This document shows, one piece after another, positions 1 to 41,713 of a stretch of 41,713 nt of DNA. Within the stretch, counting starts at the first letter, position 1, and the number at the start of each line of letters is the position of its first letter. The position numbers and the translations under genes are program-made. The notes under the pieces were generated by a model that was given only the letters and a program-made list of their open reading frames with translations, ran no database searches and was not told where the DNA came from. The stretch is from contig JAFUFL010000068.1 in assembly GCA_017469935.1 (NCBI GenBank), positions 1 to 41,713 of the forward strand, written 5' to 3'. The DNA comes from Lachnospiraceae bacterium (GTDB lineage Bacteria; Bacillota; Clostridia; Lachnospirales; Lachnospiraceae).

Positions 1-37
<37 letters not shown>

Positions 38-339
38 AAAATTGGTTGTTCTTGCGAACAACTTCAAGAGCTCCGCTTCGCGGATCTCTGAAATTCAAGT
101 TCAATTCCAGTCACAGTTCAAACGTTAACGTCTAAATCTGCTCCGTAATTTGCTTGGTTTGGTTCGTTCTGAAAATATTCTGTAAAGGCCGTTCTTAAAC
201 GATTCGTCCCGGCCTTTTTTTAAAGGAATATATTCAGGGTTGCATTTCTGTTAAGTTGTCATATATTCGATTTTATTGGTATTTCGGACGCCTGTCTGGC
301 AGGCTGTCCGTGTCGCTTTGTTTCATCAGCAACTCTGAT
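38..339 (-). other. rRNA operon leader
   Basis: This is non-coding leader between the rRNA promoter and 16S. Two stem-loops are visible. At 286-309, GGAC and CCTG pair with CAGG and GTCC. At 184-217, AAAGGCCG pairs with CGGCCTTT across an 18-nt loop. Such stems usually serve pre-rRNA processing. The second has a run of seven T on the plus strand, but nothing on the plus strand needs terminating here, so I read it as processing structure. I did not find a convincing boxA. Confidence 0.6.
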
Positions 340-368
340 ATCATATCTCAGATTCAGTAGTTTGTCAA
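340..368 (-). promoter_or_regulatory. rRNA operon promoter
   Basis: On the minus strand a perfect -35 TTGACA (363-368) is followed after 17 bases by -10 TATGAT (340-345). The bases just upstream (about 369-400) are very rich in A and T, which fits an UP element. This is the expected architecture of a strong stable-RNA promoter. A further TATAAT-like hexamer around 470-475 could mark a second, upstream promoter, but I see no matching -35. Confidence 0.85.
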
Positions 369-512
369 CACCTTTTTAAGAAAAACTTTTAAATTATTTT
401 AAGTCATCTTTACGATTGTGTTAACTTTTTTTGCTGTTCTCTCAGCGGCGAATCTTATAATAGCACTCCATTATACTAAATGCAAGCACTATTTTTGTTT
501 TTTTTATTTTTT

Positions 513-677
513 TCAGCACACCGGAAAAAGGTCAAAATAAGGGCCGGGGAGCTCGCTCACCGGAACGTTTTTGATCTTTTTTCCGGGGCGGACAAGGCGC
601 GAAGCGCCTCTGGACGCCCACAGTCCCGAATGCGAAACATTCGGGACTGTGGGGTGCTGAATATGCTGAATAGTTAC
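513..677 (+). repeat. Miniature palindromic element, copy 1 (decayed)
   Basis: This stretch reads on the plus strand like the element at 6594-6816 reads on the minus strand. Shared parts are TTCAGCAC near the left end, the GGTCAAAATAAG and TTTTTGATCTTTTTTCCGGGG blocks around a shared core, the hairpin CAGTCCCGAATG/CATTCGGGACTG and the right end TGCTGAATAGTTAC. The 15-bp perfect stem at 618-632/638-652 has a CGAAA loop. The left terminal repeat is decayed and I find no target duplication, so this is an older or damaged copy. It lacks about 70 bp of extra hairpins present in copy 2. It ends 5 bases from the cvpA stop codon, so its hairpins could act as the transcript end. Confidence 0.8.
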
Positions 678-682
678 ATCTT

Positions 683-1072
683 TTATGCCTTCACAAAATA
701 CCGCAAAATGGCGTCCGCAAGGTACAGCACCACGGCTCCTTCGACAATCCCCCCGAACACTCCCAGAATGTTATCCAGGAACTTAATGACCGGAAGCCTC
801 GAGAATATATGGAGCGATGAGAAAATGAAGTGGAAGATCCCATATGCACAGACTACCACGATCAGAAGCACAATGCCGATCAGAGCGGACGACACGTTTC
901 CCGATGAATAGTTTGCGGCAAGGCCGGACGCAAGGTTGTAGCAGACCGCGGCGCAAATCAGCGTCAGTACCGAGCTGAGCGACTTGATCAGCCCCTGCTC
1001 CGAGCCCTTCTTAATGAAGTATCCCCATACCAATATTCCGATAATAAGTAGAATCCAGAAAGTACGGCTCAT
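683..1072 (-). CDS. CvpA-family membrane protein
   Basis: The protein has 129 residues and about four hydrophobic segments (roughly 4-17, 26-48, 60-85, 100-125), starting MSRTFWILLIIGILVWGYF. Length and layout fit the CvpA/colicin V production family, integral inner-membrane proteins of poorly defined function. It starts 12 bases after the stop of the DUF5711 gene, so the two are probably co-transcribed with galM. A glycine-rich final third (FLDNILGVFGGIVEGAVV) matches the conserved CvpA region. The family call rests on pattern, not on an alignment. Confidence 0.75.
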   Translation of the reverse strand: MSRTFWILLIIGILVWGYFIKKGSEQGLIKSLSSVLTLICAAVCYNLASGLAANYSSGNVSSALIGIVLLIVVVCAYGIFHFIFSSLHIFSRLPVIKFLDNILGVFGGIVEGAVVLYLADAILRYFVKA

Positions 1073-1084
1073 TTATCCGCTCCT

Positions 1085-2575
1085 TTACCGCAGTTTGATC
1101 GAATCAATCTCATTTTCCGTGACTGCCGCAAGCCCTCCCAGTCTCAGGGACGGGATCAGCGCTTTAACGGTTCTGTCGAATCCTCCGTTAAAGATCTCTC
1201 TTCCGCTCAGCGTGAAAATCTGCATTGACTGTTCATTATTAATATATATTCTGTCTCCTTTGATCTGGATGTCGTCATATACCATGGTAAAACCTATGCT
1301 GCCCGCTTTTTTGCCATTTCGTCCGTAGATGTCGAGTCTGTACAGGTTTTCTCTTGTGAGATCCGTAAATAGCAGTGCTATGCGGCCGCCGCTTTCGAAT
1401 ATACCCTGCATGTCCTCGGTGAGCATGTTGTTGAAGCTGTTCTGCGGTTCCGTCGAGCTCGTGTCGAAAACGACGAGGCGCGAGTCAGACGCCGCGGCGC
1501 ACGATTTATTTCCCAGGAACCTCACATAAGGAAAGACTTCGTTGGTATATTCGAAGTTGCCCACAAGATGCTGCTCATAGTCCTGTCCTTCTTTTCCGAA
1601 ATTGTAAAAGCTCAGGTTGGAGATTACCTCCGCATCCTTCATAAGAAGGCTGGAGACACAGACTTTCCTGCCGTCCGGCGAGACGGCGACATCCATCGGA
1701 TAGCCGTTTTCCCGCATGGAACGGATAAAATACGCGATCTCTTTTCCTTCCTTCGAGTAGAGCCTGATCCAGGTCTTGCTCCTGTCATCCAGAATGGCCG
1801 CCACTCCTCCGCTCTCCGAGGCCGAGATCTTATGAATCGGGAGGCTGGTGCTGACCGTATACAGCTGCTTTCGGGTATTCATCACATAGATCGTCGTCCC
1901 GCCGTAGTCAGCGATCGCCGCGACATCTCCGCTCATGCTGATGATCGGCTGGTCCATTTCATATGTGATCGTCCATCTGACGCGGCCGTTCGTATCCGCG
2001 CAGGCGGCGCCGTTCGGCCCGTACTGAAGCACGTATCCGTCGAAATTAACGCAGACTGCCCCTTCTTCGGCGACAAAATCCCTTATCTTTTTGATCTCGG
2101 CGCGGCTGTAATGCCTCGTGTTGAAAAAGAGCGCGGCCAAAAGAAGCACCATGACAAGGATTACGACACCGAACAGGCGATAGGCCCGGATCCTGCTTCT
2201 GTGTCTGTCAATCTGCTCCTCGTAGCTCAGGTTCTTTTTGTCATCCTCGCTTCCGGGCAGGATACTGCCGATGCGGAAAAGTCCCGCTTTTTTCCGAGAC
2301 TGTTTTTTCCCCTTTTCGCCGTCTTTTCCGCGCTCGCTTCCGGCTTCTCCCACGCCGGAGGTTTTCCCATGATCGGCGGATTTGCCGATGTCTCTTCCCA
2401 TCAAAAGACCGTCATCCGGGACCTGCGTTTCCGCGCGCTCCCTCAGTTCTTCCGGCATCACCTTTGTCTTCTGGTCGAGCGCCGGGGCAGAGTTCTCCTG
2501 CTGTCCGCGTTCCTTTACATCTTCTGTAATTCCGTTTTTTCCGGACTGATCCGGAAACTGTTCCACTTTAGCCAT
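1085..2575 (-). CDS. DUF5711-family membrane protein with beta-propeller-like outer domain
   Basis: The 496-residue protein has a long charged N-terminal part (about 1-130, rich in K, E, R and G), one membrane segment (about 134-155, LFGVVILVMVLLLAALFF) and an outer domain of about 340 residues. That domain is made of short beta-type repeats (for example VSPDGRKVCVSSLL and RLDIYGRNGKKAG) and resembles a WD/PQQ-type propeller. This layout matches the DUF5711 family common in Lachnospiraceae; its function is unknown. The start follows AGAGG by four bases, ten bases after the galM stop, which supports an operon. The outer domain could sense or bind something at the cell surface; that is inference only. 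Confidence 0.75.
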   Translation of the reverse strand: MAKVEQFPDQSGKNGITEDVKERGQQENSAPALDQKTKVMPEELRERAETQVPDDGLLMGRDIGKSADHGKTSGVGEAGSERGKDGEKGKKQSRKKAGLFRIGSILPGSEDDKKNLSYEEQIDRHRSRIRAYRLFGVVILVMVLLLAALFFNTRHYSRAEIKKIRDFVAEEGAVCVNFDGYVLQYGPNGAACADTNGRVRWTITYEMDQPIISMSGDVAAIADYGGTTIYVMNTRKQLYTVSTSLPIHKISASESGGVAAILDDRSKTWIRLYSKEGKEIAYFIRSMRENGYPMDVAVSPDGRKVCVSSLLMKDAEVISNLSFYNFGKEGQDYEQHLVGNFEYTNEVFPYVRFLGNKSCAAASDSRLVVFDTSSTEPQNSFNNMLTEDMQGIFESGGRIALLFTDLTRENLYRLDIYGRNGKKAGSIGFTMVYDDIQIKGDRIYINNEQSMQIFTLSGREIFNGGFDRTVKALIPSLRLGGLAAVTENEIDSIKLR

Positions 2576-2585
2576 TTATCCTCTG

Positions 2586-3629
2586 TTACCTGCAGACCGG
2601 GAAGCGATAGATCGTCGTAGAAACATAATCCCTGCCGGGGCCGAACACAGACTGCGGGAAGTTTGCGTGATGCACATTGTCCGGGAAGAACTGTGTCTCC
2701 AGCGCAAAGCCCGATTTAGGGCCGTAGGTGCGTCCGTTCTTGCCGCCCTCGGCGGTCATGCCGTTGGCCGTATAGAACTGCACGCCGGGCACATTGGTGA
2801 GCACCTGCATGACGCGTCCGCTTGCGGGATCGCACACTTCGCCCGCCACAAGAAGGGTCCCGTCTCCGGTATAGCCGTCGATCACGAAGTTGTGGTCGTA
2901 CCCACCTCCGAACTTCATCTGCTCTTCCTCCGAGCCGATGTCCCTTCCGATGGGCTTGGGCTGCGTGAAGTCGAGCGCGGTTCCCTTTACGGGCACGATC
3001 TCTCCCGTGGGAATCAGCGCGGCGTCCACTTTAGTCGTATTACTGCAGCAGAATTTTGCCACCTGATCGAGAATGCTTCCGCTGTCCTCTCCTGCCAGGT
3101 TGAAATAGGAGTGGTTTGTCATGTTGATGACGGTCTTCTTGTCCGACGTCACCTTGTAATCGATCCGCAGATCCTCATCGGTCAGGGAATAGGTAATGGT
3201 AAAGTCCCTGTTTCCGGGGAACCCGGCGTCTCCGTCCGGAAGGCTGATCGAGAAAGAAACGCAGTTGTCTCCGATCTCCGCGGCAAAAAATCTCTTATAG
3301 AACAGCTTATCGGAGTGGAGGTTATTGTTTCTCTCGTTAACGGGAAGATGGTACTCCTCTCCGTCGATGACGAAAGAGGCACCTGCAATACGGTTGGCGC
3401 TGGGTCCTACGACCGCGCCGAAGCAGCTGGGGTTTTCCAGATAGTGTTCCACGTCATCGTAACCCAGGACGATGTCCTTCATTTTCCCGTCTCTGTCCGG
3501 CGTCATAAGCCGCACCAGAAGCGCGCCCAGATCAGACACCACCGCGCACAGACGCTCTGTCCGGATCGTGTACAGAGAAACTTCCGTTCCGTCACCGAGT
3601 CTGCCAAAATATTCCTTCGTAACGCTCAT
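2586..3629 (-). CDS. galM: Aldose 1-epimerase (mutarotase)
   Basis: This enzyme interconverts the alpha and beta anomers of galactose or glucose before the Leloir pathway. Family marks include NRIAGASF, the catalytic histidine in NMTNHSYFNLAG, GYDHNFVI and the C-terminal catalytic glutamate in FALETQFFPDNVHH. I place the start at 3629 (MSVTKEYFG, 347 residues), because AAGGAGAGAGGA lies just upstream and this is the normal family length. The frame stays open 49 codons further upstream, but that part is the structured leader. No other galactose genes are in view. It heads an apparent operon with the DUF5711 and cvpA genes. Confidence 0.93.
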   Translation of the reverse strand: MSVTKEYFGRLGDGTEVSLYTIRTERLCAVVSDLGALLVRLMTPDRDGKMKDIVLGYDDVEHYLENPSCFGAVVGPSANRIAGASFVIDGEEYHLPVNERNNNLHSDKLFYKRFFAAEIGDNCVSFSISLPDGDAGFPGNRDFTITYSLTDEDLRIDYKVTSDKKTVINMTNHSYFNLAGEDSGSILDQVAKFCCSNTTKVDAALIPTGEIVPVKGTALDFTQPKPIGRDIGSEEEQMKFGGGYDHNFVIDGYTGDGTLLVAGEVCDPASGRVMQVLTNVPGVQFYTANGMTAEGGKNGRTYGPKSGFALETQFFPDNVHHANFPQSVFGPGRDYVSTTIYRFPVCR

Positions 3630-3863
3630 TCCTCTCTCCTTTTCTGCAGGGTTCCCCTGCGTGATTGCCGCCGCACAGGCAGCCTCTTCCTTTAAAGGCT
3701 CGCAGAGCGAGCCGCTGCGCCGCGTGCGGGCTGCCCTAATGGGCAGCAACTTCCTTTCCGCACGCGTGTGCATCATTTAACTCAGTGGGGGATTGTCACC
3801 CGCCACTGAGAAAATTTGTTACTTCTCACCGCCTGAAGAGGCGAGGGACATTCCCCCCCTGAG
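3630..3863 (-). other. Highly structured recR-galM intergenic region / galM leader
   Basis: The 234 bases between recR and galM hold a chain of stem-loops: 3830-3843 (CGCCT/AGGCG); 3781-3810 (CTCAGTGG/CCACTGAG with an inner GGG/CCC); 3721-3766, a nested stem of CGCGTGCGG/CCGCACGCG enclosing GCTGCCC/GGGCAGC; 3697-3713 (GGCTCGC/GCGAGCC); and 3646-3660 (GCAGGG/CCCTGC). The second could end the recR transcript. The others lie upstream of the galM ribosome binding site. I do not recognise a known riboswitch. Confidence 0.65.
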
Positions 3864-4463
3864 TTATAACTCTGTTCTTCCTTCAAGTGCTCTTAAAAGT
3901 GTCACCTCGTCAATGTACTCCAGGTCGCCGCCCACGGGCACGCCGCTGGCGATGCGGGTCACCTTGATGCCGGCCGGCTTGATGAGCTTGCTGATATACA
4001 TGGCCGTCGTCTCGCCTTCCAGGCTGGAGTTGGTAGCTATGATTACTTCGGAGACTTCTTCTTTGCTCAGTCTCGCGATGAGCTCCTTGAGCTTGATATC
4101 GCCGGGCCCGATCCCCAGCATGGGCGAGATCGCGCCGTGCAGGACGTGGTACACGCCCTTGTATTTCCCCGTCTTTTCATAGGCCGCCAGGTCCCTGGAG
4201 TTTTCCACGACCATGATGGTCTTATGGTCTCTGCGGGGATTTCCGCAGATCGGGCAGACCTCCTCATCCGTGAGGTTCTGGCACACTTTGCAATAGGTCA
4301 CGTGCTCCTTGGCGTTTACGATCGTGTCCGCCAGATGCTTTACCCTCGCCTGTGACATTCCGATTATATAAAAAGCGAGGCGCTGTGCCGATTTGTTTCC
4401 AATTCCGGGCAGCGCCGCCAGTTCATCGATGAGTTTATTAATATATCCGCTGTATAGTTCCAC
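3864..4463 (-). CDS. recR: Recombination mediator protein RecR
   Basis: RecR works with RecO and RecF to load RecA on gapped DNA. Visible are the helix-hairpin-helix LPGIGNKSAQRLAF, a four-cysteine zinc finger (CKVC...CPIC) and the Toprim domain with MVVENSRDLAAYEKTG and IIATNSSLEGETT. I chose the GTG at 4463 (199 residues, the usual family length). A GTG at 4496 would add 11 residues without family support and has no better ribosome site. It follows ybaB by 75 bases, giving the classical dnaX-ybaB-recR order. Confidence 0.95.
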   Translation of the reverse strand: MELYSGYINKLIDELAALPGIGNKSAQRLAFYIIGMSQARVKHLADTIVNAKEHVTYCKVCQNLTDEEVCPICGNPRRDHKTIMVVENSRDLAAYEKTGKYKGVYHVLHGAISPMLGIGPGDIKLKELIARLSKEEVSEVIIATNSSLEGETTAMYISKLIKPAGIKVTRIASGVPVGGDLEYIDEVTLLRALEGRTEL

Positions 4464-4538
4464 TTGACTCAGACTCTCTCTATAAGTCCGGCACACAAAT
4501 GTGCCGGACTCCGCAATTGTTTCTTCTTAGATATAAGA

Positions 4539-4862
4539 TCAGAAGCCGCCCAGTCCGCCGAAGAGCTTCTCGCTCTCGGCATCAACCTGCTTCATCGCTT
4601 CGCCCACTGCGGCAATGATCAGGTCCTGGAGCATCTCGACGTCGTCGGGATCCACCGCGTCCGGGGAGATAGTGAGGGATTTCAGCTCTTTTTTTCCGCT
4701 GACGACCACCTCGACGGCGCCGCCGCCGGAAGCTGCCTTGAACTCCATCTCCTCGAGTGCCTTCTTATTCTCTTCCATCTGGCGCTGCATTCTCTGCGCC
4801 TGCTTCATAAGGTTATTCATGTTGCCGGGCATGCCGCCCTGGAAACCGCCTCTTCTTGCCAT
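4539..4862 (-). CDS. ybaB: YbaB/EbfC nucleoid-associated protein
   Basis: This small DNA-binding protein (107 residues) forms a dimer with a 'tweezer' fold. The conserved segments are a glycine/methionine-rich start with MNNLMKQAQRMQRQMEE, then ASGGGAVEVVVSGKKELKSLTISPDAVDPDDVEMLQDLI and a C-terminal LFGGLGGF. It begins 3 bases after the dnaX stop and precedes recR, the arrangement found in most bacteria, so it is translated from the dnaX transcript. It may help RecR/DnaX function or shape the nucleoid; its exact role is not settled in the family. Confidence 0.93.
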   Translation of the reverse strand: MARRGGFQGGMPGNMNNLMKQAQRMQRQMEENKKALEEMEFKAASGGGAVEVVVSGKKELKSLTISPDAVDPDDVEMLQDLIIAAVGEAMKQVDAESEKLFGGLGGF

Positions 4863-4865
4863 CTT

Positions 4866-6542
4866 CTATTCCTCCTCTATTTTCATAGTCACCATATCGG
4901 ATAAATCAACGTAATTGTCCGTGAATTTCTGACCCTTGTCAAGTGCCTTGTATTCGATTTCGATATCCTTGCCCGAGCACTGGCGCAGGAAATAGCGCAG
5001 CCGGTTCCGGTAGCCCTCGTCGTGCAGGAAGTGGTCCGCGGTCACGTAATTACTGAAGACGATGACGAGCTGCCCGTGGTCTCCCACGCTGTGCTTTGCG
5101 GTGAGCAGGGACATTCTCGTCATGCCGGGCGGGAGCTTCGAAATGTACTTGGACCAGTTGCGGACGATCTCCATGACATCCTCCGGAACTGCCTTGGGAT
5201 ACTGTTTTTTGGCAGGCGCCTTGCCGGGCGCGCCGGACTGTCCCCCGCTCTCCGGGTTCTGCGCTCCTCCGGATGCGGAGGCCTGACCGTTCTCCTGCCC
5301 GCTCCGCTCTGCGCCCCAGTCGGAGGCGGCCGGTCTCTCCGCGATCTTCTTCTCGTCCTCGAGAAGCCGCTGCTCGAGCTCCCGGATCCGGTTCCGGAGC
5401 GTGTCCATCTGGTCCTCCGCGCCTCCTTCGGCGCCGCCCATTTTGCCCTTGGCCGCTCTGATGATCGCCATCTCGGTCAGGATCCTGCGGCTGGCGCTGT
5501 AGCGGATCTGCTCCACGAGGGCCGAAAAGATCCGGATCTCCCTCATGATCTCGGACAGCTCGGACTTTCTGGCGTCCTCGATCATCTGCGACAGATTGTC
5601 CGCCGAAATATCCAGGGAATCTTTGGTGCTCTCCGAGGCGCACAGCAGCATCAGGTTCCTTAGATACCACAGAAAATCCGCCACGAACTGCATCATCTCC
5701 CGGCCCTGCATCAGGACGTCCTCGAGGACCCCCAGCGCGGCGGCCGTATCCCCGTCGTGGATATGATTATAGAGTTTGCTGAACACCCTGGTGTCTACGG
5801 CGCCCAGAATTTCCAGCGTCTTCTCATAGGTAAGACTCTCGTTTCCGTAGTTGAAGGCATTGCACTGGTCCAGGAGGCTGAGCCCGTCGCGCATGGAGCC
5901 GTCCGCCGCGCCCGCGATGTAGCGGAGCGCCTTGTCCTCCACCTTAAGGCCCTCGGCGTCGGAAACTTCCCGGAGCCTTCCCTCGATCGTCTCCGTGGAC
6001 AGCCTTCCGTAGTCGTACCTCTGGCACCTTGACAAAATAGTGATCGGCAGCTTATTGGGCTCCGTCGTCGCGAGAATAAAGATCGCGTAGGACGGCGGCT
6101 CCTCCAGGGTCTTGAGCAGCGCATTGAAGGCCGCCACGGACAGCATGTGGACTTCGTCGATGATATAGACGCGATATTTTCCCTGCGTGGGGGAATACGC
6201 CACCTGGTCGATAATGTTGCGGATATCGTCGACGCCGTTGTTGGAAGCGGCGTCCATCTCCACGACATTCAGGCTGGCATCCGCTCCGATCTCCCTGCAG
6301 GAAGGGCACTCGCAGCAGGGGCTTCCGTCCTTGGGATTCTCGCAGTTGACCGCCTTGGCGAAAATCTTGGCGATCGTGGTCTTGCCCGTTCCCCTGGTCC
6401 CGCAGAAAAGATAGCTGTGTGCGATCCTTCCCGATACGATCTGGTTCTTGAGGGTCCTGACAATGACCTCTCTTCCGCGCACGTCCTCAAAGGTGCGGGG
6501 CCTGTATTTTCTGTATAGAGCAAGATAATGCTGATCTGCCAT
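4866..6542 (-). CDS. dnaX: DNA polymerase III subunit gamma/tau
   Basis: This is the clamp-loader ATPase of the replisome, 558 residues. Walker A GTRGTGKT is at about 48-55, a zinc module uses Cys 67, 76, 79 and 82, and the DEVH box lies in YIIDEVHMLS. SRCQRYDYGR and the sensor-type GSMRDGLSLLDQ follow. The second half is the tau-type linker, rich in G, A, P, E and K (about 370-450), then a small C-terminal domain. The start follows AGGAAAGG by 7 bases. I looked for a programmed frameshift: the A6 tract near 5211 lacks a proper slippery frame and gives no early stop, so I see no gamma product. Confidence 0.97.
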   Translation of the reverse strand: MADQHYLALYRKYRPRTFEDVRGREVIVRTLKNQIVSGRIAHSYLFCGTRGTGKTTIAKIFAKAVNCENPKDGSPCCECPSCREIGADASLNVVEMDAASNNGVDDIRNIIDQVAYSPTQGKYRVYIIDEVHMLSVAAFNALLKTLEEPPSYAIFILATTEPNKLPITILSRCQRYDYGRLSTETIEGRLREVSDAEGLKVEDKALRYIAGAADGSMRDGLSLLDQCNAFNYGNESLTYEKTLEILGAVDTRVFSKLYNHIHDGDTAAALGVLEDVLMQGREMMQFVADFLWYLRNLMLLCASESTKDSLDISADNLSQMIEDARKSELSEIMREIRIFSALVEQIRYSASRRILTEMAIIRAAKGKMGGAEGGAEDQMDTLRNRIRELEQRLLEDEKKIAERPAASDWGAERSGQENGQASASGGAQNPESGGQSGAPGKAPAKKQYPKAVPEDVMEIVRNWSKYISKLPPGMTRMSLLTAKHSVGDHGQLVIVFSNYVTADHFLHDEGYRNRLRYFLRQCSGKDIEIEYKALDKGQKFTDNYVDLSDMVTMKIEEE

Positions 6543-6582
6543 GTATAGACCTTTCCTGTGTGACGATGATCACTGTTTCTTT

Positions 6583-6588
6583 ATTATA
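6583..6588 (-). promoter_or_regulatory. Possible dnaX -10 element next to an insertion
   Basis: TATAAT on the minus strand lies about 40 bases upstream of the dnaX start. It overlaps the left target duplication of the miniature element at 6594-6816. No good -35 is visible at 17-18 bases on either the present or the reconstructed pre-insertion sequence, so the assignment is weak. If correct, the element now supplies the DNA just upstream of the dnaX core promoter. Confidence 0.35.
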
Positions 6589-6593
6589 ATAAC

Positions 6594-6816
6594 GTAACTA
6601 TTCAGCACCACAGGTCCCAAATGCTTCGCATTCGGGACTGTGCGCGTCCACAATAATTGCACACAAAACGAAGTGTGCAATTATGGAAGCCGCACAAAGT
6701 GCGTCTTCTCGGCGAAATGGCGCCTTGTCCGCCCCGGAAAAAAGATCAAAAACGTTCCGGTGAGCAAGCTCCCCAGACCTTATTTTGATCTTTTTTCCGG
6801 GGTGCTGAATAATTAC
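6594..6816 (-). mobile_element. MITE-like element with 16-bp TIRs and 8-bp target duplication (IS66-like ends)
   Basis: The 223-bp element begins GTAACTATTCAGCACC (6594-6609) and ends with the inverted form of GTAATTATTCAGCACC (6801-6816), 15 of 16 matching. It is flanked by a perfect 8-bp direct repeat ATAATAAC at 6586-6593 and 6817-6824. Inside are a 20-bp perfect stem (6732-6751/6783-6802) and further hairpins, including TAATTGCACAC paired with GTGTGCAATTA. It has no coding capacity. GTAA ends with 8-bp duplications are typical of the IS66 family, so a non-autonomous IS66 derivative is likely; this is inference, as no transposase is present. It sits 51 bases upstream of dnaX. Confidence 0.85.
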
Positions 6817-6890
6817 ATAATAACACAAATATCCGACGCCACGCGGTCCAAATACACTGTCTTCGGATTGATGCCGAATGACAAAACGAC

Positions 6891-6925
6891 GGAAAGGTGT
6901 GCTGCATATCACAGTACACCTTTCC
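6891..6925 (-). terminator. pfkA terminator
   Basis: A 14-bp stem GGAAAGGTGTGCTG/CAGTACACCTTTCC (one wobble) with a 7-base loop lies 37 bases past the pfkA stop. It is followed on the minus strand by GTCGTTTTGT, a modest U tract. Confidence 0.7.
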
Positions 6926-6961
6926 GGATTATCCGATTATGGGAAATTCGCTTCGCGCCTG

Positions 6962-8038
6962 TCAGTCGCCAAAGCTGATGCCGATCATCTTGGCTTCCTT
7001 GATGATGCTGGCCTTGGGATCCACTGTCTTGAGCTTGCCCGCCACTTCGCTGAGCGGGGTCTTGACGATCTCACGGTTCTTGTAAGCGACCATGTAGCCG
7101 AACTCCTTCTTGAGGATCAGCTTGCCCGCCTCTGCTCCGATCCTGGTCGCGAATACGCGGTCATAGGGATCGGGAGCGCCGCCGCGCTGTGTATGTCCGG
7201 GAACGGTGACACGGACTTCGCGTCCCGTTGCCTTTGTGATCGCGTCCGCGATCTCATAGGAGACGGAAGGATACTTATAATTGGCGAGTTTCTTCTTATA
7301 TTCTTTCTTGGAGAGCTTGGCGTCCTCTTTGGAGATGGCGCCTTCCGCCACGACGATGATCGTGAAACGGCTGCCGTTCTTATCTCTCTCCTCGATCGCC
7401 TCTACGACCTTGTTGATGTCATAGGGGATCTCGGGGATCAGAATGATGTCAGCGCCGCCGGCGATTCCGGCGTTGAGAGGCAGCCAGCCCACCTTGTGGC
7501 CCATGATCTCGACGATGAACACGCGGCCGTGGGAGCTCGCGGTTGTGTGGATGTCGTCGATGCACTTGGTCGCGATGTCGACCGCGCTCTGGAAGCCGAA
7601 GGTCATGTCCGTGCCGTACAGGTCATTGTCGATGGTCTTGGGGAGTGTCACGACATTGAGGCCTTCCTGGCTCAGAAGGTTTGCGGTCTTGGTGGAACCG
7701 TTGCCGCCGCCCATGACCAGGCAGTCCAGCTGCAGCTTGTGATAGGTCTGCTTCATGGCCTCTACTTTGTCGATGCCGTTCTCATCGGGCTCGCGGATGG
7801 TCTTGAAGGGAACGCGGCTTGTTCCCAGGATCGTTCCGCCCCTTGTAAGGATGCCCTTGAAGTCCTGTCCGGTGAGGATACGGAATTTTCCGTAGATCAG
7901 GCCCTTGTAGCCGTCCTCAAATCCGTAGAATTCCACAGGCTCCTTGGCATTGTGCACGATGCACTTGAAGACGCCGCGCATGGCCGCGTTAAGTGCCTGG
8001 CAGTCGCCGCCGCTTGTCAAAAAACCGATTCTCAACAT
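6962..8038 (-). CDS. pfkA: 6-phosphofructokinase, group III type
   Basis: This enzyme phosphorylates fructose 6-phosphate to the 1,6-bisphosphate in glycolysis. The 358-residue protein has LTSGGDCQALNAAMRG at the start, GGNGS at 111-115, PKTIDND at 133-139 and VPGHTQRGGAPDPYDR near the C-terminus. The residue after N in GGNGS is glycine, as in ATP-using enzymes (PPi enzymes have Asp there), so ATP is the likelier donor. The K in PKTIDND and the N in place of the usual D are unlike E. coli PfkA and fit the mixed 'group III' branch. It starts after AGGAGGAGG and has its own promoter and terminator. Confidence 0.92.
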   Translation of the reverse strand: MLRIGFLTSGGDCQALNAAMRGVFKCIVHNAKEPVEFYGFEDGYKGLIYGKFRILTGQDFKGILTRGGTILGTSRVPFKTIREPDENGIDKVEAMKQTYHKLQLDCLVMGGGNGSTKTANLLSQEGLNVVTLPKTIDNDLYGTDMTFGFQSAVDIATKCIDDIHTTASSHGRVFIVEIMGHKVGWLPLNAGIAGGADIILIPEIPYDINKVVEAIEERDKNGSRFTIIVVAEGAISKEDAKLSKKEYKKKLANYKYPSVSYEIADAITKATGREVRVTVPGHTQRGGAPDPYDRVFATRIGAEAGKLILKKEFGYMVAYKNREIVKTPLSEVAGKLKTVDPKASIIKEAKMIGISFGD

Positions 8039-8177
8039 CTCTTCCTCCTCCTGATTCTTGATGTATGTATTCTATTGCGCCGGATTCCCTTCTCCGGACG
8101 ATTCACAGATCCGCTGTGCTGATTTCTCCATTGTTTTTGTCAGAAATCAACAATTTTTCTGTATTTTGACACAATTA

Positions 8178-8206
8178 ATTATACACTTAATCTATATTCG
8201 GAACAA
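8178..8206 (-). promoter_or_regulatory. pfkA promoter
   Basis: On the minus strand, -35 TTGTTC (8201-8206) is followed after 17 bases by a perfect -10 TATAAT (8178-8183). The transcript would have a leader of about 130 bases before the pfkA ATG at 8038. It lies between the tRNA terminator remnant (8230-8259) and the gene. Confidence 0.75.
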
Positions 8207-8226
8207 GATGCCGGAAAAGATTGCGC

Positions 8227-8259
8227 AAAAAAACCTGCCGATCCGCATCGACAGGTTTT
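8227..8259 (-). terminator. Terminator originally belonging to the tRNA-Ser gene
   Basis: A 13-bp stem (8230-8242/8247-8259, one G-U pair on the minus-strand RNA) with a 4-base loop is followed by seven U. It begins inside the att repeat. Before the prophage inserted, it ended the tRNA-Ser transcript; it is now cut off from that gene by about 33 kb. Confidence 0.85.
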
Positions 8260-8285
8260 CAGCGGAGGACATGGGATTCGAACCC
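8257..8285. other. attL (29-bp direct repeat)
   Basis: This repeat is identical to 41591-41619 and corresponds to the last part of the tRNA-Ser gene: the T-loop and stem (GGTTCGAATCCC on the minus strand), the acceptor strand and a few bases beyond. Only this 3' fragment of the tRNA remains here. Confidence 0.93.
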
Positions 8286-8321
8286 TAAGCAGAGCCTTTG
8301 TTTATGGGCCAAATCGGATGT

Positions 8322-8342
8322 CTGGTTGCATTTTGGTTGCAT
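8322..8342 (+). promoter_or_regulatory. Integrase arm-type sites, left end
   Basis: Two direct copies of [TC]TGGTTGCAT (8322-8331 and 8333-8342) are spaced 11 bases apart. The same doublet occurs in the same orientation next to the right att site. Paired short repeats near both ends of an integrated element are typical arm-type binding sites of tyrosine integrases. Their role here is inferred. Confidence 0.65.
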
Positions 8343-8353
8343 GGCATAAAAAT

Positions 8354-8386
8354 AAGCCCCGGTAGGATTCTCTCCTGCCGGGGCTT
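8354..8386 (-). terminator. Terminator of the lysis/late operon
   Basis: A 14-bp stem AAGCCCCGGTAGGA/TCCTGCCGGGGCTT (one wobble) with a short loop is followed by TATTTTTAT on the minus strand, 39 bases past the endolysin stop. It ends prophage transcription before attL. Confidence 0.88.
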
Positions 8387-8424
8387 AAATATGCGAAAAA
8401 CAGGTGCGCGCAGAGCTGCTCTTC

Positions 8425-9846
8425 TCAGATCTTCTTAATATACGCACTGTGAGCGTATCCGTATTTTCCGTTGTATTTCACAAGATACCATTTCCCGATC
8501 TTGTGTCTGCACACTCCCACCGTCGCGCCCTTCGGAATCGGGGAGAAAGAACACTGCTTATAATTGGTGCCAGGGCCAAGCCGGACATTGAGCGGGTCCG
8601 TCTTGGTGTTGACGATCGCGTAGTATTCAATCGTGTGCGCGTCATCGACTGCCGGCTCTTTGACTGCTGCCTTGGCCTCCTGCTGCCCTTCTGTGTCATA
8701 TTTCGGAACAATGTATCCTCTGATATATCTTCCGTTTACGGCGATCTGGCGCCTGCCGACCGCGTCGTGGTAATTTCCCTCGATCACGGTCTGCACTCCG
8801 TTCACAACCTTCTCTGTGATGCCGATATGATCAGGCGTGCCGGTGTTGTCACCTTTCCCGGAATCCTGCCAGTCGTAAAGCGGGATGTCGCCGGGCTTCG
8901 GGACGTAACCGTCATCCTCTACCCAGATTCCCATCTCTTTGGCCAACGCGATCATCTGCGGGCATCCGCACTCAATAGGAATGATGTCTGTGTATCCCAT
9001 GATGATCGCCAGGTAGCTCACGAATGTCGCACACCAAGCGTCAGTGTATTTGACAGCATAACCTCTGGGAAGAGGCTTCCGTGCGTTATATCTGTCGATG
9101 ATCTTATGATGGAGGACGGATCCTTCCTGGACGCCGATGTGGCTGATCGCCTCGGAAACGATGGCGCTGCGCGAATGCACGAATCCAGTGCTCTCTTTCT
9201 GCTCTCCACCGATGTATTTCTTCAATTCTGCCGCATCGATATAATATGCGTTACAGTCGAGGTTCTTTCCATATCCATCAAGCCGGCCGACACTTGTCCA
9301 CTGCCAGGAAATGTATTTGCTCCACCATTTTACCTGAGGAGCCTTTCCGGCTGAGCTCATATCAAAGTTCTTGTCGATCTCATAGTCTCGATATCTCGCT
9401 GCCCAAAGAGGATAATGAGCAATCGCGCTGAAATCCTGGGCGTTGATTCTTGCTTCGTAAGAGTAGAATATCGGCGTTGATCCTGTTTCTTTTGCGACAT
9501 AGTCGAGGAAATTTTTCGCCCATGTCGTGGATCCGTTGCGCTCCCAATCCAGGACGTATAACACCTTGCCTTTGTGCTTTTTAGTAAGGGACATGAAATA
9601 TCTTGCCTCAGCTGCCCAGCCGTTTTTGTCCGGTCTTGCAAAGTGATATACTCCAACGATGCAGCCATGGGCCAGGGCTATCTTAATGAAGCCCTCGTCA
9701 TACGCATCATCGAAGCTCGTCCCCTCTGAGGATTTTATGATAACGACCTTGATCTCCGGATGTTTTGTCAGCAGCTTGTCGAGATCCAGTCCCGCCCTAC
9801 CCTGGTGGTTGGAGATGTCTATTCCGTACATCAATACATTACTCAC
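8425..9846 (-). CDS. Three-domain endolysin: GH25 muramidase + cysteine amidase/peptidase + SH3
   Basis: This enzyme degrades host peptidoglycan for lysis. Residues about 5-215 form a GH25 lysozyme (YGIDISNHQG, catalytic region VLDWE, QWTSVGRLDGYG). About 230-370 is a CHAP/NlpC-like cysteine hydrolase with Cys in DAWCATFVS, His in TPDHIGI and IEGNY. About 400-473 is an SH3b domain (PLNVRLGPGTNYK ... KWYLVKYNGKYGYAHS). I start at the GTG at 9846 (473 residues) because AAAGGCGG lies 6 bases upstream and the gene begins just past the stop of the preceding one. Two catalytic domains in one lysin would cut both glycan and peptide bonds. Confidence 0.92.
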   Translation of the reverse strand: MSNVLMYGIDISNHQGRAGLDLDKLLTKHPEIKVVIIKSSEGTSFDDAYDEGFIKIALAHGCIVGVYHFARPDKNGWAAEARYFMSLTKKHKGKVLYVLDWERNGSTTWAKNFLDYVAKETGSTPIFYSYEARINAQDFSAIAHYPLWAARYRDYEIDKNFDMSSAGKAPQVKWWSKYISWQWTSVGRLDGYGKNLDCNAYYIDAAELKKYIGGEQKESTGFVHSRSAIVSEAISHIGVQEGSVLHHKIIDRYNARKPLPRGYAVKYTDAWCATFVSYLAIIMGYTDIIPIECGCPQMIALAKEMGIWVEDDGYVPKPGDIPLYDWQDSGKGDNTGTPDHIGITEKVVNGVQTVIEGNYHDAVGRRQIAVNGRYIRGYIVPKYDTEGQQEAKAAVKEPAVDDAHTIEYYAIVNTKTDPLNVRLGPGTNYKQCSFSPIPKGATVGVCRHKIGKWYLVKYNGKYGYAHSAYIKKI

Positions 9847-9847
9847 A

Positions 9848-11050
9848 TTACACCGCCTTTCTGACTCCATAGAGCACATTGATATAATCCTGGATCAGCT
9901 GGCCATAACCGGCACCAAATTCCTTGTCGAGTCGCTTTAGTCTTTCTTCATTGCGGCCATAATCGAGCTTTCCGGACTTGATGCCCTTGGCGGTATTGAT
10001 CACTGCATTGACGCTCTTCTGCACGAGTCCCGGATTACGGCGGTAGCAAAGAATATAAGTAGTTCTGGTATCACCGTTGCCGAAGTCGCCTCTAAGAACC
10101 CTCCTCACGAATGCAGCATTTGCATCGAGCAGCTTAAGCCCGCCAGCGTAAGGGCATTCGTAGCGGTAGATTTTACCGCCTTTATAAATAACTGCCTTGC
10201 CTTTATAGAAAATGCCATTGATAGCGCCGATGACGTTCATAACAGTCATGCCAACGCCGATCGCATCTTCGCGGCCGGTCTGCAGGAAATCGGTGATGCC
10301 CTTTGACAGATCATTGTCCCAATACAGCCAGCATCCATGTTTCTTCATCCACGTTGCAGTCTTGCGGACAAAGAAGTTGCCATGATGAGGGCCTTTGACC
10401 ATGACCGGATCGAGATCGTACTTATCGCACAGTTTGTCGATGGTATTGGGACCGTCGCCGGTTGTGAGATACTTCTGCTCCCAGAACCAGAAGCAAAGCG
10501 AGCCGTCGTTCATATAGCTCCAGCCGTAATCGTCATCATCCTCGACTCTGCTGGGCTGCATCTGGAAGTTCTGGAACTTAATATCGCCCCATACAACTTT
10601 CTGCTCATTCTTCAAATATACGACCTTGATACCTCTGGCCTTGGCCTCGTTAATGGTATCCCGGAGAACATTAATATCATTGCGAACGCTCCTGGATCCC
10701 TTATTATCGCGAAGCCCTTTCTCCAAAGACGCCGGATCCTGACAATACAGAGTCGTAATATTGAATGTGTATTTGCCTTTTGTCTTACAGGCCATAAGAA
10801 GTCTGATGCCCTTGATATGGTCATAATGCGAATGGCTGACCGCAAGACGCAGTTCGGAATCCTCTCCATGAGCGCTGAACATCTTAAGATCTCTATAGAG
10901 AATATCGAAATATGCAGGAGTACCACCGTCGATTACCAGAAACTTACGCTTGCCGGTCTTGTCATCATAGTGCATGAAGAACTGGGTATCGCCTTCCTGC
11001 ACGTCATTTCTATAGTTTGGAAACCCCGGTACATGCCAAAATAGACTCAT
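9848..11050 (-). CDS. Metallo-beta-lactamase-fold hydrolase in the lysis cassette
   Basis: The 400-residue protein carries the metal motif HxHxDH in SHSHYDHIKG (His73, His75, Asp77, His78), a likely further metal-site segment TTGDGPNTID and KGPHHGNFF. The N-terminal half (LVIDGGTPAYFD, then the motif) follows the ComEC/Rec2-type hydrolase pattern; the C-terminal third is unassigned. There is no signal peptide or membrane segment. It lies between the holin terminator and the endolysin, ending one base before the endolysin start, so the two are coupled. Its substrate is unknown; a nuclease or phosphodiesterase is possible. It is not a usual lysis component. Confidence 0.85.
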   Translation of the reverse strand: MSLFWHVPGFPNYRNDVQEGDTQFFMHYDDKTGKRKFLVIDGGTPAYFDILYRDLKMFSAHGEDSELRLAVSHSHYDHIKGIRLLMACKTKGKYTFNITTLYCQDPASLEKGLRDNKGSRSVRNDINVLRDTINEAKARGIKVVYLKNEQKVVWGDIKFQNFQMQPSRVEDDDDYGWSYMNDGSLCFWFWEQKYLTTGDGPNTIDKLCDKYDLDPVMVKGPHHGNFFVRKTATWMKKHGCWLYWDNDLSKGITDFLQTGREDAIGVGMTVMNVIGAINGIFYKGKAVIYKGGKIYRYECPYAGGLKLLDANAAFVRRVLRGDFGNGDTRTTYILCYRRNPGLVQKSVNAVINTAKGIKSGKLDYGRNEERLKRLDKEFGAGYGQLIQDYINVLYGVRKAV

Positions 11051-11066
11051 GATTTTGCCTCCATAT

Positions 11067-11092
11067 AAAAAAGAGAGGCCCGAAGGCCTCTC
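11067..11092 (-). terminator. Intrinsic terminator with UUCG loop after the holin gene
   Basis: The perfect 8-bp stem GAGAGGCC/GGCCTCTC closes a C(UUCG)G tetraloop and is followed on the minus strand by UUUUUU. It sits between the holin stop (11105) and the next gene's start (11050). Confidence 0.85.
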
Positions 11093-11104
11093 CGCAGTTA
11101 ATCA

Positions 11105-11440
11105 TTATTCGTGTGTAGCTGCCAATCCCAGCTCTTTGGCCGCATTCATTTGTTTCACAGCAGCCTCAATCATTATATCGATTTCCTCATCGGACAGCGC
11201 CAGGTTTTTCTGTTCGAGGAGTTCCTTAATAAATTTCGTTACAATTGCCTTCCTTTCCGGTCCGGATTGCGCCTGATGCGCCTGCTCCGCCGCAAGGACC
11301 GCCTGCATGGCCCAATCGATCAGTACCGACATGGTATCGTTTTCGGTCTTGGCCTTGAGCCAAGGGATCACATATCTTGTGATCAACATGGCTACGATCA
11401 TGATGGTTAATTTAAGCAATTCCATAATAATATCTCTCAT
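11105..11440 (-). CDS. Phage holin, LL-H family
   Basis: The 111-residue protein has one N-terminal hydrophobic segment (about 5-22, LLKLTIMIVAMLITRYVIPW) and a charged helical remainder with AMQAVLAAEQAHQAQSG, which matches the Lactobacillus LL-H type holin family. It would form the membrane lesion that lets the endolysin act. The start ATG follows AAAGGAG by 5 bases. It is followed by a strong terminator. Confidence 0.82.
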   Translation of the reverse strand: MRDIIMELLKLTIMIVAMLITRYVIPWLKAKTENDTMSVLIDWAMQAVLAAEQAHQAQSGPERKAIVTKFIKELLEQKNLALSDEEIDIMIEAAVKQMNAAKELGLAATHE

Positions 11441-11475
11441 AATGTCTCCTTTCTGTGCCCCACTGCGGGTATCTT

Positions 11476-11907
11476 TCAGCTTTCCATTTCTCTCTTATGC
11501 GCCTGTTTGTTGATATAGTCCTGTATGGTTTCCTTGGCTGCTTTTGTTGGACCATTGGCCCCCAGTTCTTGAAGGCCGCCAAGAACACCGAGCATGGCTT
11601 GCATGAGAATTTCGCGCTCTTCCAGCGATTCCGTGACGATCTGCTCCATGCCTTTCTTCCACCTGTCCATGTCATTGAGGCGCGTATAATCAATGTCGAG
11701 TTTGGCTTTGATCTCACTTATGTCTTTCTCGATGACTGTGAGCCTCTCGCTCACCGATTTATCGCTGACCTCTTTTACAGCCGATCCGGATACACGGCGT
11801 TTAAATTCAGGCCACTCTTTATAGACGAAGAATCCAAAAAGGAATGCCATCGCCAGCCACGCAAGCGCCTGCCCCGATGAAATGAACTGTTCTACAATGT
11901 GCTCCAA
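11476..11907 (-). CDS. Small phage membrane protein with coiled coil (XhlA-like)
   Basis: With the TTG at 11907 as start (GGAGGG seven bases upstream) the protein has 143 residues. It has one hydrophobic segment near residues 13-29 (ALAWLAMAFLFGFFVYK) and a long charged helix (SVSERLTVIEKDISEIKAKL) that should form a coiled coil. This layout, next to the holin, resembles haemolysin XhlA-type or accessory holin proteins, but I cannot assign a family. The open frame upstream of the TTG crosses a terminator hairpin, so an earlier start is unlikely. Confidence 0.68.
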   Translation of the reverse strand: MEHIVEQFISSGQALAWLAMAFLFGFFVYKEWPEFKRRVSGSAVKEVSDKSVSERLTVIEKDISEIKAKLDIDYTRLNDMDRWKKGMEQIVTESLEEREILMQAMLGVLGGLQELGANGPTKAAKETIQDYINKQAHKREMES

Positions 11908-11936
11908 TGTCTTACCCTCCAAATGTTCCCATGAAA

Positions 11937-11958
11937 AGAGCGTCCCGAAGGACGCTCT
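11937..11958 (-). terminator. Intrinsic terminator with UUCG loop
   Basis: The perfect 9-bp stem AGAGCGTCC/GGACGCTCT closes a C(UUCG)G loop and is followed on the minus strand by UUUUC. It lies between the C39-like peptidase gene and the membrane protein gene. Confidence 0.8.
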
Positions 11959-11990
11959 ATCTTTTATGTCTCTATTGCGCCGGCGCAATG

Positions 11991-12449
11991 TCACGTCATG
12001 ACGACGTGGTTGTAAACCTCGACCGGCTCCACGCCATCGATGTCTACCGGCTCGCCGATAAAAAGCGCGATCCCGGAATACCAACACTTAAACAAGCTCT
12101 TACTCATTCTGTAGCGTCCGCGGTCCGGGTTAATGATCACGATGTTCCCGCCCTCATCAACGCCGCATAAGACGCAGAAGTGCTTACGCTTCCACCAGAT
12201 GATTGCAGGGCGGTCCACCTTGAGGATCCCGTCGAGATCTGTTTTATATGCGTGCATTTCCTGACCGTGAAGTCTGCCGGCTTCGAGGACGTCCCTGGCC
12301 GTGCAGCCGACGATCCCAGTATGACACTCCTCGATCAGCTGATCGAGCGGGACGTCTACGCCATAGTAAGACAGGAGCATCTTGAGGCAGGTTGCGCCAC
12401 AATCCGTGGGATGTTCCGATGTAATAGGGGTAATATCGTACATGGCCAC
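11991..12449 (-). CDS. C39-like papain-fold peptidase
   Basis: The 152-residue protein has the catalytic cysteine in TDCGATCLKMLLSYYG (Cys17), a histidine in KRKHFCVLCG (His90) and INPDRG with the likely third residue Asp109. This is the peptidase C39 layout, the domain that cuts double-glycine leaders in bacteriocin exporters, here as a single domain without a transporter. There is no signal peptide. It lies between tail adhesin genes and the lysis group. It could process a virion protein or a peptide, but nothing in the window identifies the substrate. Confidence 0.8.
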   Translation of the reverse strand: MAMYDITPITSEHPTDCGATCLKMLLSYYGVDVPLDQLIEECHTGIVGCTARDVLEAGRLHGQEMHAYKTDLDGILKVDRPAIIWWKRKHFCVLCGVDEGGNIVIINPDRGRYRMSKSLFKCWYSGIALFIGEPVDIDGVEPVEVYNHVVMT

Positions 12450-12453
12450 CTCC

Positions 12454-12615
12454 TTATCTGAGCGGGTCGACGGGAGTGTCTACGATGTCGAATGTCTCCC
12501 GCTTGTGCTTGGCCAGCGTCTTTCCCTCCGGATCCAGCGGAGGGAGCTGCTTGCCTGCGAGCTCTTTGCTCTTTTCCGTCATGATCTGCGTCATTTCTTC
12601 CAGTCTTTTTTCCAT
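12454..12615 (-). CDS. Small phage protein, 53 residues
   Basis: The ATG at 12615 follows GGAAGGAG by a short spacer, and the start overlaps the stop of the upstream gene (ATGA). The peptide begins MEKRLEEMTQIMTEKSKELA and ends with a proline-rich DTPVDPLR. The frame ends 5 bases before the C39-like gene's start, filling a gap that is otherwise empty. No family recognised; the first half should be helical. Confidence 0.7.
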   Translation of the reverse strand: MEKRLEEMTQIMTEKSKELAGKQLPPLDPEGKTLAKHKRETFDIVDTPVDPLR

Positions 12616-12986
12616 CAGAATTCTCCTTCCATTCCGACAAATACAATTCCGCCCGCACCGCCGAGATTTGCGCCCTCAGACAGCTCCTCGAGCAGCATCA
12701 TCTCCTCACTTTTATCGATGACCTCATACTCGTCTTTAATCGTATATTCGTCAATCTGCTGGTAATAATGCTGCAGATACTGGGTCTGCCGGTTATAGTC
12801 GATCTCTCTTGTATCCACATGGATGTGCTTGATCCATCCGAGGCGCTTCCTTTCCTCGGGATTTTCGTCCATCCACTCCTTGAGATTCATCATGTGGCGG
12901 CTCACAAGGATCTCCCCGTTCGGATCGTGAGACGGGAGGTTTTTGATCTTGCCGTCTTCCAGCTTGATATAACTGTATTTTTCCAT
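12615..12986 (-). CDS. Phage protein of unknown function (tail region)
   Basis: The 123-residue protein begins MEKYSYIKLEDGKIKNLPSH and ends with a glycine-rich SEGANLGGAGGIVFVGMEGEF. I do not recognise a family. It is tightly packed between the large repeat adhesin (stop at 12997) and the 53-residue gene, so it probably belongs to the tail-tip or adhesin group, perhaps as an assembly factor. There are no membrane segments. Confidence 0.72.
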   Translation of the reverse strand: MEKYSYIKLEDGKIKNLPSHDPNGEILVSRHMMNLKEWMDENPEERKRLGWIKHIHVDTREIDYNRQTQYLQHYYQQIDEYTIKDEYEVIDKSEEMMLLEELSEGANLGGAGGIVFVGMEGEF

Positions 12987-12996
12987 CTTTACCTCC

Positions 12997-15048
12997 TTAC
13001 GCCGGGATGTTTGAGTGGGTATTCATAAAGCGCCAGATCTTTACGCCGTCCACGCTCGTGTAGTGCAGGTTGATCATATTGACGCCCGCCGTCTCCTTTT
13101 GCGTGTGCTCAGTCGCAACCTTGACGCCCTCCGGAGCCACAAGCTCCATGCTGTACGCTCCGGCGTGGCGACACCGGATTTCAAACCAGCAGCCGTGTGT
13201 TTCGTCCTCGACCTCAGGCAGGATAAACACCATCGGGCAGTCCACGATCTCGTCGAGCCTGTATGTGACATTTCGCACAAGGCCCTCGACCACTGCTTTC
13301 TCATGTACAAGGTTCTCGGGGATCCTGGCACCGGGGGCAAGATACGCCTCCTCGTATACGCCGCCGATATTGGTGTAATACGTTTCTCCGGACAGAACTT
13401 TCTCGTCTTCTGTCTGAGGCCAGCTGATCAGCTGGACACGATACTCAGCCTCGGGGATAGTCTCACCGGGAACGACTTCCGTCTCGGTGTACACGCCTGC
13501 AGGGGCAGTGTAGTATGTCACACCCTCGGCAAATGTCCCAGACTCCTTACGGTAAATAACAAGCTGCTCATAGTATGTATCAGCGGCGACCTCACCGCCA
13601 ACCGTTACCTCAGCCTCAACATATTCGCCATCCATGATGGTGTAATAGGTCTTGCCGACCTGGAAAGTCTCGTCTCCAGTAATAGCGTAGTGGATTTCCT
13701 TGGTGTAGTAGGCGGCCGGGATCACATCGCCTCCCAATACAGGAACCTGAGCATAATTATTATCATTGATTGCCAAATAATACTTCGTTCCGACGAACTC
13801 ACCCGTCGCAGGTGTCCAGGTGTCGATATAGTACACATTTTTGGCGTAAGAGGCGCCAACAGTGACCTCCTGCAGTTCGTATTCTGTGCCTACGAGCTTG
13901 TAATATCTCACTCCCTCCGCGAACTTGCCCGCTGCCGTCAACTTTGTATAGACATGTGTGAAATACTCGCCCTCAGGGATCGCCTCACCTGCCCGGACAG
14001 CAGCGCGGGCATAGCCGAGATCACTCTCGTCCGGAGTCCAGTATTCGGTACCGACAAAGGCAGCCGTCCCAGGAAGCGGATACGTGATCACTTTGGTATA
14101 GTACGAACAAGGCTCTCCGGCCTTGACAGCGATCTGCTCATAAGTGCCGTCATGCTCGGCATAGTAGCGTGTCCCAACGAAACGGTAATCAGTCGTAAGT
14201 GTGTACTCATCGACATAATAGGTCGGGACAGGAACCTCGGGATCAGGCTCCGCCGGTACCAGAGGATCGCCGGGAACAACCTCCGCGGGCGTATAAACGC
14301 CTGCCTCGAGGGTGTAATAAACGGTTCCCTCCTGGAATACCTCGTCCGTCGCAAGAGCGTAGGCATGAGTGTAATACGTGTCCGCCGGCACGTGCTCGTG
14401 AGCCTTGACAGCAGCCTGCGTATACACGCCGTTTTCTTCGGTGTAATACTTTGTTCCGACAAATACCGGGTCTGCAGATCTCTTATAGTGCCACGTGACG
14501 AACGGATCCGCATCGTACACGTAGAACGTCACTCTGTAATCAAGGTTTCGGATTGCGAGATCCGTATCCCTGAAAACGAACGTCTCTTTGCTTTCTCCCC
14601 AATCGATGATAACCAGCTGAGATGTGGCTGCTACTTCGAATCGAACGGCGACATCGACGTAATCTTCACCTTCTGAAGCAATGTATCCTGCGGCGCCGTC
14701 CACAGTGGTGTCAGCTGTCACTTTCGCGCCGATCGGGGCTGTTATCCTCGCGAATACGTACCATCCGGGCACTTCAATTCCATAATCGGAATACTCGGAT
14801 AAGTCATCCAGATAAATCGCATTCCCCACTGCTTCTACCACCTTGCCAACTGCAAGATATTGTTCATTCAGGGATGATACACGAAGGCTTTCAGCTGGAG
14901 CCCTGAGAGATTCCAGCCATTCCTTTTCTGTTCCCTCAAATCCGCTGAGCTTCGCGATGTCATAGGCCGAATATCCGCGGATCACAGGATTAGAGAACGT
15001 TCCCTTAAGAGTATCCGGATTTGTAAAACCACCTTTAAGATCTGCCAT
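12997..15048 (-). CDS. Tail adhesin with nine tandem beta repeats
   Basis: The 683-residue protein has three parts. Residues 1-50 carry a phage structural motif AYDIAKLSGFEGTEKEWLESL (one long block around 28-48). About 196-585 holds nine imperfect repeats of about 42-45 residues, each opening like F-x-G-x-x-Y-Y-T and containing G-x-Y-x-x-x-x-V and a Y-Y-T/Y-Y-x turn. A distinct C-terminal domain of about 100 residues follows. Repeat stalk plus unique tip is typical of a host-binding fibre. It overlaps the start region of the 111-residue gene upstream. Confidence 0.8.
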   Translation of the reverse strand: MADLKGGFTNPDTLKGTFSNPVIRGYSAYDIAKLSGFEGTEKEWLESLRAPAESLRVSSLNEQYLAVGKVVEAVGNAIYLDDLSEYSDYGIEVPGWYVFARITAPIGAKVTADTTVDGAAGYIASEGEDYVDVAVRFEVAATSQLVIIDWGESKETFVFRDTDLAIRNLDYRVTFYVYDADPFVTWHYKRSADPVFVGTKYYTEENGVYTQAAVKAHEHVPADTYYTHAYALATDEVFQEGTVYYTLEAGVYTPAEVVPGDPLVPAEPDPEVPVPTYYVDEYTLTTDYRFVGTRYYAEHDGTYEQIAVKAGEPCSYYTKVITYPLPGTAAFVGTEYWTPDESDLGYARAAVRAGEAIPEGEYFTHVYTKLTAAGKFAEGVRYYKLVGTEYELQEVTVGASYAKNVYYIDTWTPATGEFVGTKYYLAINDNNYAQVPVLGGDVIPAAYYTKEIHYAITGDETFQVGKTYYTIMDGEYVEAEVTVGGEVAADTYYEQLVIYRKESGTFAEGVTYYTAPAGVYTETEVVPGETIPEAEYRVQLISWPQTEDEKVLSGETYYTNIGGVYEEAYLAPGARIPENLVHEKAVVEGLVRNVTYRLDEIVDCPMVFILPEVEDETHGCWFEIRCRHAGAYSMELVAPEGVKVATEHTQKETAGVNMINLHYTSVDGVKIWRFMNTHSNIPA

Positions 15049-15383
15049 CAGTACACCTCCTGTGTTACATACATTTCTCCGGTAAGGAAGGTATCGACGA
15101 CTGTATCCTCCGGAGTGCGCAGCTCCACATCATATACATAGGGTTTACGCCTTGCCTCCAGCTGCTTGGTCTCGGAAGCTTCCAGGCGCAGAATTAAGGA
15201 GTCGTTGGGAATCACTTTGTTAATGATTGGCCTGTCGTCGTCATAGGATCCTTTGAGAGCAAACCGGATCACATCTCCTTCTGTTGGAACATAATCTGCG
15301 CCGGACATAGTTTTTACGATCAGGTTGGTCTCCAGCGTGTCGCCTCTTGTAATCGTGATCGTGTTATCTTTGATACTGACCAT
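15048..15383 (-). CDS. BppU-like small baseplate/tail protein
   Basis: The 111-residue protein is predicted to be all beta, with NTITITRGDTLETNLIV and PTEGDVIRFALKGSYDD. This pattern resembles the N-terminal domain of BppU-type upper baseplate proteins and related small proteins in gut phage tail modules. It sits between two adhesin genes and is probably an adaptor that holds a fibre on the tail tip. Family assignment is tentative. Confidence 0.65.
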   Translation of the reverse strand: MVSIKDNTITITRGDTLETNLIVKTMSGADYVPTEGDVIRFALKGSYDDDRPIINKVIPNDSLILRLEASETKQLEARRKPYVYDVELRTPEDTVVDTFLTGEMYVTQEVY

Positions 15384-15414
15384 CTGATTTTCCTTTCCCT
15401 TTCCATGAAAAAGA

Positions 15415-15430
15415 GCACCCCGAAGGGTGC
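15415..15430 (-). terminator. Intrinsic terminator with UUCG loop
   Basis: The stem GCACCC/GGGTGC closes a C(UUCG)G loop and is followed on the minus strand by TCTTTTTC. It lies between the 776-residue tail protein (stop 15443) and the BppU-like gene. Confidence 0.75.
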
Positions 15431-15442
15431 CCGGTGAAATAG

Positions 15443-17773
15443 TTACTGTGCTCCATCAATCGCAGCGGTTGCAATATAAAACACTTTGAAAATCGTCTTG
15501 ATCTTTGCTGTGCTTGAACCGGTATTTCGACCATTGTATGCCAAAACATTGCCATTCAAGGTGCATGCGTATAGGTAGCAATAGTTCGCGTTCTGGCCTC
15601 CACTTGTGGCATTCATGATTTGATGGGTTGCAACTGCGATGGGCGTATAGCCCGCAACAGCGATAGAAGGTGTCCGTGTTCCGATATTCCCTCCAGCAGA
15701 TACTGTGAGATTGTCCTCTGAGAATTCTTTGACCAGGAACATTGCTCGCTGGTCTCCGGGAGATCCACTTACAAGTTTTCCTGCAACAAAACAGTTCCCT
15801 GTCTCCCCAACAGTAAAAGCATTGTGCCTGCTGTCGTCCCCATTGCCGTTTCCAACACTGAACAGGACCCCGTTATAAAAATTATATCTGCCAAAAGCTG
15901 CCGATCCGCGCATGGTTGCTTTTACATTTTGCCCATGCGCGAACGAGTATTGAGCATTTGCCGCTGATTCGTTTCCGCCGGCATGAGAATCTTCGCCGTT
16001 TGCATCGCATCCGCTTCCTTCGGCATGGGAATGTGCCCCGTTCGCTTCGTTCTGAAATCCTTCGGCATGGGATGCGAATCCATTTGCTTTTGTCAGATTA
16101 CCTTCCGCCGTAGCGTATATTCCCTGTGCTTTATTGTGATTTCCGAACGTTGAGGAGCCAATTCCCACCGTTCCGGTATCTCTTGTCCCGAACGTGAAAT
16201 ATGGCGAACTCTCGCTTGTTTCGTAGGTGATTACGATTTTTGCTCCGTCTGCCGGCGCAGTAGCAAGTTCGACTAGGTATGTACCTATGAGCGTTGCGCT
16301 TACCGTTGTTCCATCCACCTTGACAGATGTCAGACTTGTGGCGTTCAGCACATTAAAAGCCTTTGTGGATCCGTTGCCGATATACGTGTTCTGCGCTGTG
16401 CTTCCGCTGTTCCCTGTCTCAAAGTAGACGCCGGTTGTGTCTCCATAACCGGATATCTTCCCGTCCTGAATCATAAAGTGGGCGGAATCTTCGCGCCCGA
16501 TCCTCACCTTTGTGATGCCGTTCTCGACCCACGCTTTGAAAAGGGAAACTCCGGATTTCAGCATTTCCAGAGCATCTCGGATTCTCCATCCTGTCGGTGT
16601 ATTAGTATCGTTAGGTCCTTCTCCTTCCGGATGAACGAAGATACCATCTGTCTGATCTGTAACATATTTGGTTGCCACTTTTGACGCCTCCTTTGCTCTT
16701 ATTACTGCTGCTGTATCAGCAGGCTGAAATGCACCGTCCAGATATGCATACAGTCTGTTTGAAGTCGCAAAGTATCCAGCAATAGCACTCGACATCACAC
16801 CTAGCGGGATATAATACATACCATCTTCTTCTGCCGGAACGACTGTCGTCAGCCAGTTGCTCGCTGCAATGGTGAAGGTATTCCCTTCCACTGTTCCCTT
16901 CAGCCACAGGATTTTTGCGGCTGTCCCGCTCTCGATCGTTCCGGTCGTTGAAAAGTTCACATCCGGATACGCCTCATAGGAGGTTTTTGCTGTGGCGCCC
17001 GCGCTGATCGCTCCAGAGGCGTACAGGATTGGGTAAGCCAGGTCGAATACAAGAGATGCCGCTAAATTCTTATACCCAGCAGCTGTCCCAGCGATCAGGT
17101 GTGCTTTTGTCACCGCTGCTGCGGCCTTGATCGCGCTGTTGTGGAGCCTACGGTCATAATAGTTTGTGTTCGTGTTCGGTATAGAGGATGCCCTCCACGA
17201 CGTTCCGTCATAGGTCATGTTGATGACTGATCCTGCGCCGAAGTGTGTTGTTACGCGGGTTGTATTTAAGTATATAGGCACAGCCTCTGTAGTACCCCCA
17301 CCCGCCAGAGTTAATGTAAGCGTGGCTTCTCCGTCTCCTGCGTATGGCAGCTTATAGGCGATAGTCTTCCCAGCAGTCAGGCTGACATCTCTTGTGACGC
17401 CTGTCCACGCCCCCGTTTTCGCCGTCTGCGTCCCTATAACATATTCGACTGCATCAGCAAGAGCTGCATCAGCGGTGTTCTTAGCCTGCACGCTCTTGTT
17501 GTATGCTGTTTTAGCCGCTTCATAAGAGCTGGACAATGAAACATCTGAATATTCGAAGGTACCGTTGGAATAAGTCGTTTTTTCTACCACGTAAAGGCTG
17601 TTGGTAGATCCCTCAGTATACGATGGCTCAGACGTTGACCATCCGGATGGCACCTCTGTTGTAGGCTTGGCCGGGGCACTTGCCGTGGATGCCTGCAGCT
17701 TGTAATACCAGGTAACAGATTCAATATCTATTGTCTGCGCAAGTGTAATTGTCGCGCGTGCTAATACTGCCAT
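15443..17773 (-). CDS. Tail fibre/spike with YadA-head-like repeats
   Basis: The 776-residue protein has a long beta-rich N-terminal part with WYYKLQASTASAPAKP. Around residues 545-650 there is a run of about seven repeats of the form N-x-A-x-x-x-x-S-H-A-E-G (SHAEGFQNEANGAHSHAEG and relatives). These resemble the trimeric head repeats of YadA/Hia adhesins, also seen in phage fibres. It is probably a trimeric receptor-binding spike; the C-terminal about 110 residues would be the tip. The repeats are well preserved, so the gene appears intact. Confidence 0.8.
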   Translation of the reverse strand: MAVLARATITLAQTIDIESVTWYYKLQASTASAPAKPTTEVPSGWSTSEPSYTEGSTNSLYVVEKTTYSNGTFEYSDVSLSSSYEAAKTAYNKSVQAKNTADAALADAVEYVIGTQTAKTGAWTGVTRDVSLTAGKTIAYKLPYAGDGEATLTLTLAGGGTTEAVPIYLNTTRVTTHFGAGSVINMTYDGTSWRASSIPNTNTNYYDRRLHNSAIKAAAAVTKAHLIAGTAAGYKNLAASLVFDLAYPILYASGAISAGATAKTSYEAYPDVNFSTTGTIESGTAAKILWLKGTVEGNTFTIAASNWLTTVVPAEEDGMYYIPLGVMSSAIAGYFATSNRLYAYLDGAFQPADTAAVIRAKEASKVATKYVTDQTDGIFVHPEGEGPNDTNTPTGWRIRDALEMLKSGVSLFKAWVENGITKVRIGREDSAHFMIQDGKISGYGDTTGVYFETGNSGSTAQNTYIGNGSTKAFNVLNATSLTSVKVDGTTVSATLIGTYLVELATAPADGAKIVITYETSESSPYFTFGTRDTGTVGIGSSTFGNHNKAQGIYATAEGNLTKANGFASHAEGFQNEANGAHSHAEGSGCDANGEDSHAGGNESAANAQYSFAHGQNVKATMRGSAAFGRYNFYNGVLFSVGNGNGDDSRHNAFTVGETGNCFVAGKLVSGSPGDQRAMFLVKEFSEDNLTVSAGGNIGTRTPSIAVAGYTPIAVATHQIMNATSGGQNANYCYLYACTLNGNVLAYNGRNTGSSTAKIKTIFKVFYIATAAIDGAQ

Positions 17774-17784
17774 CAGTACCTCCT

Positions 17785-18756
17785 TTATCCCTCGAGTCGT
17801 GCTTCATAATCCGCTTTATTTGTCACGGATCCGGCAGTGATCGAAAGCGTCGCGCCGGTAGCAACTGCTGTTGTGCCTCCGTCTTTGTACCACTTAATTG
17901 TCCCGAGTTCTGCAATCTGAGACGCTGTAAGTTCTACACCAGCCCGGTATACATGAGCTGTCAGCATCGTTTCAATGGCACTGTTTTTAAAGATCACACC
18001 ATTGGAGCTCGTGACAACCATGTTAATAGCATCATCCCCTACATATTTGCTCCAGGTATAAGCAGTCTTAGCAGTGGGCGCAGAGTTGGTTGTTGTGACA
18101 GCAATGCCAACATACTTTGTATCAGCTGTAGGCTCTGACACAAAATCGGTACCATCTTCATTTGCACTGTATCTCACAAATGTGTAGGAAGAGCTCCCGG
18201 GATCTCCAACATACTTACTCCAGGTAAATGCCGTATATGCCGGTACGGAAGAAGAGGTTCCGACATAAATGCCGATATATTTTGTCGTAGCGGTAGGCGC
18301 GGTCGTCATTCCGCTGCCATTAGCGTTTTCACTGTAGCGGACATACGTATACATGCTTGATCCCGCCGCACCGGTTCTTGCAGCACTGATGGAAAACTTC
18401 TTATGCAAGGTGATTCCGTTTTCGAGCACAACAGGGATGTCAACTTCACCGACATTATTCGCCAGCGCCTTTCCTTTCGCAATTGAAATGGAGATACCGG
18501 GGTTGATCACGCTGTAAGGACTGCTGGTTGATACAGTTACGGTCAGGTTATCCGATTTAACAATATCGGCAGCCGTGATCGATGGCGTCACGGCCTCTGT
18601 GCCTCTGAGCGCTACTACCTGTGTGGTAAATGTCGTAGCATTAAGCGCTTTGCCATCCTTATCCGCTGCAAAGCTCGCAGACTCACTTGTTAACGTCACG
18701 GAATAAGCATCCGTAAGGTCTACTATCGTTATCTGGTCTGAAGATTTTACTGCCAT
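17785..18756 (-). CDS. Tail protein with two tandem YVRYS...WSKYVGD modules
   Basis: The 323-residue protein has an N-terminal beta domain, then two repeats of about 50 residues (YTYVRYSENANGSGM...FTWSKYVGD and YTFVRYSANEDGTDF...YTWSKYVGD). A final segment contains VTSSNGVIFKNSAIETMLT and IKWYKDGG. The same final module closes the tail protein encoded just upstream, so the two genes share a duplicated C-terminus. It is probably an adaptor or fibre stalk at the tail tip. No enzyme motif is seen. Confidence 0.75.
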   Translation of the reverse strand: MAVKSSDQITIVDLTDAYSVTLTSESASFAADKDGKALNATTFTTQVVALRGTEAVTPSITAADIVKSDNLTVTVSTSSPYSVINPGISISIAKGKALANNVGEVDIPVVLENGITLHKKFSISAARTGAAGSSMYTYVRYSENANGSGMTTAPTATTKYIGIYVGTSSSVPAYTAFTWSKYVGDPGSSSYTFVRYSANEDGTDFVSEPTADTKYVGIAVTTTNSAPTAKTAYTWSKYVGDDAINMVVTSSNGVIFKNSAIETMLTAHVYRAGVELTASQIAELGTIKWYKDGGTTAVATGATLSITAGSVTNKADYEARLEG

Positions 18757-18768
18757 TTAAGCCTCCCT

Positions 18769-20391
18769 TTATACTTCAAGTTCACATTTAAACACGATTT
18801 TTTCATCGACATCGTCTGGCGTAATATCAAGCCTGAATCCACCATTCGTGATATGCGAGTCAGTTACAAGCATAACCTTCCAGTCATCATCATCACTTTT
18901 ACGCCAATACCATTGAAGGAATGCTCCTGATCCATATTCAGCTTTCATTGCTGAAACATCACTTATTATTAGTGCACCTTTTGTAATCGTTACTGTAAGG
19001 ACAGTAGCAAAAACATTATTTTTAAAAAGGACGCCTCTGCTTGAGTCTATCCTCAATACAGTTGCGTCCTCTCCCTGAACTTTTGACCAGGAATATATGG
19101 TTGGATCTGTGAGGTCCGGCGTCTCTTCGAGCCGGTTTCCAGATGTTCCCATATACTTCTTTCCGTCTGGGCTAAGAGATATTCCCGTCCCTTCCTCATC
19201 GTCAGCATAGACGATCCATGTATAAAGTGTTCTGTTTCTGGCCAGCTCAGCGAAATCTTTTGCAAGAGCACTGACTGTATCAGAAATCCCGCTTGGTTTT
19301 ATCAGATAATCGCCGAATGTCGCCTCGCATGTTCCGTTGGCAACACTGCGAACAAGTTTTAAGAGCCGTGCCTCAAGAAAAAGATCCCCCTCCGAGTCCA
19401 CGATCCGGCAGGTGTCTCCTATTTTCAGCTGATCCGGAAGGACCTTGACGTCGACTTCATAGTTGACTTCAGGCTTTGATATCTTCCGCAACTGCGTCAC
19501 AGCCCTGGCGCAAAGTGTAGACTGCACCGTGGTATCGTAACTCCATTGTTTTACGATATGCCCCTCACCAGTGCCTTTCTCATCGGGTGACAGGTACCGG
19601 CTCCAAAGAGCAAGTGCAGATCTGCTCTTAAGGAGTTTTCCGCTTACATATATGTCGCCATCGTCATATTGGTAACCGCTCAGTGTCACAGGAGTGTTTT
19701 TTCCTTGTGGAGTCCCGCCCGTCACTGACAAGGCTGTGGCAATATTGGCCACGGATTTTTTGATCCGGATCCCGGATATATGCTCTCCGATTCTGAGCGT
19801 CACCCCGATATCTTTGCCGCGTTTTTTCCAAAAATTGATATATTTATGCGTTATACGTAGTTTGTCTATCTCGAATGAGAACGATAATTCCGCATCAAAC
19901 TGTGTGGCCAAGCTCAGCAGCCTTTCGGTGGCAGTTGCTTCTCCCTCCCATTTAAGCTTTCTGGATAAACCCGAGATCTCATTGTGGCCAATCTCAAAAC
20001 CACTGTCCTGTGCAAAAATGCTCACATACTGAGCCACCGGCATCGCCGTAGCAGCCTCGTACGGTCCAAGAACCTCATTGAGCAGATCCAATCCTGCGTC
20101 TTCCGAATAAACATTGGCAATGCCGGCGTCTGTGTCGTTTTCAGAATCGATGATCGTATAGAATTCAAAATCCTGACCATCCCTGCGCAGCACATAATTG
20201 CCGGGAGCTGTAAGACGCTCCGCTTTCGCCCTTCCCTCCTTCCCGGAATATCCCATATCGAATTCAAGCGTTACAGATCCGTTATCCACCTCTTCGGTTT
20301 TTTTATCATTGCTGATAATAAGTCCACGCGGTAGATTGGTTGATGCCTTGCCTATGATATTCATTTTTCGATCAGCAAAATAGAGTATCAC
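18769..20391 (-). CDS. Tail-associated (Tal/prophage endopeptidase-type) tail protein
   Basis: With the GTG at 20391 as start (GGGAGG 8 bases upstream, GTGA overlap with the Dit stop) the protein has 540 residues. The N-terminal about 370 residues fit the phage tail endopeptidase/Tal family by position and by features such as YVLRRDGQDFEFYTIID and KIGDTCRIVDSEGDLFLEARL. The C-terminal about 160 residues repeat the module of the next gene (YTWIVYADDEEGTG, YSWSKVQGED, SSRGVLFKNNVFATVLT). It should form the tail tip below Dit and help the tail through the cell wall. Confidence 0.82.
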   Translation of the reverse strand: MILYFADRKMNIIGKASTNLPRGLIISNDKKTEEVDNGSVTLEFDMGYSGKEGRAKAERLTAPGNYVLRRDGQDFEFYTIIDSENDTDAGIANVYSEDAGLDLLNEVLGPYEAATAMPVAQYVSIFAQDSGFEIGHNEISGLSRKLKWEGEATATERLLSLATQFDAELSFSFEIDKLRITHKYINFWKKRGKDIGVTLRIGEHISGIRIKKSVANIATALSVTGGTPQGKNTPVTLSGYQYDDGDIYVSGKLLKSRSALALWSRYLSPDEKGTGEGHIVKQWSYDTTVQSTLCARAVTQLRKISKPEVNYEVDVKVLPDQLKIGDTCRIVDSEGDLFLEARLLKLVRSVANGTCEATFGDYLIKPSGISDTVSALAKDFAELARNRTLYTWIVYADDEEGTGISLSPDGKKYMGTSGNRLEETPDLTDPTIYSWSKVQGEDATVLRIDSSRGVLFKNNVFATVLTVTITKGALIISDVSAMKAEYGSGAFLQWYWRKSDDDDWKVMLVTDSHITNGGFRLDITPDDVDEKIVFKCELEV

Positions 20392-22055
20392 AGATACACC
20401 TCCCGATATTTCATTCCAACAACAGGAGGCGAAGTGCACCAGTCACTGCACGACCATCCCAGCTGATTTTCTCCGGGGAGAAGCACAAACTCTTCCCATT
20501 GGTTGCCTATAGCTCCAAGGCCGGGTGCCGGGTCTCCATTAAGAAGGACATCGCCGCTTCCCGTATCAACTTCCAGCAGATCACTTGCGGTGAACTTGTT
20601 CGGGTTGTCCCGATACGTTTCGCAGAACATCTTACATAGCTTCCAGGAATATATGCCTGAATAGGCCATTGTTGGCTGTGTTCCGTACGATTTGAAGTGG
20701 AACGTGATCCGCCGAAGCGAATTCATTGTCCTGGTGTATGTTCTCGTGATTCCACCCGCACTGATCGTTACCTTTGTGCCGTTCTTTGTGATCTTAACAA
20801 TCTTGTTTGCCCTTACAGCCGGTATAAGAACTTTCTTTCCTCCGATGGTCTTGTAATGCGCATCCATGTTGTTGCCAAAGTACTGATTATGAGCGCCGAT
20901 ATAAACCGAGAACTTATCTACGACTGTGTTGTTCAGGATGAATATAATCTCACCGTTTTCTCCCGCCTTTGTCTTCCTAACTCTGACGCCGGCAATCTTA
21001 TATCCATTTGCATCAGAAAGATAACATGATATCTCTCCCACTGCCTTTCGGCCTTCTGTTGAGTTGAAATGTGCAAACTTCATCGCATACTGAAATTCCC
21101 AGTTATCAGCCCCTGCGTTGCCGCTTTTGTCTGCAGGTACGGCTGCCGAAATACAGGGGCCGTGCCAGCCAGAACCGGAGCCGTATGAAGTCGCACCGAC
21201 ATAATAGCTGGATGTTGCTGCAAGCGCTGTCGGTATCATTCCGACTGTGCCGGTTTTTGCTGTGCCATCTGTAACTGCTCCGGACGCGGTGTTCACGGGC
21301 CACTTGGATTTCATAACGGCTGTCCATGCTGTCTTTGTGCCAGGGCTTGCCGCCAAAAGAGTCTGTGTTGCCGGAAAAGTTTCTGCATCTGCTTCATCGG
21401 GATCGCCAAACTGAAGGATGTGCTCATCACTGTCAAAAAATGCGATGTAGCCGCAGTCCCCGTTTCCAGTGATCGTGCTCTCTTCACCTTCGTCAGTAAC
21501 ATCTCCTTCTTTCAGAAACTGAGCACTCAGTGTGGGATGAGACGGAAATGTTCCATGATAATCACAGAACAGGGTCCCGTCTTCGAGTACCTGCGCCTCG
21601 TGCTCTTCCACACTGTATTTAAAAGGATCAGGACAGACAAACTGGATGGATGACACAACCGCATTCCTGCCCGGCTCAACATCCTCAAGCGTCCCTGGAA
21701 TACCGACAAAATACTTATCAGGTTCATCGGCGAATACCATGACTCCTTCTTCGATATCAAGAATACCGGCCAGCTTGTTATATGCAGCTCTGAACGATTC
21801 CGCATCATCGCATATGAGCTGGTACCGTACAGTGATTATCCTTTCCGGATAGCGTCTCGACCGGAAGAGTGAACCGGCTCTTAATCCGATATTGTCCGTA
21901 GCCACAACCCCGGACAGGGCCTCCCGGCCCTGTACCGTGAGTGTTCGGTATCCTTCGATCAGATCCTCCAGGTACTCTCCATTCAGCTGGAGAGCCTCTG
22001 CAGGAAGCGTTTTCCCGGTATACTGCTCTGTGGTATCGATAAATCCGTACATCAT
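20388..22055 (-). CDS. Distal tail protein (Dit) with large C-terminal extension
   Basis: Residues 1-160 match the siphovirus Dit/tail-component family (LAGILDIEEGVMVFADEPDKYF, IPGTLEDVEPG, FVCPDPFKY). The protein has 555 residues, about twice a basic Dit. The added part (about 190-500) is beta-rich, with WHGPCISAAVPADKSG and WEFQYAMKF, like the carbohydrate-binding insertions of 'evolved Dit' proteins. Dit forms the hub joining tube and tip. It overlaps the tape measure stop by 4 bases. Confidence 0.85.
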   Translation of the reverse strand: MMYGFIDTTEQYTGKTLPAEALQLNGEYLEDLIEGYRTLTVQGREALSGVVATDNIGLRAGSLFRSRRYPERIITVRYQLICDDAESFRAAYNKLAGILDIEEGVMVFADEPDKYFVGIPGTLEDVEPGRNAVVSSIQFVCPDPFKYSVEEHEAQVLEDGTLFCDYHGTFPSHPTLSAQFLKEGDVTDEGEESTITGNGDCGYIAFFDSDEHILQFGDPDEADAETFPATQTLLAASPGTKTAWTAVMKSKWPVNTASGAVTDGTAKTGTVGMIPTALAATSSYYVGATSYGSGSGWHGPCISAAVPADKSGNAGADNWEFQYAMKFAHFNSTEGRKAVGEISCYLSDANGYKIAGVRVRKTKAGENGEIIFILNNTVVDKFSVYIGAHNQYFGNNMDAHYKTIGGKKVLIPAVRANKIVKITKNGTKVTISAGGITRTYTRTMNSLRRITFHFKSYGTQPTMAYSGIYSWKLCKMFCETYRDNPNKFTASDLLEVDTGSGDVLLNGDPAPGLGAIGNQWEEFVLLPGENQLGWSCSDWCTSPPVVGMKYREVYL

Positions 22056-25000
22056 GTCCTGCCACGCTTTCTCGCCTCGCGAGCGTTCTTCTTCTCAATT
22101 GTATCTCCAACATAATCAGCAACGCCTTCGCCGACCTTACGTCCATCCATCACAGACTCGACCACAATAGTATAGTGAGCTTCACTCTTATACTCATAGT
22201 CGTCGTTCAGGTTAAGACTGTTGGACCTCCGGCTCATTACAGCTTCAGGGGATGCGTAATTAATCAGTTCCGTCATGGCATTTCTGGCCGCCTGCACCTT
22301 TCTGTCAATGCTGTCGATCATACTCTGTCCGAGACGGTTTGCCGCATCGATGACGTTCTTCCTTTCGTGATCCATTCCAATCGGAAAGCCCTGGCCAAAG
22401 AAGCGGCCGTACTTCTTAGTAATCTTAGAAGGAGAGCCGATCTGTGCCCTTGCATGGATTGCCTTGTCAGCTGCCGCAGCAAGAGACTCCGCTGCCGCCC
22501 ATGCCGCGCCGACCTTGCTCCACATACCATCAGCAAGGCCCTGACCGATGTTGGCGCCATGACTGTACGCTGCACCATAACCGCCGCTCATGCCGTTAAG
22601 ACCTGCATTTTTCACTGCGGCACCGGCACTGCGCGCTGCTCCGGAAGCCCCGCGCACGCCCTGTGTGTAACCATTTCCTGTAGATCTTCCTGCCACAGTA
22701 GCCGGGCTTACACCGGACTTGAGAGTATTCACCACAGAGGTCGTAGTAGATTTTACGGCAGCAACTACCTGCGTTCCGGACTGCTGCATGGAACTTGCGA
22801 CCTGGCTGCCGGCATTGCTCGTGATGACAGGAAGCTGTGACAACCCTGAATCAAACTCCGTGCTGATGCTGTTAGACAGGTCGGCTCCAATGCCGCTCAT
22901 ATCCACACCCGCGAAGGATTCTGAGAAGGCCGAGACGCCGTCCGTGGCCATAGTTGACATGATATTGGAGACCTCTGCCGCCCCGGATCCGAGACCCGCA
23001 GTAAGGTTTGTGGTAGCTTCAGTGCCCACCTGGTTCGCAGCGCTTGAGACCAGTCCGCTGTTGCTTATATAAGCCTGCGCGGTGCTCTCTGCGGCCCTTG
23101 CTGCCTGCTGAGCGCCGCCGTCCTGTGCTGATGTGTCGTTGCTGAAAAGTCCGGTTATAAGGCTTCCCAGCCCGCCAAAACCGTTCTTAATTCCATTTCC
23201 GATCGCATCAATGATGTCTCCGCCCACCTTAATCCAGTCCGTATTAAGGATCGTATCGACCAGTGATTTAACAAGCTCTATCGCTCCCTGGATGATCATC
23301 GGCACTGCCTGAATCAGTCCCATTACCAAAGCCCCGATGACCTGTATTCCCGTCTGGATGATCATGGGCAGGTTTTGGATGAAAGACTGTGCAAGATATG
23401 TGATCAGCTGAATTCCGGAGCTGATCAATACAGGTATCATGTTGACAATACCTGTCACAAGCGACTGGACGATCTGGACTGCAGATGCCAGTATTTGCGG
23501 CAGATTACTAATAAGGCCCTGAGCAAACGACATAATAGCCTGCATGGCATACTGCGCCAGAACCGGCAGGTTCTGCCCAATTCCCTGCGCAAGGGATTCG
23601 AGCAGCTGCATCCCCGATGTGATCAGCTGAGGCAGAGCCGAGACGATGGACAGCACAAAAGTACCGATCAGCTCAGTAGCCTTGCCGATCAGCCCAGGTG
23701 CCGCACTGGCGACTCCTGCTACCAGAGTAGTCACGATACTGACTCCCCCGGCTATTACCGCCGGAATATTGGCTGTTATCGTGTCCAGCAGTCCAGAGAT
23801 CAGCTGTGCACCTGATGCGATCAGGGCCGGGATCCGTGACGTGATTCCTGCCACAAGGTTCGTGATGAACTGTGGCCCTTTTTCCTGCGCCATCTGCAGA
23901 ATACCGTCTATCTGATCACCGAACTTTGAATACAGAAGGCCAAGCCCCGCGAGAACAACACCGATAACCGCTGCCGGCATAAGCGCCTTAAGTGCCAGTC
24001 CCATCATCGACTGAAGGCCTGAGGCCAGCTTGCCGCCAACGTTCATGACGGCTCCGCCTACCTTTCCGAGAACTCCGGTTATCCCTCCCAGTACTGTTTT
24101 AAATGGCTTTGCGATAGACTTTGCACGCTTGGATATCTTCGATGCAGCATCTCCCATCTTAGAGGTAATACCTGCAAACCCAAAGCCGACATCAGATACA
24201 ATAGCGCTGGCCTTGGAGGACAGATTTCCCCCGAAAGAATCAAAGGCCTCCCACACCTTTAAGCCCGCACCGGAAAGCTTTGGCGATATCGCTTCCATTG
24301 ATTCCGCGATATCACCTCCGAAGTTACTGATAAAAGATCCAAATCCGGTAAAGGACGTTCTTACACCTATAAGGCTCTTCTTCACAGCTGTAGCAGGGTT
24401 GAAGCCTGCCAGCTTCCTGGACGCTTCCTGGACGCCTCTTCCCACTGCACCGGGAAGGCTTCCCATCTTATTCATAAAGAGCCCGATGCCTTTCGTGCCG
24501 GCTTCCCATGCCCCACTGTTCAAAAGTCCATTGGTGAGGCTCACGCCGGCAAGTGCACCCGCGGCAGCTGCAGCCACCTTTAGTCCTTCAGGAAGCTTGT
24601 CAACATAGCCGCTCACCTTCTCGATCACACCTGTAATGCCGTTATCTTTGAACGCATCGGCAATCGACTGGATTTCCGATGCAATAGCTTCACCGTCAAT
24701 TGCGTCAAGCTTATCGATGATTTTTTCAACTGCATCAATCCCAATACCCTGAAAGACTTCAAAGGCGGGCATGACTTTGTTAGTGACTGTTTCAGAAAGA
24801 CCGTCCATCGCTTGTCCAACTGTCTTGTATCTAGTCGCCATTTTTGCGAATTCGGATTCTTCGCTAGCGCCAACTGTTTTGATCGCCTCAAAGAAATCCT
24901 TCGTTGCGACTTTACCATCCTGAACTGCCTGTACCAGTTCTGAAGCAGTCATCCCCATCTCATCAGCTACCGCAGCAATACCGGCAGGGGTCTGCTCCAG

Positions 25001-25525
25001 CATGAGTTTAAAATCCTGCCAGGCTACGGTGGGTTTTGCTGCCATCTGGACGCCCTGCTGTGAGAGTGTCTTCATGGCCTGTGCGGGATTTTCGGCCGCT
25101 GCGGCGATACCGCCGAAACCCTTCACCAGTTTTTCTGCTGATTCAATACCGACAGCATCCAACTGAGAAAAGGTGGTAGCCATATCGGACGCACTATAAA
25201 TCGTCTTAGTGGCAAAACTCTGCAGTTCTTTTTTTATTCCGCTGATATCCCGGTTAACGTTTTTAATTCCAGAGGTAATGTTAAAATTGTCTTCAAAGGT
25301 CTTCCATGCCGCAGAGGTGCCTTCCAGCTCCCCGGTAAATCCAGAGGCTGCAGAGGTTACCATGGAAAACGCTTTCATTCCCACGCCCGCCAGCACACCA
25401 AATCCAAGCCCGCCTGTCAGCTTTTTGGCCAAACTGTCAGCCGCCCCCTGCGCGGATCCGAATACAGAGCTGAAATTTTTGTCCCGCGCACTGAGTATCG
25501 CGGTCACGCTATAGCTTTCAGCCAT
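22052..25525 (-). CDS. Tail tape measure protein
   Basis: The 1157-residue protein sets tail length; at about 1.5 angstrom per residue this predicts a tail near 170 nm. The N-terminal half carries the tape-measure domain (TMTASELVQAVQDGKVATKDFFEA). Residues about 560-790 contain some eight hydrophobic repeats of 32-36 residues of the form IPxLIxxGxxLIxxLxxG, and the C-terminal part is rich in alanine and glycine with a final coiled segment. It overlaps the chaperone extension by 8 bases. It appears intact. Confidence 0.93.
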   Translation of the reverse strand: MAESYSVTAILSARDKNFSSVFGSAQGAADSLAKKLTGGLGFGVLAGVGMKAFSMVTSAASGFTGELEGTSAAWKTFEDNFNITSGIKNVNRDISGIKKELQSFATKTIYSASDMATTFSQLDAVGIESAEKLVKGFGGIAAAAENPAQAMKTLSQQGVQMAAKPTVAWQDFKLMLEQTPAGIAAVADEMGMTASELVQAVQDGKVATKDFFEAIKTVGASEESEFAKMATRYKTVGQAMDGLSETVTNKVMPAFEVFQGIGIDAVEKIIDKLDAIDGEAIASEIQSIADAFKDNGITGVIEKVSGYVDKLPEGLKVAAAAAGALAGVSLTNGLLNSGAWEAGTKGIGLFMNKMGSLPGAVGRGVQEASRKLAGFNPATAVKKSLIGVRTSFTGFGSFISNFGGDIAESMEAISPKLSGAGLKVWEAFDSFGGNLSSKASAIVSDVGFGFAGITSKMGDAASKISKRAKSIAKPFKTVLGGITGVLGKVGGAVMNVGGKLASGLQSMMGLALKALMPAAVIGVVLAGLGLLYSKFGDQIDGILQMAQEKGPQFITNLVAGITSRIPALIASGAQLISGLLDTITANIPAVIAGGVSIVTTLVAGVASAAPGLIGKATELIGTFVLSIVSALPQLITSGMQLLESLAQGIGQNLPVLAQYAMQAIMSFAQGLISNLPQILASAVQIVQSLVTGIVNMIPVLISSGIQLITYLAQSFIQNLPMIIQTGIQVIGALVMGLIQAVPMIIQGAIELVKSLVDTILNTDWIKVGGDIIDAIGNGIKNGFGGLGSLITGLFSNDTSAQDGGAQQAARAAESTAQAYISNSGLVSSAANQVGTEATTNLTAGLGSGAAEVSNIMSTMATDGVSAFSESFAGVDMSGIGADLSNSISTEFDSGLSQLPVITSNAGSQVASSMQQSGTQVVAAVKSTTTSVVNTLKSGVSPATVAGRSTGNGYTQGVRGASGAARSAGAAVKNAGLNGMSGGYGAAYSHGANIGQGLADGMWSKVGAAWAAAESLAAAADKAIHARAQIGSPSKITKKYGRFFGQGFPIGMDHERKNVIDAANRLGQSMIDSIDRKVQAARNAMTELINYASPEAVMSRRSNSLNLNDDYEYKSEAHYTIVVESVMDGRKVGEGVADYVGDTIEKKNAREARKRGRT

Positions 25526-25877
25526 TTTCTTCTTTCTCCTTCTTCTTTTTCTTCAACAGCGCAGAGACTGACTGGAGCACATCCCGGTGCTTCTCTCCGT
25601 TTTGTATCTTCTTGATGGCAGCCTCGTAGTCAAAGAAAGACTTAAACGTCTTGTAGACCGGCCGGCCCTTTTTCCCCTTCGTTGCCCTTGCCGCCACATT
25701 CAGATAGGCCTGCTCATGTGTCTTATATTCTTCATCAACACGTCTGAGGTTTGCCGCCTTCATCAGGAGTTCATATTCAGGAAGCTCCAAACGGTCAACC
25801 TGTGCCATCGAAGTAAAGCCGAGATAGCGGAATGCATTCAGGGCGATATCTTCGATCAGATCGTCCCAGCTTTTGCC
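25518..25877 (-). CDS. Tail assembly chaperone extension (gpT-like), read by -1 frameshift
   Basis: This frame overlaps the end of the shorter chaperone and continues for 117 codons to just inside the tape measure gene, with no ribosome site of its own. A GGCAAAA stretch at 25871-25877 lies five codons before the short product's stop. Slipping back one base on AAA gives ...ASAK-SWDDLIEDIA... and a fusion of about 252 residues. This is the usual gpG/gpGT arrangement just upstream of tape measure genes. The extension is basic at its end (KKKKKEKEENG). The slip site is weak on its P-site side. Confidence 0.75.
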   Translation of the reverse strand, partial: GKSWDDLIEDIALNAFRYLGFTSMAQVDRLELPEYELLMKAANLRRVDEEYKTHEQAYLNVAARATKGKKGRPVYKTFKSFFDYEAAIKKIQNGEKHRDVLQSVSALLKKKKKEKEENG

Positions 25878-26275
25878 GACGCCAGCTGGCTCTGATACTG
25901 AGCCTCCTTGATCTCCTTGTCCCTCTCTACCGCCCTCTTCAGATCCTCCGTCTTGCGCTTTGTAAAGCTGCACTTGCCGAAAAAATCCAGGAGCTCTTCG
26001 CATTCCTTCTCAAGGTCGAACTCTTCGGACTCCATCCACGCTTCGATTTCAGCTCTGCTGAGCGTATCGCCAGGCGCAAATTTACTGCCGATCACAAGGC
26101 AGTCGATCAGCTTCTCGTAATCGCAGTCAATAAGGCCCGCGATCGCATAAGTGAGACCCATCTTGTGCTTGCGCTTGTCATCGCCATCGATAAGCACGGC
26201 TTTGTCGATTTCCCTCACGAAACCAAGGCCGAAATTAAATTCGTAAAGCTTTCCGCCAATCTCTTTTGTGTACAT
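25856..26275 (-). CDS. Tail assembly chaperone, short form (gpG-like)
   Basis: The 139-residue protein starts at MYTKEIGGKLYEFNFGLGF; GGGAGG lies 8 bases upstream of the ATG at 26275. Position between the tail tube and tape measure genes, acidic character and the overlapping second frame identify it as the short tail chaperone, which coats the tape measure protein during tail assembly. The N-terminal KLYEFNFGLGFVREIDK pattern is common in chaperones of this phage type. An ATG-like start 24 bases upstream lacks ribosome-site support. Confidence 0.82.
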   Translation of the reverse strand: MYTKEIGGKLYEFNFGLGFVREIDKAVLIDGDDKRKHKMGLTYAIAGLIDCDYEKLIDCLVIGSKFAPGDTLSRAEIEAWMESEEFDLEKECEELLDFFGKCSFTKRKTEDLKRAVERDKEIKEAQYQSQLASAKAGTI

Positions 26276-26302
26276 ATTGTGATCCTCCCTTAAATACAAA
26301 AT

Positions 26303-26326
26303 CCCCAGAGCCTCTACGCTCTGGGG
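26303..26326 (-). terminator. Intrinsic terminator after the tail tube gene
   Basis: The perfect 8-bp stem CCCCAGAG/CTCTGGGG with an 8-base loop is followed on the minus strand by ATTTTGTATTT. It would set a high ratio of tube protein to downstream tail proteins, as is common in siphophages. Confidence 0.82.
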
Positions 26327-26352
26327 ACGTACAACTCATATGTTTTAATTGA

Positions 26353-26901
26353 TCAGGCCTCCTTCACCGTGTCTTTGAAGACATAAGCCGCGATCTCTTT
26401 TGTATTCGCATCGACAGTGCACGCACCGTCGGCGCCGACGCCGTCCGCAGAATATTCCATGGAAACAGACGCAAGGTCTTCCGCCGCGGCTTCCGTCTCG
26501 AAAGACGTCAGATAGCCCTGGTAGTAGGTTCCAAGGTATTTTCCTTCTGTTGCGGCAGGGCGGGAAAGATCGACGACCCAAGCCTCGACTTTTTCTCTTT
26601 TCTTCATCGCTGCCTTCAGGTCGTCGATAGAAATCGTAGCATCCGGATCTGCGGAATTGTGGTGCATCAGCCCCTCTTTGGACAGCTCTACAGATGCAGA
26701 GCCGGCCGTGCCGATCACGCCGTCCTTGGTTACAGTCTGGTCAGTATCAGCCGAGATACTCTCTGTATCAGATGTGCCAAAAGGGATAAGCGCCGCCGCC
26801 TGAGCGTTGGCTTTGTTCATCGGGCGCAGCAGGATGATAATATCCTTGCCCTGTTCGGCAGTGTAGGTAACTGCATCATCGAACATCTTAAGATTAAACA
26901 T
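26353..26901 (-). CDS. Major tail (tube) protein, TP901-1-like, with Prp-type N-terminal sequence
   Basis: The 182-residue protein forms the tail tube. It fits the TP901-1/HK97-type tube family by size, position before the chaperones and beta-rich sequence (LGTYYQGYLTSFETEAAAED, VSMEYSADG). It starts MFNLKMFDD, the same eight-residue block as in the capsid and scaffold proteins, at residues 2-9. A cut after Phe7 would leave DDAVTYTAEQ as the new N-terminus. It lies between two strong terminators, which suits a highly expressed structural gene. Confidence 0.86.
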   Translation of the reverse strand: MFNLKMFDDAVTYTAEQGKDIIILLRPMNKANAQAAALIPFGTSDTESISADTDQTVTKDGVIGTAGSASVELSKEGLMHHNSADPDATISIDDLKAAMKKREKVEAWVVDLSRPAATEGKYLGTYYQGYLTSFETEAAAEDLASVSMEYSADGVGADGACTVDANTKEIAAYVFKDTVKEA

Positions 26902-26917
26902 TTGTTATTCCTCCATT

Positions 26918-26940
26918 AAAAAAGCCCCCTCAGCGGGAGC
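26918..26940 (-). terminator. Intrinsic terminator overlapping a stop codon
   Basis: On the minus strand GCTCCC pairs with GGGGGC (one wobble) around the TGA stop of the tail terminator gene, followed by seven U. It is the second of the pair flanking the tail tube gene. Confidence 0.65.
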
Positions 26941-27370
26941 CGATCTGTTTCATGTGGATCTCATAGATTCCATGTACGTATTTGGTCTTGGCGGCCGTTC
27001 CGACCTGCCCGGAGACGTTATCCGGGAAGCACCTCATGCCCGTGTCCATGATCATCCAGGTGTAAGAGTGCGTACCGTCACGCTCCATTTCCCTTACGCA
27101 CTCGCCGATCAGGGCAAGCATCTTTAACACTTCCGAGGTCTTGTCCGGATTGTCGTGCCAGACGCTCACCGAATGGTATACCTCCTGCATGACCTCCCGC
27201 TTGCTCGTCCTATTATCCGGAGCCCTCAGCTCCTCGATGTAATAGAACGGATGCGGGACATCTGCCGGCGGCAGTGACGTCTCATAAACCTTATGGTCGG
27301 GATCTTTAGCTTTGAGCCGCCCTATGAGTTCCACCCTGTATTCCTCGAGTGGCGTAGATATGAGGATCAC
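26930..27370 (-). CDS. Tail terminator-like protein
   Basis: The 146-residue protein lies between the gp10-like gene and the tail tube gene, where tail terminator/completion proteins are found. The pattern (YYIEELRAPDNRTSKREVMQ, HSVSVWHDNPDKTSEVLKM, SYTWMIMDTG) resembles DUF806-type tail proteins. It would cap the tube end that joins the head. Assignment rests mainly on gene order. Confidence 0.7.
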   Translation of the reverse strand: MILISTPLEEYRVELIGRLKAKDPDHKVYETSLPPADVPHPFYYIEELRAPDNRTSKREVMQEVYHSVSVWHDNPDKTSEVLKMLALIGECVREMERDGTHSYTWMIMDTGMRCFPDNVSGQVGTAAKTKYVHGIYEIHMKQIGSR

Positions 27371-27374
27371 CTCC

Positions 27375-27728
27375 TTACTTCATGATAGCCTCCATGTCTC
27401 TTTTAAAGATCGGTACCTGCTCCTCGAAAGCGGGCTTCACGGCAGGTTCCGCCTGCATGAACCGTGTACCGTACTCCACATACGGGCTGTAATCGGTAGT
27501 AGGCCCGACATTGGCAGTCATTCCGCCGTCTGTGATCACCGTATTGACGCTTCCGGCAGTGTCTCCATGGGAATACCCTTTGATGTATGCCTGCGTCATT
27601 TTGGACTTCATCTTCGCATTCAGCTGGTTTCCGTTCTTCGTGATCACTGTTTTGACCGGTTCCCTGTTGTTTCCACAGTACTCGAGCTTTGCCTGGAGCT
27701 TGTCCATGCCCACCAGTTTTACATCCAT
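27375..27728 (-). CDS. HK97 gp10-family head-tail joining protein
   Basis: Starting at the ATG at 27728 (MDVKLVGMDKLQAKL, 117 residues; GAGGTG upstream) the protein shows the HK97 gp10 pattern: GxDKLxAKL start, GDTAGSVNT, YSPYVEYGTRFMQAEPAVKPAF. The open frame extends 19 codons further up into the preceding gene without a better start. It is part of the head-tail connector group. It overlaps the upstream gene at its start. Confidence 0.83.
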   Translation of the reverse strand: MDVKLVGMDKLQAKLEYCGNNREPVKTVITKNGNQLNAKMKSKMTQAYIKGYSHGDTAGSVNTVITDGGMTANVGPTTDYSPYVEYGTRFMQAEPAVKPAFEEQVPIFKRDMEAIMK

Positions 27729-27729
27729 A

Positions 27730-28065
27730 TCACAGCACCTCGTGACAGATAAACGTCGACCTGCGGCGCAGGATCCGCTTTGCATCTACATCGTAAAGAA
27801 CGGATTCGCCGGTCTCCCGGTCTTCTATCCGTATGTGGTCAAAAGGCTCTCTGAAGGCCTCATTAAGCCTTACGGTCCTGCTGCCTTCCCGCAGCATCCC
27901 ATAGACGACCTGCTGGGTCTTGGTCTGCGTGTCAGTGACATCCGCATAACGTTCGACTTCTTTGGGCTTTCCGGCCTCATATTCGCCGTAGTTCTCAGCT
28001 CCCGGAGTGTCGACAAGCGTCTTTTCAGCATCGGTGACAAAATAGATCTTCGTATCGCATCTCAT
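27730..28065 (-). CDS. Probable head closure (head-tail adaptor) protein
   Basis: The 111-residue protein is encoded between the connector (28075) and gp10-like genes, where siphophages keep the head closure protein. It has EVERYADVTDTQTKTQQVVYG, EAFREPFDHIRIEDRETGE and a C-terminal basic KRILRRRSTF. No sure family match from memory; the function is inferred from order and size. Confidence 0.65.
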   Translation of the reverse strand: MRCDTKIYFVTDAEKTLVDTPGAENYGEYEAGKPKEVERYADVTDTQTKTQQVVYGMLREGSRTVRLNEAFREPFDHIRIEDRETGESVLYDVDAKRILRRRSTFICHEVL

Positions 28066-28074
28066 CTCATCACC

Positions 28075-28404
28075 TCACAGAAATCTTACCCTGACTCCGT
28101 TGGAGGCCTTGTCCCTGTTGTCCAGGTAGGCCCGGATGTCCTTTTCATACGGCTCGAACAGATCTGTCAGCCATGATGCCGACTCTCCCTCGATCGTCAT
28201 GGAGCTCTTGCCCTCATCGCCAATCTGGTTGAAGCGGGCAACAGTCACGTTGATGACGATATAGTCGAGCTCGTAAGGGACTTCCTCCGCGCCGATCCGC
28301 ACGAGCAGCTGGGACTCGACCATGTCAGCGATCGTCTTTACGACCTCATAGTCTACAGACTCCCCGAGAAGGCTCTTGACCTTGGCTAAAGCCTTTGTGT
28401 CCAT
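28075..28404 (-). CDS. Head-tail connector (gp6-like)
   Basis: The 109-residue, largely helical protein (KVKSLLGESVDYEVVKTIADM, YIVINVTVARFNQIGDEG, FEPYEKDIRAYL) matches the pattern of small gp6/gp15-type connector proteins, which bind under the portal ring. It sits directly after the major capsid and a small acidic gene. No portal gene is present in this prophage, so the protein would have nothing to bind unless a portal is supplied in trans. Confidence 0.75.
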   Translation of the reverse strand: MDTKALAKVKSLLGESVDYEVVKTIADMVESQLLVRIGAEEVPYELDYIVINVTVARFNQIGDEGKSSMTIEGESASWLTDLFEPYEKDIRAYLDNRDKASNGVRVRFL

Positions 28405-28415
28405 AGGCGGCCTCC

Positions 28416-28676
28416 TTACTGGGCTTTCTTGGACCTGCGTTTCTTCGGAGCCTCTTCTTTCTCAGGCGCTTCCGGGACAGCCTCTTCCGTATCTTCCGGG
28501 ATCTCTTCGATCAGAGGCTGCTTGCGCTGGTTTCCCTTTCCAGACAGCTCCTTGATGCGCTCCTCGGTGGGCTCGAGGCCTTCCCTCGGATAGATATCAC
28601 CTTTGTTGTAAAGGTGGAAGCTCTTACCTTCCGGATCCTGCAAGTCATAAAAGCCTTCAATTACTCTGTATGTCAT
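28416..28676 (-). CDS. Small phage protein with charged C-terminal tail
   Basis: The ATG at 28676 follows GGGAGG closely and gives 86 residues. The first 40 (MTYRVIEGFYDLQDPEGKSF) look like a compact beta domain often seen after capsid genes in Clostridium phages. The remainder is a low-complexity acidic then basic tail (EEIPEDTEEAVPEAPEKEE, KKRRSKKAQ). Function unknown; a minor capsid or head-decoration role is possible from position. Confidence 0.68.
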   Translation of the reverse strand: MTYRVIEGFYDLQDPEGKSFHLYNKGDIYPREGLEPTEERIKELSGKGNQRKQPLIEEIPEDTEEAVPEAPEKEEAPKKRRSKKAQ

Positions 28677-28710
28677 AGTTTCCTCCCATTTATATCTCAC
28701 AAGGGAGGGA

Positions 28711-28726
28711 CGGCCCGAAGGCCGCC
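28711..28726 (-). other. UUCG hairpin after the capsid gene
   Basis: On the minus strand GGCC-UUCG-GGCC forms a short, very stable hairpin downstream of the major capsid gene. No U tract follows, so it is more likely an RNA-end protecting or processing hairpin than a terminator. Confidence 0.5.
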
Positions 28727-28748
28727 ACCCCCTGGAGAATCAGATTGA

Positions 28749-29783
28749 TCAGACGCCGGTGATCGTCGCAGTGACCTTCACAAGGGCCTTCTTGTTGTCC
28801 TCAGAGATGAACTGACCAGCCTTGCCTGCGCCCTGCAGGGTTGTACCGTCGAAATCATGCGCCTCGAACGCTCTGGAGGTCTCAATGCCAGTGAAAGGCA
28901 CGCCGATCTTCTGGATACCGGCGATACAGATCTCCTGCGTAGCAGGCTGTGCTGCTACATAACCTTCCTGTCCCTCTGTGCCAACTGCAGCCTGCGCAAC
29001 AGTCGCCTGGAAAGCACCTGTAGGAAGCTTACGGATGACAAAGTCTTTGAACATGCGGACTTCATTGCGATCGATATTCACGTCAGACCCCTTGGCTGTG
29101 GTAGAGAGGTTGTTGTCAACGATCGCGTTATAAAGCGCAGGAGTTACTGCCGCAACGCGGGTCAGTGTCTCATCGACCTCGATATCCGTCAGATAGCTGT
29201 CGATCTCGTTAAAGATCGCAATTGCCTGTGCGGAAGAGATCACGTCAGCAGATGCAAGACTGACCTCAACGTTCTTTCCCGCTTCAGCAGAAAGATACGC
29301 ACCCTGCTTTGCGTTGAACTTGCCGGTGATACCATTGGCGATCTTCTCCATCTCGCGAGCATTGGCTTCATCGAAGTCAGCATTTACAGTATGCTTGTCG
29401 ATGCCTTCGTGATATACCCAGTCCCATGTATATGCAACATCCTCGTCCTCGTACTTGACCTCTGTACGGTTGCCGAATCTGTTTGTGCTTCCGGTTCCGC
29501 TGCCAAATGCAACATTCGCACCGGTGTCGTATGCTGCAGTCCCGCCTTCTTCAAGAGATCCTGCGCTTACGGCAGCTGCTACATCATTGGTCTTGATTGT
29601 AAATGCGACATCTTTATGAGTGATGCCGTCCATAGCCTGCAGCTCAGTGAAGAAGTCACTCCAGTAGGATTTCACTGCAAAAACTGCTTTCAGGATACCG
29701 AGCAGCTGTTTGCCATAGTAGCGGATATTCTGGTTCTGATTCTCACCATCATCAAACATTTTCAGATTGAAAAAAGTTCCCAT
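28749..29783 (-). CDS. Major capsid protein with Prp-type N-terminal sequence
   Basis: The 344-residue protein follows the scaffold gene and has the layout of HK97-fold capsid proteins (MDGITHKDVAFTIKTNDVAA, RVAAVTPALYNAIVDN, C-terminal VKVTATITGV). It starts MGTFFNLKMFDD; residues 5-12 are the shared block also found in scaffold and tail tube proteins. In Staphylococcus phage 80alpha the equivalent proteins are cut by the host protease Prp after such a motif. A cut after Phe10 would remove ten residues. It appears intact. Confidence 0.88.
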   Translation of the reverse strand: MGTFFNLKMFDDGENQNQNIRYYGKQLLGILKAVFAVKSYWSDFFTELQAMDGITHKDVAFTIKTNDVAAAVSAGSLEEGGTAAYDTGANVAFGSGTGSTNRFGNRTEVKYEDEDVAYTWDWVYHEGIDKHTVNADFDEANAREMEKIANGITGKFNAKQGAYLSAEAGKNVEVSLASADVISSAQAIAIFNEIDSYLTDIEVDETLTRVAAVTPALYNAIVDNNLSTTAKGSDVNIDRNEVRMFKDFVIRKLPTGAFQATVAQAAVGTEGQEGYVAAQPATQEICIAGIQKIGVPFTGIETSRAFEAHDFDGTTLQGAGKAGQFISEDNKKALVKVTATITGV

Positions 29784-29785
29784 TT

Positions 29786-30406
29786 TTATCTCCTTTTGTA
29801 TTTGTCCCTAACGGCCTGATAAGGATCTTTCGGGCCGTTGTCATTGTTACCAAAACTCTTGGGCGTGTTCCCACGTGCTCTCTTTTCCTCCTGTACCTTA
29901 CGGTCAGCAAGGATAATCCCTACAAGCTTCTTGACGTTCGACTTGGCTGCATCAGCATCGGCGTCTGCAGTCACGACCAGGTCGAGGAAATCCTGGGATG
30001 CGCTGATACCTTCCTCCATGGCTTCCACATCGGCGGCCACGGTCTTGCGCAGGGCGTCAGTCGCGATCTGAGCTTCAAGCTCTTTGATACGGGCGTCCTT
30101 CTTGGCAGCCTCTTCCTCAGCTTTGCGCCTGTCCTCTGCCTCCTTCTGCTCCTTAGTCATGCGCTCATACTTACGCGCCTCATCGGTAGCCTTCTTGAGG
30201 TCCTCGGCGTGCTTCTTTTCCCACTCTGCCTTGTGCTTGGCCACAATACGGTCCACCTCGGCATCGTCGTATTTCTTTCCGCCGGTCTTATCCTCTTCCT
30301 TCTTGGCAGGGTCTTCTGCCGGATCGTTTCCGCCCTCACCGGCCGGATCCGGATCGTCGAACATACGAAGATTGAACATCAGGTTCCTGTAGTCTTTAAA
30401 TTTCAC
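29786..30406 (-). CDS. Scaffold protein (DUF4355-like) with Prp-type N-terminal sequence
   Basis: The protein is highly charged and helical throughout the centre (about 45-120, coiled coil with KAEWEKKHAEDLKKATDEA), as expected of a capsid scaffold, and lies directly before the capsid gene. Two starts are possible: GTG at 30406 (206 residues, AAAGGA seven bases upstream) or ATG at 30379, which would give MFNLRMFDD, the same placement as in the tail tube protein. The FNLRMFDD block is at 11-18 of the longer form. The C-terminal basic YQAVRDKYKRR may contact the capsid protein. Confidence 0.85.
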   Translation of the reverse strand: MKFKDYRNLMFNLRMFDDPDPAGEGGNDPAEDPAKKEEDKTGGKKYDDAEVDRIVAKHKAEWEKKHAEDLKKATDEARKYERMTKEQKEAEDRRKAEEEAAKKDARIKELEAQIATDALRKTVAADVEAMEEGISASQDFLDLVVTADADADAAKSNVKKLVGIILADRKVQEEKRARGNTPKSFGNNDNGPKDPYQAVRDKYKRR

Positions 30407-30490
30407 TGCTTTATCCTTTCCGCTCCTCCCGGAGCACTCCCCAGCTTTGTCTGCCCCTCCCGGGGCTTCGGTTCCGGGCCTGCCAATTAA

Positions 30491-30511
30491 AAAAGCACCC
30501 TCATCGGGTGC
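30491..30511 (-). terminator. Intrinsic terminator between Prp and scaffold genes
   Basis: The perfect stem GCACCC/GGGTGC overlaps the stop codon of the Prp-like gene and is followed on the minus strand by UUUUUUAAUU. It would reduce read-through into, or separate, the scaffold/capsid unit. Confidence 0.83.
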
Positions 30512-30797
30512 ATGTTACCTTAATATTCTCCGGGTACGATCCTGCCATGCGGATCAGCCCCAGACATGTACTGTCGATCAGTAGTTTCAGCTTCTCAGTA
30601 GGCGCTCTCGGCCATGTGATGACCGCGTCTCCGTCCTTCAGAGAAGAGCTGATCTCGTCGGTGGTAAATTCCCTCGCCGACGCTTCAAAAGTCTGCACAA
30701 GGGCAGAAACGGCGGCGCAGACAATGTCATTTCCGGGATTGTATCCGGCATGACCTGTCACTGTCAGCTGCGCCGGCGCAATTGTGATGTTAATCAT
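30501..30797 (-). CDS. Prp-family cysteine protease encoded by the prophage
   Basis: The 98-residue protein contains the Prp (YsxB/DUF464) signature GHAGYNPGNDIVCAAVSAL with catalytic His16 and Cys27. Bacterial Prp removes the N-terminal extension of ribosomal protein L27, cutting after the last Phe of a L-N-L-Q-F-F motif, and in S. aureus it also trims phage 80alpha scaffold and capsid. Here the gene sits just before the scaffold gene and overlaps the preceding HExxH gene by 4 bases. The three shared F-N-L-x-M-F-D-D leaders in this prophage are its likely substrates. The His-Cys spacing is one residue shorter than in S. aureus Prp. Confidence 0.88.
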   Translation of the reverse strand: MINITIAPAQLTVTGHAGYNPGNDIVCAAVSALVQTFEASAREFTTDEISSSLKDGDAVITWPRAPTEKLKLLIDSTCLGLIRMAGSYPENIKVTCTR

Positions 30798-31096
30798 AAT
30801 TTGTCCTCCGCGAACATCTCCGGGTTGTCCCGGACCAGCATGTACAGGGCCGTCCCCAGTTTCTCGACCTGCTTCTCCTTCAGGCCGATGCTGTACAGAT
30901 CATCGAGGCCATGGACCATCTCGTGCATCAAAGTCGCCTTCTGCTGCTCCAAGCCTGCATCCTCATTCAGAGTGATCAGCTGTTCTATATGGTCGATCTG
31001 GCCATAAAGGAGATTACCCTTGTCGTCTCGCATGTTGTTATCCCGACATACGGTGTACTTCTTAAACAAGATCTTGACTGTATCAGGTATGATCAT
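30794..31096 (-). CDS. Small HExxH metallopeptidase-like protein
   Basis: The 100-residue protein has HEMVH at 58-62 inside a helix (QQKATLMHEMVHGLDDLYS) and a downstream helix with glutamates (KEKQVEKLGTALY) that could give a third zinc ligand. The overall pattern is like ImmA/IrrE- or SprT-type minimal zinc peptidases. Start and stop overlap both neighbours by 4 bases (coiled-coil gene upstream, Prp gene downstream), so the three are translationally coupled. Substrate unknown; position suggests head maturation or control of the neighbours. Confidence 0.75.
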   Translation of the reverse strand: MIIPDTVKILFKKYTVCRDNNMRDDKGNLLYGQIDHIEQLITLNEDAGLEQQKATLMHEMVHGLDDLYSIGLKEKQVEKLGTALYMLVRDNPEMFAEDKL

Positions 31097-31317
31097 TCCT
31101 TGTTAACCTCTTTTCCAGAAATGCCATTGCACCGGATCGCAAACTCAAGGCCTTCGATCTTACCCCTCATGAATGCACGCTCTTCACTCTCTCTGCATCG
31201 CTGGAGCTGTGCCTCATATGCTTTGCACTGAGCACGGAGATCTTCATTCTCGGCTTTCAGCTTATCGAGCTCCTTCTCTTCCTCAGACTTTCCTACTGTC
31301 ATCGTGGGTACGTTCAT
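31093..31317 (-). CDS. Small coiled-coil phage protein
   Basis: The 74-residue protein is almost wholly a charged helix (EEEKELDKLKAENEDLRAQ) with heptad spacing, likely an oligomeric coiled coil. It is the first of three overlapping genes ending with the Prp-like protease. No family recognised. Confidence 0.68.
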   Translation of the reverse strand: MNVPTMTVGKSEEEKELDKLKAENEDLRAQCKAYEAQLQRCRESEERAFMRGKIEGLEFAIRCNGISGKEVNKE

Positions 31318-31338
31318 ACTATTCCTCCCTCATAAAAA

Positions 31339-31369
31339 CTGCCCGCCCGGTAGCAGTCCGGACGAGCAG
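31339..31369 (-). terminator. Intrinsic terminator
   Basis: The 12-bp stem CTGCCCGCCCGG/CCGGACGAGCAG (two G-U pairs on the minus-strand RNA) with a 7-base loop is followed by UUUUUAUG. It separates the DUF6275 gene from the coiled-coil/HExxH/Prp unit. Confidence 0.8.
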
Positions 31370-31382
31370 TGGCGCCGCCTGA

Positions 31383-31646
31383 TTAATCCGGGATACAGAC
31401 ATTCTCCCACTTCTTGTAAGCATCGAGATATGTCTCACCCTTGTCACCATTGTGCGTGACCTCGTAGTACATGCCATCAGAAACGGTTGTACTTACAAGT
31501 GCCTTCCAGTTCTGCAGGGTCTTGCAGAACCACACAACGAACACATCGTCTTCGGTGATCTTCTTGTTGTCGGTGACCTCGACGTGGTCGTTGAAATAGT
31601 TGACCACAAGCTCTTTCGCTCTTTTGAGCATCGCATCATTACTCAT
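31383..31646 (-). CDS. DUF6275-family phage protein
   Basis: The 87-residue protein (AKELVVNYFNDHVEV, VFVVWFCKTLQNWKALVST, YYEVTHNGDKGETYLDAYKK) matches the DUF6275 pattern frequent in Firmicute prophages. Its function is not known. It is flanked by terminators on both sides and has a normal ribosome site (GGGAGG) before the ATG. Confidence 0.75.
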   Translation of the reverse strand: MSNDAMLKRAKELVVNYFNDHVEVTDNKKITEDDVFVVWFCKTLQNWKALVSTTVSDGMYYEVTHNGDKGETYLDAYKKWENVCIPD

Positions 31647-31674
31647 GTTTTACCTCCCTTTATTACATGAAAAA

Positions 31675-31694
31675 AGCACCGCCGGAGCGATGCT
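31675..31694 (-). terminator. Intrinsic terminator
   Basis: On the minus strand GCATCG pairs with CGGTGC (one wobble) around CTCCGG and is followed by UUUUUUC, just past the YjcQ-like gene. Confidence 0.65.
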
Positions 31695-31705
31695 ATTAAC
31701 AACTA

Positions 31706-32061
31706 CTAAATCAATGCGCCTATAATTCCATCTAACAACACTGAAAACGCACTTCCAAGAAACTCTTTCGCTTTTTGCATCCTACTGTTTTCACAGAGAA
31801 ATTCACGTCCCTTCAATGTTATTCCCGCATTATCCATCATGAATATTGACTGCGGCCCTTTGGTCGGAATATGTTTAAATCCTTTCACATATCCGCAGTC
31901 GATCAGTTCCTCCATTACCTGGTTCCAATACTCAGGAGGAATTCTGAACATCTGGCACGTGCTGCCGATATCTTCCAAGCGAGGGTGTTTGCGGCCTTCA
32001 TGCATTCGTACAAGTAGCTGAGAATCTTGTACACGATGATTTCCATGTCGTTCTGAGCCAT
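31706..32061 (-). pseudogene. YjcQ-like phage protein, frameshifted
   Basis: The C-terminal frame (from 32005 to 31706) reads as a YjcQ-type winged-helix protein (ITLKGREFLCENSRMQKAK near the end). A proper start with ribosome site lies upstream at 32061 in another frame and gives MAQNDMEIIVYKILSYLYECM, the expected family N-terminus. The two halves join only if one frame change is made near 31996-32006, around GAATGCATGAAGG. As written, the upstream frame stops at 31915 after 48 residues. This is a true mutation, a sequence error or, less likely, a programmed shift. Confidence 0.6.
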
Positions 32062-32087
32062 TTGCTACACTCCATCAGAAATAATTA

Positions 32088-32315
32088 TTAATAATCTGTA
32101 TCAGGTTCTAATTCAATTCCTAAATAATCTAATAGCTTTGTATTAGTTTTTACGCAGTCATCTAAGATCTTAATCCACTCTTCATGAGAGAATTGCAATG
32201 ATTCTGTCATTAAATCATCTGCTCCAAAGCGATCTTTATATCTTTGGACTGCTTTACTAAACTCGGTTTTTTCCGGTTTTGGGTAATCAGGTCTTAAAAA
32301 ATAAGGTATATCCAT
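32088..32315 (-). CDS. Candidate immunity protein for the MuF toxin
   Basis: The 75-residue acidic protein (MDIPYFLRPDYPKPEKTE ... YLGIELEPDTDY) starts directly after the MuF gene stop, with no gap. It is markedly AT-rich, like the C-terminal part of the MuF gene and unlike the rest of the prophage. Small genes in this position after MuF toxins usually encode immunity proteins. I do not recognise its family, so the call rests on position, size and base composition. Confidence 0.6.
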   Translation of the reverse strand: MDIPYFLRPDYPKPEKTEFSKAVQRYKDRFGADDLMTESLQFSHEEWIKILDDCVKTNTKLLDYLGIELEPDTDY

Positions 32316-33785
32316 TTAAAAATCTTCAAGCATTAATTGAAAAACCGCTATTGCATTTGGGAAAACAATTTTCAAAAGTTCTTGTTTCTCAACATCATTT
32401 CGTGCATATGCTTCGAAGAAATGAGCGAACGCTTCTCTTTCTAACGAATGTTTAGCTTTCCAATAACCAATGGGATGCGAATAATCTCCCACGCATTCGT
32501 TGTTACTTAAAGCTCCAAGTAAATCTGATATCGAATGAAATTGGTCTCCACTAATGATTGCACTAATAGCTTGATATGCTTGCTCCTTGCTATAATTATA
32601 GTTTGCTTTATAAGAATTAACAAGATTTATAAAATCAGTTCTAAGAGAGTTTTCAAAACCATATTTTTGAGATGGCCGTCCCATCAACATGTCAATACGA
32701 TGTCCAATTTCATGAAAACTTGATACAAAAGAACCCCTCTTGTCGAAAACATCTTGGACAATATTAACTCTCATACCCTTTTTCGTGTTACATGCTCCAG
32801 CCAAGGGCTTTTGATTAATTATCCCCATATTATCTCTAAATCGATAAATAATGTTTCTAATAGATGAAGGTGCTTTATCAATAGCTTTCACTAATTGTTC
32901 GGACTCATCTGATCCAATATCAAAAATGCTAACAGGTTCTTTATCTCTTGCTAAATCGATCTTTTTTAAGGCCTTTCCCCACAAAGTCTCCGAATCTGCT
33001 TCGTCATTTTTCTCATCCGCATCAAACTCCGCCCACGGCACCCCCGCCTGCGCAGGCCCGTCAAGCCACCTCTGCCACTTCTCTTCGTCAAACGCAGGGC
33101 AAGTGCAGCAATGACATAACGGATGCTTCGGCGGCGCATTCTTACCCACCGACATCTCCGAGATCTTAAATACCTTTCCATCCAGTGCGAGGCACTCATC
33201 ACACGGATTGATGCCATTCGCTACCAGGAACTTATACTCCGTCACACCGTTGTCCAGCATCGACTGTTCGGCCGCTGCAGTCTGTACTCTCCGGAGCTCC
33301 GTGCGCATAAGCCTCTGACAGTTATAAGCACTCTGCCCGGTCAGCTTCTGTACGTTCCGGGCAAGGACGTCAGAGCCCTTGCCGGTCAGGATCCCCTGCG
33401 CGATCTGTGCGCCGATCCACTCTGAGAGCAGCGCCTGATTGTTCCAGAGCCTCTGTGACCATGTCGCATTTTGGTAGGAGGCATTCACGATTGAGCGGAC
33501 CATGTTCTCATTGAACTGGACTGTGTTGCCGAGGATCCCTGCAAGACGGTAATACTCGGAGTAAGCCCGCTCTTCCAACGCCTCATTGATCAGCTGGTCG
33601 GCCCGACGATATCCTTCCATGGCGCGGATCCCGCAGCGGGCCTTAAGCATCTCCAGCCTGTTGATCCGCATCGTGGCGTTGTACAGCCGCATCTGTTCAT
33701 TGGCGATATCTGAGAAAGCCGCTTCTCTGCCGCCCTCATGTGCCGCCTTGACGTACTGTGCCGCGAGGCGCTCGTACTTCTCCAT
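32316..33785 (-). CDS. MuF minor head protein with C-terminal HExxH toxin-like domain, N-terminally truncated
   Basis: Residues 1-250 are a phage Mu F-type minor head domain with GINPCDECLALDGKVF and the zinc-type ending APPKHPLCHCCTCP. After about 265 the base composition drops sharply (one sampled stretch is about 30% GC, against about 60% or more earlier). This C-terminal domain has HEIGH at 358-362 and EREAFAHFFEAYA near the end, as in zinc peptidases. It fits the MuF polymorphic toxins of temperate phages. The MuF frame continues upstream to about 33897 (EFIRCIQQEIESFYQRYA) with no proper start and runs into the primase gene, so the N-terminus is lost. Confidence 0.8.
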   Translation of the reverse strand: MEKYERLAAQYVKAAHEGGREAAFSDIANEQMRLYNATMRINRLEMLKARCGIRAMEGYRRADQLINEALEERAYSEYYRLAGILGNTVQFNENMVRSIVNASYQNATWSQRLWNNQALLSEWIGAQIAQGILTGKGSDVLARNVQKLTGQSAYNCQRLMRTELRRVQTAAAEQSMLDNGVTEYKFLVANGINPCDECLALDGKVFKISEMSVGKNAPPKHPLCHCCTCPAFDEEKWQRWLDGPAQAGVPWAEFDADEKNDEADSETLWGKALKKIDLARDKEPVSIFDIGSDESEQLVKAIDKAPSSIRNIIYRFRDNMGIINQKPLAGACNTKKGMRVNIVQDVFDKRGSFVSSFHEIGHRIDMLMGRPSQKYGFENSLRTDFINLVNSYKANYNYSKEQAYQAISAIISGDQFHSISDLLGALSNNECVGDYSHPIGYWKAKHSLEREAFAHFFEAYARNDVEKQELLKIVFPNAIAVFQLMLEDF

Positions 33786-33834
33786 GTCGATCTTGGAGAC
33801 GCGGCGCCTCGCTTCCGCTATATCGATCCCCTCT

Positions 33835-34398
33835 TTATCGGCATATCTCTGATAAAAGCTCTCGATTTCCTGCTGGATGCAGCGTATAAACTCCCTTGTT
33901 GGCCGGCACCCATTTCTGCGTGCCGTCTTTGTTTGCCTTCTGGAAGGAGCCCATCACGTACCCAAAGGTCTCTTCGGGAGTGAACAGCGTCTCCAGATAT
34001 CTGATCAGCTCCTTCGCCGGTTCCCATGAAGCAGGCTCATCAATATCACGATGCTCTACCCAGCCCTCTCCCACAATGGCGCCTTCAACATAATCAAGGC
34101 CCCCGTCAAGGTCGAGGATCCTTCCGGGCTCACGCTGCGGAGGCACCCATCCGGCTTCCATGGCCATATGAACGATGGTGCCGCCGGTGACGCCCTCATC
34201 ACGGCGGAAGGACCGCCATTTCTTGGCACACTCGCCCGTGTGATAGCGCCCGGAGTCCCTGCGGCTCCAGTCATCCCAGACATCGCAGGAATAGCCCTCA
34301 AACTTCAGGGCCATTCCTACTTCCGTCCATTCCTCGTAATTGAGAAGCGCAGGATTTATATGATTTAATAATTCTCTGAGATCTGTCCTGTTTTCCAT
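33835..34398 (-). pseudogene. Phage primase, truncated after the N-terminal (PriCT-like) part
   Basis: The 187 residues start MENRTDLRELLNHINPALL and include the PriCT-like block (WTEVGMALKFEGYSCDVWDDW, TGGTIVHMAMEAGW). A segment typical of phage primases follows (AKELIRYLETLFTPEETFGYV). In relatives the protein continues for several hundred residues through the primase catalytic core. Here it ends within about 60 bases of where MuF-type sequence begins in another frame. I read this as a deletion junction, not a natural short form. Confidence 0.75.
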
Positions 34399-34401
34399 TT
34401 A

Positions 34402-36021
34402 TCAGTACCCTGATGCCTTCGGCGTATCCGCCGGCGGCCTGTATTCTCTGGGGTTTAAGTCTCTTGGCGTTTTCCATCCATTGGCCGCGATCCTGTCAAT
34501 CAGCCTCCTCGCCTGATCAAAGGACCATGTCCCCACATTTTGGAAGCCTCTCATTTCGAGCTGCTTGATCTGCTTGGGAGTAGCAAGGCCGTTCCTCTTC
34601 CTTTCGTCCAGCTTGCCCAGCAGCATGTCAGCTTCGCCCTGGCTCTTCACGCTGTCAGCGCGGATCCCGAGCTTCTCCAGGCGCTCCCGCTGGTCCATTG
34701 TGGGATCCTGTGAGGCCCATCCGAACGGAGGGACATAATCCACAAGGTCACGGGCGTTAATGCTCATGGCGTACTGGAGCGGATCAACCAACCGGCTCTT
34801 TTTCCTACGCTGTGCCGCCAGTTCTGCAGCCAGTGCTTCTTCCCGCTCGGCGACTACATCCTCAGAAGCTTTTTTCTCAGCCTCCTCGATGTCCACTGCT
34901 TCGCCGGGATTCGCCTCCATATTTTTCGTCATCTTCTGCGCGACCTCTTCGTCTTCACAGATCAGCGCCGCAGGATGGCACAACTCGTGCTTTTCGGTCA
35001 TCCACAGGAAGTCGATCAGCAGAAGATGCTCTTTGCCTGTCTCCGGAGAGAGCCTTGTGCCGCGTCCTACCATCTGCGCATACAGCGGTCTCGACTTCGT
35101 TGGCCTCAGAACGATGATGCAGTCAACGGCCGGGCAGTCATAACCTTCCGTCAGGAGCATGGAATTGCAGAGCACGTTATAGCGGCCCGCTTCGAAGTCC
35201 TGCAGGATCTGGGCGCGGTCCTCGCTGTTGCCGTTGACCTCTGCCGCCACAAATCCGCGCTCGTTAAGGATCTTCATGAACTTCTGAGAGGTAGCGATCA
35301 AAGGCAGGAAAACAATGGTCTTGCGGTTCATGCAGTACTTTTCCATTTCGTCTGCGATCTGATACAGATACGGATCCAACGCCGTCCCAATTTCGCCCAC
35401 TTTGAAGTCCCCGGCGCTGATGCCGACCATACGGATATCAATCTTGAGTGGTACTGTAAGCGCCTTGATCGGCACCAGGTACCCGCTCCGGATAGCCTCT
35501 GGCATCGTGTATTCGAAGGCCAATGACTCGAAATAGCTTCCGAGGTTCTTCATGTCGGCCCGGTCGGGCGTCGCTGTGACGCCCAGGACCTTTGACCCGC
35601 CAAAATATCGAAGAACTGTCTGATAAGAAGGACTGACGCAGTGATGGGCTTCGTCGATGATGATCACGTCGAAGTAATCCTGCGGGAACTGTTTCAGGCG
35701 TCGTTCGTGCATGAGAGTCTGCACAGATCCGACGACCACTCTGTACCATTCACCAAGACAGGAACGCTCCGCCTTCTCAACAGAAGACCGCAGGCCGGTC
35801 GCCTTGAAGATCTTATCGGCCGCCTGGTCGAGGAGCTCCCCGCGGTGTGCCATGATCAGCACTCTGTATCCGCGGCGCACGCACTCCTCGACGATCTTGG
35901 CGAAGACGATCGTCTTGCCGGTTCCGGTGGGCATGACGACCAATGTTTTCTTGTGGCCGTCATCCCACTCCGCAAACACATGACAAAAAGCCTCTTCCTG
36001 GTAAGGCCTCAGCTGCATCAT
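34402..36021 (-). CDS. DEAD/DEAH-box DNA helicase
   Basis: Starting at the ATG at 36021 (GGGGAGG upstream; overlapping the preceding stop as TAATG) the protein has 539 residues. Motifs in order: MPTGTGKT (Walker A), MAHRGEL, IIDEAHH (DEAH-type box), GVTATP, MLLTEGYDCPAVD and QMVGRGTR, the full superfamily 2 set. The C-terminal about 150 residues form a helical extension with ATPKQIKQLEMRGF. It would unwind DNA during phage replication or recombination, with the DUF669 and Sak4-like proteins encoded just upstream. Confidence 0.9.
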   Translation of the reverse strand: MMQLRPYQEEAFCHVFAEWDDGHKKTLVVMPTGTGKTIVFAKIVEECVRRGYRVLIMAHRGELLDQAADKIFKATGLRSSVEKAERSCLGEWYRVVVGSVQTLMHERRLKQFPQDYFDVIIIDEAHHCVSPSYQTVLRYFGGSKVLGVTATPDRADMKNLGSYFESLAFEYTMPEAIRSGYLVPIKALTVPLKIDIRMVGISAGDFKVGEIGTALDPYLYQIADEMEKYCMNRKTIVFLPLIATSQKFMKILNERGFVAAEVNGNSEDRAQILQDFEAGRYNVLCNSMLLTEGYDCPAVDCIIVLRPTKSRPLYAQMVGRGTRLSPETGKEHLLLIDFLWMTEKHELCHPAALICEDEEVAQKMTKNMEANPGEAVDIEEAEKKASEDVVAEREEALAAELAAQRRKKSRLVDPLQYAMSINARDLVDYVPPFGWASQDPTMDQRERLEKLGIRADSVKSQGEADMLLGKLDERKRNGLATPKQIKQLEMRGFQNVGTWSFDQARRLIDRIAANGWKTPRDLNPREYRPPADTPKASGY

Positions 36022-36449
36022 TAGAAGCCGCCTCCCCATGCCTGCTGTTTCTTCTCAAGGAATGTCAGGTTTGTAAAGACGCGATCAGAGTTCTTACTCT
36101 TGGTCTTCACAACCTTCACGCGGCATGACTGGCCCGCCAGTTCGTTGATGGCTCTCCGGAGATTCGGCAGCGGCTCACCCTTTTTCTGCTGTCCCGTACC
36201 GACGAACAGCTGGCAAAGCTTCCACTTGAAATCATCATTGAGGATGATATTTTCCCTTGTCTGCAGATCACTGCCCTGTACATTTACATTCACATATACA
36301 GCCAGGCAGGGATTGCCGTTGTACTTGCTGTCACCGTCGATTCTGGTGTTCTCCACATGGTCGATCCTGGCGTCATACTCACCTTCCGGAATGTCCGGGA
36401 ACTGCTCCTGATAATCAAGGCTTCCATCCAGATCTAATACGTTACCCAC
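36021..36449 (-). CDS. DUF669-family single-strand-DNA-associated protein
   Basis: The 142-residue protein (MGNVLDLDGSLDYQEQFPDI, EGEYDARIDHVE, NLRRAINELAGQSCRVKV) matches DUF669, found beside Sak4-like ATPases and thought to act as a phage single-strand DNA binding protein. It lies between the ATPase and helicase genes with one-base to short spacing. The C-terminal WGGGF is in line with an acidic/aromatic tip but is not acidic here. Confidence 0.82.
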   Translation of the reverse strand: MGNVLDLDGSLDYQEQFPDIPEGEYDARIDHVENTRIDGDSKYNGNPCLAVYVNVNVQGSDLQTRENIILNDDFKWKLCQLFVGTGQQKKGEPLPNLRRAINELAGQSCRVKVVKTKSKNSDRVFTNLTFLEKKQQAWGGGF

Positions 36450-36460
36450 AATTGTCCTCC

Positions 36461-37639
36461 TTATTTGTATTCAATATTCATCTTGTTTCTCATATCCATG
36501 ATCGCTGCTTTAAGCTGCGGCCAGAATCCAATGCACCATCCATTAAGGAAATCATCCGGATAATCAGCAACTTTTGTGTCGGCTGTCATGTAGCCTCTTG
36601 CCGATGCGACGTGCTGGATCTCCCATTCGTCGATCCTGTCGGCGATCATCAAGTCGCGCAGGGCTTTCGGAATTCTGGGGTCCGGCTCCTTGTATTCATC
36701 CTTTTCATCCGGGAACGGCGTCTTCTCATAGCGTCTCATCTCTTCGAAACCTTCTGATGTTACAGGCTTGCTCTCAGCCAGAGGCGGGCTTTCCTTTTTC
36801 TCATCTTTTTTATCCGCTTTGGTAGCGGGTTCAGGTGCGGACTCGCTTTTAGTCCGCGGCTTCGGCGGCTCCTTCTCTTCCTCGATCGGCAACGTGACGG
36901 GCAGCGGCTGCTCTGAGAAGATAGGCGCAATAGATTCATATTCCAGCGGCAGTTCGTCCGGCATGCCGTAGCGGTTCTTTGCATCCCAGAACGGGGTGTG
37001 ATTCGTATGAATCACCCTGCGGCCTCCCTGCGCCTTATTCTTTCCTTTAGCGGCGCCCTGGTTGTCGATGTTTATCACATTTACTTTGTAATTAAGGAAG
37101 AAAACTGCGTCTGCCCACTCTCTGATCAGTGGGGCCACCTTCTTCGAAGTCTTCATTTCCCAGTGATCGTAAGCGCCCATCTCTTCCGGGAGTTCGATCT
37201 TACGCAGCCAGGCGTGTGCCGTGATCACAATATTGATTCCGCGTTCTGATACCTCTGTCAGGAGATTCAGAAGTTTCCCGAACCGCTCCGCACTGTATGT
37301 ATAGCCTTTGCCATAGCCAAAATCTTCAATACCATTCTTTTTGTTGATCTTGAGCAGGTCATCGATCTCCATCTGCTCTGCCCAGTCTGCCGTGTCAATG
37401 ACCAATGTTCTGCAGAGTGCGGGATTATCCCTGATAAACTTAACTTCGTCCAAAAGCATCTGCCATGACGTGGGCTTATCCAGCCGCTTTACGTTCATGT
37501 CCTTGGTGGAATCCTCCGTATCGATGAATACAGGATCCGGGAACTGACTTGCCAGTGTGCTTTTTCCAATTCCTTCCGGGCCGTAGATCACAATCTTTTT
37601 TGCGCTGGGTATCCGGCCGCTCGTAATATTAAATGCCAT
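36461..37639 (-). CDS. Sak4-like RecA-fold ATPase
   Basis: The 392-residue protein has Walker A GPEGIGKST near residue 20, a Walker B-type LVIDTADWAEQM, and NIVITAHAWLRKIE, which is the pattern of phage Sak4/RecA-fold recombinases that promote strand annealing. Residues about 265-330 form a charged linker (KEPPKPRTKSESAPEPATK), followed by a small C-terminal domain. It heads the replication/recombination block after the truncated AAA gene. The ribosome site AGGAGG precedes the ATG at 37639. Confidence 0.85.
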   Translation of the reverse strand: MAFNITSGRIPSAKKIVIYGPEGIGKSTLASQFPDPVFIDTEDSTKDMNVKRLDKPTSWQMLLDEVKFIRDNPALCRTLVIDTADWAEQMEIDDLLKINKKNGIEDFGYGKGYTYSAERFGKLLNLLTEVSERGINIVITAHAWLRKIELPEEMGAYDHWEMKTSKKVAPLIREWADAVFFLNYKVNVINIDNQGAAKGKNKAQGGRRVIHTNHTPFWDAKNRYGMPDELPLEYESIAPIFSEQPLPVTLPIEEEKEPPKPRTKSESAPEPATKADKKDEKKESPPLAESKPVTSEGFEEMRRYEKTPFPDEKDEYKEPDPRIPKALRDLMIADRIDEWEIQHVASARGYMTADTKVADYPDDFLNGWCIGFWPQLKAAIMDMRNKMNIEYK

Positions 37640-37650
37640 TGATTACCTCC

Positions 37651-38094
37651 TTAAAATCCCATACCCGCGGACCAGCCGGTGGCCTTCGGTGCGGGCTCTT
37701 CTTTGGCGAATACTCCATCCTGGCCTTCGACATAGCCGTCCGTGATCACGATGCTGCATTCGTCTCCGGTACTGACTCTGGTCGCGATCGCCTGCAGGCC
37801 TTCCTGCTCCAGCCACGCACCGAACTCCTTCAGGGTGTCCAGATCCATCGCCTCAAGCTTGTCCAGGAGCACGAAGCCGCACTTCGGATTGAGCTTGCGG
37901 ACGATTGACGTACTCACGATCATCTGCTCAGCGCTTGACATGTTGTCCCAGAGTTGGCCGTTGTAGATCAGCTCACCATCTTTCACTGACAGACCGGGCA
38001 GCGGAAGGTCTGCGCTGTCAAGTAAGCCAGCTTTCTGCTTCCTGACATCCTCGATCGCCTGCGACAGCTCCGTGTACTGGTCCCTGTACTGCTT
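37651..38094 (-). pseudogene. C-terminal fragment of a phage AAA ATPase
   Basis: The open frame runs from 38094 (KQYRDQYTELSQAIEDVRKQ) to 37651 and contains the ATPase-type ending with SSAEQMIVSTSIVRKLNP (signature-like), GFVLLDKLEAMD (Walker B-like) and QAIATRVSTGDECSIVI. In relatives this is the last quarter of a protein of about 600 residues. The Walker A part and its start are missing. Right at 38095 the sequence changes to a plus-strand repressor, so the gene was cut by a deletion. Confidence 0.78.
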
Positions 38095-38325
38095 CTACCT
38101 GTGGGCACGTTGAACAAGATACTTAGCGGAGCTACAAGGGATCCAAAGCTCGAGACTCTCAAAGCGATTGCACGAGTGCTGGGCCTATCGCTTAACGATT
38201 TTGATGATGAACCTTATCAGCCCACCACCATCGCGGCCCACCACGAAGGCGATGACTACACACCTGAAGAATGGGAAGAGATTGAGAAATTCAAGATGTT
38301 TGTCAAGTCAAAACGGGGCCAGTAG
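38095..38325 (+). pseudogene. Phage repressor (CI-like) remnant, lacking N-terminal half of the HTH
   Basis: The frame reads LPVGTLNKILSGATRDPKLE and continues LKAIARVLGLSLNDFDD, which is the second half of an XRE-type HTH domain (recognition helix onward), then an acidic tail. The usual about 25 residues before LPVGTLNK are replaced by sequence from the ATPase gene. A GTG at 38101 could start a 74-residue product, but it would lack helices 1-2 and should not bind DNA normally. It precedes the ImmA-like gene, as repressors usually do. Confidence 0.75.
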
Positions 38326-38379
38326 TGTGCAGACACTTGCACACCTGATTTGTTACCTTCATAGCAGGAGGACGGTGCT

Positions 38380-38841
38380 ATGACTACTACGGAAAAACTT
38401 GTTGCAGAAGCGTACAGCCATGGGGCTGAGACTATAGATTGGAGATTTACATCAGATAGAATAAAAGGCCTGTACTGCGACGGCGTGATCGCGATCAGCG
38501 ACAGACTCACTGGTAAGGAGCAAACCGCAGTGTTGGCCGAGGAACTTGGCCATCACTTAACTGCATCCGGCAACATCCTCGATCAGAATGTTGCTACCAA
38601 CCGTAAGCAGGAGCTCCGCGGTCGGATCTGGGCATATAACCGCCTGATTGGTCTGACTGGGATCCTCCGTGCCTATAAGATGGGGTGCCGGAATCGATAC
38701 GAGATGGCTGAGTGCCTGGACGTCCCGGAAGAGACCCTGCAGGAGGCTTTGGACTACTACCATAGCCGGTACGGGGTCTGCACGCAGGTCGATAACTATG
38801 TGATCTACTTCGATCCGCTCGGAGTGATGGAATTAATATAA
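38380..38841 (+). CDS. ImmA/IrrE-family metallopeptidase-like protein
   Basis: ImmA-type proteins relieve phage or ICE repression by cleaving the repressor. The 153-residue protein has LAEELGHHLT, the family's zinc segment with Glu where the first His of HExxH is usual, as I recall from many Clostridium prophage members. A second conserved block (NRYEMAECLDVPEETLQEALD) follows. The start follows GGAGG. It stands beside the repressor remnant, its normal target. Confidence 0.85.
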   Translation: MTTTEKLVAEAYSHGAETIDWRFTSDRIKGLYCDGVIAISDRLTGKEQTAVLAEELGHHLTASGNILDQNVATNRKQELRGRIWAYNRLIGLTGILRAYKMGCRNRYEMAECLDVPEETLQEALDYYHSRYGVCTQVDNYVIYFDPLGVMELI

Positions 38842-38858
38842 TACGAGGAGGGAATTTT

Positions 38859-40280
38859 ATGGGTTTTTTCGACATCTTTAAGGTTGGACAGTACAAAGAG
38901 GAAATTAATCAGCTTAGTTCTGAGAATAATGCTCTGAAAGACCGCCTTGAATCTTTGGGGGCAAATGAATACTTTGCCGTCAAGGAAAAGACAACAGCAT
39001 TGCAGCAACAGGCTGACGAATTGGACACCAAAGTTAGTTCTCTTAATGCAGAGATTCAAAATCTGCAAAACCAAAGCGAGAAGCTTGAAAAAAATATTAA
39101 AACTCAAACTAATAAGTTGGCGAAGTCAAAAGAGTTGGTAAAAGCTGTTAATTATACAATCGATCAGTTCTTTGATGCTGACATCAAGGCTTCAAAGTTA
39201 AAACTTGATCCTGATGCCGTAAAGGACCTTGATGAGCTTAGTCCATCTGTGATTCTTAAATTACATTGCATGGATATGAAGGATCTAAGGAAGGCCTACA
39301 GAGAAAATGACAGACAAATCACACAACTAATGAAGCAGTATGAATCACGATATACTACCAAAGCCAATAAGTCTATCTACCAGCTTATGGTTATTGCTCT
39401 CCGGGCAGAACTCCAGAATATTCTGTATGGGATGAAATATGAAAAACTTGACAAGGCGATAGACGATGTAAAAGATGTAACACAGAAATATCTTGATATC
39501 GCCGCTACAGGTAATCAAAGTATTGCAGGAACATTAACCAAATTCATCGGAGAGATGGAATATCTTTTTATCAATGCAGTTAAAATTGAGTACAATTACT
39601 ATGTGAAGAAAGAACAAGCAAGACAGGAACAGCTCGCAATTCGTGAGCAGATGCGTCAAGAAGCCGAAGAAAGAAGGGCTCTGGAAAGAGAAAGGAAAAA
39701 GATCGCAGAGGAAGAATCCAAGTACACAGGTGAAATTGACAAGCTTCAAGCACAGTTATCAACAGCTGATGAATCTGAAATTGAGGCTCTTAATGCACGT
39801 ATATTACAGCTTCAGGCACAGCTGTCTGATGTCATAATAAAGAAAGATGAAATCTCGAAGCTTGCTAACGGAAAGGCAGGAAACGTTTACATCATAAGTA
39901 ACCTTGGTTCCTTCGGAGAAGATGTTTTTAAAGTTGGCATGACGCGCAGGTTGAATCCACAGGAACGTGTAGACGAACTTGGAAACGCTTCCGTGCCATT
40001 CCGTTTTGATGTTCATAGTTTCATTTTCTCAGATGACGCAGTTGGACTTGAGGCAAAGCTGCATGAGAAGCTTAATAACAAACGAGTTAATAAGGTAAAT
40101 CTTCGAAAAGAGTTCTTCAGAGTTTCCATCGACGAACTTGAGGAACTTGTAAATAGGATTGACCCTACTGCCGAGTTTAACCGAACAATAATGGCAGAAG
40201 AATTTAGACAGTCAGAGTCTTCAGATGAAATTTATTCTACTGAATACAATCCTGACAACGAAGAAGACGAAGATGAATAA
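38859..40280 (+). CDS. DUF4041 + T5orf172 (GIY-YIG-like) cargo protein
   Basis: The 473-residue protein has an N-terminal coiled coil (about 10-90), a DUF4041-type central part (about 100-250), a second charged helix (about 250-330) and a C-terminal T5orf172/GIY-YIG-like domain (about 340-425: VYIISN, FKVGMTRRLNPQERV, LEAKLHEKL, FFRVSIDELE), then an acidic tail. It is AT-richer than the neighbouring integrase. It sits between ImmA and integrase, a common place for lysogenic cargo, so a defence or superinfection role is possible but unproven. Confidence 0.82.
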   Translation: MGFFDIFKVGQYKEEINQLSSENNALKDRLESLGANEYFAVKEKTTALQQQADELDTKVSSLNAEIQNLQNQSEKLEKNIKTQTNKLAKSKELVKAVNYTIDQFFDADIKASKLKLDPDAVKDLDELSPSVILKLHCMDMKDLRKAYRENDRQITQLMKQYESRYTTKANKSIYQLMVIALRAELQNILYGMKYEKLDKAIDDVKDVTQKYLDIAATGNQSIAGTLTKFIGEMEYLFINAVKIEYNYYVKKEQARQEQLAIREQMRQEAEERRALERERKKIAEEESKYTGEIDKLQAQLSTADESEIEALNARILQLQAQLSDVIIKKDEISKLANGKAGNVYIISNLGSFGEDVFKVGMTRRLNPQERVDELGNASVPFRFDVHSFIFSDDAVGLEAKLHEKLNNKRVNKVNLRKEFFRVSIDELEELVNRIDPTAEFNRTIMAEEFRQSESSDEIYSTEYNPDNEEDEDE

Positions 40281-40415
40281 AGAAAATTCCCCCACCCTGC
40301 GCCAACAGGATGAGGGATGAAATAGACACCAGTCCCAGAAGGGATTACTGAGCCTCTCCAAGTTCAGTATACCTTCTCGGGGCTTAGTTTGCTATACCCT
40401 TGAGGAGGTTATTTT

Positions 40416-41444
40416 ATGGCGAAAGCACAAAAACGAGGAAAGAAGTGGCGCTGCCTTGTATTCTCTCACTATGAATACAAAGACGGCAAGAAAATCCGCA
40501 AGTACAAATCCTTCACTGCAGACAGTAAAAAGGAAGCCGAGAGGCTCGCCGCTGCCTGGGAATATGATCAGGCCCAGAACGCCGGGAAGCTGTCCGTGCA
40601 TGACGCGATCGAGCAGTATATAGACGTCAAGGAAACGGCTCTGTCGCCGTCCACAGTGACCGGATACAGGTCTTATCTGAAGACCGGTAAGTATGAGCCA
40701 CTGGAAGATTTAGACGTCTCTGAGGTCGATCAGCGCGGTCTCCAGCTGTGGGTAGCCTTTATGCTGGAGGAAGAATACAGCGCCAAGTACATCCAGAACT
40801 GTTATGGGCTCCTGCGGCCGGCTCTTACAATGGCCGGCGTCGGGAACATACCGATCACTCTTCCCATGGTGATCATGCCGGAGATCTACGTGCCGACGGA
40901 CAAGGAGCTGAAGAAGCTCCTGGCCTATCTCGACAAGGAAGATCCGGAAGTAAAGACTGCTGCCATGCTCGCCGCCTTCGGCTCCATGCGCCGATCGGAG
41001 ATCTGTGCCCTGAAGCCGTCTGACTTTGGTGATGGCACCGTCACTGTCCAGCGTGCGATTGTTAAAAAAAGCAATGGCAAGTGGGTCGAGAAGAAAACCA
41101 ACAAGACCGTGAAGTCGCACAGGACCGTCGTCCTCCCGCCCCAGGTCATCGCTGGCATAGATCTGTCGCACGATCCGATCATATCACTGAATCCCGATCA
41201 GCTGTCTAAGCGATTCCGGAAGGCGATCAAGCATGCCAATATGCCGCAGGCCTTTTGCTTGCACGCCCTGAGGCATTACTACGTAAGTATAGCGCACGTC
41301 CTTGGGATCCCTGACGCCTATGTCATGAAAATGGGAGGATGGCAGACAGATTATGTCATGAAGCGGAATTACAGGTCGACTCTGACCGACGTGGAGAAGA
41401 AGGAACAGGCGAAGATGAATAAACATTACGCGAAGATGTTCTGA
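40416..41444 (+). CDS. int: Tyrosine-type phage integrase
   Basis: This enzyme carries out integration and excision at the tRNA-Ser att site. The 342-residue protein has an N-terminal arm-binding domain, a SAM-like core-binding domain (about 60-140) and a catalytic domain with Arg192 (GSMRRSE), His283 and Arg286 (LHALRHYY), Trp309 (GGWQ) and Tyr319 (KRNYRSTL). The start follows GAGGAGG. The stop is immediately followed by the right-hand arm-type repeats and then attR, the standard arrangement. The catalytic set is complete, so the enzyme could be active even though the prophage is damaged. Confidence 0.95.
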   Translation: MAKAQKRGKKWRCLVFSHYEYKDGKKIRKYKSFTADSKKEAERLAAAWEYDQAQNAGKLSVHDAIEQYIDVKETALSPSTVTGYRSYLKTGKYEPLEDLDVSEVDQRGLQLWVAFMLEEEYSAKYIQNCYGLLRPALTMAGVGNIPITLPMVIMPEIYVPTDKELKKLLAYLDKEDPEVKTAAMLAAFGSMRRSEICALKPSDFGDGTVTVQRAIVKKSNGKWVEKKTNKTVKSHRTVVLPPQVIAGIDLSHDPIISLNPDQLSKRFRKAIKHANMPQAFCLHALRHYYVSIAHVLGIPDAYVMKMGGWQTDYVMKRNYRSTLTDVEKKEQAKMNKHYAKMF

Positions 41445-41447
41445 ACC

Positions 41448-41514
41448 TTGGTTGCATTTTGGTTGCATAGAATCGAAAAACAATCGTTTTTACACAATAA
41501 AAATTGGTTGCCAT
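41448..41514 (+). promoter_or_regulatory. Integrase arm-type sites, right end
   Basis: TTGGTTGCAT occurs at 41448-41457 and 41459-41468, with a variant TTGGTTGCCAT at 41504-41514. The first pair matches the doublet at the left end in sequence, spacing and orientation. Confidence 0.65.
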
Positions 41515-41550
41515 CCAATAAACGATAGTGCCGAAAAAGCCCATAAATAA

Positions 41551-41593
41551 AGGAAAAACCGGGAACACGGCTACAACACCTTGTTCCCGGTTT
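41551..41593 (-). terminator. Phage-supplied terminator for tRNA-Ser
   Basis: The perfect 12-bp stem AAACCGGGAACA/TGTTCCCGGTTT (41556-41567/41582-41593) with a 14-base loop is followed on the minus strand by UUUUUCCU. Its first bases lie inside the att core, so the prophage replaces the terminator that the host tRNA gene lost on integration. Confidence 0.83.
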
Positions 41594-41619
41594 CAGCGGA
41601 GGACATGGGATTCGAACCC
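41591..41619. other. attR (29-bp direct repeat)
   Basis: This repeat is identical to 8257-8285 and forms the 3' end of the intact tRNA-Ser gene. Confidence 0.93.
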
Positions 41620-41685
41620 ACGCGCCGGTATTAGCGGCCTATCGCATTTCGAGTGCGACCTCTTCGACCTCTTGAGTAATCCTCC
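41597..41685 (-). tRNA. tRNA-Ser (anticodon CGA)
   Basis: The 89-nt gene folds as a class II tRNA: acceptor GGAGGAT with GTCCTCC, D arm CTC/GAG, anticodon stem TCGCA/TGCGA with loop CTCGAAA (anticodon CGA), a long variable arm (GCCG/CGGC) and T arm GTGGG-TTCGAAT-CCCAT. The discriminator is G and CCA is not encoded. A TATAAT -10 at 41698-41703 lies 13 bases upstream; the -35 would be beyond the window. Confidence 0.95.
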
Positions 41686-41713
41686 GTATCGCCATTCATT
41701 ATATGGCACAACC

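Follow-up and report, generated by a model that had tools for sequence, protein, structure and literature searches.

A prophage of a Lachnospiraceae bacterium encodes its own Prp cysteine protease, which probably processes three proteins of the virion, namely the capsid scaffold, the major capsid protein and the tail tube, with a specificity that has co-evolved with their N-terminal leaders; we infer both the cleavage and the private character of the pair from the sequences. The window, by which we mean the whole stretch of DNA analyzed, comprises 41,713 nucleotides (contig JAFUFL010000068.1, assembly GCA_017469935.1) and belongs to an assembly of 3.55 Mb that is 98.55% complete. The four open reading frames of the preliminary description were recovered where it had placed them, all on the minus strand, and they are given here with their leaders and one neighboring gene:

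26353..26901, minus strand: tail tube protein, 182 aa, leader MFNLKMF-DD (Phage_tail_2 4.8e-15; phrog_238, tail)
26875..26898, minus strand: codons of the tail tube leader FNLKMFDD, predicted cut F/D
28749..29783, minus strand: major capsid protein, leader FNLKMF-DD, N-terminal MGTFFNLKMFDD (phrog_840, major head)
29748..29771, minus strand: codons of the capsid leader FNLKMFDD, predicted cut F/D
29786..30406, minus strand: capsid scaffolding protein (DUF4355/Gp46), leader FNLRMF-DD (DUF4355/Gp46 3.8e-12; phrog_172, scaffold)
30353..30376, minus strand: codons of the scaffold leader FNLRMFDD, predicted cut F/D
30501..30797, minus strand: phage-encoded Prp cysteine protease, 98 aa (PF04327 4.4e-18; phrog_4478 9.1e-22)
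30794..31096, minus strand: small putative HEMVH metallopeptidase (M78/IrrE-like; Peptidase_M78 E 0.013, below cut-off)

The major capsid protein had no match in Pfam up to E 0.1. Portal and terminase were not found in the prophage's own genome with two Pfam families, nor with the proteins of the related locus L003 (two protein searches without a positive control).

The Prp is a genuine member of its family, as had been proposed. It matches PF04327 over positions 1-90 of 90 with 65.7 bits (curated cut-off 27), its sequence profile matches the solved Prps 4peo/7kld and 7jvs together with the relatives 2g0i, 2idl and 1s12, and its AlphaFold2 model has a pLDDT of 94.7. H16, D24 and C27 of the GHA-loop-DIVC block are invariant among 14 aligned phage Prps and common to the host Prp too; in the S. 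aureus enzyme (SaPrp) the catalytic residues are H22 and C34, and D31 is structural (PMC9405229). Since the spacing between His16 and Cys27 is 11, against 12 between H22 and C34 of SaPrp (PMC9405229), the loop of the phage enzyme (GHAGYNPGNDIVC) is one residue shorter, as first described. Among 194 other related genomes, the search for relatives of this Prp gave a single weak match at E ≤ 1e-12 (38%, genome G133).

Scaffold, capsid and tail tube do share the block F-N-L-[KR]-M-F-D-D: the DNA pattern TTYAAYYTNNNNATGTTYGAYGAY has exactly three matches in the assembly, all at the starts of these three virion genes, and in six frames the window holds FNL[KR]MFDD nowhere beyond the three leaders. 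For the scaffold there are two candidate starts, a GTG at 30406 (VKFKDYRNLMFNLRMFDD) preceded by AAAGGA and an internal ATG (MFNLRMFDD) preceded by AGGA, and its leader measures 18 or 9 residues through the last D depending on which is used; the shared block of the preliminary description holds, and its scaffold N-terminus MFNLRMFDD is amended in that the GTG is possible besides the internal ATG. In a matrix trained on leaders from the same related loci, with a cut-off of 6 that we chose, strict leaders score 13-25, and of 536 other ORF N-termini one reached 6 (scoring 6.2) and none reached 7. These scores, with the three assembly-wide matches confined to virion genes, lead us to reject chance as the source of the leaders.

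The block is written TTC AAT CTT CGT ATG TTC GAC GAT in the scaffold, TTC AAT CTG AAA ATG TTT GAT GAT in the capsid and TTT AAT CTT AAG ATG TTC GAT GAT in the tube. That the differing codons point to selection on the protein is supported by a nucleotide identity of 0.70 within leaders versus 0.30 in the 30 bases directly after them, and by 221 of 429 identical leader residues sharing a codon where 184 are expected; on the same figures, gene conversion is unlikely as the sole cause. The difference between 221 and 184 leaves room for slight copying at the DNA level.

In all three window proteins a hydrophobic N-terminal x-N-L-x-x-F lies near the start, as in the proteins of phage 80alpha; the strict host site NLQ[FH]F-A, with Q at P3 and A at P1', occurs in none of them, the leaders having K/R at P3 and D at P1'. 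We refer to leaders of this kind as the D dialect (D type) and to those with Q at P3 as the Q dialect (Q type). The host genome has its own Prp gene adjoining a long L27 (MLNLNLQFF-AHKK), from whose site the D-dialect leaders differ at P3 and P1'.

Cutting of phage proteins by a host Prp is already published (PMC5744158). S. aureus Prp, which acts on L27 and on the 80alpha scaffold gp46 and capsid gp47, offers the same Peptidase_Prp family with a His-Cys dyad and the same x-N-L-x-x-F leader on scaffold and capsid. Unlike in 80alpha, where the enzyme is the host's, the prophage encodes it, its loop is one residue shorter, the site reads K/R-M-F-D instead of Q-F/H-F-A, and a third leader stands on the tail tube. 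A tail tube substrate had been thought new; a Prp site on a tail protein is not, since PMC5744158 (Dearborn et al. 2017) notes one in the major tail protein of phi13, and the motif LKLNLQHFA is seen in that 318-aa sequence. The likeness to phi13 lies in a tail protein with a Prp motif; the differences are the 318-aa protein there against the 182-aa tube here, the host-type site, and a phi13 record without a PF04327 match. Enterococcus phiFL3A, Oenococcus phiS13, Lactococcus PLgT-1 and Brochothrix BL3 likewise have a phage Prp near portal, scaffold and capsid and leaders on virion proteins, but in the Q dialect; their Prps are annotated as peptidase (the phrog_4478 label), and a second record labels those of phiFL3A and PLgT-1 as ribosomal protein. 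HK97-type prohead proteases are also phage-encoded and trim capsid-assembly proteins, yet their enzyme class is unrelated to Prp, and the prophage differs from them in using a Cys protease of the kind by which bacteria process their ribosomes and in presumably having a tail substrate too.

The idea of an arrangement specific to this prophage had to be abandoned, as the same arrangement occurs in many phages of Bacillota. Our survey leans toward the window because it was drawn from two scans, the best 80 of 281 loci from a single Prp loop motif and the best 80 of 261 from the tube; where several loci had identical Prp domains, only one was counted, and the motifs of L016 and L086 were entered by hand after reading. 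Prp genes and leaders co-occur as had been expected: among the matches listed, 98 distinct phage Prp loci extend for 2.2 kb or more downstream, and in 86 of them both scaffold and capsid bear a scored leader. The 12 remaining loci comprise seven with leaders visible by eye on at least two virion proteins (L045, L046, L093, L101, whose scaffold leader is doubtful, L153, L181 and L208), two without an intact capsid ORF in place (L078, L083), two that stop before the head genes (L013, L113) and one whose capsid is clearly without a leader (L177). Leaders are still present where the head genes lie ~17 kb from Prp (L032/L052/L240). Tubes found by profile in Prp phages, again among the matches listed, bear a leader in 64 of 76 cases and none in 12, so that processing of the tube would be optional; this count excludes the tubes of L099, L100 and L106, which were assigned by position on the strength of their leaders. 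The eight named Prp-bearing phages that we examined all have scaffold and capsid leaders, and their tube leader is scored in six, weak by eye in L217 and absent from L222.

A search for the reverse situation, a leader in the absence of Prp, gave no case among 18 viral contigs, not all independent, with a virion leader matching the DNA pattern for NL[KR]MFD[DE]: Prp is present in 14, and the other four cannot be judged because upstream of the leader they comprise only 304-739 bases. This pattern, which is blind to CGN arginine and to any residue but M at P2, had no match in 391 further genomes from the order or in 397 from the phylum, two samples that partly overlap.

Within a single phage, the leaders of the different proteins speak one dialect. 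When class is taken as Q or not-Q at P3, as in both the pair-agreement and the shuffle analyses, agreement among the matches listed is 88/88 for scaffold and capsid, 64/64 for scaffold and tube and 63/63 for capsid and tube; for D or not-D at P1' the respective figures are 87/88, 64/64 and 62/63. Restricting the set to Prps less than 50% identical (n=26), residues of scaffold and capsid agree beyond shuffles at P6, P3, P2, P1 and P1' (p 0.0002-0.0042) and not at P5; among Q-type phages alone, agreement at P1' is no better than chance. Odd leaders are common to all three proteins in Oenococcus phiS13 (NLQRFA three times), Acutalibacter Fontainebleau (LQLFD three times), L055 and L166 (Tyr at P1 three times) and L106 (His at P1 three times). 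Residues also vary inside phages: D at P1' is found on the capsid only in L055, H at P1 on the tube only in L073, F, H and C at P1 across the three proteins in L084, L091 and L115, and D, T and N at P1' in L045, while P2 differs within BL3, PLgT-1, L160 and L221. D-type leaders appear within three mostly Q-type capsid families (7/44, 1/24, this one being the window, and 4/14).

The enzyme follows the leaders. A leader class was assigned to 101 of 108 distinct Prp domains, the seven unassigned being L038, L077, L087 and L112 with 165-282 bases downstream, the incomplete L013 and L113, and L052, a short contig stretch whose leaders lie ~17 kb away. Among the matches listed and with L101 left out, 14 of 17 D-type Prps but 0 of 83 Q-type Prps have the loop shortened by one residue, which supports the earlier suggestion that the changed site and the shorter loop go together; L101 has a short loop with VNLQLHD (Q at P3, D at P1'), and its inclusion gives 1/84 for the Q type. 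With the loop columns removed before tree building, loop and dialect change together in 4.2 of 5 independent contrasts and go against each other in none (sign test p 0.0625-0.125), and an earlier count gave 3/3 (p 0.25); both counts have too few contrasts for significance. Loop length alone is rejected as a specificity code, given L101, the D-type leaders beside a normal-length loop in L021, L024 and L102, and the long loop of Acutalibacter Fontainebleau with Q at P3 and D at P1'.

Comparison of the window genes with 17 D-type and 10 Q-type loci revealed a mosaic. Among these loci, the scaffold is closest to the Q-type L049 (68% over 205 aa) and the capsid to Q-type phages (L131, on the same contig as L045, 82% over 340 aa), with no match to the capsid in the compared D-type loci. 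For the tube (86% to L120, which has FNLKMFD as its tube leader), the two tail genes that follow it, the five genes at 26930-28700, Prp and the N-terminal half of MuF, the closest loci are those of D phages. Scaffold and capsid, both Q-related, carry D-type leaders, and the capsid N-terminus reads FDLQMFATGDNQNQ in L049 versus FNLKMFDDGENQNQ in the window. The window looks like a natural transplant, in which a Q-related scaffold and capsid would have been re-tagged with D leaders. The transplant is not clean: the C-terminal half of MuF matches only L049 (Q type) among the compared loci, the small genes at 31383-32315 have weak or no matches there, and the tape measure and the gene at 18769 do not separate the D and Q groups. 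The notion of a hybrid Prp in L049, window-like in its C-terminal half, proved wrong (67% identity in the N-terminal half, 49% in the C-terminal half).

In the mechanism that we favor, the prophage's Prp, encoded just before the scaffold gene, would grip through its His-Cys loop the short hydrophobic leader x-N-L-x-M-F-D on new scaffold, major capsid and tail-tube subunits and would cut after Phe, leaving mature subunits that start with Asp, in parallel to the host Prp acting on L27 (F-A). In the D dialect the enzyme (loop shorter by one residue, Asn at position 20) and the leaders (K/R/H at P3, D at P1') have shifted together, a joint change from which it would follow that late phage proteins are handled by the phage enzyme and not by the host Prp that serves L27; we infer that the latter would refuse the phage leaders. 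As tags and protease change together across related phages, phages appear to keep private protease-tag pairs. Of the phage-private pair in the preliminary description, the pairing of the phage Prp with three leaders stands, and the word private is to be qualified, as it comes from sequence comparison. It is an even call whether Bacillota phages have repeatedly split such private dialects, from NLQxF-A to NL(R/K/H)xF-D, with imported capsids re-tagged to the resident enzyme.

Other explanations partly overlap this one, and the likelihoods we attach to them do not add up to unity. The leaders could matter uncut, because 80alpha can do without cutting its capsid and scaffold and requires only the scaffold leader, the reason for the cutting being recorded as unclear (passages of PMC5744158). 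Prp might hold subunits by their leaders before assembly, as a docking or chaperone tag with cutting incidental or absent, and a chaperone role toward L27 is discussed in parts of PMC9405229; we give this a real if minor chance, as the coordinated residues include P1 and P1', which flank the presumed scissile bond, and all 14 aligned Prps retain the catalytic pair of His and Cys. It is improbable that cutting falls to the host Prp, as it does in 80alpha, and that the phage enzyme is redundant. The host does possess a Prp and a long L27, and 80alpha, phi13 and TP901-1 have the motif in phage records without a PF04327 match. However, in 16 Prp-less phages and loci the leaders seen (LNLQLFA, MHLQFFA, LNIQYFA, LNLQLSA, FNLQFFA, LNLQHFA, MDLQYFA and, weakly, NNIQFFA) keep Q at P3 and A at P1' and none is of D type; of 36 tube-bearing loci without Prp, 28 had too little upstream sequence and eight were used. 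The D dialect, moreover, departs from the L27 site at P3/P1' and tracks the phage Prp loop, and C. difficile Prp leaves the S. aureus L27 peptide uncut, according to a passage of PMC9405229.

We see very little prospect for the absence of any functional link, with the leaders alike through gene conversion or common descent in a linked operon. Scaffold, capsid and tube belong to different families with no similarity after the leader, leaders fit the loop type across ~17 kb, and the mosaic of the window breaks linkage while the leaders match regardless; the genes are mostly neighbors, and the small surplus of shared codons fits such an origin. That the HEMVH putative metallopeptidase is the processing enzyme is hardly credible: its gene adjoins Prp, overlapping its start by 4 bases, but its family match is below the cut-off, and it does not follow the dialect, being 62% identical to both the D-type L003 and the Q-type L044 copies.

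If such private dialects exist, one phage protease would license the subunits of both head and tail as the late genes are expressed, independently of the host enzyme. That an enzyme has changed in concert with as many as three unrelated substrates, and has done so in many phages, is evidence that this processing is under selection. It also supplies natural enzyme-substrate pairs for decoding the specificity of Prp, which is discussed as an antibiotic target in parts of PMC9405229, and predicts the mature N-termini of many unannotated phage capsids and tails.

The four genes that the preliminary description had placed in the prophage were all located there, and their family assignments (tail tube, major head protein, Gp46-type scaffold and Peptidase_Prp) were borne out. 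The features concerned are:

26353-26901, minus strand, tail tube protein
28749-29783, minus strand, major capsid protein
29786-30406, minus strand, scaffold protein
30501-30797, minus strand, Prp protease
30794-31096, minus strand, HEMVH gene, a small putative metallopeptidase
32316-33785, MuF-type minor head protein

A six-frame search found the leader, the N-terminal tag FNL[KR]MFDD, exclusively at the starts of scaffold, capsid and tube in the window, and its DNA form has exactly three matches in the 3.55-Mb assembly. An alternative GTG start of the scaffold at 30406 is possible and would give an 18-residue leader. Two small M78/IrrE-like putative metallopeptidases are present within this one prophage (38380-38841 and 30794-31096), the match being weak for the copy that overlaps the Prp start by 4 bases. 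An integrase gene lies beside tRNA-Ser(cga) (40416-41685), a likely attachment site.

The same genome contains a second Prp on a separate contig, flanked by ORFs that we take to be L27 and an L21-like gene. The N-terminus of host L27, MLNLNLQFFAHKK, is of the long form; its P3 residue is Q, and A follows the presumed cut. At the equivalent place the window leaders read K/R-M-F-D, and they therefore differ from the host site at P3 as well as at P1'. When phage Prps are aligned to the host copy (L001, 1501-1857), the latter displays a long His-Cys loop, GHAEYASRRGIAKLVRPQGDVVC.

Phage Prp loci were collected by Prp, capsid and tail-tube scans of viral contigs and by a tail-tube scan of genome contigs, yielding 108 distinct Prp domains. 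The sample favours the window, as the scan for one Prp loop motif contributed the best 80 of its 281 loci and the tube scan the best 80 of 261. Leaders were scored with a matrix trained on strict leaders of the same loci at a cut-off of 6, which 1 of 536 other ORF starts reached (score 6.2), none scoring 7 or more. In 98 loci the sequence extends 2.2 kb or more downstream of Prp; the search for co-occurrence of Prp and leaders, suggested in the preliminary description, recovered a scored leader on the scaffold as well as the capsid in 86 of them. Among the remaining 12, seven bear leaders on at least two virion proteins by eye (the scaffold leader of locus L101 is doubtful), two have no intact capsid ORF in the expected place, two stop ahead of the head genes, and in one, L177, the capsid has no leader. 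In L177 a second short Prp-like ORF (TGYADY..DGYP), its catalytic residues apparently missing, was seen by eye 13 bases downstream of Prp. Tubes carried the leader in 64 of 76 cases found by profile and in three more picked by position. In the viral contig L240, a 4119-residue ORF (4436-16792) separates Prp from leader-bearing scaffold and capsid genes that keep the D dialect described below; in L238, Prp is followed by two ORFs labelled by eye as putative TIR/SEFIR or defence-type (12190-15106) before the presumed scaffold is reached.

The leaders fall into two main dialects: Q, mostly [ND]LQ[LMI]F-A and like L27, and D, NL[RKHN][ML]F-D. Within a phage, the presence of Q at P3 agrees in 88/88 scaffold-capsid, 64/64 scaffold-tube and 63/63 capsid-tube pairs, and that of D at P1' in 87/88, 64/64 and 62/63, the exception being L055. 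Finer variants, too, are often common to all three leaders: Tyr at P1 in L055 and in L166, His at P1 in L106, LQRFA in Oenococcus phiS13, and LQLFD in Acutalibacter Fontainebleau, whose tube was assigned by position. Mismatches within a phage occur at P1 (F, H and C on the three proteins of L084, L091 and L115; His confined to the tube in L073), at P1' (D, T and N in L045) and, in several phages, at P2. When partners were shuffled, which leaves some relatedness among phages in place, scaffold-capsid agreement exceeded chance at P6, P3, P2, P1 and P1' and not at P5, with the same outcome for the 26 phages with Prps less than 50% identical; within the Q dialect alone it did so at P6, P2 and P1 and not at P1'.

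The protease itself varies with the dialect. A His-Cys loop one residue shorter (GHAxYNPGNDIVC) is present in 14 of 17 D-type versus 0 of 83 Q-type Prps, omitting L101, which combines a short loop with a capsid leader having Q at P3 and D at P1'. The residues that track dialect best are window Prp positions 20, 77 and 28, the first of which is N/H in D-type and mostly A/G in Q-type enzymes. According to PMC9405229, the binding site has a flexible loop stabilised by Asp31. On the Prp tree the D label requires 7 changes, at least 4 of them forced by well-supported branches, and 6 once the loop columns are removed; on the capsid-family trees it takes 2, 1 and 1, and on the main scaffold family tree 2. 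Independent contrasts favoured linked change (scaffold and capsid, 3 of 3; class and loop, 4.2 of 5), in numbers too small for significance.

Gene by gene, the window was compared with 17 loci of D type and 10 of Q type; several of these share contigs, and some (L120, L130) are classed as D from the tube or capsid leader only, their Prp being off contig. D-type phages are closest for the MuF N-terminal 258 residues (86%; 77-86% across D-type relatives), Prp (78%), five genes at 26930-28700 (64-79%), the tube (86%) and the next two genes (82% and 79%). The scaffold is nearest to Q-type L049 (68% over 205 aa) and the capsid to Q-type L131 (82% over 340 aa), while the 17 D-type loci gave no capsid match and a scaffold match of 26 residues only. 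Despite these Q-type relatives, both proteins carry D leaders (capsid, FNLKMFDDGENQNQ versus FDLQMFATGDNQNQ in L049; scaffold, VKFKDYRNLMFNLRMFDDP versus MKNNDYKRLMWLQMFADE). Scaffold and capsid thus look imported, apparently a natural transplant, if not a clean one: the C-terminal half of MuF matches L049 alone (36%) among the loci compared. That part carries a HEIGH (HExxH) motif and may be an effector-like domain acquired by exchange. D and Q groups are not told apart by the tape measure, the HEMVH gene or the gene at 18769, and the small genes at 31383-32315 have weak or no matches among the compared loci.

Neither an SPP1-type portal nor a Terminase_3 large subunit was found in this genome; two further searches, run without a positive control, gave no match to the proteins in the portal/terminase place of L003. 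The start of the MuF gene falls 87 codons into the homologous L003 ORF, and the gene abuts a short primase-like ORF (187-aa PriCT_2; 33785-33835). The prophage may be defective through a large deletion, or the assembly may have collapsed.

It is quite probable that the virion proteins are processed by the phage's own Prp. The strongest rival is that leaders serve as a docking tag with no need for cutting, as capsid and scaffold that cannot be cleaved are tolerated in 80alpha (PMC5744158). The same paper describes cleavage of 80alpha capsid and scaffold by host Prp and a Prp motif on the phi13 tail protein; host Prp as the enzyme that cuts D-dialect leaders is less likely. A third candidate enzyme, the adjoining HEMVH protein, shows no correlation with dialect. 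Phage Prps are already annotated and grouped as phrog_4478; among the matches listed in the open-access literature, none describes phage proteins as targets of a phage-encoded Prp, and we are unsure of priority.

Leaders lacking any Prp, which the preliminary description held to be contrary to the pairing, did not emerge from a search of viral contigs with a DNA pattern for NL[KR]MFD[DE], which is blind to CGN arginine codons and to leaders without M at P2. Its 27 matches comprise 18 virion leaders and 9 others; for 14 of the 18, Prp is encoded on the same contig, in one case at a distance of about 17 kb, and the other four are only 304-739 bases away from a contig end. No other genome matched in two overlapping samples, one of 391 genomes from the order and one of 397 from the phylum. 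PF04327 is absent from the whole records of TP901-1, phiEf11, NF5, 9872, BCJA1c, TMW 1.591, 80alpha and phi13. The scaffold carries a leader in TP901-1, phiEf11, NF5, 9872 (LNLQLSA) and 80alpha, the capsid in 80alpha and weakly in BCJA1c (NNIQFFA), and the tail protein in phi13. Eight more Prp-less tube-bearing loci (L159, L167, L209, L212-L216; for the six bacterial contigs, within the stretch examined) have no tube or capsid leaders, and the scaffold of L216 carries MDLQYFA. A 225-aa ORF of L159 scoring 6.6 (FNMRLKD) was taken as chance. In this small sample, the tag of phages without their own enzyme is thus mostly limited to the scaffold and in the host dialect; with a phage Prp, the capsid and usually the tube are tagged in addition.
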